DNA of 38,029 nucleotides from Anaerolineales bacterium (lineage in GTDB: Bacteria > Chloroflexota > Anaerolineae > Anaerolineales > Villigracilaceae). Positions 1 through 38,029 of this stretch are shown in pieces (the first letter of the stretch is position 1; each line of letters starts with the position of its first letter). The stretch is taken from positions 1 through 38,029 of the forward strand of contig JAFGKO010000367.1 of assembly GCA_016928525.1 (NCBI GenBank), read 5' to 3'. The translations under genes were made by a program, and so were the position numbers. The notes beneath the pieces were generated by a model, which saw only the letters and a program-made list of their open reading frames with translations, was not told the origin of the DNA and made no database searches.

Positions 1-1
1 A

Positions 2-73
2 GCTGATTTACTCAGTGATTACCTGCGGGCAGAACTGGCTGCTCCACGAATTCAGGCTTTCCTGCCCGCATAA
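2..73 (+). CDS. C-terminal fragment of an unknown protein
   Basis: An open frame enters from the left edge and stops with TAA at 71-73. The 23 visible residues end in a helix-like stretch rich in Ala, Leu and charged residues (DYLRAELAAPRIQAFLPA). This looks like a normal protein C-terminus and points towards the minus-strand gene that follows, so the two would be convergent. Too little is present to name a family, and it could be a chance open frame. Confidence 0.4.
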   Translation, partial: ADLLSDYLRAELAAPRIQAFLPA

Positions 74-91
74 GCGAAAGTCCTGCTAGTG

Positions 92-688
92 TTATAAATA
101 TTTTGGCACGATATAGATGTATACCAGGTAAACCAGCAGGAACGTGCCCCCCAAGACCCAGCGTAGATCAAGACCCAACTGCGGAGGCAGCATCAACATG
201 ACGATGATGCCAAACATCAGGCCCCAAAAACTGGCGTAAGCACCGTAACCGCGTTGGAGATAAGGAGATTCGATCTCAGGTTTAGCGTGTTTGGATTCCT
301 TCAGAATTTTGGCTGCCTTCCAACGTTGGGACATATCCTTCAACTCATCGAGATTATCGAGTTGTCCCGTGCGGATGCGTTGCCCGCCCGCCTGGATGGA
401 GTCGCCATCGATTTGTTCGAATTCTTTGTAAGTAAAGAACCGGTCGGGCAGGAAATGCCGGCGCACAACCATCTCGTTGGGGAAACGGATTTCACGGATG
501 ACGAAGAAGGGGATCAGGGAGGTAAACAAACCGACGACCAGCGCCAATAACCAGAAAACTGTGGGGAATTTGGCATAGGAAAATGCGACGTTGCACATCA
601 TGCCAAAAAAAAATACGGTCGGGAGCAGCATGACCAGGCGTGTGCGCAGAGGATAACGAGGTTTGAAGATCGGAAAATCGGGTTCCAT
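92..688 (-). CDS. Hypothetical four-helix membrane protein
   Basis: This 198-residue protein has two hydrophobic hairpins. One lies near residues 18-65 and the other near 150-196. Between them is a soluble segment of about 85 residues that contains a basic RRHFLPDRFF stretch and a Lys-rich helix. The layout, with a soluble beta-rich middle after two helices, is reminiscent of bacterial PH-like membrane proteins, but I do not recognise a specific family. The ATG at 686-688 precedes a cytoplasmic-looking start (MEPDFPIFKPRYPLRTR), and the positive residues before the first helix suggest an inside N-terminus. It is convergent with the fragment at 2-73 and divergent from the large fusion gene. 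Function unknown. Confidence 0.65.
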   Translation of the reverse strand: MEPDFPIFKPRYPLRTRLVMLLPTVFFFGMMCNVAFSYAKFPTVFWLLALVVGLFTSLIPFFVIREIRFPNEMVVRRHFLPDRFFTYKEFEQIDGDSIQAGGQRIRTGQLDNLDELKDMSQRWKAAKILKESKHAKPEIESPYLQRGYGAYASFWGLMFGIIVMLMLPPQLGLDLRWVLGGTFLLVYLVYIYIVPKYL

Positions 689-854
689 GGGTGACCAGCT
701 TCACAGGCAAAGAGATGAGAGTTATTTTACAACAAAAAGTTGCAATAGCGCCATACGTATCATGGATGCCTACGCAGAATTGAAATTATCCGCGAATTCA
801 CGCCAATCTACGCGAAAATCACCCAAAAAGTGGTGGGAATTCGTGAAGACCTGT

Positions 855-915
855 CCTGAGCTGGGCCGAAGGGAATCCCCACAGGAAGTGCAGGAGACCC
901 TTCGCTATGCTCAGG
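855..915. repeat. Imperfect inverted repeat, dispersed-repeat-like
   Basis: The left arm at 855-873 (CCTGAGCTGGGCCGAAGGG) and the right arm at 898-915 (CCCTTCGCTATGCTCAGG) are reverse complements at their outer seven and inner six bases, with a variable middle. Such CCTGAGC...GAAGGG words recur as intergenic repeats in some environmental bacterial genomes. Whether it is repeated here cannot be tested within one window. Confidence 0.45.
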
Positions 916-1002
916 TTGACAAAATAGATATGACTTTGAAATTGGGCACTCCAATATGAGAGAACCATCCTGGAGAAGCATGATAGAAAACTCCCCATAA
1001 AG

Positions 1003-1008
1003 TATAAT
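1003..1008 (+). promoter_or_regulatory. Candidate -10 box upstream of the fusion gene
   Basis: A perfect TATAAT lies 69 bases before the GTG start of the large fusion gene. No convincing -35 hexamer is seen at 16-18 bases upstream, so this is a weak promoter call. Confidence 0.3.
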
Positions 1009-1040
1009 TTCTTGTAAGTTAATCATCCTACAATCGTCAA

Positions 1041-1057
1041 ATCATCTAAGAGATGAT
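1041..1057. promoter_or_regulatory. Short perfect hairpin before the fusion gene RBS
   Basis: ATCATCT and AGATGAT form perfect 7-base arms around an AAG loop, ending about five bases before the GAGG ribosome site of the fusion gene. It could be an operator or a leader hairpin. No function is shown. Confidence 0.3.
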
Positions 1058-1077
1058 CCAAAGAGGAAACCATCATT

Positions 1078-4000
1078 GTGAAAAAGTGGGCTGGGAAGCT
1101 GGTTGTGGGTTTGGGCGGGAGCGCCGGGACGGGGAAAGATGACGTCCAAAAAATGCTCGAAAGGTTGCAGGCTTTTACAATTGACGCGGATGAAATAGCG
1201 AACCGCGTTATTCTAAAGGGTGCTCCGGGGTACCAACCCATTGTAGAGAACTTTGGGGAGACGATCCTGGATCAAGGCGGTCAGATAGACCGGTCCAGGC
1301 TGTATCAATTTGTCCGTTCGGATCGTTTAGCCAGAGACAAACTGCAATCTATTATTGATCCGTTGATAAAACAGGCGACCGTCAGTTTGCTTCAACGGGC
1401 CAAACAATCGGTGGTCTTTATCAAGGCTACCAATTTGAGCCGCTTTGGACTGCTCGAGCTTTGTGATCAGGTGTGGGTCATTACTGCGCCTGAAGAAGTA
1501 CAGGTCTCTAACCTGGCCCGAAAAAAAGGTTGGAGCGCTGAGCAGGCTCAAGGATACATCCAGAAGCAACCGGAAATAGATGTCCAACTTGCGCATGCCG
1601 ATGTCGTTCTCTATAACAAGGGTTCGCGCGGCGTCCTGTGGAGACAGGTCACACAGGCTTGGGGAAAACTGGGGGAGGGCGACATTCCAGAGCAGAAACC
1701 ATCGGTTGATGCGGGAGCAGGCACAGGGTCCGCTTTGAGCCGCCTGCCCGCCCAGACACGAGACGTAGATACACCGCCCGTTCCACTTTCCAGAATTCCG
1801 GACATACAAACAGCATCCGTACCATCGACTGAGGGGGAGAAGGGTAGATTATCGGGCCTATCCGTCAGGGAACTTAGATTGATCGGTCGTCGTATTTTCA
1901 ATGTACTCTCGACCTTGCTGGTGATTGCCTATTTGACCTCCTGGGGTTTGATCCTGGCGGAACGTGGTCGCGAGCGACTACCTGCTCAACCCCTCCAGGC
2001 GGCCTGGCAGGCGTTGGTGCGGGTTGGAGATTACCTCGTCAATCACCCGCAGACTTATTACTGGCACAAAGATAATGTGGCTACGTTGCAAGTGGTATTT
2101 GAAACGCTAAAAGCCAGTGCGGGATTACTTTTGTTATCCATGGGCCTGGCACTGGCAATTGGTCTGCCGTTAGGTATCGCTGCAGCCTTGGCCAAACGAA
2201 AAACTTCCTCAGCACTCGTTATGCTTATATCAGTCCTGGGTGTTTCCACGCCAAGTTTTTTGTTTGCAATGTTTCTGTGGGTGGTGAATATCTGGGTGCA
2301 CCGTACGTTTGATATTCAAGTATTGCCCTCTGCCGGCTTTGGCTGGGATGCGCACCTGGTCATGCCGACCATTGTGTTGGCCATGCGCCCGTTGGCGCAG
2401 ATTGCGCAGGTAACCTATGTCAGCATGCGCGACATCCTGGGTCAGGATTATATCCGCACGGCGTATTCCAAAGGGCTGAACTGGCGCCTGGTTCGCAATG
2501 TGCATGCCCTTCCAAATATCCTCATTCCGACCCTGACCACGCTGGGCTCATCCCTGCGCTATTCCCTGGCCAGTTTGCCGGTCGTAGAAGTCTTCTTCTA
2601 TTGGCCGGGAGTCGGTCTGATGTTGCTAGACGCCATCCAGCAGGGGAATGCTGCGCTCGTTACTGACCTGATCTTGTCGCTCGGACTTTTCTTCCTGTTC
2701 GTCAACCTGGTGATCGAGTTCTCCTTCCCGTTGATCGATCCGCGCCTGCGCGGCGATGCGGATACGGAGGAGAAGGGAGACCAGGGTACTTTCCTGGGCT
2801 GGATACAGGAAGTTGGCAACACACTTTCCGCCTGGGCGCGCGACCTGCGCCAGCGCTTCACCGCTCGGACCTCGGACCTGCCTCCGCTTCCAAACGGTCT
2901 GAACCTGCTCCCGGTCGATAAGGAGCAGCCCGGGGCAGAGCGCCGTCGCTGGTTGTTGCGCAATTTTCTAAGTAACCCCGCCTTCATCTTGGGATCTGTG
3001 CTGTTGGTTGCCCTTTTGGTGGGAGTGCTCTTTGGTGAGCAGTTTGCCTCTACCAGTCCCTATCAGGCACACGGCGTCATGACGATTAACGGTAAGATCG
3101 GCGCGCCGCCTTATGAACCCTCTTCGGTCTTCCCCTGGGGTACGGATCACATCGGGCGCGATATTCAGGCGCTCGTTCTGGCGGGCGGCAAACGGACGTT
3201 GACGCTGGCTTTCTTTGGAATGTTGGCGCGTCTGCTACTGGGTGCAACCTTGGGGATCCTGGCGGGCTGGCAGCGAGACGGCTGGTTCGACCGGCTGGTC
3301 ACTGGTGCAGTGGGTGTATGGGCGGCTTTCCCGGTCACGTTGTTTGCCATGATCTTGATCCAGGCCCTGGGCATTCAACAAGGTATGTGGGTCTTCATCG
3401 TCGCCATATCTGTGGTGGGGTGGGGCGAAGTGGCGCAATTTGTACGCGGACAGGTCATTACTTTGAAGCCGCAACTGTTTATCGAATCGGCCCGCTCGGT
3501 TGGTTCACGCCCCGATCAGATATTAGTGCGGCACATCATCCCGAATCTGGTGAATTCGCTGATCGTCCTGGCTGCCCTGGAAATGGGCGGGGTCCTGATG
3601 TTATTGGCCGAGTTGGGCTATCTGAATATTTTCATGGGCGGCGGGTTCCGGGCTATGATTGGTGAGGCAGGCCGCATGATGCCGGTCATAGCTACTTACT
3701 CGGACGTACCCGAATGGGCGGCTTTGATCGCAAACGTGCGCCAGTACTGGCGCAGCTATCCATGGATGGCCTTATATCCCGGCCTGGCAGTGTTCCTTAC
3801 TATCATGACCTTCAACCTGTTTGGGGAGGGACTGCGCCGCTTCCTAGATGACACCTACTCTAACTTAAGTCGTTTATTCAACCGCTATACACTAATTGGG
3901 GCAGTTGGCCTCGCAGTGGTCGTAGCCCTGGTTCTACAATCGTCAGTGCCATTGAACGTTTATCGCCCGGAAGGCTTGAAATTCGACGAAAAGCGCGTTA

Positions 4001-5373
4001 TGCAGGATATCGAGAATTTGTCTTCTCCTCAGATGCAAGGACGCGAGACTGGCATGCCTGGTGCGACCATGGCAGCTATATATATTGCCTATCGCATGTC
4101 AGAAATTGGCATTTTCCCTGCCGGAGAACATAACACTTATTTACAGCATTTGGTGCAACCACGTATACATCTATTTGAGACCCCCACGCTGACCATTTTG
4201 GATGAATCCGGCCGGCCTCTCAAACAACTGACCTACAAGCGCGATTTTACTGAGTTTGCCCGTTCTGCTGGAATGTACGGAGATGAACAGGCTCCCATCA
4301 TGGGTGTCGCCTATGGTCCGACGTTGGATCCATCCTTGAACGACGAGTATGGATTGAGCAACAGCGCAGCTATGGATCACATCGTGATCGTACATGCCGA
4401 GGATATTGAGAAGGTCAACCCACAACAGTTGAAGGGGATTCTAGTGATTGCAGATGAAAGCCTCTCGCTGGACCACCGGGAGGTGTATCCATACAATGTA
4501 TTGGTGTTTGGGCCACCGGGATCACAAAACCGCACAGTTAAACCATATATGCTCATCTCTCCTGAAGTGGCCGATTCTTTACTGAAAACAGCCAGCAGCA
4601 GCCTGGCGGAACTGGATGCCCTCCGGGAAACCCTGGAACCGGGTCAGATGCGGTTGACCGCAGAAGGGGCGCGGGTCAGTTTGTCTCTGCAGCCGCGCAG
4701 GGCAGACGACTATCTTGATGAGAAATACATCAATGTCATGGGGGTGATCCCCGGGCAAGGACATTTCATGGGGATGGAAGAACAGGTCATCATTGTCAGC
4801 GCCTATTACGACGGCTTGGGCACTGACCTGACGGGAACGGTTTATCCCGGCGCAAATGACAATGCCAGTGGCGTGGCGATGATGCTGGAACTGGCGCGTT
4901 TGATGAAGGAAAGTGTCTATCAGCCCGATAAAACGGTTCTGTTCGTGGCCTGGGCAGGCGGTGAACGCCAGGAAGGCTTGAGTGTAGTCAATGTGCTTAA
5001 TGCGCGCCCCGGTGCGAGTGAGTTGACTGTGGAGACGGTCATCGAACTTTCTGGCGTGGGTTATGGAACAGGGAGTTCGATCAACCTGGGCAATGACAGC
5101 AGCTATCGCCTGGTCAAGCTCTTCCAGGAAGCGGCCGGCCGTTATAACTTGCCGACTACCACGCGCGGGCGAAACCCGCATTATGGGCTGCCTCTCCCTA
5201 CGGCGTTCGGCGGGCGCGATGCCATGACCCTGTCCATTTCCTGGGATGGCTCAGATTCACTCGCGCACACTCCCAAAGATATAGCTGCCATCATTGATCC
5301 GGCTAAATTATATGATATCGGTCGTACGACCTATTTGACCTTGCTGGTTCTCAGCCGTGAGACAGAGTATTGA
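1078..5373 (+). CDS. CoaE-like / DppB-like / DppC-like / M28-like fusion protein
   Basis: One uninterrupted 1431-residue frame joins four parts. Residues 1-200 resemble dephospho-CoA kinase: P-loop GGSAGTGK at 13-20, DAD at 36-38, then the typical GxIDRxxL region. However, the P-loop Lys is followed by Asp rather than Ser/Thr, and the usual His-Pro is Asp94-Pro95. A Pro/Ser-rich linker (about 200-260) leads to a DppB-type permease (about 265-560) with its ATPase-coupling loop near DYIRTAYSKGL. A DppC-type permease (about 630-950) carries the WGTDHIGRD segment. Residues 955-1431 resemble an M28 zinc peptidase with altered metal ligands: Tyr1243 for His, Asp1261 kept, Gly1295-Glu1296 for Glu-Glu, Ser1325 for Asp, His1397 kept. 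GTG start with GAGG upstream. No ATPase or binding protein for a peptide transporter lies nearby. The permease halves look intact; both terminal enzymes look degenerate. Transport role inferred. Confidence 0.85.
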   Translation: MKKWAGKLVVGLGGSAGTGKDDVQKMLERLQAFTIDADEIANRVILKGAPGYQPIVENFGETILDQGGQIDRSRLYQFVRSDRLARDKLQSIIDPLIKQATVSLLQRAKQSVVFIKATNLSRFGLLELCDQVWVITAPEEVQVSNLARKKGWSAEQAQGYIQKQPEIDVQLAHADVVLYNKGSRGVLWRQVTQAWGKLGEGDIPEQKPSVDAGAGTGSALSRLPAQTRDVDTPPVPLSRIPDIQTASVPSTEGEKGRLSGLSVRELRLIGRRIFNVLSTLLVIAYLTSWGLILAERGRERLPAQPLQAAWQALVRVGDYLVNHPQTYYWHKDNVATLQVVFETLKASAGLLLLSMGLALAIGLPLGIAAALAKRKTSSALVMLISVLGVSTPSFLFAMFLWVVNIWVHRTFDIQVLPSAGFGWDAHLVMPTIVLAMRPLAQIAQVTYVSMRDILGQDYIRTAYSKGLNWRLVRNVHALPNILIPTLTTLGSSLRYSLASLPVVEVFFYWPGVGLMLLDAIQQGNAALVTDLILSLGLFFLFVNLVIEFSFPLIDPRLRGDADTEEKGDQGTFLGWIQEVGNTLSAWARDLRQRFTARTSDLPPLPNGLNLLPVDKEQPGAERRRWLLRNFLSNPAFILGSVLLVALLVGVLFGEQFASTSPYQAHGVMTINGKIGAPPYEPSSVFPWGTDHIGRDIQALVLAGGKRTLTLAFFGMLARLLLGATLGILAGWQRDGWFDRLVTGAVGVWAAFPVTLFAMILIQALGIQQGMWVFIVAISVVGWGEVAQFVRGQVITLKPQLFIESARSVGSRPDQILVRHIIPNLVNSLIVLAALEMGGVLMLLAELGYLNIFMGGGFRAMIGEAGRMMPVIATYSDVPEWAALIANVRQYWRSYPWMALYPGLAVFLTIMTFNLFGEGLRRFLDDTYSNLSRLFNRYTLIGAVGLAVVVALVLQSSVPLNVYRPEGLKFDEKRVMQDIENLSSPQMQGRETGMPGATMAAIYIAYRMSEIGIFPAGEHNTYLQHLVQPRIHLFETPTLTILDESGRPLKQLTYKRDFTEFARSAGMYGDEQAPIMGVAYGPTLDPSLNDEYGLSNSAAMDHIVIVHAEDIEKVNPQQLKGILVIADESLSLDHREVYPYNVLVFGPPGSQNRTVKPYMLISPEVADSLLKTASSSLAELDALRETLEPGQMRLTAEGARVSLSLQPRRADDYLDEKYINVMGVIPGQGHFMGMEEQVIIVSAYYDGLGTDLTGTVYPGANDNASGVAMMLELARLMKESVYQPDKTVLFVAWAGGERQEGLSVVNVLNARPGASELTVETVIELSGVGYGTGSSINLGNDSSYRLVKLFQEAAGRYNLPTTTRGRNPHYGLPLPTAFGGRDAMTLSISWDGSDSLAHTPKDIAAIIDPAKLYDIGRTTYLTLLVLSRETEY

Positions 5374-5458
5374 ACGAACTTGGCGATCTTCGCGAGCTAA
5401 GTGCCCTGCAAGGGTATGGCGGTTCAAAAATGTAACTCGATGGACAAGCATGAACAGG

Positions 5459-5464
5459 TATAAT
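5459..5464 (+). promoter_or_regulatory. TATAAT box directly before the desulfurase start
   Basis: A perfect TATAAT ends one base before the ATG at 5466. If used, transcription would begin near 5471, which would favour the second ATG at 5472 and an almost leaderless message. The sequence around it (CAGGTATAATC) resembles that before the DedA gene (CAGGGTATAATC, 8058-8069). No good -35 box was seen. Confidence 0.35.
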
Positions 5465-5465
5465 C

Positions 5466-6620
5466 ATGGACATGATTTATCTGGATTATGCTGCCACCAC
5501 CCCGGTGGACTCCCGTGTCTTGGACGCGATGCTGCCCTATTTCCGCGAATCGTTCGGGAACCCCTCATCTGTGCATCGTTATGGACAGCGCGCCGAGGCC
5601 GCTGTGGAAGAAGCCCGCGAAACCGTTGCTGCGGCCATCCGTTGCCGCCCGGACGAAGTCATCTTCACCTCCTGTGGCTCCGAGTCGGATAATCTGGCTT
5701 TGCGCGGGGCTGCGCAGGCCATGTCTGAAGGCTCGGGGCGGAAGTGGATTCTGACCTCCAAAACTGAACACCATGCTGTCAGCAAGACAGCCGAACAGCT
5801 TGCAGAGCATTATGGCTTCCTGCTCGAATGGCTGGAAGTAGATGAGCACGGCATGGTCAGGCCTGAAACGGTCGAGAAGGCAATTTGCGATGATACGGCT
5901 ATTGTCTCGATCATGTATGCCAACAATGAAATCGGCACAATCAACCCGATCAAAGAGATTGCCGAGATTTGTCGAAGGCGTGGTGCTTTGTTTCATACAG
6001 ACGCGGTTCAGGCGGCGGCCTACCTGCCGGTCGATGTGACCGAACTAGGCGCTGACCTGGTCGCCCTCGGCGGGCACAAATTCTACGGTCCCAAGGGTAT
6101 TGGTGCATTGTACGTCCGTAAAGGCACACCGCTGCTTCCACACCTGACAGGCGGTGGGCAGGAATTCGGCTTACGGGCAGGGACCTCCAACGTGCCCTAC
6201 ATCGTTGGTTTCGCCGAAGCCCTGCGCTTGACAGTTGAAGAGCGCGAAGAACGCATTACCCACGTTAAGCCATTGCGTGATCGCATCATCGGCACTGTTC
6301 TGGAAGAGATTCCCGATTCCTGTTTGACGGGTCATCCCGAATCCCGCCTCCCAAATCATACCTCCTTTGCCTTCAAAGGTGTGGATGGCAACCTGCTGTT
6401 GCAAATGCTGGATGCAGCCGGTTTTGCCTGCTCGTCCGGCTCGGCCTGTAAAACGGGCAATCCTGAGCCCAGCGAGGTTGTGTCCGCGATCGGGCTCTCC
6501 CGCGAATGGGGGCTTGGATCCCTGCGCGTCACGCTCGGCAGCGGGACTACTGTTGAGCATATCGAGTCCTTCTTGCTAACACTTCCGCCTCTAGTTGAAA
6601 AAGCGCGTAAATTGGGTTAA
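5466..6620 (+). CDS. Cysteine desulfurase (IscS/NifS class I)
   Basis: This PLP enzyme takes sulfur from cysteine as a persulfide for Fe-S clusters and tRNA thiolation. The 384-residue length is normal. Visible motifs are YLDYAATTP at the N-terminus, the PLP lysine in GGHKFYGPKG (Lys205), and the catalytic cysteine in SSGSACKTG (Cys328), which sits in the flexible loop typical of the IscS/NifS group. The start is either ATG 5466 or ATG 5472: neither has a strong ribosome site, and the TATAAT box just upstream favours 5472. It lies 51 bases before mnmA, which needs exactly this sulfur donor, so the pair is probably a functional unit. No iscU- or iscR-like gene is adjacent. Confidence 0.93.
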   Translation: MDMIYLDYAATTPVDSRVLDAMLPYFRESFGNPSSVHRYGQRAEAAVEEARETVAAAIRCRPDEVIFTSCGSESDNLALRGAAQAMSEGSGRKWILTSKTEHHAVSKTAEQLAEHYGFLLEWLEVDEHGMVRPETVEKAICDDTAIVSIMYANNEIGTINPIKEIAEICRRRGALFHTDAVQAAAYLPVDVTELGADLVALGGHKFYGPKGIGALYVRKGTPLLPHLTGGGQEFGLRAGTSNVPYIVGFAEALRLTVEEREERITHVKPLRDRIIGTVLEEIPDSCLTGHPESRLPNHTSFAFKGVDGNLLLQMLDAAGFACSSGSACKTGNPEPSEVVSAIGLSREWGLGSLRVTLGSGTTVEHIESFLLTLPPLVEKARKLG

Positions 6621-6671
6621 CGCAAAGGGAAAATACTTAGTGCTCTTCGTGTCCTTCGTGGTGAGAAATTT
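6621..6671. repeat. Intergenic repeat-like spacer before mnmA
   Basis: The spacer contains CTTCGTGTCCTTCGTGGTGAG, an internally repetitive CTTCGTG word preceded by an A-rich stretch with CGCAAAGG. It looks like dispersed intergenic repeat DNA rather than a promoter. Its GGTGAG end may serve as a weak ribosome site for mnmA. Confidence 0.25.
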
Positions 6672-7736
6672 ATGCCTAAAGTCGTCGTAGCCATGTCCGG
6701 TGGCGTAGACTCCTCTGTTGCAGCCGCCTTGCTCAAGGAACAGGGCTATGAGGTCATTGGCATGATGCTGCGCCTGTGGTCGGAGCCGGGCAAGGAGGAC
6801 TCCAACCGCTGTTGCACCCCCGACTCGATAGCGTTGGCGCGCCGCGTGGCGGCTGTTCTGGATATCCCCTTTTACGTTGTAGACGCCAAGGGCGTTTTCC
6901 GCGAGACGGTGGTACAGTATTTCCTGGATGGCTATGCTGCCGGGTTCACGCCTAATCCATGCCTGCTATGTAACCGCCAGATCCGCTGGACGTTTCTGCT
7001 GGATCATGCTCTGGCCTTTGGCGCGGACTTTATGGCCACTGGTCACTATGTGCGAAAGCGGACGTCAGACGATGGGCAGCATGAGCTTTTACGCGCCGTT
7101 GACCCTTCCAAAGACCAGTCATATGTTTTGCACGTGCTGAATCAGGAAAAACTGGCCCGAGCACTCTTTCCGGTGGGGGAGTACCCCAAGTCGGAAATCC
7201 GCCAGGTGGCTGAATCGTTGAATCTGCCTGTGTACAAGCGCCCTGACAGCCAGGACTTGTGCTTCCTGGCCGGTGAGGATTATCGCAAATTCATCCAACG
7301 CAATGCAGCAGGGATGCTCGTTCCTGGTGAAATCATCATGCGTGATGGCAGGAAGTTGGGTCAACATAACGGATTGGCGAACTACACTATCGGCCAGCGC
7401 AAGGGACTGGGCGTGAGTTCGCCCGTGCCGCTGTACGTGCTGGGCAAGGATGTCGCCACGAACACTCTGATCGTTGGCGTAGCGGACGAACTCGGTACGG
7501 CTGAATTGGTCGCCGATGATGTCAATTGGATGTCTGGTGAAACCCCGAAAGAGCCTTTCCACGCTGAAGTCAAGATCCGCTATACGGCCAGGGAAGCCTG
7601 GGCGCAGGTCACGCCGCTCGGGGGCGGGAGGCAGGCCAGGGTCCGTTTTGATGCGCCGCAACGCGATGTCACGCCGGGGCAGGCGGCGGTCTTCTATGCC
7701 GGGGATTTACTTCTCGGCGGAGGGATCATTACCTAA
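6672..7736 (+). CDS. mnmA: tRNA 2-thiouridine(34) synthase MnmA
   Basis: MnmA adenylates and thiolates wobble uridine 34 of Lys, Glu and Gln tRNAs. The 354-residue protein has the PP-loop SGGVDSS at residues 9-15, the first catalytic cysteine in NPCLLCN and the second in SQDLCFL, all in the expected order, followed by the C-terminal beta-barrel region (GQRKGLG, then a basic domain). It follows the cysteine desulfurase that would supply its sulfur. It is a full-length family member. Arginine codons are mostly CGN (by hand count 20 of 24), typical of the housekeeping part of this window. Confidence 0.96.
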   Translation: MPKVVVAMSGGVDSSVAAALLKEQGYEVIGMMLRLWSEPGKEDSNRCCTPDSIALARRVAAVLDIPFYVVDAKGVFRETVVQYFLDGYAAGFTPNPCLLCNRQIRWTFLLDHALAFGADFMATGHYVRKRTSDDGQHELLRAVDPSKDQSYVLHVLNQEKLARALFPVGEYPKSEIRQVAESLNLPVYKRPDSQDLCFLAGEDYRKFIQRNAAGMLVPGEIIMRDGRKLGQHNGLANYTIGQRKGLGVSSPVPLYVLGKDVATNTLIVGVADELGTAELVADDVNWMSGETPKEPFHAEVKIRYTAREAWAQVTPLGGGRQARVRFDAPQRDVTPGQAAVFYAGDLLLGGGIIT

Positions 7737-7769
7737 CCTTGCGTATAGCCATAAAGAGTGAGCATTGCT

Positions 7770-8066
7770 ATGACAATCCCAACATTGATCTTTGCCTTCC
7801 TGGTTGCCAGTCTGATAGGAGCGTTGTATCACTTGGTCCGTGGTGGCGGACTGGGAAGACTGCTTTTGAATCTACTCTTGAGTTGGGCTGGTTTTGCGCT
7901 GGGGCATCTTCTTGGCATCAAGCTGGGTTGGTCTTTGTACCCAATGGGTGGGCTTGACCTGGGTATGTCCATACCAGGCAGCCTGCTTTTGCTGGTTGGG
8001 GCGGATTGGATCAGCCGGATTCGAAGTTGGAGTGACGCCTTCCCGGATGACGAGAACAGGGTATAA
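7770..8066 (+). CDS. Small hypothetical membrane protein
   Basis: About 98 residues with three hydrophobic segments and a short acidic C-terminal tail (SWSDAFPDDENRV). The ATG at 7770 is preferred over the GTG at 7758 because a GAGTGAG stretch lies 8-9 bases before it. I do not recognise the family; its size and glycine-rich helices recall small GlsB/YeaQ-like membrane proteins, but the match is not convincing. It sits between mnmA and dedA, and its end overlaps a TATAAT box that may drive the following genes. Confidence 0.6.
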   Translation: MTIPTLIFAFLVASLIGALYHLVRGGGLGRLLLNLLLSWAGFALGHLLGIKLGWSLYPMGGLDLGMSIPGSLLLLVGADWISRIRSWSDAFPDDENRV

Positions 8067-8067
8067 T
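8062..8067 (+). promoter_or_regulatory. TATAAT box before the DedA gene
   Basis: A perfect TATAAT overlaps the stop codon of the small membrane protein gene, 33 bases before the DedA ATG. Its context (CAGGGTATAATC) matches that before the cysteine desulfurase. No clear -35 hexamer at normal spacing. Confidence 0.4.
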
Positions 8068-8100
8068 CGGCGTTTGCTATCCTGACCCGAAGAGAGAATT

Positions 8101-8757
8101 ATGGAGTTTATTACTTACCTGATCGATTTGTTTTTGCACTTGGACGAGCATCTGGCTAACATCATCAGCCAGTATGGGACCTGGACATATGCCTTGCTAT
8201 TCTTCGTGATTTTCATGGAGACTGGTTTCGTGGTCACGCCCTTCTTGCCCGGCGATTCGCTGCTCTTTGCCGCCGGCACATTCGCTTCACCCGTGATGGG
8301 GGAAGCGCTCAACGTATACCTTTTAGTGGGTCTGCTCACTGTAGCAGCGGTCTTGGGGGATACGGTCAACTATTGGATTGGGCACTTTGTGGGGGAACGC
8401 GCCTATGGCAGCCGCTGGGTGAAGAAGGAGTACATTGACCGCACGCATGCCTTCTTCGAGAAGCATGGCGGCAAGACCATTTTCCTGGCGCGCTTCGTAC
8501 CCATCATCCGCACCTTCGCGCCATTTGTGGCGGGTGTTGGCAAGATGTCTTACGGGTATTTCTTTTCCTACAATGTCATCGGCGGCATCGTGTGGGTACC
8601 ATTATTTACTTTTGCGGGCTATTTCTTTGGTACATTGCCGTTCGTGCAAAGGAACTTCGAGTTCGTGATCATCGCGATCATCCTGATCTCGCTCATCCCA
8701 GTTTTCTATGAAGCCTGGAAATCCCGCACAGAAAAAGTAAAAGCAGCAATACAATGA
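8101..8757 (+). CDS. DedA family membrane protein
   Basis: A 218-residue integral membrane protein of the DedA family. Visible features are the re-entrant helix motif ETGFVVTPFLPGDSLLFAAG (residues about 40-59), then the conserved FLARFVPIIRTFAPFVAG arginine motif near residues 128-145, and C-terminal helices ending in a basic tail. Some family members flip undecaprenyl phosphate or phosphatidylethanolamine back across the membrane. A GAGAG-type ribosome site precedes the ATG. The stop overlaps the start of the DUF368 gene by four bases, indicating translational coupling with another family linked to undecaprenyl phosphate recycling. Confidence 0.93.
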   Translation: MEFITYLIDLFLHLDEHLANIISQYGTWTYALLFFVIFMETGFVVTPFLPGDSLLFAAGTFASPVMGEALNVYLLVGLLTVAAVLGDTVNYWIGHFVGERAYGSRWVKKEYIDRTHAFFEKHGGKTIFLARFVPIIRTFAPFVAGVGKMSYGYFFSYNVIGGIVWVPLFTFAGYFFGTLPFVQRNFEFVIIAIILISLIPVFYEAWKSRTEKVKAAIQ

Positions 8758-9677
8758 AACAACGAACAACGCTGGATTACTTCTGGGTCAGCGCGCGCGG
8801 ATTTTTCATGGGCGCGGCTGACATCGTCCCGGGTGTTTCGGGTGGTACGATGGCGTTCATTCTGGGGATCTATGAGGAGTTGCTGGCCGCAATCAACGCT
8901 ATCAACCTCGAATTTATTCGAGACATTTTTACGTTGCGTTGGAAGAAGGCCTTCCGAGAGTTTCCCTGGCGTTTCCTGCTGGCGCTGGGCGCGGGCATTG
9001 CTGCCGCAATCTTGACGTTGACAAGCGCGCTGCATTGGGCGTTGGAAAACCATCCTTCCCCCTTTTGGGCGTTTTTCTTTGGCCTGATCATCGCTTCTAT
9101 CGTAGTCGTCAGCAAGCGCGTTGCTCATTGGAGCGCTATCAACATCTTTTCAGCGCTCGTGGCAGCCGTCGGCGCGTATGTCCTGGTTGGCTTAAGTCCC
9201 TCCGAGACACCGCACACCCCGCTATTCCTCTTCCTGAGCGGGGCGCTGGCGATCTGCGCCATGATCCTGCCAGGTATTTCCGGCGCGTTCATCCTGGTGC
9301 TTTTGGGTAAGTATCGCTATATCCTTGCCGCGGTCGTTGCCCTTGAGATCACCTCCATAGCCATCGTTGCTCTGGGAGCCGTATTTGGGCTGCTCGGTTT
9401 TGCGCGCCTGCTGCGCTGGTTGTTGCGCGAAAAACACGACCTGGTGGTCGGCATCCTGACCGGTTTTATGACCGGCGCTCTTCGCAAAGTTTGGCCGTGG
9501 AAATCCTTCGAGATGATCGACGAGGTGATCGTGCGGGAAACGAATTTCATCCCAGCTGTTTTTACCGGGGAAGTGGCCCTGGCGCTCCTTTTCGTGGCCT
9601 TGGGCATTGTCTTTGTCCTGCTTATCGAGCATTTTGCTAACCGGAAACAGGTCGAGCCGTCAGCCAACGTAAGTTGA
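8754..9677 (+). CDS. DUF368 (PopT-like) membrane protein
   Basis: A 307-residue polytopic membrane protein with the DUF368 hallmark GAADIVPGVSGGTMAFILGIYEE near residues 21-43 and a second inverted copy around MILPGISGAFILVLLGKY (about residues 168-185). Members of this family have been linked to undecaprenyl phosphate translocation in other bacteria. It overlaps the DedA gene by ATGA and the VanZ-like gene by four bases, so the three are one coupled unit. The combination suggests lipid-carrier recycling for cell-wall or surface-glycan synthesis. Specific substrate not visible from sequence. Confidence 0.92.
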   Translation: MKQRTTLDYFWVSARGFFMGAADIVPGVSGGTMAFILGIYEELLAAINAINLEFIRDIFTLRWKKAFREFPWRFLLALGAGIAAAILTLTSALHWALENHPSPFWAFFFGLIIASIVVVSKRVAHWSAINIFSALVAAVGAYVLVGLSPSETPHTPLFLFLSGALAICAMILPGISGAFILVLLGKYRYILAAVVALEITSIAIVALGAVFGLLGFARLLRWLLREKHDLVVGILTGFMTGALRKVWPWKSFEMIDEVIVRETNFIPAVFTGEVALALLFVALGIVFVLLIEHFANRKQVEPSANVS

Positions 9678-10036
9678 TCTTCGGCGCCCTGGTATTTGCG
9701 CTGTTCATAATAGCCATTATTGTCGCGGCGAATACGGACAGCCTGCCGTTTGCGCTCAAGAGGCTTTACCGCTTTCCGGGCGGTGATAAAGTGGGACATT
9801 TCATCCTGTTCGGAATCCTGAGTTTTCTCCTGAACAAAAGTGCCCTGATCCTGCTCCCCAGGCGGGATTCTGCACGCGTCACCCTGACCATGAGCTTGCT
9901 CCTGGCCATCCTGATTGGTCTGGAAGAATGGAGCCAATCCCTGTTTCCGTCCCGGACGATGTCGCTCATCGATCTGATAGCCAGTTATGCCGGCGTATTT
10001 GTATTTGCTCTGCTTGCTTACTGGACGAAGCGTTGA
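9674..10036 (+). CDS. VanZ-like membrane protein
   Basis: A 120-residue protein with about four helices and the VanZ-type pattern: GGDKVGHFILFGILSFLL in the first half, then EEWSQSLFPSRTMSLIDLIASYAG. The conserved D-K-x-x-H-F and E-x-x-Q...R-x-x-S-x-x-D residues are present. The start is a TTG at 9674 that overlaps the DUF368 stop. VanZ relatives affect resistance to teicoplanin or lipopeptides by an unknown mechanism, which fits an envelope-related operon. Confidence 0.85.
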   Translation: MIFGALVFALFIIAIIVAANTDSLPFALKRLYRFPGGDKVGHFILFGILSFLLNKSALILLPRRDSARVTLTMSLLLAILIGLEEWSQSLFPSRTMSLIDLIASYAGVFVFALLAYWTKR

Positions 10037-10096
10037 TGCAACTTTTTTCCTGCTCTTGCATCCAATTACTTGCAATCTTTATGTCAAGGAGCAGAT

Positions 10097-10309
10097 ATGC
10101 CTATCTTTGAATTTGTGTGCAAAGAGTGTGAACAACCCTTCGAGGAACTGATTTTTGGATTCAGTACTGATGGTGTCGTTTGCCCATCCTGCGGAAGCGA
10201 GCAGGTACGCAAGAAAATGTCCACTTTTGCATCGAAGGCGGGCAGCGATGGCGCTTCGCTCTCGCTCGGATCGAGTTCGGCTGCCTCTTGCAGCACTGGC
10301 AGCGTTTGA
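10097..10309 (+). CDS. FmdB-type zinc ribbon protein
   Basis: A 70-residue protein starting MPIFEFVCKECEQPFEELI, with a zinc ribbon made by Cys-x2-Cys near the N-terminus and CPSCGS about 20 residues later. The tail is Ser/Gly/Ala-rich and low complexity. This is the usual FmdB family form, proposed as a regulatory or metal-binding protein and found beside many unrelated genes. The ATG at 10097 is chosen because AAGGAG lies six bases upstream. It ends just before a bidirectional terminator. Confidence 0.88.
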   Translation: MPIFEFVCKECEQPFEELIFGFSTDGVVCPSCGSEQVRKKMSTFASKAGSDGASLSLGSSSAASCSTGSV

Positions 10310-10343
10310 GGGGTTTAAACTCGACTGGCCGTGTGTCAGGTTT

Positions 10344-10388
10344 AAAAAATTGACAGTCACCTGAATGATAGGTAACTGTCAATTTTTT
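10344..10388. terminator. Bidirectional intrinsic terminator
   Basis: Arms at 10344-10362 and 10370-10388 pair at 18 of 19 positions, with an A6 run on the left and a T6 run on the right, so either strand yields a hairpin followed by U residues. It sits between the convergent FmdB-like gene and the corrinoid activator gene and separates the housekeeping block from the catabolic island. Confidence 0.9.
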
Positions 10389-10411
10389 ATGGGGGCAACT
10401 CCTTATTTCCG

Positions 10412-12199
10412 CTACAAATAAGTCGCCTCTGCAAACTTGCGATTGAAGTTTGGTACTTTGGCCAGTTCGACGTAACCGTCGCGCTGAGCGATCTGGGCGG
10501 CCATTTCCCGCTCGGTTTTAGAAATGAGCGCCAAACGAGCTCCAGTCCCGGCAGCGTTGCCAACCTGCTTGAAGCGTTCCAAGGGCAAATCTGGCAGCAT
10601 GCCGATGGTGATGGCGCTTTCCACGTCGATGAAAGTGCCAAATGCACCGGCGATGATGACCTGTTCGAGATCATCTTCAGACAACCCTTCAGCCTCCACA
10701 AGGGCCTGGATGCCCAGGCGAATAGCGGCCTTGGCAAGTTGCAACTCACGCACGTCTTTTTGTGAGATGGTGATCGGGTCCAACTCCGGCCGCTCGGCCA
10801 ACACAAATTCTTTCGAATCATTTTGGGTACGGACAAAGGGGTGTGATCCCATTTTTCCACCGCGATCGACGACATTATTTATGCGCAATTGTGCGACAAC
10901 GTCCAGCAGACCCGAACCACAAATACCTACTGGGGCTTCCCCGCCGATGGTCTGGATTTCCAAGCGATCATTTTCTAACCGCACATGCTCAATGGCCCCG
11001 GGCGCGGCGCGCATCCCGAACTTGATGTGCGCCCCCTCGAACGCCGGACCGGACGCGCATGAGACACTGGTCATCCGGCCCTTATGGTTGAGACAAATCT
11101 CGGTATTTGTGCCGATGTCGATTGCCAGGACTGTCGCTTTGGCCTCGGCAATGCGGGTGGCGAGCAGCATGGCGACATGGTCTGCGCCGACGTAACCGGC
11201 TATATTTGGTAAAAGATGCACATATGCGCCGGGGGCGATTTGCAAGCCGATTTCTCGCGCCTTGATGTCCAGGGCAGTATCGACGGCAGGTACGTAAGGA
11301 GACAGGCCCAACTGCTTGACCGGCAACCCTAAGAATAGATGATGGATGGCGGTGTTGCCGACAACAACTGTATCAACAACATCAATCGGTTTTGCGTCGA
11401 TTTCGGCGCACAGGTCGGCGGCAAGTTGACTGAGGGCGTCAGTAAGCAATGTTTGCAGGCGGGCGGAATCCGCTGGAGATTTACTGGCAGCCACGATGCG
11501 CGAAACCACGTCTTCACCATAGGAGATTTGCGGGTTCATCAGGCCTTTGGAAGCCAGGGTTTTGCCGCTTTCCATATCGATTAAATAGCCCGCGATCTTG
11601 GTTGTGCCGATATCGACTGCCAGACCCAGCCAGCGCGTGGACGGAGCGCCTATCGCCACGATTTCATTTCCGCGCAGGGCAACCCGTACATGCCAGTCAT
11701 TATCGCGGATTTGATGTGACAGGGTTTGCTGGACGCGGAAATCAATCGTCCCGGCTTCGATGCCTTGTGCGGCAAGGGCCGCCCAAAGGTTCTGGGCATC
11801 TGCCTGCGGGGATTCAAGCGTGGGCGGAGTCAGATGCGCATCCAGTCCGCGGATGAGAGGATCAGGTGCCACGTCTACATCCAACCCTTCGATTTGAGTA
11901 CGCTGGAGTGCGGTTAGCGATTCAGGTGGTACATGCAGTTTGACGTTGCTTTGTGGGTAAGTCATGCATGCCAGACGATATCCCTGCTCAATTTCATCGG
12001 CAGTCAGTGAAGCTTCTTCTTCGAGGGTTAGCTTGGAGACCTGCCCGGAAATTACCTGCACCTTGCAGCGTTCACAACTGCCCACGCCGCCACATATGCT
12101 GACAAGGTCGACGCTCAGCTGACGGGCGCAATCGAGCAAAGATTGTTCGCCGGTAAATTGCCCGCGCCGCCCGACTGGTTCGAAGTCTATATCAAACAA
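10412..12199 (-). CDS. RACo-like reductive activator of corrinoid protein
   Basis: A 595-residue iron-sulfur ASKHA protein. It uses ATP to drive the low-potential reduction of oxidised Co(II) corrinoid proteins back to Co(I). The N-terminal ferredoxin-like domain binds a [2Fe-2S] cluster through Cys36, Cys42, Cys45 and Cys78 (C-x5-C-x2-C...C). A linker region (about 90-185) leads to the actin-like ATPase with LAVDIGTTKIAGYLID, a second phosphate loop (AIDIGTNTEICL) and GAFGTFID near the C-terminus. The TTG start has AAGGAG seven bases upstream. It is transcribed away from the island, whose corrinoid protein (17110) and methyltransferase are its likely clients. Length and domain order fit the RACo/RamA-related DUF4445 family. 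Confidence 0.93.
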   Translation of the reverse strand: MFDIDFEPVGRRGQFTGEQSLLDCARQLSVDLVSICGGVGSCERCKVQVISGQVSKLTLEEEASLTADEIEQGYRLACMTYPQSNVKLHVPPESLTALQRTQIEGLDVDVAPDPLIRGLDAHLTPPTLESPQADAQNLWAALAAQGIEAGTIDFRVQQTLSHQIRDNDWHVRVALRGNEIVAIGAPSTRWLGLAVDIGTTKIAGYLIDMESGKTLASKGLMNPQISYGEDVVSRIVAASKSPADSARLQTLLTDALSQLAADLCAEIDAKPIDVVDTVVVGNTAIHHLFLGLPVKQLGLSPYVPAVDTALDIKAREIGLQIAPGAYVHLLPNIAGYVGADHVAMLLATRIAEAKATVLAIDIGTNTEICLNHKGRMTSVSCASGPAFEGAHIKFGMRAAPGAIEHVRLENDRLEIQTIGGEAPVGICGSGLLDVVAQLRINNVVDRGGKMGSHPFVRTQNDSKEFVLAERPELDPITISQKDVRELQLAKAAIRLGIQALVEAEGLSEDDLEQVIIAGAFGTFIDVESAITIGMLPDLPLERFKQVGNAAGTGARLALISKTEREMAAQIAQRDGYVELAKVPNFNRKFAEATYL

Positions 12200-12425
12200 T
12201 GCAAATCTCCTTGTCGTAAGAGGGTGAGCAAAAAGAGAGTCCCAAGTATACCCAAACTTTTACCGCCATCGAACTTTTACGACTCTTCGGGAATTTCCGG
12301 CCCCCCTTCACGGCAAATCCTAAAGAAAACCACTTTTACCATCCAGTCGCTGAGCTACACTTGCCAGGAATACAACAAATAAAATGACCCAATGGACAAA
12401 TTACCTGATGAAAACAATTTTTAAG

Positions 12426-12454
12426 TTGACAAACCGCATAAAACTCTCTATACT
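12426..12454 (+). promoter_or_regulatory. Consensus sigma70-type promoter of the catabolic island
   Basis: TTGACA at 12426-12431 and TATACT at 12449-12454 are separated by exactly 17 bases. The start point would fall near 12461, giving a leader of about 44 bases to the ATG at 12505. It is the best promoter in the window. Confidence 0.8.
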
Positions 12455-12478
12455 GAATATGTTCAGTGAATGCGTTCA
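12452..12478. promoter_or_regulatory. Tandem palindromic operator overlapping the start point
   Basis: Two TGAA-N4-TTCA palindromes, at 12454-12465 and 12467-12478, lie 13 bases centre to centre. The first extends to perfect 6-base arms (ACTGAA...TTCAGT, 12452-12467). They overlap the -10 end and the predicted start point, the ideal place for a repressor. The TetR protein encoded at 29666 is the obvious candidate, which is inference. Confidence 0.65.
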
Positions 12479-12504
12479 TTTTGGTATGCTCGGGAGTTTA
12501 CTAC

Positions 12505-13971
12505 ATGGACGATAAGAAAGCAAGACTGAAAGATATTGTAGGGGATGGGGGAATTTTGCCAGGGCCGAAATTTAGTGATTCCTATTCATTAGATTACAAT
12601 CTAATTAAACCATTGCAACCATGTTTCGAGGTCAAACCCAAGAATGTAGAGGAGGTCCAAAAGATCGTACTTTGGGCAAATGAGACTCAGACTCCCCTGG
12701 TGCCAGTCAGTTCAGGCGGCCCACATTTCCGAGGCGATACATACCCAACAGCGCCTGAAGCTGTCATGGTGGATTTGCGTGGAATGAACCATATCCTGAA
12801 AATCGACCGACGCAACCGGCTGGCGCTGATCGAGCCGGGCGTAACCTTTAGCCAGCTTCTACCCGAACTTCGGAAGGAAGGCCTGAGAATTGTCATGCCG
12901 CTTCTGCCTCGGGGCAATAAATCGGTCATTGCCAGCTTGCTGGAGAGGGAACCGGTGATGTCGCCGAGGTACCAGTGGAACCTGGTTGAACCATTGCGCA
13001 GTCTTGAGATCGTCTGGGGCAACGGCGATAAATTCTACAGTGGCAGTGGAACCTTGCGTGGGGAAAAAGACGAGGACTGGCAGGCAGGCTTGGTGCCAGT
13101 AGTAGGGCCTGGGCCGGGTCAACTGGATTACAACAAGTTTGTCTCGGCTGCACAGGGCAGCATGGGCATTGTCACTTGGGCTTCCGTAAAGTGTGAAGTT
13201 TATCCACAAACGCGGAAGCTCTTTTTTATCCCTGCGGAGAAACTCGAAGATTTAATCGACTTTACCTATAAACTGCTCAAATTCAGATTTGGGGATGAGC
13301 TTTTCATCGTCAATAACACCTGTCTGGCAAATATCTTAGGAAATTCAGCGGCTGAGATTGAAGCCTTGAAAAATGGATTGCCGGCCTGGACGGTTGTTGT
13401 GGGGATTACTGGCGGCGACATTCTGCCTGAAGAGAAACTCGCTGCGCAGGAGGCTGATATCTGCGATATTGCCCAGCAGCACGGATTGCGGATGGTGCCT
13501 GCCCTGCAGGGCATCCGCGGCGATGAACTGCTGGATGTTATCCTGCAACCCTCGCCTGAGCCATACTGGAAGTTGAGAGACAAAGGCGGATCGCAGGATA
13601 TCTTCTTCTTGACCACTCTGGATAAAACCCCTCGCTTCATCACTACGCTGTTTGCTGCTGCCAATGAAAGAGGTTATCCGGTCCCGGACATTGGCATTTA
13701 CCTTCAACCGGTACACCAGGGAGTCGGCTGCCACTGTGAGTTCATTCTCCCGTTCGATCGGGCGAACCAGGCTGAAGTACGAAAGACGCAGGAATTATTC
13801 CGAGAAGCCAGCCAAAGACTGTTCAAGCAAGGAGCCTATTTTTCACGACCGTATGGGATCTGGGCTGATATGGTCTACAACGCGGATGCACGTACCATGC
13901 TTGTGACGAAAAAAATAAAAGATATTTTCGATCCCAAGCATGTGATGAACCCCGGAAAACTCTGCTTTTAA
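12505..13971 (+). CDS. FAD-linked oxidase (GlcD/VAO-like), first of two
   Basis: A 488-residue PCMH-type flavoprotein. The N-terminal half carries the FAD-binding pattern: EVKPKNVEEVQKIVLWANE, then the VPVSSGGPHFRGD loop and a conserved ALIEPGVTFSQL strand. The C-terminus ends with IKDIFDPKHVMNPGKLCF, the usual end of GlcD and vanillyl-alcohol-oxidase relatives. It probably oxidises a hydroxy acid or hydroxylated side chain and passes electrons to the Fe-S protein encoded next. The ATG at 12505 is preferred over the in-frame GTG at 12466 because it has GGGAG ten bases upstream, and the GTG lies only about five bases from the predicted transcription start. Substrate not predictable from sequence. 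Confidence 0.88.
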   Translation: MDDKKARLKDIVGDGGILPGPKFSDSYSLDYNLIKPLQPCFEVKPKNVEEVQKIVLWANETQTPLVPVSSGGPHFRGDTYPTAPEAVMVDLRGMNHILKIDRRNRLALIEPGVTFSQLLPELRKEGLRIVMPLLPRGNKSVIASLLEREPVMSPRYQWNLVEPLRSLEIVWGNGDKFYSGSGTLRGEKDEDWQAGLVPVVGPGPGQLDYNKFVSAAQGSMGIVTWASVKCEVYPQTRKLFFIPAEKLEDLIDFTYKLLKFRFGDELFIVNNTCLANILGNSAAEIEALKNGLPAWTVVVGITGGDILPEEKLAAQEADICDIAQQHGLRMVPALQGIRGDELLDVILQPSPEPYWKLRDKGGSQDIFFLTTLDKTPRFITTLFAAANERGYPVPDIGIYLQPVHQGVGCHCEFILPFDRANQAEVRKTQELFREASQRLFKQGAYFSRPYGIWADMVYNADARTMLVTKKIKDIFDPKHVMNPGKLCF

Positions 13972-14074
13972 AGTGCAAGTACCCGGACAGTATGATTGTG
14001 ATTGGTAAAGTTTCTCTACGCTAAAGAAATACCCATCAATCAAAGGTACTCTTTTCGGGCACAAGGAGCAAAAA

Positions 14075-15331
14075 ATGGCATTGGAAGATTTCGCAGCCGA
14101 AATGGATCGTTGCAGTTCATGTTCTTACTGTAAGTGGATTCCATTCGACCAGATAAAGAGCTGGCGTTTTGCCAAGAATTGCCCTAGCATTGCTTATCAC
14201 AATTTCAATAGTTACTCTGCGCGCGGCCGCTATCTGGTGGCCCGTTCGTTGCTTAATGGACGAAGTGATTATAGTGATACGGTACGCCGGGTTGTGAACA
14301 CCTGTCTGACCTGCGGATCGTGCGATGTGAGTTGCAAAGTCTGTCGCTACAACCTCGAGCCCCTGGAGATGGTTCGCGAGCTCAAATTCAACCTGGTAGA
14401 AGACGGGCAACGCCTCGATGAACACTTGGCTATTATCGAAAGCCTGCATAAAGAGAGCAATACCATGGGGGCGGCCAAGAGCGGAAGGGGAGCCTGGGCC
14501 AAGGATCTTAAGGTTAAACATCTCCCTGATGAGCAGGCCGAAGTGCTCTTTTTTGCCGGCTGCCGGATCAGTTATGATGAAGAATTGCAGCAGAATGCGC
14601 AAGCCGCCGTACGAATTCTTTTGGATGCCAGGGTAGACCTTGGAATCCTGGGAGAAAATGAGATGTGTTGTGGCGGGCGGATTTATTCGATGGGCTATCG
14701 AGATGACTTCACCCGTTTGGCAAAATCCAATATGGCAATTTGGGCAAAAGCTGGCATCAAAACCGTGGTGACTTCCTGCTCGGATGGCTATCACGCTTTC
14801 AAGCGCCTTTATCCGAAACTTGGATCCGAAGTGGAAGTGTTGCATATCGTAGAATACATTGATCGACTGATCAAAGAAGGCCAGCTCAAGTTCAGCAAGG
14901 AAGTCCCGCTGACTGTCACCTATCACGACCCCTGTCACCTGGGTCGCCAGGGGGAACCCTATGTCCCTTGGGATGGTGTTGAAAAGAAGATCAAGAACCA
15001 GATCGTCGTCTATGAACCAAAGAGGCCCAGATACAATGGCGCCTGGGGTATCTACGATCCGCCGCGTGATATTCTCAAGAGTATTCCCGGTGTGGAGTTG
15101 GTCGAGATGGAGCGCATCCGGGAATATAGCTGGTGCTGTGGAGCCGGAGGTGGTGTGCGGGAGGCCTATCCTGAGTTTTCCACTTGGACTGCCAATGAAC
15201 GGATCACGGAAGCCAAGACCACTGGAGCCGAGGCACTGGTCACTGCTTGCCCGTGGTGTGAACGGAATTTCTTGGACGCTGGCGGAATGAAAGTCCTGGA
15301 CATCATCGAGCTTGTCCAGCAGGCATTATAG
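14075..15331 (+). CDS. CCG-domain iron-sulfur oxidoreductase (GlcF/HdrD-like)
   Basis: A 418-residue electron-transfer protein. The N-terminus has cysteine clusters (CSSCSYCKW, then CLTCGSCDVSCKVC) resembling paired [4Fe-4S] ligands, although the first cluster is unusual in spacing. Two CCG domains follow: FFAGCRISYD...CCGG in the first, and YHDPCHLGRQ...WCCGAGGG plus a late TACPWCERNF in the second. Such proteins connect FAD oxidases to quinones or to other carriers (GlcF, LutA, HdrD). It is encoded between two FAD-linked oxidases with short gaps (103 and 12 bases), which strongly suggests one complex. AAGGAG precedes the ATG. The electron acceptor is unknown. Confidence 0.9.
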   Translation: MALEDFAAEMDRCSSCSYCKWIPFDQIKSWRFAKNCPSIAYHNFNSYSARGRYLVARSLLNGRSDYSDTVRRVVNTCLTCGSCDVSCKVCRYNLEPLEMVRELKFNLVEDGQRLDEHLAIIESLHKESNTMGAAKSGRGAWAKDLKVKHLPDEQAEVLFFAGCRISYDEELQQNAQAAVRILLDARVDLGILGENEMCCGGRIYSMGYRDDFTRLAKSNMAIWAKAGIKTVVTSCSDGYHAFKRLYPKLGSEVEVLHIVEYIDRLIKEGQLKFSKEVPLTVTYHDPCHLGRQGEPYVPWDGVEKKIKNQIVVYEPKRPRYNGAWGIYDPPRDILKSIPGVELVEMERIREYSWCCGAGGGVREAYPEFSTWTANERITEAKTTGAEALVTACPWCERNFLDAGGMKVLDIIELVQQAL

Positions 15332-15343
15332 GGGAGGATACAG

Positions 15344-16996
15344 ATGACACTTCCCAAGAACGTGTATGAAGCGTTGGAAGATATTGTCGGCAAAGTGAAT
15401 ATTTCCGACGACCCGGCGGTGCTCGATTCGTATCGCTATTCCCTTGCTCATACTGCCATCCACCTGGGACCGCATTACAACACCTTTACACCCAGGGGGG
15501 CAGCGGTCCTTATGCCGGGCAGCACTGAGGAAGTCCAGGCCATTGTCAAATTGTGCAACAAATACAAAATAAAATTCAAGGCCTCCAGCACCTTCTGGTC
15601 TGCCCAGGGATACCCGTCTGAAGAGGATACGATCCAGTTAGATATGCGGCGGATGGATCGCATCCTTGAAATCGATGAGAAGAACATGTACGCGGTGGTG
15701 GAGCCGGGTGTGATCTCGGCCACGCTCCAGGCCGAGACAATGAAAGTCGGCCTGAACACGCACATCGCTGGCTCCGGCTGTAGTTGCTCGGTATTAGCCA
15801 GCGCTACATCGTATTTCGGCTCTGGTCCCGGTAACCTGTATGGGGGCTGGTTCTATGACAACTTGCTGGGTATGGAATGGGTGATGCCCACCGGGGAGAT
15901 TTTCCGTACCGGTTCGCTGGGCTCCGATTGTGGCTGGTTTTGTGGCGAAGGTCCTGGGCCCAGTATGAAAGGCGTTGCTCGGGGTTTCCTGGGTGCCAAA
16001 GGCTCGATGGGTGTCTTCACCAAATGCGCGGTCAAATTGTTTGCCTGGCCCGGACCGGAGTCGCTTCCTGTAGATGGCATTATTCCTGCATATAAGGCAA
16101 ACCTCCCGGATAACTTCAAAGCTTATACCCTGGCTTTCCCATCCTGGAAAGCGTGGGCTGATGCTGTGTATGCAATTTGGGATGCTGGCATTGGCTACCT
16201 TGGCCATCGTCAATTCAATATGTTTGGCCGCGATCTCAAATTTGCTATGGTGAAAATCCTTACCGATCCCACCAAGACCCTGGAAGACCTGGAAGAATTG
16301 CTCGAAGACCCGCAAGTGCAGGAAGTGACTGAACAATCGCAACGGGATTTCCAGCTTGTCCTGGTTGGCATGACCTCTCGCGATATGGCCTGGCAGGAGA
16401 AAGCCCTGGATGAGATTTTAGCCCTTACTGGCGGCTGGAAAGTAGAAGCCATGAATGTGCCAGAGATTCACGATTGGGCTTTGCTATACCTGCTCCGATT
16501 AGGGCACAAAAACTTGAACCTGGTCTTTGGCGGTTCCTATGATGGTTGTTTCGGTTTTCCCGGCTCGGCTGACTTTGGGGCGTCCAATGCTGAAGAAGCG
16601 GGACAGTTTAAAAAGGAATGGGAGCAACACGGGGCAATCGTGGAGGCCGGTGGCGACTGTATGATGGGACCAATTGGGGGCCAGGGAGGAGGCGGTACCT
16701 GTCTGTGGGAGAATTTCACTTGCTTTGATCCACATGATCGCTTCTCAACCGAGGGAACCCTGGAATTCTTCGACGCGGCAACCGAGTATGGTATTAAACG
16801 TGGCTGGGGTGTCGGTATGGAGAAATGGAACTCTGTCGCCCGGGGTTCTGATGGCAAGACAACCCCCAAAGAAGAGCGAGATAAGATGCACTTGGCTGCC
16901 CCGCAGCCCAACGTTTTCCGTTATCAGCATAAAGTCAGAGAAGCTTTAAATCCAAACCATCTGGGAGATGAATACTTCGAGACACTGGAGGATTAA
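15344..16996 (+). CDS. FAD-linked oxidase, second of two
   Basis: A 550-residue flavoprotein, longer than the first. It shows the PCMH pattern: VLMPGSTEEVQAIVKLCNKY near residue 55, AVVEPGVISATLQAE near 123, and a glycine-rich loop SYFGSGPGNLYGG (about 155-167) where FAD-binding oxidases usually have their pyrophosphate loop. The tail NPNHLGDEYFETLED replaces the usual NPGK ending, so it differs from a standard GlcD. Its ribosome site is strong (GGGGAGG). With the Fe-S protein and the first oxidase it forms an FAD / Fe-S / FAD triad similar in plan to GlcD-GlcF-GlcE, but both flavoproteins here are full length. Confidence 0.88.
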   Translation: MTLPKNVYEALEDIVGKVNISDDPAVLDSYRYSLAHTAIHLGPHYNTFTPRGAAVLMPGSTEEVQAIVKLCNKYKIKFKASSTFWSAQGYPSEEDTIQLDMRRMDRILEIDEKNMYAVVEPGVISATLQAETMKVGLNTHIAGSGCSCSVLASATSYFGSGPGNLYGGWFYDNLLGMEWVMPTGEIFRTGSLGSDCGWFCGEGPGPSMKGVARGFLGAKGSMGVFTKCAVKLFAWPGPESLPVDGIIPAYKANLPDNFKAYTLAFPSWKAWADAVYAIWDAGIGYLGHRQFNMFGRDLKFAMVKILTDPTKTLEDLEELLEDPQVQEVTEQSQRDFQLVLVGMTSRDMAWQEKALDEILALTGGWKVEAMNVPEIHDWALLYLLRLGHKNLNLVFGGSYDGCFGFPGSADFGASNAEEAGQFKKEWEQHGAIVEAGGDCMMGPIGGQGGGGTCLWENFTCFDPHDRFSTEGTLEFFDAATEYGIKRGWGVGMEKWNSVARGSDGKTTPKEERDKMHLAAPQPNVFRYQHKVREALNPNHLGDEYFETLED

Positions 16997-17109
16997 TGGT
17001 TGGAGTCCTTGATCTTCTGATGTAGAATATTAATGTCCCCAGAAAAGGTAAATGTTGCGGTCATAATCTGGCCGAACAAAAATAATTTTCAAGAAAGGAG
17101 AAGTGGAAC

Positions 17110-17742
17110 ATGTCGGAAGAACTGATAAAAGCCATCACTGAAATGCGCGAAGAAGATGCTCTAAAAATCACTCAGGATATGCTTGATGCGGGATCTTCAC
17201 CGCTCGATGTCCTCGATGCGTGCCGTAAGGGCCTGGATGCGGTGGGGAAATGCTTCGAGGAGGGCACCTATTTCTTGCCTGAACTGATGCTGGCTGGCGA
17301 GATGATGAACCAGATTACGGAGATCATCAAGCCCAAGCTGGCCGAGCTGCCGGATAGAGAGCGCCAGGGCAAAGTACTCATTGGCACTGTCCAAGGAGAT
17401 ATCCACGATATCGGCAAGAATATTGTGAGCTTCATGCTGGATGTTAACGGCTTTGAAGTCCTCGACCTGGGTGTGGATATTCCCCCGCAAAAATTCGTAG
17501 ACGCTATTCAGGATTTCCAACCGCAGGTTGTCGCTCTCAGCGGATTCCTTACCCTGTCCTTTGACGCTATGAAAAACACAGTGGCAGCCATCGAATCCGC
17601 CGGCCAACGGGACAAGGTCAAGATCATGATCGGTGGGGGTCAAATCAACGAGGAAGTAAAAGAATATGCTGGTGCTGATGGCTATGGTAGAGATGCCGTG
17701 GCCGGAATATCCTTGGCTAAAAAATGGGTTGGCGTCAATTGA
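17110..17742 (+). CDS. Corrinoid (B12-binding) methyl carrier protein
   Basis: A 210-residue protein of the MtbC/MttC/MtaC type that shuttles a methyl group on cobalt between methyltransferases. Residues 1-85 form the helical cap (B12-binding-2). The cobalamin domain follows, with the lower-ligand motif D97-x-H99-x-x-G102 in QGDIHDIGKN, then SGFLTLSF near 144-152 and IGGGQ near 174-178. It lies 30 bases before the methyltransferase gene and seven kb from the RACo-like activator needed to keep its cobalt reduced. AAGGAG precedes the ATG. The pair is the core of a substrate-specific demethylation system. Confidence 0.95.
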   Translation: MSEELIKAITEMREEDALKITQDMLDAGSSPLDVLDACRKGLDAVGKCFEEGTYFLPELMLAGEMMNQITEIIKPKLAELPDRERQGKVLIGTVQGDIHDIGKNIVSFMLDVNGFEVLDLGVDIPPQKFVDAIQDFQPQVVALSGFLTLSFDAMKNTVAAIESAGQRDKVKIMIGGGQINEEVKEYAGADGYGRDAVAGISLAKKWVGVN

Positions 17743-17772
17743 TAACCCTCAGCAGAGAATTCGGAGGAAAAA

Positions 17773-19116
17773 ATGACACAACAATTGACAAAAGAAGAAA
17801 AGTTTGAGGCGATATGGCAAGGGAAGCTCTCGCCAAAGGGTCCTGATGGGAACCCGCTTCCGTTCCAGTCTCCGGAAGCGGAAAAGGCATACAAGGATCG
17901 GATACTCAGGTTCAAAGATGCAATCGAGATGAAAAAGCTGCCGGACAGAGTTCCGGTTACGGTCTTTCCCAGCATGTTTCCTTGGAAAAACGCCGGGATG
18001 ACCGTTGAAGAGGCCATGTACGATTATGGCAAATGTGCCGAAGTCTTTCAGAATTTCGTGCTCGAGTTGGAACCGGATATGCATTGGGGTGCATACGCAC
18101 CCGGTTCGGGGAAGATGTATGAAATCCTGGACTATAAACTCTACTCCTGGCCAGGCCATGGGGTTTCGCCGGAATACTCCTACCAAGCCAATGAAGGCGA
18201 ATACATGCTGGCGGATGAATATGATGCCTTGATCCAGGACCCATCGGGTTACTTCACCCATGTATACCTGCCACGCGTGTTCGGCGCATTAGGTGGATTT
18301 CCGATGCTGCCGTTTCTCCCCGGCATCCTCGAAATTTACGGCCTTCCCCTCTTCTTCATCCCCTTTGGGCTGCCCCCAGTACAGGCAACCTATCAGGCCC
18401 TTTTTGAGGCCGGTGCTGAGGCGCTGAAATGGGTAGGCCCCATAGGTGGTGCTGACGGTGTGTTAGCCACGCACGGGTTTCCGACCGTATTGGGTGGATT
18501 CACCAAGGCGCCGTTCGACGTCATTGGCGATACATTGCGTGGTACCAAGGGGATCATGCTGGATATCCACCGGCGACCCGATAAGCTCATCAAGGCTATG
18601 GAAGCTTTGGTGCCGCTTATGATCGGTATGGGTATTGCCAACGCGCGACAGACCGGCAATCCCTTAATATTCATTCCTCTTCATAAAGGGGCAGATGGCT
18701 TCATCTCAGATGAGCAGTTCAAGAAATTCTTCTGGCCGACTCTAAGAGAAGTCATTTTGGGCTTAATAGAGGAAGGGATTGTTCCACTTCCTGCGCTTGA
18801 AGGATACTGGAATACGCGACTGGAAGTTATTCAGGATGTTCCAAAAGGCAAGAGCGTATGGATGGTCGACCAGTCAGATATGGTCAAGGCCAAGAACACT
18901 CTGGGCAAGAATGCCTGCCTGCTTGGCAACGTGCCCTCCTCCATGTTGAATTTGGGCACCCCTCAGGATGTGAAAGCCTATGTAAAGAATGTCATCGACA
19001 CTGCCGGCAAAGATGGTGGCCTCATCATCTGCAATGGGGCTTTCTTTGACGAAGCCAAGCTGGAAAATGTCAAGGCGATAGTTGAGGCTACCAAGGAGTA
19101 CGGCGAATACAAATAA
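17773..19116 (+). CDS. Uroporphyrinogen-decarboxylase-fold methyltransferase
   Basis: A 447-residue TIM-barrel protein of the family that includes MtaA and MtbA. The C-terminal part is typical: GNVPSSMLNLGTPQDVKAYVKN at 385-406, then GGLIICNGAFFDEAKLENVKAI. The His-x-Cys...Cys zinc motif of the archaeal enzymes is absent: the equivalent stretch reads ALEGYWNTRL (341-350), placing Glu343 where the first cysteine would be, and Cys420 is two residues off the usual position. It is therefore not heme biosynthesis and not a canonical MtaA. It follows the corrinoid protein directly, with GGAGG before the ATG, so it most likely moves a methyl group between the substrate and the corrinoid. The direction and the substrate are inferred. 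Confidence 0.88.
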   Translation: MTQQLTKEEKFEAIWQGKLSPKGPDGNPLPFQSPEAEKAYKDRILRFKDAIEMKKLPDRVPVTVFPSMFPWKNAGMTVEEAMYDYGKCAEVFQNFVLELEPDMHWGAYAPGSGKMYEILDYKLYSWPGHGVSPEYSYQANEGEYMLADEYDALIQDPSGYFTHVYLPRVFGALGGFPMLPFLPGILEIYGLPLFFIPFGLPPVQATYQALFEAGAEALKWVGPIGGADGVLATHGFPTVLGGFTKAPFDVIGDTLRGTKGIMLDIHRRPDKLIKAMEALVPLMIGMGIANARQTGNPLIFIPLHKGADGFISDEQFKKFFWPTLREVILGLIEEGIVPLPALEGYWNTRLEVIQDVPKGKSVWMVDQSDMVKAKNTLGKNACLLGNVPSSMLNLGTPQDVKAYVKNVIDTAGKDGGLIICNGAFFDEAKLENVKAIVEATKEYGEYK

Positions 19117-19133
19117 TATGTTTTTCAGGGGAA

Positions 19134-19188
19134 CCGGCTTGATAGGCTTTGCACAAAACTGCCATAGAAACCAAGCCTATCAAGCCGG
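19134..19188. repeat. Perfect 16-base inverted repeat between methyltransferase and alcohol dehydrogenase genes
   Basis: CCGGCTTGATAGGCTT at 19134-19149 is exactly complementary to 19173-19188, with a 23-base loop. No T-run follows on either strand, so a classical terminator is unlikely. It may stabilise or process the mRNA, or be a protein-binding site. Confidence 0.75.
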
Positions 19189-19225
19189 GGGGATTAACAT
19201 CAATGTTTGTTTTCGGGAGGAACAA

Positions 19226-20323
19226 ATGGAAATAAAAGCGGCGGTTGTTTTTGAGCGGGCGGGAGAATTCAAAATTGAAAACTTGGAACTCAGCGAACCA
19301 AGGGATGATGAGGTAGTGGTTCGAGTAGTCGCTACCGGTATTTGTCACACTGACCTGGCAGCACGGGCCGGGCATTTACCGATCCCGGCTCCGCCGAGTG
19401 TTTTCGGACATGAAGGAGCTGGTATTGTGGAAAAAGTGGGAGCGCGCGTGACCAAAGTAAAACCGGGCGACCATGTAGTTCTTGGCTGGGACTACTGCGG
19501 AACATGTCCACCATGTAAGCAAGGCAAGGAACTCTATTGCCTGAATTTCTTCCTGCACAATTTCCACGGCGCTCGCCCGGATGGCACTACAACCTTGCGA
19601 AAAGGTGATCAGGAAATCCATGGTTCATTCTTCTGCCAGTCATCCTTTGCCGATTATGCACTCGCCAACGAACGCAATGTCGTCAAAGCGCGAGATGATA
19701 TTCCCCTCGAAATCCTGGGTCCCATGGGATGTGGAGTAATGACAGGCGCTGGCGCAGTGATGAATGCACTTCAAGTCAAACCAGGGTCATCCATTGCCGT
19801 ATTTGGCGTTGGCCCGGTGGGGATAAGCGCAATTTTAGCTGCAGTGGTGTGTGGTTGTACTACTATCATCGCTGTTGATATCAAACCTGAGCGGCTCAAA
19901 GCGGCCAAGGAATTGGGCGCTACTCATACTGTTAACGCATCGGAGGTTGACCCAGTTAAGGCGATTCTCGATATCACCAATGGGGGGCCGGAATTCAGTC
20001 TCGAGTGCGTCGGCAATCCTAAGGTGTTGCGACAGGCTGTGGACGTGCTTCCCCGCCTGGGAGTGTGCGGTCTTACGGGCGTCGTGCCTCCTGGCACGGA
20101 AGTCAGCCTGGACATGGATCTGATCATGAATGGCCGAGCAGTTAGGGGAATACTTGGAGGCGATGCAATCGCGGATCTGTTTATTCCCAAGCTGGTTGAG
20201 CTATATCTCCAAGGACGGTTCCCATACGACAAGATGATCACGTTCTATCCCTTCGAAGAGATCAACCGGGCTGTAGAAGATATGGAAAAAGGGTTGGTGG
20301 TCAAACCGGTTTTGCGCATGTAG
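19226..20323 (+). CDS. Zinc alcohol dehydrogenase, aryl-alcohol type
   Basis: A 365-residue medium-chain dehydrogenase. The catalytic zinc site shows Cys40 in TGICHTDL and GHEGAG (His62, Glu63). The structural zinc site has four cysteines in DYCGTCPPCKQGKELYC. The NAD(P) Rossmann loop is GVGPVG. Segments HGSFFCQSSFADYALANERNVVK and LGPMGCGVMTGAGAVMNAL closely match the benzyl/aryl alcohol dehydrogenase subgroup (XylB-like). The ATG at 19226 with GGGAGG eight bases upstream is chosen over longer in-frame starts. It would oxidise an alcohol to an aldehyde for the AOR encoded 31 bases downstream. Confidence 0.93.
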   Translation: MEIKAAVVFERAGEFKIENLELSEPRDDEVVVRVVATGICHTDLAARAGHLPIPAPPSVFGHEGAGIVEKVGARVTKVKPGDHVVLGWDYCGTCPPCKQGKELYCLNFFLHNFHGARPDGTTTLRKGDQEIHGSFFCQSSFADYALANERNVVKARDDIPLEILGPMGCGVMTGAGAVMNALQVKPGSSIAVFGVGPVGISAILAAVVCGCTTIIAVDIKPERLKAAKELGATHTVNASEVDPVKAILDITNGGPEFSLECVGNPKVLRQAVDVLPRLGVCGLTGVVPPGTEVSLDMDLIMNGRAVRGILGGDAIADLFIPKLVELYLQGRFPYDKMITFYPFEEINRAVEDMEKGLVVKPVLRM

Positions 20324-20354
20324 TGACTAGTATTAATCGATAACGGAGGCAAGC

Positions 20355-22076
20355 ATGAAGTTTGTCAGAGTAAACATGACGGATAAGACCATCAAAGTTG
20401 AAGATGTGTCGCCGGAATATGCCGGGCTAGGCGGCAGGGGCCTGACTTCGATCATGATCAACAATGAAGTTCCGCCGGAATGTGATCCCCTGGGACCAGA
20501 GAACAAGCTCATCTTTGCCCCTGGTTTCCTAACCGGTACTTCGTTGGTGAACACCAGCCGTATATCTGTTGGCGCTAAAAGTCCGTTGACGGGTGGCATC
20601 AAGGAGAGCAACGCGGGTGGGTCTATAGGCGCCTCTTTGGGACATCTGGGCATTACAGCGATTATTGTTGAGGGACAAGCATCGGACGGGGATCTCAGCC
20701 TGCTCCGCATCGATGCGCAGGGTGAAGCAAGACTGGTGCCGGCTCAGGAATATCGGGGCTTACGCACCTACGCATTAGCAGAAAAGCTGTTGACTGTTTA
20801 TGGCGAGAAAAATTCGATCATGTGCATCGGGCCGGCGGGTGAATATCAGTTGGCTTCGGCCTCGATCCAATCGACAGATGTCGATGGGCGTCCTTGCCGG
20901 GCTGCTGGCCGCGGTGGCATGGGAGCAGTAATGGGTGCCAAAGGGCTTAAAGCGTTGGTTGTCGACCAACGTGGAAAGGCCCTCGATGCCATCGCCGATC
21001 CACGAGCTTTCAAAGAAGCAACTAAAATCGTTGTTGAAGCGGTCAAAGCAGACCACATGAGTGCGGAAGTGATGCCTGCCCTTGGTACTGCTGCCCTGGT
21101 AGCCCCAGTCAATGCAATGGGCGCCTTCCCCAGTTATAACGCCACCAAAGGTCAATTGGATGGTTGGGAGAAGATCAGCGGGGAGGCAATGGCTGAGATC
21201 ATCAAAGAACGTGGAGGAAACACCACCCATCGGGGCTGTGACCAGTGCATGATCCATTGTTCTAACATCTACGTGGATAAAGACGGTAAATTTATCACCG
21301 GGTCTTTGGAATACGAGACCATTTGGGCCACAGGCGGCATGACCGGCATCACCGACCTGGACGTGATCGCTCGCCTCGACAACCTGTGCGACGATATTGG
21401 GCTCGACACGATGAACACTGGGGTGGCCGTCGCCGTCGCCATGGATGCTGGGTATAGAAAGTTTGGGGATGCCGAAGCAGCTATCGCGATGGTAGAAGAA
21501 ATCGCCAGGGGGACGGAATTTGGCCGCATCCTGGGCAATGGTCCGGCCGCAGTGGGTGAGCATTTCAACCACCCCCGCGTACCAGTGGTCAAACGACAAA
21601 GCATCGCAGCTTACGACCCGCGTGGCATGTTAGGCAACGGCGTTACCTACGCTACCTCCCCAATGGGCGCTGATCACACGGCAGGTAACGTGGTTGGGGC
21701 TTACCTGGAGCGGAAACTCGATCCACTGAACCCGGAAGGCCAGACTGACACCTCCAGGTTTTTGCAGATCGCCATGGCCGCCTTCGATTGCATGGGTCAA
21801 TGTTTCATGGCGAGTGTGGCCTTGCTGCATCCCGATGGCTTCGGCGCGTTCCAAAGACTGATTGAGGCTAAAACGGGCGCGCAATTCGAAGAGGGTTATT
21901 TTCCCTTCGGGATGGGCACTCGCATCTTAATGGCTGAGAAGGAGTTCAATAGAAAAGCAGGCTTAACGAAGCAAGATGATCGCCTGCCTCGCTTCTTCTA
22001 TGAGGAACCCCTGCCTCCGCACAATAAGGTTTTTACGATCAGCGACGAAGAGTTGGACAAGGTCTTGGAATTCTAG
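20355..22076 (+). CDS. Aldehyde:ferredoxin oxidoreductase, first of two
   Basis: A 573-residue tungsten or molybdenum bis-pterin enzyme that oxidises aldehydes to acids with ferredoxin as acceptor. The N-terminal AOR domain shows GLGGRGLTS, DPLGPENKLIFAPG and the SRISVGAKSPLTG segment. The [4Fe-4S] ligands are Cys295, Cys298 and Cys302 (C-x2-C-x3-C), with a fourth from Cys479 or Cys483. It is followed after 11 bases by a MoaD-like gene and preceded by the aryl-alcohol dehydrogenase, whose aldehyde product it can take. GGAGG precedes the ATG. Slightly shorter than the second AOR in this window. Confidence 0.95.
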   Translation: MKFVRVNMTDKTIKVEDVSPEYAGLGGRGLTSIMINNEVPPECDPLGPENKLIFAPGFLTGTSLVNTSRISVGAKSPLTGGIKESNAGGSIGASLGHLGITAIIVEGQASDGDLSLLRIDAQGEARLVPAQEYRGLRTYALAEKLLTVYGEKNSIMCIGPAGEYQLASASIQSTDVDGRPCRAAGRGGMGAVMGAKGLKALVVDQRGKALDAIADPRAFKEATKIVVEAVKADHMSAEVMPALGTAALVAPVNAMGAFPSYNATKGQLDGWEKISGEAMAEIIKERGGNTTHRGCDQCMIHCSNIYVDKDGKFITGSLEYETIWATGGMTGITDLDVIARLDNLCDDIGLDTMNTGVAVAVAMDAGYRKFGDAEAAIAMVEEIARGTEFGRILGNGPAAVGEHFNHPRVPVVKRQSIAAYDPRGMLGNGVTYATSPMGADHTAGNVVGAYLERKLDPLNPEGQTDTSRFLQIAMAAFDCMGQCFMASVALLHPDGFGAFQRLIEAKTGAQFEEGYFPFGMGTRILMAEKEFNRKAGLTKQDDRLPRFFYEEPLPPHNKVFTISDEELDKVLEF

Positions 22077-22087
22077 CAGGCACATTG

Positions 22088-22327
22088 ATGAAAGTGAAGG
22101 TCAAACTATACGGAACTCTAAGCTTAAAGGTCCCAGAATACAAACCTTCGCAAGGCATAGAGGTTGAGATGCCAGATGGCGCAACAGTCAGAGACTTGCT
22201 CACCCATTTGGAGATCTTAGAAACACGCGGGGCCGCGGTCGTTGCAAATGGCCGGGTGCTCAAAGCGGACGACAAAATGCAGGATGGATCATCTTTGGAT
22301 GTTTTTCAAAGTATTCAAGGCGGTTGA
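22088..22327 (+). CDS. MoaD/ThiS-like small protein paired with the first AOR
   Basis: A 79-residue beta-grasp protein ending in Gly-Gly, the carboxy tail that is adenylated and thiocarboxylated in MoaD and ThiS. Its position directly after an AOR gene suggests a dedicated sulfur carrier for the pterin cofactor of that enzyme. The ATG at 22088 is preferred to the TTG just before it; no strong ribosome site is seen, suggesting coupling to the AOR gene. Confidence 0.85.
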   Translation: MKVKVKLYGTLSLKVPEYKPSQGIEVEMPDGATVRDLLTHLEILETRGAAVVANGRVLKADDKMQDGSSLDVFQSIQGG

Positions 22328-22341
22328 TAGGATCTATATCC

Positions 22342-22355
22342 CGAGAGTTCTCTCG
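22342..22355. repeat. Short perfect inverted repeat after the MoaD-like gene
   Basis: CGAGAG and CTCTCG flank two bases. It lies 15 bases after the MoaD-like stop and before the transporter genes. It could be a small hairpin or operator. No T-run follows. Confidence 0.3.
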
Positions 22356-22509
22356 CGTTCAAAAGAGAAAATGTCACCCGCTTAAAAGTGAAGTGTAAAT
22401 ATTCTGGAAAGGAGAATTGGAAGTATGTAGAAAATACGCAGAAAACAAGCTGTCATCTAATGGCAAAACATAACAACAAATCCATAGTTTCAAAAAATAA
22501 GGAGGAGCA

Positions 22510-23751
22510 ATGGATAACAAAAACAATTTGACCCGTCGCGATTTTCTCAAAGTCGCGGCAGTTGGAACCGCCGGGCTAATGAGTGCGTGCGGTGGGGGAC
22601 CGGCTAAAGCCAAAGACAAGATCGTGGTTGGCATGTCAAGACCTCTTTCCGGCTGGAATGCCACCATCGGCGATTCCGCCTTTCGCCCGGTCTATGAAAC
22701 CTTTGTGGCGGAGGTCAATGCAGATGGGGGTGTTTATGTAGAGGAATTTGGCAAAAAGTTGCCCATTGAGTTAATCGTCTACGATGATAAGAGTGATGTG
22801 GGCACCATGACCAGGTTAACGGAAAAGTTGATCGTGGAAGACAAGGTTGACTTCCTGTGGCCTGCCTCCGGTACCGCTTTCCTCTTCGCCCAGGCTCCGA
22901 TTGCCAATAAGTATGGCTATGTGCTGATTACTGCCGAGGGCGGCGCTACCAGCCTCAAGGACATGCTACCCAGCCTGCCCTACGTATTCGTAACCCTGAG
23001 CTTCTCTGATTGGTATCAAGTACCGGCCTTTGCCGACCTGCTGGCAGAGAAGGGTGCGAAGACAGCCTACGTCACCTACATTGCAGACTTGCATGGCATT
23101 GAGTACTCGGGTGTGGCCGGCATCGAGTTTGCCAACAAAGGTATCAATGTTGTTGGCTCCAAGAGTCTCCCACCCGATATCAAGGACTTGTCACCGATAA
23201 TCAAAGAAGCCAAGGCCTCCGAGGCGGACGTCTTCTGCTGCTTTGCCTATCCTGATCAACTCTTCCCGGCCATCGGGACATCCATCGAACTCGGCTATAA
23301 CCCCAAGTGTTGGATTGGCGGGCCCGGCATAAATTTTGGCTTCTTCCATACGGCGTTTGGCCCCATGGTAGAGGGCGTTACAGGCTGGACTTCCTTTAAC
23401 CCCAAGCAATCTGCGGTAGCAAAGGAACTGGCTGATAAGCTCTGGGGCGGTAAGCCCGAAGACGTCCAGGATCCCTGGGGACACCCGCTTTATTGGGCTG
23501 GCCTGCAGACCTGGAAGCTGGCTATCGAGAAAGCCGGTACTTTGGACCAGGAAAAGATCAGGGAAATTCTTGCTACCGAGAAGTTTGATACAGTCCTGGG
23601 GGAGACCTGGTATGAGAACGGGCTACTGTCAAAGGATTGCCATACCGGAGAGGTTGGTCAATGGATAAACGGAGTGTATGAAGTCGTTGGGCCGAAAGAG
23701 GATGCTACTGCCGATTTCGTGTATCCCAAGCCCGAGTGGCCAACTGGGTAA
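22510..23751 (+). CDS. livK: Branched-chain-type ABC substrate-binding lipoprotein
   Basis: A 413-residue periplasmic binding protein of the LivK / type I fold. The N-terminus has a twin-arginine motif (LTRRDFLK) followed by a hydrophobic stretch and a lipobox-like LMSACGG, so it is probably a Tat-exported lipoprotein anchored by Cys at about residue 27. The mature part begins KDKIVVGMSRPLSGWNATIG, the usual start of this fold. It heads a complete importer gene set. GGAGGAG precedes the ATG. The ligand cannot be deduced; relatives bind amino acids, amides, urea or aromatic acids, and the latter would fit this island. The symbol reflects homology only. Confidence 0.92.
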   Translation: MDNKNNLTRRDFLKVAAVGTAGLMSACGGGPAKAKDKIVVGMSRPLSGWNATIGDSAFRPVYETFVAEVNADGGVYVEEFGKKLPIELIVYDDKSDVGTMTRLTEKLIVEDKVDFLWPASGTAFLFAQAPIANKYGYVLITAEGGATSLKDMLPSLPYVFVTLSFSDWYQVPAFADLLAEKGAKTAYVTYIADLHGIEYSGVAGIEFANKGINVVGSKSLPPDIKDLSPIIKEAKASEADVFCCFAYPDQLFPAIGTSIELGYNPKCWIGGPGINFGFFHTAFGPMVEGVTGWTSFNPKQSAVAKELADKLWGGKPEDVQDPWGHPLYWAGLQTWKLAIEKAGTLDQEKIREILATEKFDTVLGETWYENGLLSKDCHTGEVGQWINGVYEVVGPKEDATADFVYPKPEWPTG

Positions 23752-23789
23752 GGAAAGTATCAAGATGCATCGATAGCATACCGCTAGAT

Positions 23790-23828
23790 AGGCTGTCTAA
23801 GGGGAAAGGATTCACCTTTAGACAGCCT
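23790..23828. repeat. Hairpin between binding-protein and permease genes
   Basis: AGGCTGTCTAA at 23790-23800 is exactly complementary to 23818-23828, with a 17-base loop that can pair further with mismatches. No T-run follows. Hairpins here usually raise the amount of binding protein over permease by stabilising the upstream mRNA. Confidence 0.75.
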
Positions 23829-23860
23829 GCACAACGGTTGCTAGAACCAGGAAATCATCA

Positions 23861-24730
23861 ATGATTGTAACCATTCTTGACGTCGTGATCGCCGGCTTGC
23901 TGCTGGGTGGGCTTTATGCATTGATTGCGATGGGTCTCAGTTTGCAATACGGCGTTGCCCGGATATTGAATATCTCGCATGGCGAGTTTATCATGCTCGG
24001 GGCCTTAACCACCTGGGTGTTATACACCGCCTTTGGCATTAACCCGTTATTGTGCCTCGTTGTTTGTGGCCCACTGGCCTTTATCCTGGGGTTTATCCTT
24101 CATAGAACCATATACAAGCGCTTGGCGACAACTTCAGCCACGCCAGGTATCTTCGAGGGCAATTCAATGCTGGCTTCTTTTGGTCTACTATTCATCATTC
24201 AGAATCTGGCACTGATAGCCTGGGGGTCTGAAATAAGAGGTTATTCTTATTTAGCTGTTCCGGTTGACCTGGGGGGAGCGCTATTTGGCGCCAACCGCTT
24301 GGTCACCCTCGGGTTTGCTCTGCTGATCGGGGTCTCTTTTTACATCTTCCTGACCCAGACCCGTATGGGAAAAGCTATCCGTGCAGCGGCTCAAGACCCC
24401 TCTACCGCTGGCCTGCTGGGTGTAAATATCAGTCTTGTGCTGGCTTTATGTTTTGGCCTTGGCGCTGCAATGGCTGCCTGTGCTGGCATGCTGATCAGTA
24501 TGAGTTATCCCGTAAACACTGTCATGGGTATGGAATATACCGTTATAGCCATCATCGTGGTTGTGTTGGGCGGCCTGGGTAGCATCCCCGGCAGCTTCAT
24601 AGGCGGGCTTGTCCTGGGCTTGATTGGTAGCATCGTAACCTATTTCGAGCCTGGGCTGGCGCTGGTTGCTTATTATGTTATTTTCACCATTTTGCTTTTG
24701 TTGAGGCCGACTGGCCTGATGGGGAAGTAG
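23861..24730 (+). CDS. livH: ABC permease LivH-like
   Basis: A 289-residue inner-membrane permease with about eight helices. The N-terminus GLLLGGLYALIAMGLSLQYGVARILNISHGEFIMLGA is characteristic of LivH, as are QTRMGKAIRAAAQDPSTAGLLGVN (the ATPase-coupling loop) and VVVLGGLGSIPGSFIGGLVLG near the end. It pairs with the LivM-like permease that starts five bases downstream. The ATG has an AGGA element upstream. Symbol by homology. Confidence 0.93.
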   Translation: MIVTILDVVIAGLLLGGLYALIAMGLSLQYGVARILNISHGEFIMLGALTTWVLYTAFGINPLLCLVVCGPLAFILGFILHRTIYKRLATTSATPGIFEGNSMLASFGLLFIIQNLALIAWGSEIRGYSYLAVPVDLGGALFGANRLVTLGFALLIGVSFYIFLTQTRMGKAIRAAAQDPSTAGLLGVNISLVLALCFGLGAAMAACAGMLISMSYPVNTVMGMEYTVIAIIVVVLGGLGSIPGSFIGGLVLGLIGSIVTYFEPGLALVAYYVIFTILLLLRPTGLMGK

Positions 24731-24734
24731 ACAA

Positions 24735-25688
24735 ATGAACAAGCTAACATTGACGTCGAAAAACTTCCTGATGCCGGGGATCATTCTGTTGGTTGGATTG
24801 ATCATCCTGGTCGCCTTACCCTACTTTACACCGATATATACTGCCATACTCCTGTCGACGATATTCATGTATGTCGTATTGACAACGAGTTGGGCCATGT
24901 TTTCCGGGCCAACCGGGCAAATTTCTCTGGCGACAGCGGCGTTCTTTGGGGTCGGTATCTATATTGCCGCCACTCTGGGCACTATCATGCCACTACTTGT
25001 TGTCGTCCTAATAGGAGGCCTGGCCAGTGCGGCTCTGGCTCTGTTTGTGGGAGGGCTGACCCTGCGCCTGAAAGGTGTCTATTTTGCTATCTTCACCTTT
25101 GGGTTGTTGGAATTGATCAAGAACCTGCTCTTGTGGTTTGAGGTCAAATATACCGGTACCCGCGGAAGATTTGTGGTGGTGGTCGACTATGATACAGTCT
25201 ATTTCATCATGCTGGCTATCCTGGTGTTGACACTTTTGACGGCTTATTTGATCCGCCACTCAAAGTATGGATTGGCTTTGCAGGGTATCGGCGAACAAGA
25301 AGAAGCCGCTGAGCATATTGGTATCAACGTCACCCGTGTGAAAGTTTCCATTTTTGCCATCAGCGCGTTTTTCATAGGAGCAACGGGCGCTATCATGGCG
25401 ACCCGGTGGACGTATGTTGACCCGTATATTGCCTTCAATATGAACTTTTCTTTTACACCGGTTCTGATGGCCATTTTCGGTGGTGTGGGACAACTATTCG
25501 GTCCCGTTTTAGGTGCTATCATTTTCGCCTATCTTGAAGAAATCTTAATCACCCAGTTCCCTTATTACTACATGCTAGTTTTTGGAATTATCTTGCTCGT
25601 TTCCGTTTTGTACCTGCCCAATGGGTTGGTAGGGCTGATTCAAGGTTGGCGCGCGCGAGCAATGGGAGGCGAACATGGCAATTCTTGA
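24735..25688 (+). CDS. livM: ABC permease LivM-like
   Basis: A 317-residue permease. The pattern TSWAMFSGPTGQISLATAAFFGVGIY and the late FGGVGQLFGPVLGAIIFAYLEE are typical of LivM. The coupling loop near SKYGLALQGIGEQEEAAEHIGINVTRVK is present. Its 3' end overlaps the LivG-like ATPase gene by 14 bases, which shows tight translational coupling. Confidence 0.93.
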   Translation: MNKLTLTSKNFLMPGIILLVGLIILVALPYFTPIYTAILLSTIFMYVVLTTSWAMFSGPTGQISLATAAFFGVGIYIAATLGTIMPLLVVVLIGGLASAALALFVGGLTLRLKGVYFAIFTFGLLELIKNLLLWFEVKYTGTRGRFVVVVDYDTVYFIMLAILVLTLLTAYLIRHSKYGLALQGIGEQEEAAEHIGINVTRVKVSIFAISAFFIGATGAIMATRWTYVDPYIAFNMNFSFTPVLMAIFGGVGQLFGPVLGAIIFAYLEEILITQFPYYYMLVFGIILLVSVLYLPNGLVGLIQGWRARAMGGEHGNS

Positions 25689-26394
25689 GGGTGTAGGTGT
25701 TACGAAGTATTTTGGTGGGTTAGCCGCGGTTTCGGATGTTGACTTCCATGTCGATCAGGGTGAAATTGTGGGTCTGATTGGTCCTAATGGAGCCGGTAAA
25801 ACCACCTTGTTTGGTTTGATTTCTGCGGCGCTTGTTCCTAAACCCGGGTTGATCAGATTCAAGGGAGAAAATATCACTGGCCTGAGGCCCCATCAAATTT
25901 GCAGAAAGGGGTTGGCAAGGACATTCCAGTCGGTGAAGATCTTCCCCAACATGCCCGTGATTAGTAATGTCGCCTTGGGCGTGCATTTCGGAACCCCAGA
26001 GCGGGTTACGTCAGCGCAGGCTGCTGAGGAGGCTGCCAAGTTATTGGAATTTGTGGGTTTAGCGGCCACGGCTGCCATCCCGGCCAAGGACCTGACTCTG
26101 GTCAACCAGAAATTGCTTGAAGTCGCCAGGGCCTTAGCCACTAAACCAGAGGTCTTGTTGCTTGATGAAATCATGGCCGGATTGAATTCCACTGAAATAG
26201 CCCAGGCCATGGAACTGGTTTCAAAAATACGCGCCCAGGGCATAACCATTCTCATGATTGAGCACGTTATGAAGGCAATTATGAACATCTGTGACCGGAT
26301 CATGGTACTGCATCACGGTCAGAAGATCGCCGAGGGAACACCGCAGGAAATCGCCACGAGTGAGACTGTCATCAAGGTGTATTTAGGAGAGTAA
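25675..26394 (+). CDS. livG: ABC ATPase LivG-like
   Basis: A 239-residue ATPase with Walker A GPNGAGKTT (residues about 36-44), a Q-loop region TFQSVKIFPNMPV, and Walker B VLLLDEIMAGLN. The signature loop reads LTLVNQKLLEVARAL rather than the LSGGQ form, so the conserved glycine is replaced by asparagine; some members of the branched-chain subfamily share such variants. It overlaps livM and is followed after three bases by livF. Confidence 0.94.
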   Translation: MAILEGVGVTKYFGGLAAVSDVDFHVDQGEIVGLIGPNGAGKTTLFGLISAALVPKPGLIRFKGENITGLRPHQICRKGLARTFQSVKIFPNMPVISNVALGVHFGTPERVTSAQAAEEAAKLLEFVGLAATAAIPAKDLTLVNQKLLEVARALATKPEVLLLDEIMAGLNSTEIAQAMELVSKIRAQGITILMIEHVMKAIMNICDRIMVLHHGQKIAEGTPQEIATSETVIKVYLGE

Positions 26395-26397
26395 ATA

Positions 26398-27102
26398 ATG
26401 CTTGAAGTATGCAATGTGGAAGTCCGTTATGGGAAGGTTCAAGCTTTGTGGGATATCTGTTTGGAGGTCAATCAGGCCGAAATCGTTGCCCTGGTCGGCT
26501 CGAATGGAGCTGGAAAGACGACGCTGGTTAATACGATCTCTGGGTTGCTACGGCCAGCCTCGGGAAGCGTTGTCTTCCAAGGTGAACGGATCGATGATTT
26601 GCCGTCTCATGCAATTGTGGAGTTAGGTATATCGCATGTGCCCCAGGGAGGTAAGATTTTCCCCGATATGAACGTGCGCGAAAATTTAGAGATGGGTTCA
26701 TATCCTATTAATGCCTGGAAGCAACGAACTGGGACTTTCGAACAGGTCTACCAGTTATTCCCCAGATTACAAGAAAGGCGGAACCAACTGGCAAGGACAT
26801 TGAGTGGTGGCGAACATCAAATGTTAGCTATAGGGCGAGCTTTAATGTCAAAGCCAAAACTGTGCTTATTTGATGAACCTTCTTACGGTTTGGCCCCTTT
26901 ATTCGTTGTTGAAGTGTTCCGTATCATACAAAACTTGAGAGAGCAAGGTATTACCATTCTTCTAATCGAGCAGAATGTGCATCGCGCCCTGGAGATCGCC
27001 GACCGGGCCTATGTGCTGGAGAATGGCCGTATAGCCTTGCAGGGAGATTGTGATGAACTGCTCCAGAGCGATCATGTAAGAAGAGCCTATCTGGGGTTGT
27101 AG
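26398..27102 (+). CDS. livF: ABC ATPase LivF-like
   Basis: A 234-residue ATPase with Walker A GSNGAGKTT, a canonical signature LSGGEHQMLAIGRAL, Walker B LCLFDEPSYGLAP and an H-switch region LLIEQNV. It is the second ATPase of the importer. Because the LivG-like partner has an altered signature loop and this one is canonical, the two ATP sites may be unequal. The gene ends eight bases before the AGGAG region of the SDR gene. Confidence 0.94.
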   Translation: MLEVCNVEVRYGKVQALWDICLEVNQAEIVALVGSNGAGKTTLVNTISGLLRPASGSVVFQGERIDDLPSHAIVELGISHVPQGGKIFPDMNVRENLEMGSYPINAWKQRTGTFEQVYQLFPRLQERRNQLARTLSGGEHQMLAIGRALMSKPKLCLFDEPSYGLAPLFVVEVFRIIQNLREQGITILLIEQNVHRALEIADRAYVLENGRIALQGDCDELLQSDHVRRAYLGL

Positions 27103-27116
27103 CCCAGGAGTTGGAA

Positions 27117-27938
27117 ATGAAACTAGCTGGGAAAGTAGCTCTCATTACTGGAGCGGGTTCTGGGATAGGCGCTGCAATTGCTGAACGGTTCGTTACTGAC
27201 GGAGCGAGGATATGCATAACCGGCCGCCGCCAGGAGAAGCTCGACGAGCTGACCCAATCATTACCGGAAGGAACAGTGTTGACATGCGCCGGGGATGTGA
27301 CCAAGCTTGAAGACGCGAAGCGAATGGTTGAGACAGCGCTCAAATTCACCGGCAAACTCGATGTGTTGGTGAACAACGCAGCCATAGACTCTGGCGGTAC
27401 AACCGTCGTTGACATGGACCCTGATCTTTGGCACAGTGTACTCGATATAAACCTCACCGGTCCCATGTATCTTATGAAGGTGTCCATACCTCATATGGTT
27501 GAGGGCGGCGGCGGTTCTATCATAAACATTGCTTCACTGGGCGGGCTGCGTTGCCTGCCCGGCATGCCAGCCTATTGTTCATCGAAGGCGGGTCTCATCA
27601 TGCTAACCAAGCAGGTCGCCCTGGATTTCGGTCCAGCCAAGATCCGGTGTAATGTGGTCTGTCCAGGCGGTACAAGGACAGAGATGTTGGAAAAATCACT
27701 CGCTCCCCTCAAAGAAGTACTCGGGACAGACATAGAAGGTGTTTTCGAGCGCATATCTTCGATGATTCCCCTGAGACGGACTGCAAACCCCAGCGAGATC
27801 ACCGGCATTTGCAGTTACCTCGCCAGTGATGATTCCACGTTTATGACTGGATCTATTCTTCTGCTCGACGGAGGAGCAGCAATTGTCGATGTTTCCGGAG
27901 CCGCGCTTACCAATGCTGGCGTGAAGTGGGGCGTGTGA
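27117..27938 (+). CDS. Short-chain dehydrogenase/reductase
   Basis: A 273-residue classical SDR with the cofactor loop TGAGSGIG near residues 12-19, VNNAA, a catalytic Ser near NIASLGGL, and Y-C-S-S-K (Tyr-x3-Lys). The ATG at 27117 is chosen over the TTG at 27111 because AGGAG ends just before that TTG, giving proper spacing only for the ATG. It might oxidise a hydroxyl group on the imported substrate or a hydroxyacyl intermediate. Specific substrate unknown. Confidence 0.9.
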   Translation: MKLAGKVALITGAGSGIGAAIAERFVTDGARICITGRRQEKLDELTQSLPEGTVLTCAGDVTKLEDAKRMVETALKFTGKLDVLVNNAAIDSGGTTVVDMDPDLWHSVLDINLTGPMYLMKVSIPHMVEGGGGSIINIASLGGLRCLPGMPAYCSSKAGLIMLTKQVALDFGPAKIRCNVVCPGGTRTEMLEKSLAPLKEVLGTDIEGVFERISSMIPLRRTANPSEITGICSYLASDDSTFMTGSILLLDGGAAIVDVSGAALTNAGVKWGV

Positions 27939-27993
27939 GAAAGAATTTATAAAACATAAAATACTATCCATTATTCAAGAGAGGAACAGCGCA

Positions 27994-28782
27994 ATGCCAC
28001 AGGCAGAAGGTACAACGGATTATACATATGAGGATTATGCGTCGAAGTTAGCAGTAAATCGTCTTCCACAAACAGCTGCATTGGTAAATCAGACGATGAC
28101 AATCACACTCGACTCGGGGATATCCTTTGGGCTTGAATTCGCAGATCGAAACAAGGTCATCTGGCAAAGTGGCGACGAAGGCGATACAGACTGGTGCGAG
28201 GTGGTGGAAGTGGCGCCGCAAACCTATTTCATCGACATGACTTTTACCCACCAGCCTTGGCAGTCGCAGACCTTTATTGTTAACGTTCAAACGCGGCAAG
28301 TGCTCGCCGTCCGCACGATTATGCGCGAAGGCGATGTTGGCAAAGAACCCCGGGCGGTCCATGAGTTTTGGCCGGGTGTGCTGGGTGAAACAGTCACTCC
28401 ACCTGCGGGATGCAAACCGGGGCCAACGCGCGACCTCATCGGCTTGCGGGCACTCTATGATTATGGTCCAGAGCAGATTATGGAACATATCTACCTGAAT
28501 TCAGCGCGCTATGTCTGGCAGGGCATTATCGGGCCGCTGCGAGGTCAAGGCGATGTCGACATGTCTACTTTCTATAAATTCGACGATAATCAATATATTT
28601 TTGCCTTTCGTGAATTCGGTCTGCCCGTTTCCACCGTATTTTTCTATAACTGGGATCAGATGAGATTAACCGGCAAGTTCTTCGCCATTGGTGATGACGG
28701 AGTTATTGCCAATACGCCTGCCGGTGCTTTTATCATGAAGCTGTCGATGGCCTTTTATCCACTCGATATGCAGCCGATATAA
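27994..28782 (+). CDS. MoaF-like protein
   Basis: A 262-residue soluble protein made of two lipocalin-like halves. The second half carries EHIYLNSARYVWQGIIGPLRGQGDVD (about residues 168-193) and YKFDDNQYIFAFREFGLPVSTVFFYN, which recall the MoaF C-terminal domain (EHIYLN..., YxxW..., D-x-D patterns). The first half has LDSGISFGLEFADRNKVIW and TYFIDMTFTHQPWQSQTFIVN. MoaF was named in a molybdenum-cofactor gene set, but its biochemical role is unclear, and relatives are common in catabolic clusters, where ligand binding or isomerisation of a small molecule is possible. GAGAGG precedes the ATG. Assignment is by motif memory, without alignment. Confidence 0.7.
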   Translation: MPQAEGTTDYTYEDYASKLAVNRLPQTAALVNQTMTITLDSGISFGLEFADRNKVIWQSGDEGDTDWCEVVEVAPQTYFIDMTFTHQPWQSQTFIVNVQTRQVLAVRTIMREGDVGKEPRAVHEFWPGVLGETVTPPAGCKPGPTRDLIGLRALYDYGPEQIMEHIYLNSARYVWQGIIGPLRGQGDVDMSTFYKFDDNQYIFAFREFGLPVSTVFFYNWDQMRLTGKFFAIGDDGVIANTPAGAFIMKLSMAFYPLDMQPI

Positions 28783-28859
28783 GGCTTGACGATAGTAACA
28801 TGACAGCAAAAATCTTGAGTAATAATCGTTCTGAAAACCTAAATCGGAGGTAACTACAA

Positions 28860-29495
28860 ATGACAGACTACGATATCCTGAATGCAAAAGTGCAAGAATT
28901 GGCAAATAGAAAATGGGATGAGACGGCAATTAAAGCCAGAATCAAGAATCTATCTGAAAATGGAATCCCCAAAAAGGATCTTGACCCCCAGGAGTTGTTA
29001 GCTAATAAGGAAGAGATCCTCGACCGGGTGCAATTGCGAGCGGAGGAATATAATTTCATGCTCAAGAATTGCGCTCAGGGGACCGCGCTTGCGCTGATGG
29101 AAGAGTTTGGCCTGGGGAGTATGGAGATCATTAAGGCCCTGACGCCTTTTCCGGGCATCGGTGGCACTGGTGAGATTTGCGGGGGTATCACCGGGAGTCT
29201 GATTGCCTTTGGCCTTTTCTTTGGCAGCGATGACCGTCTGGATTATGAGGCTGTGAACAACACGATTGCGACGTCTCAGAAATTCATGGCCTTTTTTGAA
29301 GGAAAAATTGGTCACCTATATTGTGCTGACATTATCGAAAGGGTGATCTTGGGGCATCGCGTGAATCCCGGAGACAGCGAAGAAGCTATGTTCACATTTG
29401 CTAGTGAGAAAGGCTTTGAAAAGTGTGGCTTACCACCGGGGATCGGTGTTCGATTGGCTGCTGAATTTATCATCGATAGCATGCAGCCGCGTTAA
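28860..29495 (+). CDS. C_GCxxG_C_C family cysteine protein
   Basis: A 211-residue protein. Residues 1-65 are a charged helical extension. The family core follows, with NCAQGTALALMEEFGLG, then GEICGGITGSLIAFGLFFG, HLYCADI and KCGLPPGIGVRLAAEFI, matching the C...CG...G...C...C signature. Such proteins probably bind a redox cofactor or metal, but their role is undetermined. The usual GCAxxG is here CGGITG. It is the last gene before the TetR regulator, next to the MoaF-like gene. GGAGG lies nine bases before the ATG. Confidence 0.78.
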   Translation: MTDYDILNAKVQELANRKWDETAIKARIKNLSENGIPKKDLDPQELLANKEEILDRVQLRAEEYNFMLKNCAQGTALALMEEFGLGSMEIIKALTPFPGIGGTGEICGGITGSLIAFGLFFGSDDRLDYEAVNNTIATSQKFMAFFEGKIGHLYCADIIERVILGHRVNPGDSEEAMFTFASEKGFEKCGLPPGIGVRLAAEFIIDSMQPR

Positions 29496-29563
29496 TATCC
29501 CTCCTTGTTTCTAGTGTCCACTTTGTTGTGGAATTTATTAGTATTTGTGCTGGCAAACAAAGC

Positions 29564-29592
29564 TTTACACTATTTCATCTTCATACTAGATA
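29564..29592 (+). promoter_or_regulatory. Candidate promoter of the TetR gene
   Basis: TTTACA at 29564-29569 and TAGATA at 29587-29592 are 17 bases apart. A near match to the operator half of the island promoter, TGACTGTGTTCA at 29609-29620, lies just downstream (one mismatch in the TGAA arm). This would allow autoregulation; weak call. Confidence 0.4.
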
Positions 29593-29665
29593 TACGCCTG
29601 GCATTCCTTGACTGTGTTCAATGATCTGAAACCAAGCAATAATGTATTATCAAGTCGGAGAAAAT

Positions 29666-30253
29666 ATGGAGAACCAAACAAATACAAATCGAAAAGAACA
29701 GGCCGAGGAGACCAAGAACCGTATTTATACCTCCGCAATCGAACTTATGGAGGAAAAGGGATTTGGGAATTTCACCATCGCAGACATCAGCAAGAAAGCA
29801 GGGGTTTCTGTAGGAGCTTTTTATCATTACTTCGATTCAAAAAACGACATTCTTGCTGAGATTTTCTACCGGGCAGACGTATACTTTTCCACTCACGTAG
29901 TCAACTCGCTTAGTAAGAGGTGCATCCCTGAACAGATTGTCGAATATTTTGACTATTATGCCAAATTCAACGTTGCCAGCGGAGTGGAAACAACACAACA
30001 GCTCTTCAATCCAAAGATCAAATTCTTCATCGAGGAAGGGCGGCCAATGCTGGAAATTCTGGAGGATTTAATCCGCAAAGGCCAGGAGAAAAATGAAATC
30101 CGCGGGGATGTAGATGCAAAGGAATTGGTAAGGTACTTGCTTGTTATGGCGCGTGGCGTTGTCTTTGAGTGGAGTCTGTATGATGGAAATTATGATCTGG
30201 AAGCCAGGATGCACAAGTATATGGAGAATCTGGTCTCAACCATCAAAGCGTAA
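29666..30253 (+). CDS. TetR-family transcriptional regulator
   Basis: A 195-residue regulator. The N-terminal helix-turn-helix is clear: RIYTSAIELMEEKGFGNFTIADISKKAGVSVGAFYHYFDSKNDIL (about residues 16-60). The C-terminal all-helical domain would bind an effector such as an acyl-CoA or the substrate. The ATG at 29666 with GGAG six bases upstream is preferred over the ATG at 29642. It sits between the two halves of the catabolic island and is the only regulator in the window, so it probably controls the tandem palindromes at 12452-12478. Confidence 0.92.
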   Translation: MENQTNTNRKEQAEETKNRIYTSAIELMEEKGFGNFTIADISKKAGVSVGAFYHYFDSKNDILAEIFYRADVYFSTHVVNSLSKRCIPEQIVEYFDYYAKFNVASGVETTQQLFNPKIKFFIEEGRPMLEILEDLIRKGQEKNEIRGDVDAKELVRYLLVMARGVVFEWSLYDGNYDLEARMHKYMENLVSTIKA

Positions 30254-30330
30254 AGGTGTAAGTCGTCTTAGAAGACACCTCATGATCCAACTGCAATGGA
30301 GACATTTAGAGATAGAAAGGGCTGAATATC

Positions 30331-31665
30331 GTGGCAGAAGACACCTGGAAGGACTATAAGGAGAAGAAATTTTCCAAGCCGTTGCCGTTGAAAGGCATCC
30401 GAGTGCTGGAAGTATGCACTCTTGTGCTGGGCCCATCAGGACCGGGTATCTTGTCGAGAATGGGTGCCGAGGTTATCAAGTGTGAAATGCCACCCCTGGG
30501 GGATACGTTACGTAGCCTGGTACCCTTTGGCTATTTCTTCAGGGAGCAAAGTACGTCATTCATACGGCCTAACCCTAATAAGTATTGGCTGGGCCTGGAT
30601 TTGCATACGCCTGAAGGTCAAAAGGTATTTCGAGAACTCGCAGCCAAGGCCGACATTATTGAAGAGAATCAGAGACCGGGGGTAATGGAACGATGGAATG
30701 TTGGCTATCGACAGATCAAAGAGATCAACCCGGGCATTATCTATATCTCCAAGACCGGTTTTGGACAGTGGGGCCAGTATGCTGAGGAGAATAGACCCAG
30801 CAACGACGGTGCGGCGCAGGGAATGTCCGGACATGCCTGGATGTCGAGTTTCCCCGGACAGCGACCCCTTAAGAGCCGCTTATATATCTGTGACAGCTAT
30901 GGCGCATTGATGGGTGAAGTAGCCGTTTTGGCTGCCCTCCATTATCGGGACAGGACCGGGAAGGGGCAGTTCATCGAGCTGTCGCAGAGCGAGAGCATCA
31001 TGCGGACCATGTCTTGGATCTGGCCCTACCAGCACATCACCGGTAAAGGAGCCATGCCAGCAGGCAACAGGGATGTATCGATATGCCCTGCCGACACGTT
31101 CCGCTGTGCGGATGACACGTTTTTAGCGTTGGCCGCGCCGAGGCCAGAGGAGTTCAGGGGTCTGTGTATCGCGATGGACAGGCCAGAACTGGCTGACGAC
31201 CCCAGATTCGAAGACCACCTGACTCGACTGCGGGAGGAGAATGCCATCGAGATTCTCAGAATCATAGCCGGATGGGTGAGAACCAAGACCCCTGAGGAGG
31301 TCGAGGACCTGGCTGAAAAGTACGGCTTTGCCGCATCTCGCCTATACTCGATCAAAGATGTCGTGGAGAATCGGCATTTCCGGGAGCGCGGCTTTGTGAC
31401 GGAGGTTGATGACCCTCTCCTCGGCCAGTTCCTGGATTATGAATTCCCGGTAATGATGTCCAAGACCTCACCGAGGGTTAGCTGGACGATCAGGCCTGTG
31501 GGATTCGACAACGAATATATAATGACACATCGTTTGGGCAAGAGTGAAGAAGAGATCAGGCAGTTGTACAATTGTGGCGCCCTGGGCAAATGGGCGGATG
31601 TGCGCGGTCGCCGACCGTCTTCTGATTGGGACGGCAAGACCGGGTTGATCATGACAAGGGATTGA
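30331..31665 (+). CDS. Family III CoA-transferase (CaiB-like), catalytic member
   Basis: A 444-residue CoA-transferase of the CaiB/formyl-CoA transferase family, which moves CoA between carboxylic acids through aspartyl anhydride and thioester intermediates. The catalytic Asp is Asp188 in LYICDSYGALMGEVAVLAAL. The fold markers VLEVCTLVLGPSGPGILSRMGAEVIKCE and RPGVMERWNVGYRQIKEINPGIIYIS are present. Start GTG at 30331 with GAAAGG ten bases upstream. It is followed 40 bases later by a second member that lacks the Asp. Arginine codons include many AGA/AGG. Confidence 0.93.
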   Translation: MAEDTWKDYKEKKFSKPLPLKGIRVLEVCTLVLGPSGPGILSRMGAEVIKCEMPPLGDTLRSLVPFGYFFREQSTSFIRPNPNKYWLGLDLHTPEGQKVFRELAAKADIIEENQRPGVMERWNVGYRQIKEINPGIIYISKTGFGQWGQYAEENRPSNDGAAQGMSGHAWMSSFPGQRPLKSRLYICDSYGALMGEVAVLAALHYRDRTGKGQFIELSQSESIMRTMSWIWPYQHITGKGAMPAGNRDVSICPADTFRCADDTFLALAAPRPEEFRGLCIAMDRPELADDPRFEDHLTRLREENAIEILRIIAGWVRTKTPEEVEDLAEKYGFAASRLYSIKDVVENRHFRERGFVTEVDDPLLGQFLDYEFPVMMSKTSPRVSWTIRPVGFDNEYIMTHRLGKSEEEIRQLYNCGALGKWADVRGRRPSSDWDGKTGLIMTRD

Positions 31666-31705
31666 ATCCGACGCACCTAGGCTACATCAAAGAAAGGTTA
31701 CTGCG

Positions 31706-33046
31706 ATGACAGAGATGGAAGAACAAGCTTGGGCCGATTGGATAAGGGAACGAGATGACCCGCAGATTGCGCGGGCCAGGCCTGAAGCCCTGGACGATAT
31801 CACCATTTTGGACTTGAGCTACAACAGCTATGCAGGATGTTACTGCTCTTCGATGTTGGCCGAGTTTGGCGCAGAGGTCTTGAGAGTAGAACCTTCGGAG
31901 GGGGATTTCATTAGAAAGTGTACCCCCTACGGGATACTGCATAGAGGCGAGGGTCTTAATTACCTGAGTGAGGGTAGAAACAAGTTCCATATTACTCTGA
32001 ACCTGGAAAAGTCAGAAGCCAGAGAGATGCTCAAGGGTCTGGTGACTCAAGTAGATGTGCTGATCGAGACCTATAGACCGGGGATCATGGATGATTGGGG
32101 GCTGGGCTACGAGGCGTTGAAGGAGATCAATCCCAGGCTGATTTTCGCCTCTATCACGACGCATGGCCAGTTCGGGCCTATGTGCCATGACTGGATGCCG
32201 GACTACGACAACATCATCCAGGCCAGATCGGCAAACCAGTATGACTCGGGCGAAATGCTGCCGGAGGGCATGTCCTACGATGAACGCCCCTGGGCGGTTC
32301 CTACCAAGGCTGGTCCTTGGATAGGTTCGGCCCAGGCGGGAACTTCCATGGCAGTGGGTATTCTGGCCGCCCTGCATTGGAGGGAAATGACCGGAGAAGG
32401 ACAGGCGCTGGATGTTGCCTCGGCTGAATCTTACGCCTCTATGGAGGACTGGGCAGCGGTGTGGTATCAGGGGGCAGGAGTCGTTAATGAGCGTTTTGGC
32501 AGCCTGAATACGGGTGGTTGGTTATATTGTTTCGCGCCGACTAAAGACGGTGCTGTCTTTCTAGGTGGTTTGAGATTGGAGATGTGGCAGGCATTTGCTG
32601 ACATGGTGGGGAAATGGGATGAGTGGGGTGCTGCGAGTTGGAAGGACCTGGCTTCGTTTTCGGCAAAAGAAGAGCAGTTGAAATGGGCGGAACTGGTATT
32701 TGCAGAAACACGCAAATACACCAACGAGGAATTGGTCGACATGTCGTTGGAATACACCAAAAAAGGTCGTTTGGCCCCCATCACCCCGGTTGTAGCGCCC
32801 GTTTGTTCCCCAGAGGAGACCATGAACGATGCGAACTGGTTGGAGCGAGGGATTTTCACTCCAGTTAGTGACCCTGTCTATGGTGAGCTCGTCGTCGCTC
32901 AGTCACAGTACAAAATGACAGAGACACCCATAAGGACGAAGTGGGTGTGCCGGCCAGTCGGCTACGATAATGAGCATATTTACCTTAAGTACTTGGGACT
33001 TGGACCGCGAAGGCTTAAGGAATTGAAAAAGGTTGACATAATCTAG
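31706..33046 (+). CDS. Family III CoA-transferase (CaiB-like), Asp-lacking member
   Basis: A 446-residue protein with the family markers ILDLSYNSYAGCYCSSMLAEFGAEVLRVE, RPGIMDDWGLGYEALKEINPRLIFASI and GILAALHWREMTGEGQ. At the position of the catalytic Asp the sequence reads GPWIGSAQAGTSMAVGILAAL, placing Ser208 there. It therefore probably serves as the non-catalytic or substrate-binding partner of the preceding protein; heterodimers of two related subunits are known in this family (for example BbsEF and SmtAB). By hand count 14 of its 23 arginine codons are AGA or AGG, against 4 of 24 in mnmA, which suggests a different origin. Confidence 0.9.
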   Translation: MTEMEEQAWADWIRERDDPQIARARPEALDDITILDLSYNSYAGCYCSSMLAEFGAEVLRVEPSEGDFIRKCTPYGILHRGEGLNYLSEGRNKFHITLNLEKSEAREMLKGLVTQVDVLIETYRPGIMDDWGLGYEALKEINPRLIFASITTHGQFGPMCHDWMPDYDNIIQARSANQYDSGEMLPEGMSYDERPWAVPTKAGPWIGSAQAGTSMAVGILAALHWREMTGEGQALDVASAESYASMEDWAAVWYQGAGVVNERFGSLNTGGWLYCFAPTKDGAVFLGGLRLEMWQAFADMVGKWDEWGAASWKDLASFSAKEEQLKWAELVFAETRKYTNEELVDMSLEYTKKGRLAPITPVVAPVCSPEETMNDANWLERGIFTPVSDPVYGELVVAQSQYKMTETPIRTKWVCRPVGYDNEHIYLKYLGLGPRRLKELKKVDII

Positions 33047-33083
33047 TAGCTATTTCTTAGAAACAATCAAAAGGAGACCGAAG

Positions 33084-34961
33084 ATGTATTCTGGAGGCTA
33101 TACTGGTAGGATACTCCGCATCAATCTCAGTAATAAGACAACAAGAGAAGAACCGCTATCGGAGGAAATGGCACGGGATTTCATCGGTGGAGCAGGCTTT
33201 GGCATAAAGTACCTTTTCGATGAGGTGAAGCCGGGTACAGATCCCCTTGGACCCGACAACAAACTCATTTTCGCTCCGGGACCTTTCACGGGATCTGGCG
33301 TCCCTTCTGCAAGTCGGATGGCTGTGACCGGTAAGTCGCCTCTCACCGGCGCTGTGGGCATGGCCCTGTCAGGAGGGGAATTCCCCGCTGAGATGAAGTT
33401 CGCCGGGTGGGATGGGATTATCATAGAAGGAAAAGCGGACAAACCGACATATGTCGCAATAAAGGGAAAGAATGTGCGGTTCCACGATGCAAGTCATTGC
33501 TGGGGAACTCTCACCTTCGACTGCCAGCAAATTATCAAAAAAGATTTGGGCGACCAGAACGTACGGGTCTGCTGCATTGGCCCCGCGGGAGAGCACCTGA
33601 GCAGGATCGCTAGCCTCATCAACGAACGCAGGGCCGTTGGTCGTAAAGGCCTCGGAGCCGTCATGGGATCGAAAAACTTGAAAGCGATTGCGATTCGTGG
33701 AACTGATTCGGTGGCTATCGCTTCGAAGGAGAAATACAAGACAGCTCGTTCTGCACTGCTTAAAGCTTTTAAGGAAAGTCCCGTGCTCTATTCGGAGTTC
33801 TCTCATCATGGCACACCCATGGTCACTGATCTTACTGGCGCTATGGGCGTCCTTCCGGCAAAGAACTGGTCCGCAACGGGCGAGTTCGTTCCTGTCGAAG
33901 GGATCGGCCGGGATGCGCAGGCCAGCCGGAAGATTGGCAGGGAACATTGCCACGACTGCCCCGTCGGCTGTAGCCAGTTGAAAGTAGCCAAAGAAGGTGA
34001 ATACGCCGGTATCCTCAGCGAGGGTCCCGACTTCGAAACAGTTTATTCCTTTGGGAGTGGGGTCGGTATAGATAAAGTCGATCCCATAATTGCTGCCGAC
34101 CGGCTTGCTGACGAATTGGGCATGGATACCATCTCTGCTGGCGTAACTATTTCATTCGCCATGGAGCTCTTCGAGAAGGGTATTTTAACCCTCGACGAGA
34201 CGGATGGCATCGATCTGCGTTTCGGCAACGATGAAGCCATGATTAAGGTTTTACGAAAGATGGCTTATCGTGATGGGGTGTTAGGCGATCTGCTAGCCGA
34301 TGGCAGCCTTGCCGCAGCGAAGAGGATTGGAAAGGGAGCGGAGAAATATGCCATACAAATCAAGGGGCTCGAGCTTCCCGGCTACGATGTACGAGCGCTG
34401 AAGGCCCACGGTCTCGGCTTTGCCACCTCTTATACGGGAGCTGATCACTGCAGGGGCTATGCCTTCCAGGAGGTCTTTGGGGTTCCCATCCCCTGGGAAG
34501 TAGACCGCCTCGCCATTGAAGGCAAAGGGAAGCTCATAATCTGGAACCAGGATGTCCGAACAGCTACCCTGGATTGCGCCCCGATGTGCGCTTTCCTGCT
34601 CGACATGGCTGTCCCCGCTACTGCCTGCCAGAACACGGCCAGCCTGATGGAGGCGGTCACTGGCTTAAGCTTCACCCCAGAAGAGGTACTGGAAGTGGGT
34701 GAACGGGTCAACAATCTTGCTAAAGCTTTTAATGTGCGAGAAGGTTTCACCCGCGCCGACGACACCTTGCCCGAGAGGCTGATGACCGAACCCCTGAAGG
34801 CTGGCGCTTCCAAGGGACAGCTGATCAGCAGAGAAGACTTGGATACGATGCTGGATGAGTACTACTCATTGCGAGGCTGGGATGTGAAAACAGGGACGCC
34901 AACTCGGGAAAAACTGACCGCTTTGCGATTGGCATACGTTGCGGATGCGCTGGGGGTATAG
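33084..34961 (+). CDS. Aldehyde:ferredoxin oxidoreductase, second of two
   Basis: A 625-residue AOR-family enzyme. It begins MYSGGYTGRILRINLSNKTTREEPL, the usual start of this family, then DPLGPDNKLIFAPGPFTG and SRMAVTGKSPLTG. The cluster ligands are Cys289, Cys292 and Cys296, with Cys498 or Cys502 as the fourth. GAGDPC-type differences from the first AOR are numerous, and it is 52 residues longer, so the two are distinct paralogues, not a recent copy. It is followed after 11 bases by its own MoaD-like gene. GGAG precedes the ATG. It probably acts on a different aldehyde or in reverse on an acid. Confidence 0.95.
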   Translation: MYSGGYTGRILRINLSNKTTREEPLSEEMARDFIGGAGFGIKYLFDEVKPGTDPLGPDNKLIFAPGPFTGSGVPSASRMAVTGKSPLTGAVGMALSGGEFPAEMKFAGWDGIIIEGKADKPTYVAIKGKNVRFHDASHCWGTLTFDCQQIIKKDLGDQNVRVCCIGPAGEHLSRIASLINERRAVGRKGLGAVMGSKNLKAIAIRGTDSVAIASKEKYKTARSALLKAFKESPVLYSEFSHHGTPMVTDLTGAMGVLPAKNWSATGEFVPVEGIGRDAQASRKIGREHCHDCPVGCSQLKVAKEGEYAGILSEGPDFETVYSFGSGVGIDKVDPIIAADRLADELGMDTISAGVTISFAMELFEKGILTLDETDGIDLRFGNDEAMIKVLRKMAYRDGVLGDLLADGSLAAAKRIGKGAEKYAIQIKGLELPGYDVRALKAHGLGFATSYTGADHCRGYAFQEVFGVPIPWEVDRLAIEGKGKLIIWNQDVRTATLDCAPMCAFLLDMAVPATACQNTASLMEAVTGLSFTPEEVLEVGERVNNLAKAFNVREGFTRADDTLPERLMTEPLKAGASKGQLISREDLDTMLDEYYSLRGWDVKTGTPTREKLTALRLAYVADALGV

Positions 34962-34972
34962 GTTAGCACGAG

Positions 34973-35260
34973 ATGAAAGTTACCCTTCACACGATTTTGG
35001 GAATTAAAGAGGTCATCGGCCAACGACTGACCGAAATCGAACTTCCCAATGGTTCGACAATAGAGAATTTCCTTTCGTACTTGAAGGAAAGGTGGGGAAA
35101 TGGGCTATCCAACCGCCTTTTTCACCCCGATAACGACGCCGTTCTTCCTTATGTACGGATCATGGTCAACGGGCAGACCATTGACTTTCTTGAAGGCATG
35201 GAGACGCCCCTTAAGGAGGGAGATGAAGTCCTGATCCCGCCGCCTGCCTCTGGCGGGTAG
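34973..35260 (+). CDS. MoaD/ThiS-like small protein paired with the second AOR
   Basis: A 95-residue beta-grasp protein ending PPASGG, with the conserved LKEGDEVLIPPPASGG strand and tail. It is longer than the first MoaD-like protein and has a different core, but the same position after an AOR gene. A GAG element lies close to the ATG and the gap to the AOR stop is only 11 bases, so translational coupling is likely. Confidence 0.87.
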   Translation: MKVTLHTILGIKEVIGQRLTEIELPNGSTIENFLSYLKERWGNGLSNRLFHPDNDAVLPYVRIMVNGQTIDFLEGMETPLKEGDEVLIPPPASGG

Positions 35261-35323
35261 GTCCATGTGTACAGTGAAGGCCTACGCTGTCTATACCAAT
35301 ATATTGAATAGGAGCATGAAATC

Positions 35324-35407
35324 ATGGCATCCAATCCCACGAAAGTGGGCAAGAATCTATTAAGGAACAACATGAAAATGTATTCAAAAGGAGCTGGAAA
35401 TGTTTAA
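35324..35407 (+). CDS. Possible 27-residue leader peptide overlapping the thiolase start
   Basis: An ATG with GGAG about nine bases upstream opens a short frame that runs to a TAA eight bases inside the thiolase gene. Its sequence is basic (10 Lys/Arg/Asn-rich positions). A stable hairpin CCCAC-GAAA-GTGGG at 35335-35348 lies within it. This could couple translation or control the thiolase, or be chance. Not recognised. Confidence 0.3.
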   Translation: MASNPTKVGKNLLRNNMKMYSKGAGNV

Positions 35408-36590
35408 GAACGTATATGTTCCCTATAAAGGATACTGGAGCTCGCCTTTTTGCCGTTGGCAGGGATCGCTGCAAAATCAGCATGCCGTAGAGCTGGCGGC
35501 TGCCACAGCGAAACGATTCTTTGAATTGCGCGGGATCACGCCTGACATCTTCGATGGAATCGTCTTCGGCGCAACCGTTCCCCAAAAAATGTGGTTTTAT
35601 GATGCCCCCTGGTTTGCCACGCTGATCGGCAATCCGAATATCGGCGGCCCCCGAGTCGCCCAGGCGTGCGCCACCTCCACGGTTTCTATCAATGTTGCCG
35701 CATCTTTCATTGAGGTGGGAAGCAACGCCAATGTGCTGGTGGCTACCTGTGACCGAACATCGAATTGCCCGAACATCCTCTGGCCGAATCCTTCAGGCCT
35801 CGGCGGAAAGCCGGACTTCGAGAGCTGGATGGTGGACGGTTTCAACTTCGAACCGACCGGCGACACTGGCCCCTTGGGCACGGCCAACAATGTCGTGAAG
35901 GAGCACGGCATCACCCGTGAAGAATCCGATGCCCTGGTTCTCGATCGATACATGAAGTACACGATGTCGACGGCGGATGACCGCAAATTTCAGAAACGCT
36001 ATATGATTCCCGTGGAAGTCAGGCTCTCCAAGAAACAGACCATCCTTGTGGAAGAGGATGAAGGGATTACCCCCTGTACCGCCGAGGGCCTGGCAGGGTT
36101 GAAAACGATGGGCCCGGATTCTATCATTACCGTTGGAGCCCAAACCCATGCGGCCGACGGGAATGCCGGGATGATCGTCACCACAAAGGAGAAAGCGGAT
36201 GAGCTTTCCGCCGACAAGGCCGTGACCATTCAAATTCTTTCTTATGGATTTGCGCGTGCCAAAAAAGCGCACATGCCTGACGCTCCAGTCCCGGCATCGA
36301 AGCAGGCGTTGGAAAGGGCGGGCATAGCGGTGTCCGATCTTGCGGCAGTTAAAACCCATAACCCGTTTTCCGTTAACGATATCGTCATGAGAAAAGAGAT
36401 GGGGATCGACGACAGGATATTCAACAATTACGGAAGCTCTCTGATTTTTGGACACCCTCAAGGGTCCACCGTCATGAGATTGGCCATTGAACTGATCGAG
36501 GAATTGGTTCTAAAAGGCGGCGGTTATGGACTGGTAGCCGGTTGCGCGGCAGGCGATTCAGGAGCCGCCCTGGTTATCAAGGTAAATTAA
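35400..36590 (+). CDS. Thiolase (acetyl-CoA acyltransferase family)
   Basis: A 396-residue thiolase that cleaves or forms 3-oxoacyl-CoA. The nucleophile is Cys90 in VAQACATS. The second active-site motif has His352 in FGHPQGST (usually GHPIGAS), and the acid/base Cys382 sits in GCAAGDSG (usually CxGGG-type). NPFSVND replaces the usual NEAFA-like loop. All catalytic residues remain, but the surroundings are divergent, pointing to an unusual acyl group. AGGAG lies six bases before the ATG, within the short overlapping frame. Confidence 0.92.
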   Translation: MFKNVYVPYKGYWSSPFCRWQGSLQNQHAVELAAATAKRFFELRGITPDIFDGIVFGATVPQKMWFYDAPWFATLIGNPNIGGPRVAQACATSTVSINVAASFIEVGSNANVLVATCDRTSNCPNILWPNPSGLGGKPDFESWMVDGFNFEPTGDTGPLGTANNVVKEHGITREESDALVLDRYMKYTMSTADDRKFQKRYMIPVEVRLSKKQTILVEEDEGITPCTAEGLAGLKTMGPDSIITVGAQTHAADGNAGMIVTTKEKADELSADKAVTIQILSYGFARAKKAHMPDAPVPASKQALERAGIAVSDLAAVKTHNPFSVNDIVMRKEMGIDDRIFNNYGSSLIFGHPQGSTVMRLAIELIEELVLKGGGYGLVAGCAAGDSGAALVIKVN

Positions 36591-36604
36591 TAAGGAAATA
36601 TCCA

Positions 36605-38029
36605 ATGAAGAAAAACGACAACCTCTACCCAAGCCTTTATAATCCCTTCCTCATTCGTCCCACCCGGCCGATACCCGAAGAGATGGCAGTGATCGGTGCC
36701 GGGAATATCGGTCCGGATATCGCCTATTCTCTGCGGACCGGTCTTCCGGAGAAGAAACTGTACCTTGTGGATGTGGTTGAAGAACCTCTCAAGAGAGCAA
36801 AGGAACGGTTTGAAGAATATGCAAAAAAAGGGGTAGAGAAGAAGATGCTGCGCCCCGAGCAGGTCGAAGCCATCCTGGGTAATATCGTATACACCACGGA
36901 TTACGATAGTCTTAAGAATTGTGGCCTGGTCATAGAAGCGGCAACGGAAAACCTAGAGCTGAAGAAGAAAATCCTTTCAACCGTCGAATCGATTGTCGGA
37001 AAGGATGCAATCATAACGTCCAACACCAGTGGCATGACGGCGGATATGATCTTCAGCCATTTGAAACACCCCGAAAGGACCACTATCACCCACTTTTTCG
37101 CGCCAGCGTGGCGTAGCATGGGGGTCGAGGTAATCAACTGGGAAGGTGCGGATAAGAGCGTCGTCGATTTTCTCCTCTGGTTCTTGGCCCAGATCGGAAA
37201 AACACCGGTGGTTGCCCGGAGCGTCTTTTCCTTTATTCTTAACCGGCTATTTGAAACGTGGGCGAGTGAAACCGCATGGATGCTGGAACGGGCTACCAGC
37301 AAGGAAATCGATTACGTTAGCGAAGAGTTTCTTGGCGCCGGACCTTTTTTTGTGACGAGCATGGGCGGCGGTAATCCGCTGACATTTGCATCCCAGACCC
37401 GCAGAATGGCTGAAAGAGAAGCCTATGCGCCAACCCGGATACTGCTGTCCGTAGAAAAATGGGCTGTTAACAAACCCGGCACCAAGGTCGAAGTGCCCCC
37501 TGATCTTGCGGAGTGGATCAGGATGCGCTTTCTGGGATCTGTCTTCTCCCAGTGTTTCGACATTGTGGACAGGAATATCGGCACCCGCAGCGATCTCAAT
37601 TTTGGCAGCGTGATCGCCCTCGCGTATAAGAAAGGCGTACTTGACCTTATGACCGATCTGGGCGCTGAAGGGGTTAACAGTATTATGCAGAAGTTCAATG
37701 CCGAGCGCTCCGGTTTTCCGCAACCTACGAAACCCATTGAAGAGTATTTTGATTTCCCGCGGGATATCCTGGTCGACCAGATCGATGGGGTAACCATTCT
37801 CACAATACGGAGGCCTCAGGCGGCCAATGCACTGAGTGACCACACCTGTAATGAAATACTCGCCGAACTGAAAAGGGGTAAAGAAGATCTATCCGTGAAA
37901 GGATTCGTGATCACCGGTTACGGCCCCAAGGCCTTTTGCGCTGGCGCCGATATCGGCGGGTTTGTCGCTACCTTCGGCAACCATGAGAAGGGCCAGGCAT
38001 TGTCACGCGGAAATTCGAAAGTCCTGGAG
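36605..38029 (+). CDS. 3-hydroxyacyl-CoA dehydrogenase / enoyl-CoA hydratase fusion (partial)
   Basis: The open frame starts at ATG 36605 (AAGGA upstream) and runs past the right edge; 475 residues are visible. The first part is a 3-hydroxyacyl-CoA dehydrogenase with NAD loop GAGNIG (residues about 32-37) and catalytic His in THFFAPAW...GVEVI. The second part begins near residue 385 and is an enoyl-CoA hydratase with KAFCAGADIGGF. The order dehydrogenase-then-hydratase is the reverse of FadB/FadJ and resembles archaeal bifunctional crotonyl-CoA hydratase/3-hydroxybutyryl-CoA dehydrogenases. The C-terminus is not in the window. Confidence 0.92.
   Translation, partial: MKKNDNLYPSLYNPFLIRPTRPIPEEMAVIGAGNIGPDIAYSLRTGLPEKKLYLVDVVEEPLKRAKERFEEYAKKGVEKKMLRPEQVEAILGNIVYTTDYDSLKNCGLVIEAATENLELKKKILSTVESIVGKDAIITSNTSGMTADMIFSHLKHPERTTITHFFAPAWRSMGVEVINWEGADKSVVDFLLWFLAQIGKTPVVARSVFSFILNRLFETWASETAWMLERATSKEIDYVSEEFLGAGPFFVTSMGGGNPLTFASQTRRMAEREAYAPTRILLSVEKWAVNKPGTKVEVPPDLAEWIRMRFLGSVFSQCFDIVDRNIGTRSDLNFGSVIALAYKKGVLDLMTDLGAEGVNSIMQKFNAERSGFPQPTKPIEEYFDFPRDILVDQIDGVTILTIRRPQAANALSDHTCNEILAELKRGKEDLSVKGFVITGYGPKAFCAGADIGGFVATFGNHEKGQALSRGNSKVLE

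Follow-up and report, generated by a model that had tools for sequence, protein, structure and literature searches.

The window (the whole 38,029-nucleotide stretch of DNA that was analyzed) contains an open reading frame that joins, in this order, a CoaE-like domain, a DppB-like half, a DppC-like half, an extra membrane helix, and an M28-type domain with a PA-like insert. The sequence-only reading had described a single uninterrupted frame made of four parts, and the Pfam profiles bear this out, each being above the cut-off: CoaE (residues 8–183, E 3.1e-32), BPD_transp_1 (PF00528, two stretches, E 3e-43), and Peptidase_M28 (residues 1219–1418, E 4.3e-17). The features are as follows.

1078..5373, + strand: fusion open reading frame, 1431 aa, GTG start at 1078, no internal stop
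1099..1626, + strand: CoaE-like domain, predicted pseudokinase, residues 8–183
1117..1140, + strand: altered P-loop, residues 14–21, Lys20 kept, Asp21 replacing Ser/Thr
1672..1869, + strand: fast-changing linker, residues 199–264, with a drop of identity over residues 199–258
1879..2751, + strand: DppB-like permease half, residues 268–558
2956..3852, + strand: DppC-like permease half, residues 627–925
3892..3948, + strand: extra membrane helix past the DppC fold, residues 939–957 (hydropathy; a long helix in the model)
3955..5370, + strand: M28-type domain, predicted pseudopeptidase, with the PA-like insert, residues 960–1431
4804..4806, + strand: Tyr1243, replacing the zinc ligand His97 (AAP numbering; alignment)
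4855..4863, + strand: Asn1260-Asp1261-Asn1262, Asp1261 being the kept bridging Asp117 (alignment, 3b3t numbering)
4960..4965, + strand: Gly1295, replacing the general base Glu151, and Glu1296, the kept Glu152 (alignment)
5044..5046, + strand: Glu1323, matched to Asp179 by motif, an equivalence printed by no pairwise alignment
5266..5268, + strand: His1397, matched to His256 by motif

The window has no tRNA and no Rfam match at the gathering score. An anti-phage defense system was considered and dropped, as no PADLOC family matched at E up to 0.01.

The middle of the protein resembles Opp/Dpp permeases not only by profile but also by a structural match to OppB (8z21), and conserved stretches of both halves align to solved OppB, OppC, DppB, and DppC. 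Good alignments to OppB/OppC cover the DppB and DppC stretches that we take to hold the ATPase-coupling motifs, and many residues of these stretches are invariant in 20 relatives; no NCBIfam permease equivalog cut-off was reached among the 25 of 30 matches listed. Confidence in the structure model is middling for the pore (mean pLDDT 76.2, pTM 0.51). The extra helix at residues 939–957 would place the M28-type domain outside the cell, and the predicted topology has the rear domain facing outward and the front domain facing inward.

Neither the window nor L001, the locus with the same fusion in genome G001, has OppD/F beside the gene, and no Opp-type binding protein adjoins the gene in the window. 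Among the 74 genomic contexts of the DppB–DppC–M28 core (two of which, L006 and L101, are one place), Opp genes lie near the core in 11, with an OppD match in six and an OppF match in seven, including L010 from a Bipolaricaulota MAG; the remaining 63 have no Opp gene by the same test, contexts often being cut by contig ends. The sequence-only reading had suggested looking for an ATPase pair elsewhere in the genome, and G001, the only examined genome with the four-part fusion, has six OppD/F-type matches forming three pairs; such ATPases were encoded elsewhere in all five genomes tested. A lipoprotein of about 590 aa adjoins the core in 10 of the 74 contexts; the four copies scanned have no Pfam match above the cut-off and one weak GH43 match below it.

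Apart from a weak M20 match, M28 is the only profile found in the rear domain, and the fold match is M28 as well; the alignments with BSAP and with transferrin receptor 1 are long, which suggests an insert resembling the PA domain of BSAP. In the alignment to AAP, with the numbering anchored by the D118N mutant 3b3t, H97 corresponds to Tyr1243 and E151 to Gly1295, in agreement with the earlier claim of Tyr for the first zinc His and Gly for the first Glu of the pair. The accompanying claim of Ser for the bridging Asp partner failed: the aligned stretch is PGANDNASG, in which the bridging D117 is the kept D1261. With His97 and Glu151 replaced, the window lacks the set of five ligands plus general-base Glu, and so do all 180 scorable relatives, even if Glu is accepted at Asp179 (13 of 193 rows were omitted, a scored column being empty); the base Glu151 is kept in two of the 180 and His97 in four. 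Judged by these residues, an active M28 enzyme in the window is ruled out and the rear domain is a pseudopeptidase. It is not decaying, since its catalytic lobe, with a mean pairwise identity of 74.9%, is as conserved as the pore halves (69.0 and 73.1%) in 39 fused sequences, a set that omits L001_2, P0039, P0012, P0013, P0006, P0063, and sequences of 1350 aa or less. That the rear domain senses or binds peptides is a plausible prediction.

The front domain has the profile, length, and fold of CoaE, is modeled at pLDDT 90.3, and passes the NCBIfam CoaE model (score 111.8, cut-off 65.55). Alignment to the separate CoaEs of 14 genomes confirmed both changes seen initially, that is, Asp after the P-loop Lys (GGSAGTGKD) and loss of the His of His-Pro (IIDPLI, with Asp in its place), and revealed two more, Lys for Glu116 and Asn for Arg145. 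At seven checked positions, presumably the catalytic residues, the window has K-D-D-D-P-K-N versus K-S-D-H-P-E-R in 14 out of 14 separate CoaEs, so that P-loop Lys-Ser/Thr, His-Pro, Glu116, and Arg145 are all disrupted. All seven residues are kept in only one out of 48 fused copies. By this residue evidence, an active CoaE in the window is ruled out, and 47 out of 48 fused copies have a pseudokinase at the front (three of the 48 rows being gapped at the P-loop columns), which upholds the earlier view of a front domain lacking its catalytic set.

The homologue search scored only the 7992 candidates sharing the most words. The set of 193 family sequences consists of the best 120 of its 524 homologues and of 73 non-identical locus frames, for which 540 aa was the minimum length; X letters were removed from the locus translations, e.g., L007 changing from 1006 to 966 aa. 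The CoaE-like front recurs in 48 of the 193 (47 distinct, the L001 protein being identical to P0060), and the four-part proteins within the best 120 span 95% to 54% identity. The core is a wider family than the four-part fusion: close relatives exist without the CoaE-like front, and other lineages have a TPR, a decayed ABC-ATPase, an ABC-2 piece, or nothing at the same place (the last class includes rows cut at contig ends). Relatives thus retain the outer part, the inner one being swapped or dropped. Only one genome-based locus, L001 in G001, has a CoaE front; in the two genome searches, the other matches listed (for 40 of 400 matching genomes in one and 36 of 396 in the other) all start past query residue 210.

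Relatives with intact catalytic residues had been named as evidence against the pseudoenzyme reading; they exist for the front domain, in P0039, but not for the rear one, where none of the 180 scorable relatives has the complete set. The CoaE part of P0039, intact at the checked residues, groups among separate CoaEs in the tree and is followed by part of the host-type C-terminal extension and then directly, by eye, by the start of unfused relatives; from its sequence, it looks like a younger fusion. A single clade for all fused CoaE domains is not rejected (AU p 0.219), and the number of CoaE fusions may therefore be anywhere from one to several. Two of the trees, among them the one on which front changes were counted, come from quick searches and carry SH-aLRT values as their sole support; the other of the two flags two long branches meeting. 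The 14 changes counted for CoaE are an overcount, as the rows of P0025, P0027, P0053, P0056, and P0059 are empty ahead of the core. A CoaE gene adjoining an unfused core was considered as the fusion donor and abandoned, there being no such case by eye directly upstream of the core gene in 60 genomes.

Several alternative explanations were weighed against these data. The window record is probably metagenomic, and the frame could be an assembly or binning artefact; the chance of this is practically nil, since the same front recurs in 48 out of 193 sequences on many contigs, and stepwise fusion is favored over an assembly join by distant relatives being split into DppB and a separate DppC-M28. 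A rear domain that has remained an enzyme, working with one metal and an altered chemistry, e.g., as a glutaminyl-cyclase-like enzyme or a hydrolase using Tyr1243, is also very improbable. Glu151 is needed in glutaminyl cyclases as well, and its position is occupied by Gly in 171 out of 180 relatives; moreover, the lineage that has Gln in place of His97 loses more ligands, the ligand trio being absent from 22 of its 25 rows.

For the front domain, the sequence-only reading had proposed nucleotide sensing, that is, a pseudokinase still binding ATP, dephospho-CoA, or CoA and regulating the transporter. The retention of Asp36 (44 out of 48), Gly60 (48 out of 48), and Asp71 (44 out of 48), the recurrence of particular replacements (Asn145 in 34 and Lys/Arg116 in 37 out of 48), and a well-modeled fold, aligned to that of the window with 0–1% gaps even where identity is as low as 35%, all speak for it. 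However, P-loop Lys and Ser/Thr are both kept in only six out of 48 copies, His94 in two, and Arg145 in one, and the domain is replaced or dropped in relatives, including close ones, with unrelated domains at the same place, so that we consider a sensor rather improbable. The opposite view, in which the front domains are roleless debris of upstream genes joined in frame by deletion and tolerated in the cytoplasm, is likewise unlikely, if less so. P0039 shows such a join, all types of front pieces share one position, and P0019 and P0022, which have no CoaE, begin with a stretch that by eye is similar to the linker in P0011, a fused copy. Against it, the mean pairwise identity in the 39 fused sequences is 37.5% for the CoaE part but 17.3% for linker residues 199–258, which points to constraint on the front fold, and no frame break was seen among the collected fused copies, though broken ones would have escaped collection. 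Still, the front domain changes faster than the rest of the protein and is often missing, and hence may have no function at all.

Compared with the OppBC/DppBC permeases, both pore halves here share the family profile and the stretches aligned to solved structures, but form a single chain that carries a further domain at either end, and the gene in the window is flanked by no Opp-type ATPase or binding protein. Unlike in PA-domain M28 aminopeptidases (BSAP/YwaD), the first zinc His and the general-base Glu are replaced and the domain is membrane-anchored to a pore; from the non-catalytic M28 relatives transferrin receptor 1 and nicalin, it differs in being bacterial and in its fusion to an ABC pore. 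In the ABC importers GlnPQ and OpuA, which have tethered substrate-binding domains (PMC8025302, PMC11065425), an outside domain is covalently tied to the pore as well, as predicted here; the tied domain there is a classical binding protein, whereas here it has the M28 profile and fold. In the titles and abstract beginnings covered by the literature search, most subscription journals being outside the coverage, no ABC permease–M28 or CoaE–permease fusion is named.

Taking all this into account, we give about an even chance to the following reading. The protein would supply the membrane part of an Opp/Dpp-type (oligopeptide) ABC transporter: a single chain holds both pore halves, and the energy would come from OppD and OppF, an ATPase pair acting in trans from genes at another place. 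Outside the cell, the non-catalytic M28-type domain, likely no longer cutting peptides, would be tethered for binding or gating, and may capture peptides above the pore, or a partner that carries them. Inside, the CoaE-type domain would go back to an enzyme captured from the host, with its catalysis lost and its fold kept; it would be a dispensable cytoplasmic accessory, perhaps providing a contact or assembly surface. A broader reading is a tentative possibility: throughout a widespread family, the dead aminopeptidase would be a built-in peptide receptor over the pore, and the front slot would repeatedly take up unrelated proteins, the fold being kept and catalysis lost.

There is a practical consequence for annotation. 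Source databases label some of the family proteins dephospho-CoA kinase, and the NCBIfam cut-off is passed too, so that fused CoaE-like fronts could mislead automatic metabolic reconstructions; a separate CoaE is present in 58 out of 60 genomes with family members, including an intact one in G001. The series from P0039, with intact CoaE, through the partly changed L001 and P0049 to the window clade, with His94, Glu116, and Arg145 changed, gives a dated-by-tree view of an essential enzyme turning into a pseudoenzyme after fusion. If the rear domain binds peptides, substrate delivery to ABC importers would not rely solely on the classical binding-protein fold, and a peptidase fold would have been reused as a receptor. 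The data suggest that enzymes that have lost their activity can serve again as transporter parts; if the broader reading of built-in receptor and front slot is true, this family would let one observe, step by step, how housekeeping enzymes are converted into such parts.

A search that scored 7992 candidates returned 524 homologues of the fusion protein at E <= 1e-3; among the best 120 of these, many carry all four parts, and many others only the last three. Typing of the front in 193 sequences (homologues and locus frames) gave no front for 129, CoaE for 48, TPR for 11, an ABC ATPase for four and another front for one. Where the loci have a named host, it is a Chloroflexi-type MAG, except for one MAG of the Bipolaricaulota and one that carries the label Thorarchaeota. 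Matches at E <= 1e-200 occur in 36 of 396 genomes of the class to which G001, a genome with the four-part fusion, belongs; at E <= 1e-60 they occur in 40 of 400 genomes of its order. Every single part of the fusion is already known; for the combination, no account was found in the open-access literature searched, and the fusion is classed as a variant of Opp/Dpp-type transporters, neither as a CoaE nor as an M28 peptidase.

Upstream of the fusion gene in the window lies this gene:
92-688, minus strand, 198-aa protein with no Pfam family
Other genes of the window (10412-22076 and 33084-36590) encode a RACo corrinoid-protein activator, an FAD-linked oxidase, a URO-D-like methyltransferase, two aldehyde ferredoxin oxidoreductases and a thiolase, and look like anaerobic methyl-group or acid metabolism.

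Aligned with the M28 aminopeptidase AAP, the rear domain of the window protein has Tyr1243 for His97 and Gly1295 for the general base Glu151, and keeps Asp99, Asp117 (D1261) and Glu152. Among the 180 family sequences with every column filled, His97 is present in four, Glu151 in two, Asp117 in 166, Glu152 in 160 and His256 in 146, while position 179 is Asp or Glu in 157 (Glu in 147 of these); none of the 180 has the complete residue set. One pattern is shared by 44 of the 45 scorable CoaE-fronted copies, the remaining one departing at Glu152. Outside this set, two rows have all five ligands if Glu is accepted at 179, with Ala at the base position. In lineages adjoining opp operons, Gln usually replaces His97, and His256 is frequently lost as well. 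Since the trio Asp117, Glu152 and His256 is complete in 140 of 180 sequences, the rear domain may still bind one metal. Mean pairwise identity in 39 fused sequences is 74.9% for the catalytic lobe, 69.0 and 73.1% for the pore halves and 53.5% for the N-lobe with its insert; the catalytic lobe is thus conserved like the pore, which would not be expected of a useless relic.

All seven checked positions are intact in 14 of 14 separate CoaEs, but in only one of 48 fused copies, which have Lys20 in 26, Ser/Thr21 in nine, Asp36 in 44, His94 in two, Pro95 in 39, and Glu116 and Arg145 in one each. Mean identity in the 39 fused sequences is 37.5% for the CoaE part against 17.3% for the linker, and therefore the fold is held, though the site is not. 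G001 has its own CoaE (locus L042) in addition to the fused one, and 58 of 60 further genomes with the core gene (DppB-DppC-M28) have a CoaE match, 56 of them above the cut-off. Separate CoaEs of this group often come as frames of 380-400 aa whose C-terminal extension matches no Pfam family (e.g., L042:922-2109).

The core is on a single chain in most relatives, and the DppB-like gene is separate from the DppC-M28 gene in distant ones (L012, L013, L016, L081, L082, L105). On quick trees of 114 rows, the front label requires seven changes for CoaE, eight for TPR and one for ABC. The homologue P0039 is especially informative: its residues 1-303 match the whole host-type CoaE of L045, including its C-terminal extension (53% identity, 365 columns, gaps in the extension), all seven checked residues are intact, and a stretch resembling the start of unfused proteins follows; this CoaE clusters with two separate ones (support 88/95), though the AU test does not reject a single clade holding every fused CoaE (p 0.219). 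The homologues P0019 and P0022 are placed among fused relatives, yet have no CoaE, and their starts are similar, by eye, to the linker of P0011. Loci L001 (with CoaE) and L004 (without it) have the same two genes upstream, by eye pth and mfd. Taken together, P0039, P0019/P0022 and the L001–L004 pair argue that fronts are gained and lost, and the core stays. Directly after the four-part gene of L001 (13992-15085), core-like pieces in several frames (query residues 266-482 and 1309-1429) are a decayed second core copy, starting after the CoaE part.

As for other fronts, the TPR front of L111 is above a Pfam cut-off, and that of L120 under every one. L114 matches ABC_tran clearly (E 2.5e-30), as does L115 (E 2.3e-15), and an ABC-2 membrane piece occurs at the front of L076 (E 5.8e-8). 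By eye, L114 keeps Walker A without the LSGGQ signature, and Walker A itself is missing from L115, L116 and L123; thus, a second kind of front ATPase is also without its motifs.

Those stretches of the DppB- and DppC-like halves that correspond to the ATPase-contact stretches of OppB and OppC are conserved in the family, and since they are, the fusion is taken to be energised. Opp genes lie in the neighbourhood of the core gene in 11 of 74 contexts (OppD in six, OppF in seven, OppB/C in nine, a binding protein in 10); in L097, L098 and L100 the order is oppD, oppF, binding protein, oppB, oppC, a lipoprotein of ~590 aa, then the core gene, and in L087 an ATPase pair lies ~5.7 kb away on the opposite strand. 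Ten of the 74 contexts (e.g., L097:6086-7846) have this lipoprotein, which has no Pfam family above the cut-off, next to the core gene; it is a possible functional partner of the core protein.

Against the reading of the fusion as a transporter stands the lack of Opp partners in most contexts: none were found in the other 63, nor in the window, though contigs are often short. Also against it, the front may be debris, and at least one fused CoaE, that of P0039, may judging by its residues still be an enzyme. The Opp neighbours, the conserved contact stretches and the six OppD/F-type ATPase matches of G001 (three pairs, remote from the fusion) suggest that the fusion would serve an OppD/F pair as a second pore, which the M28-type domain might gate or feed.
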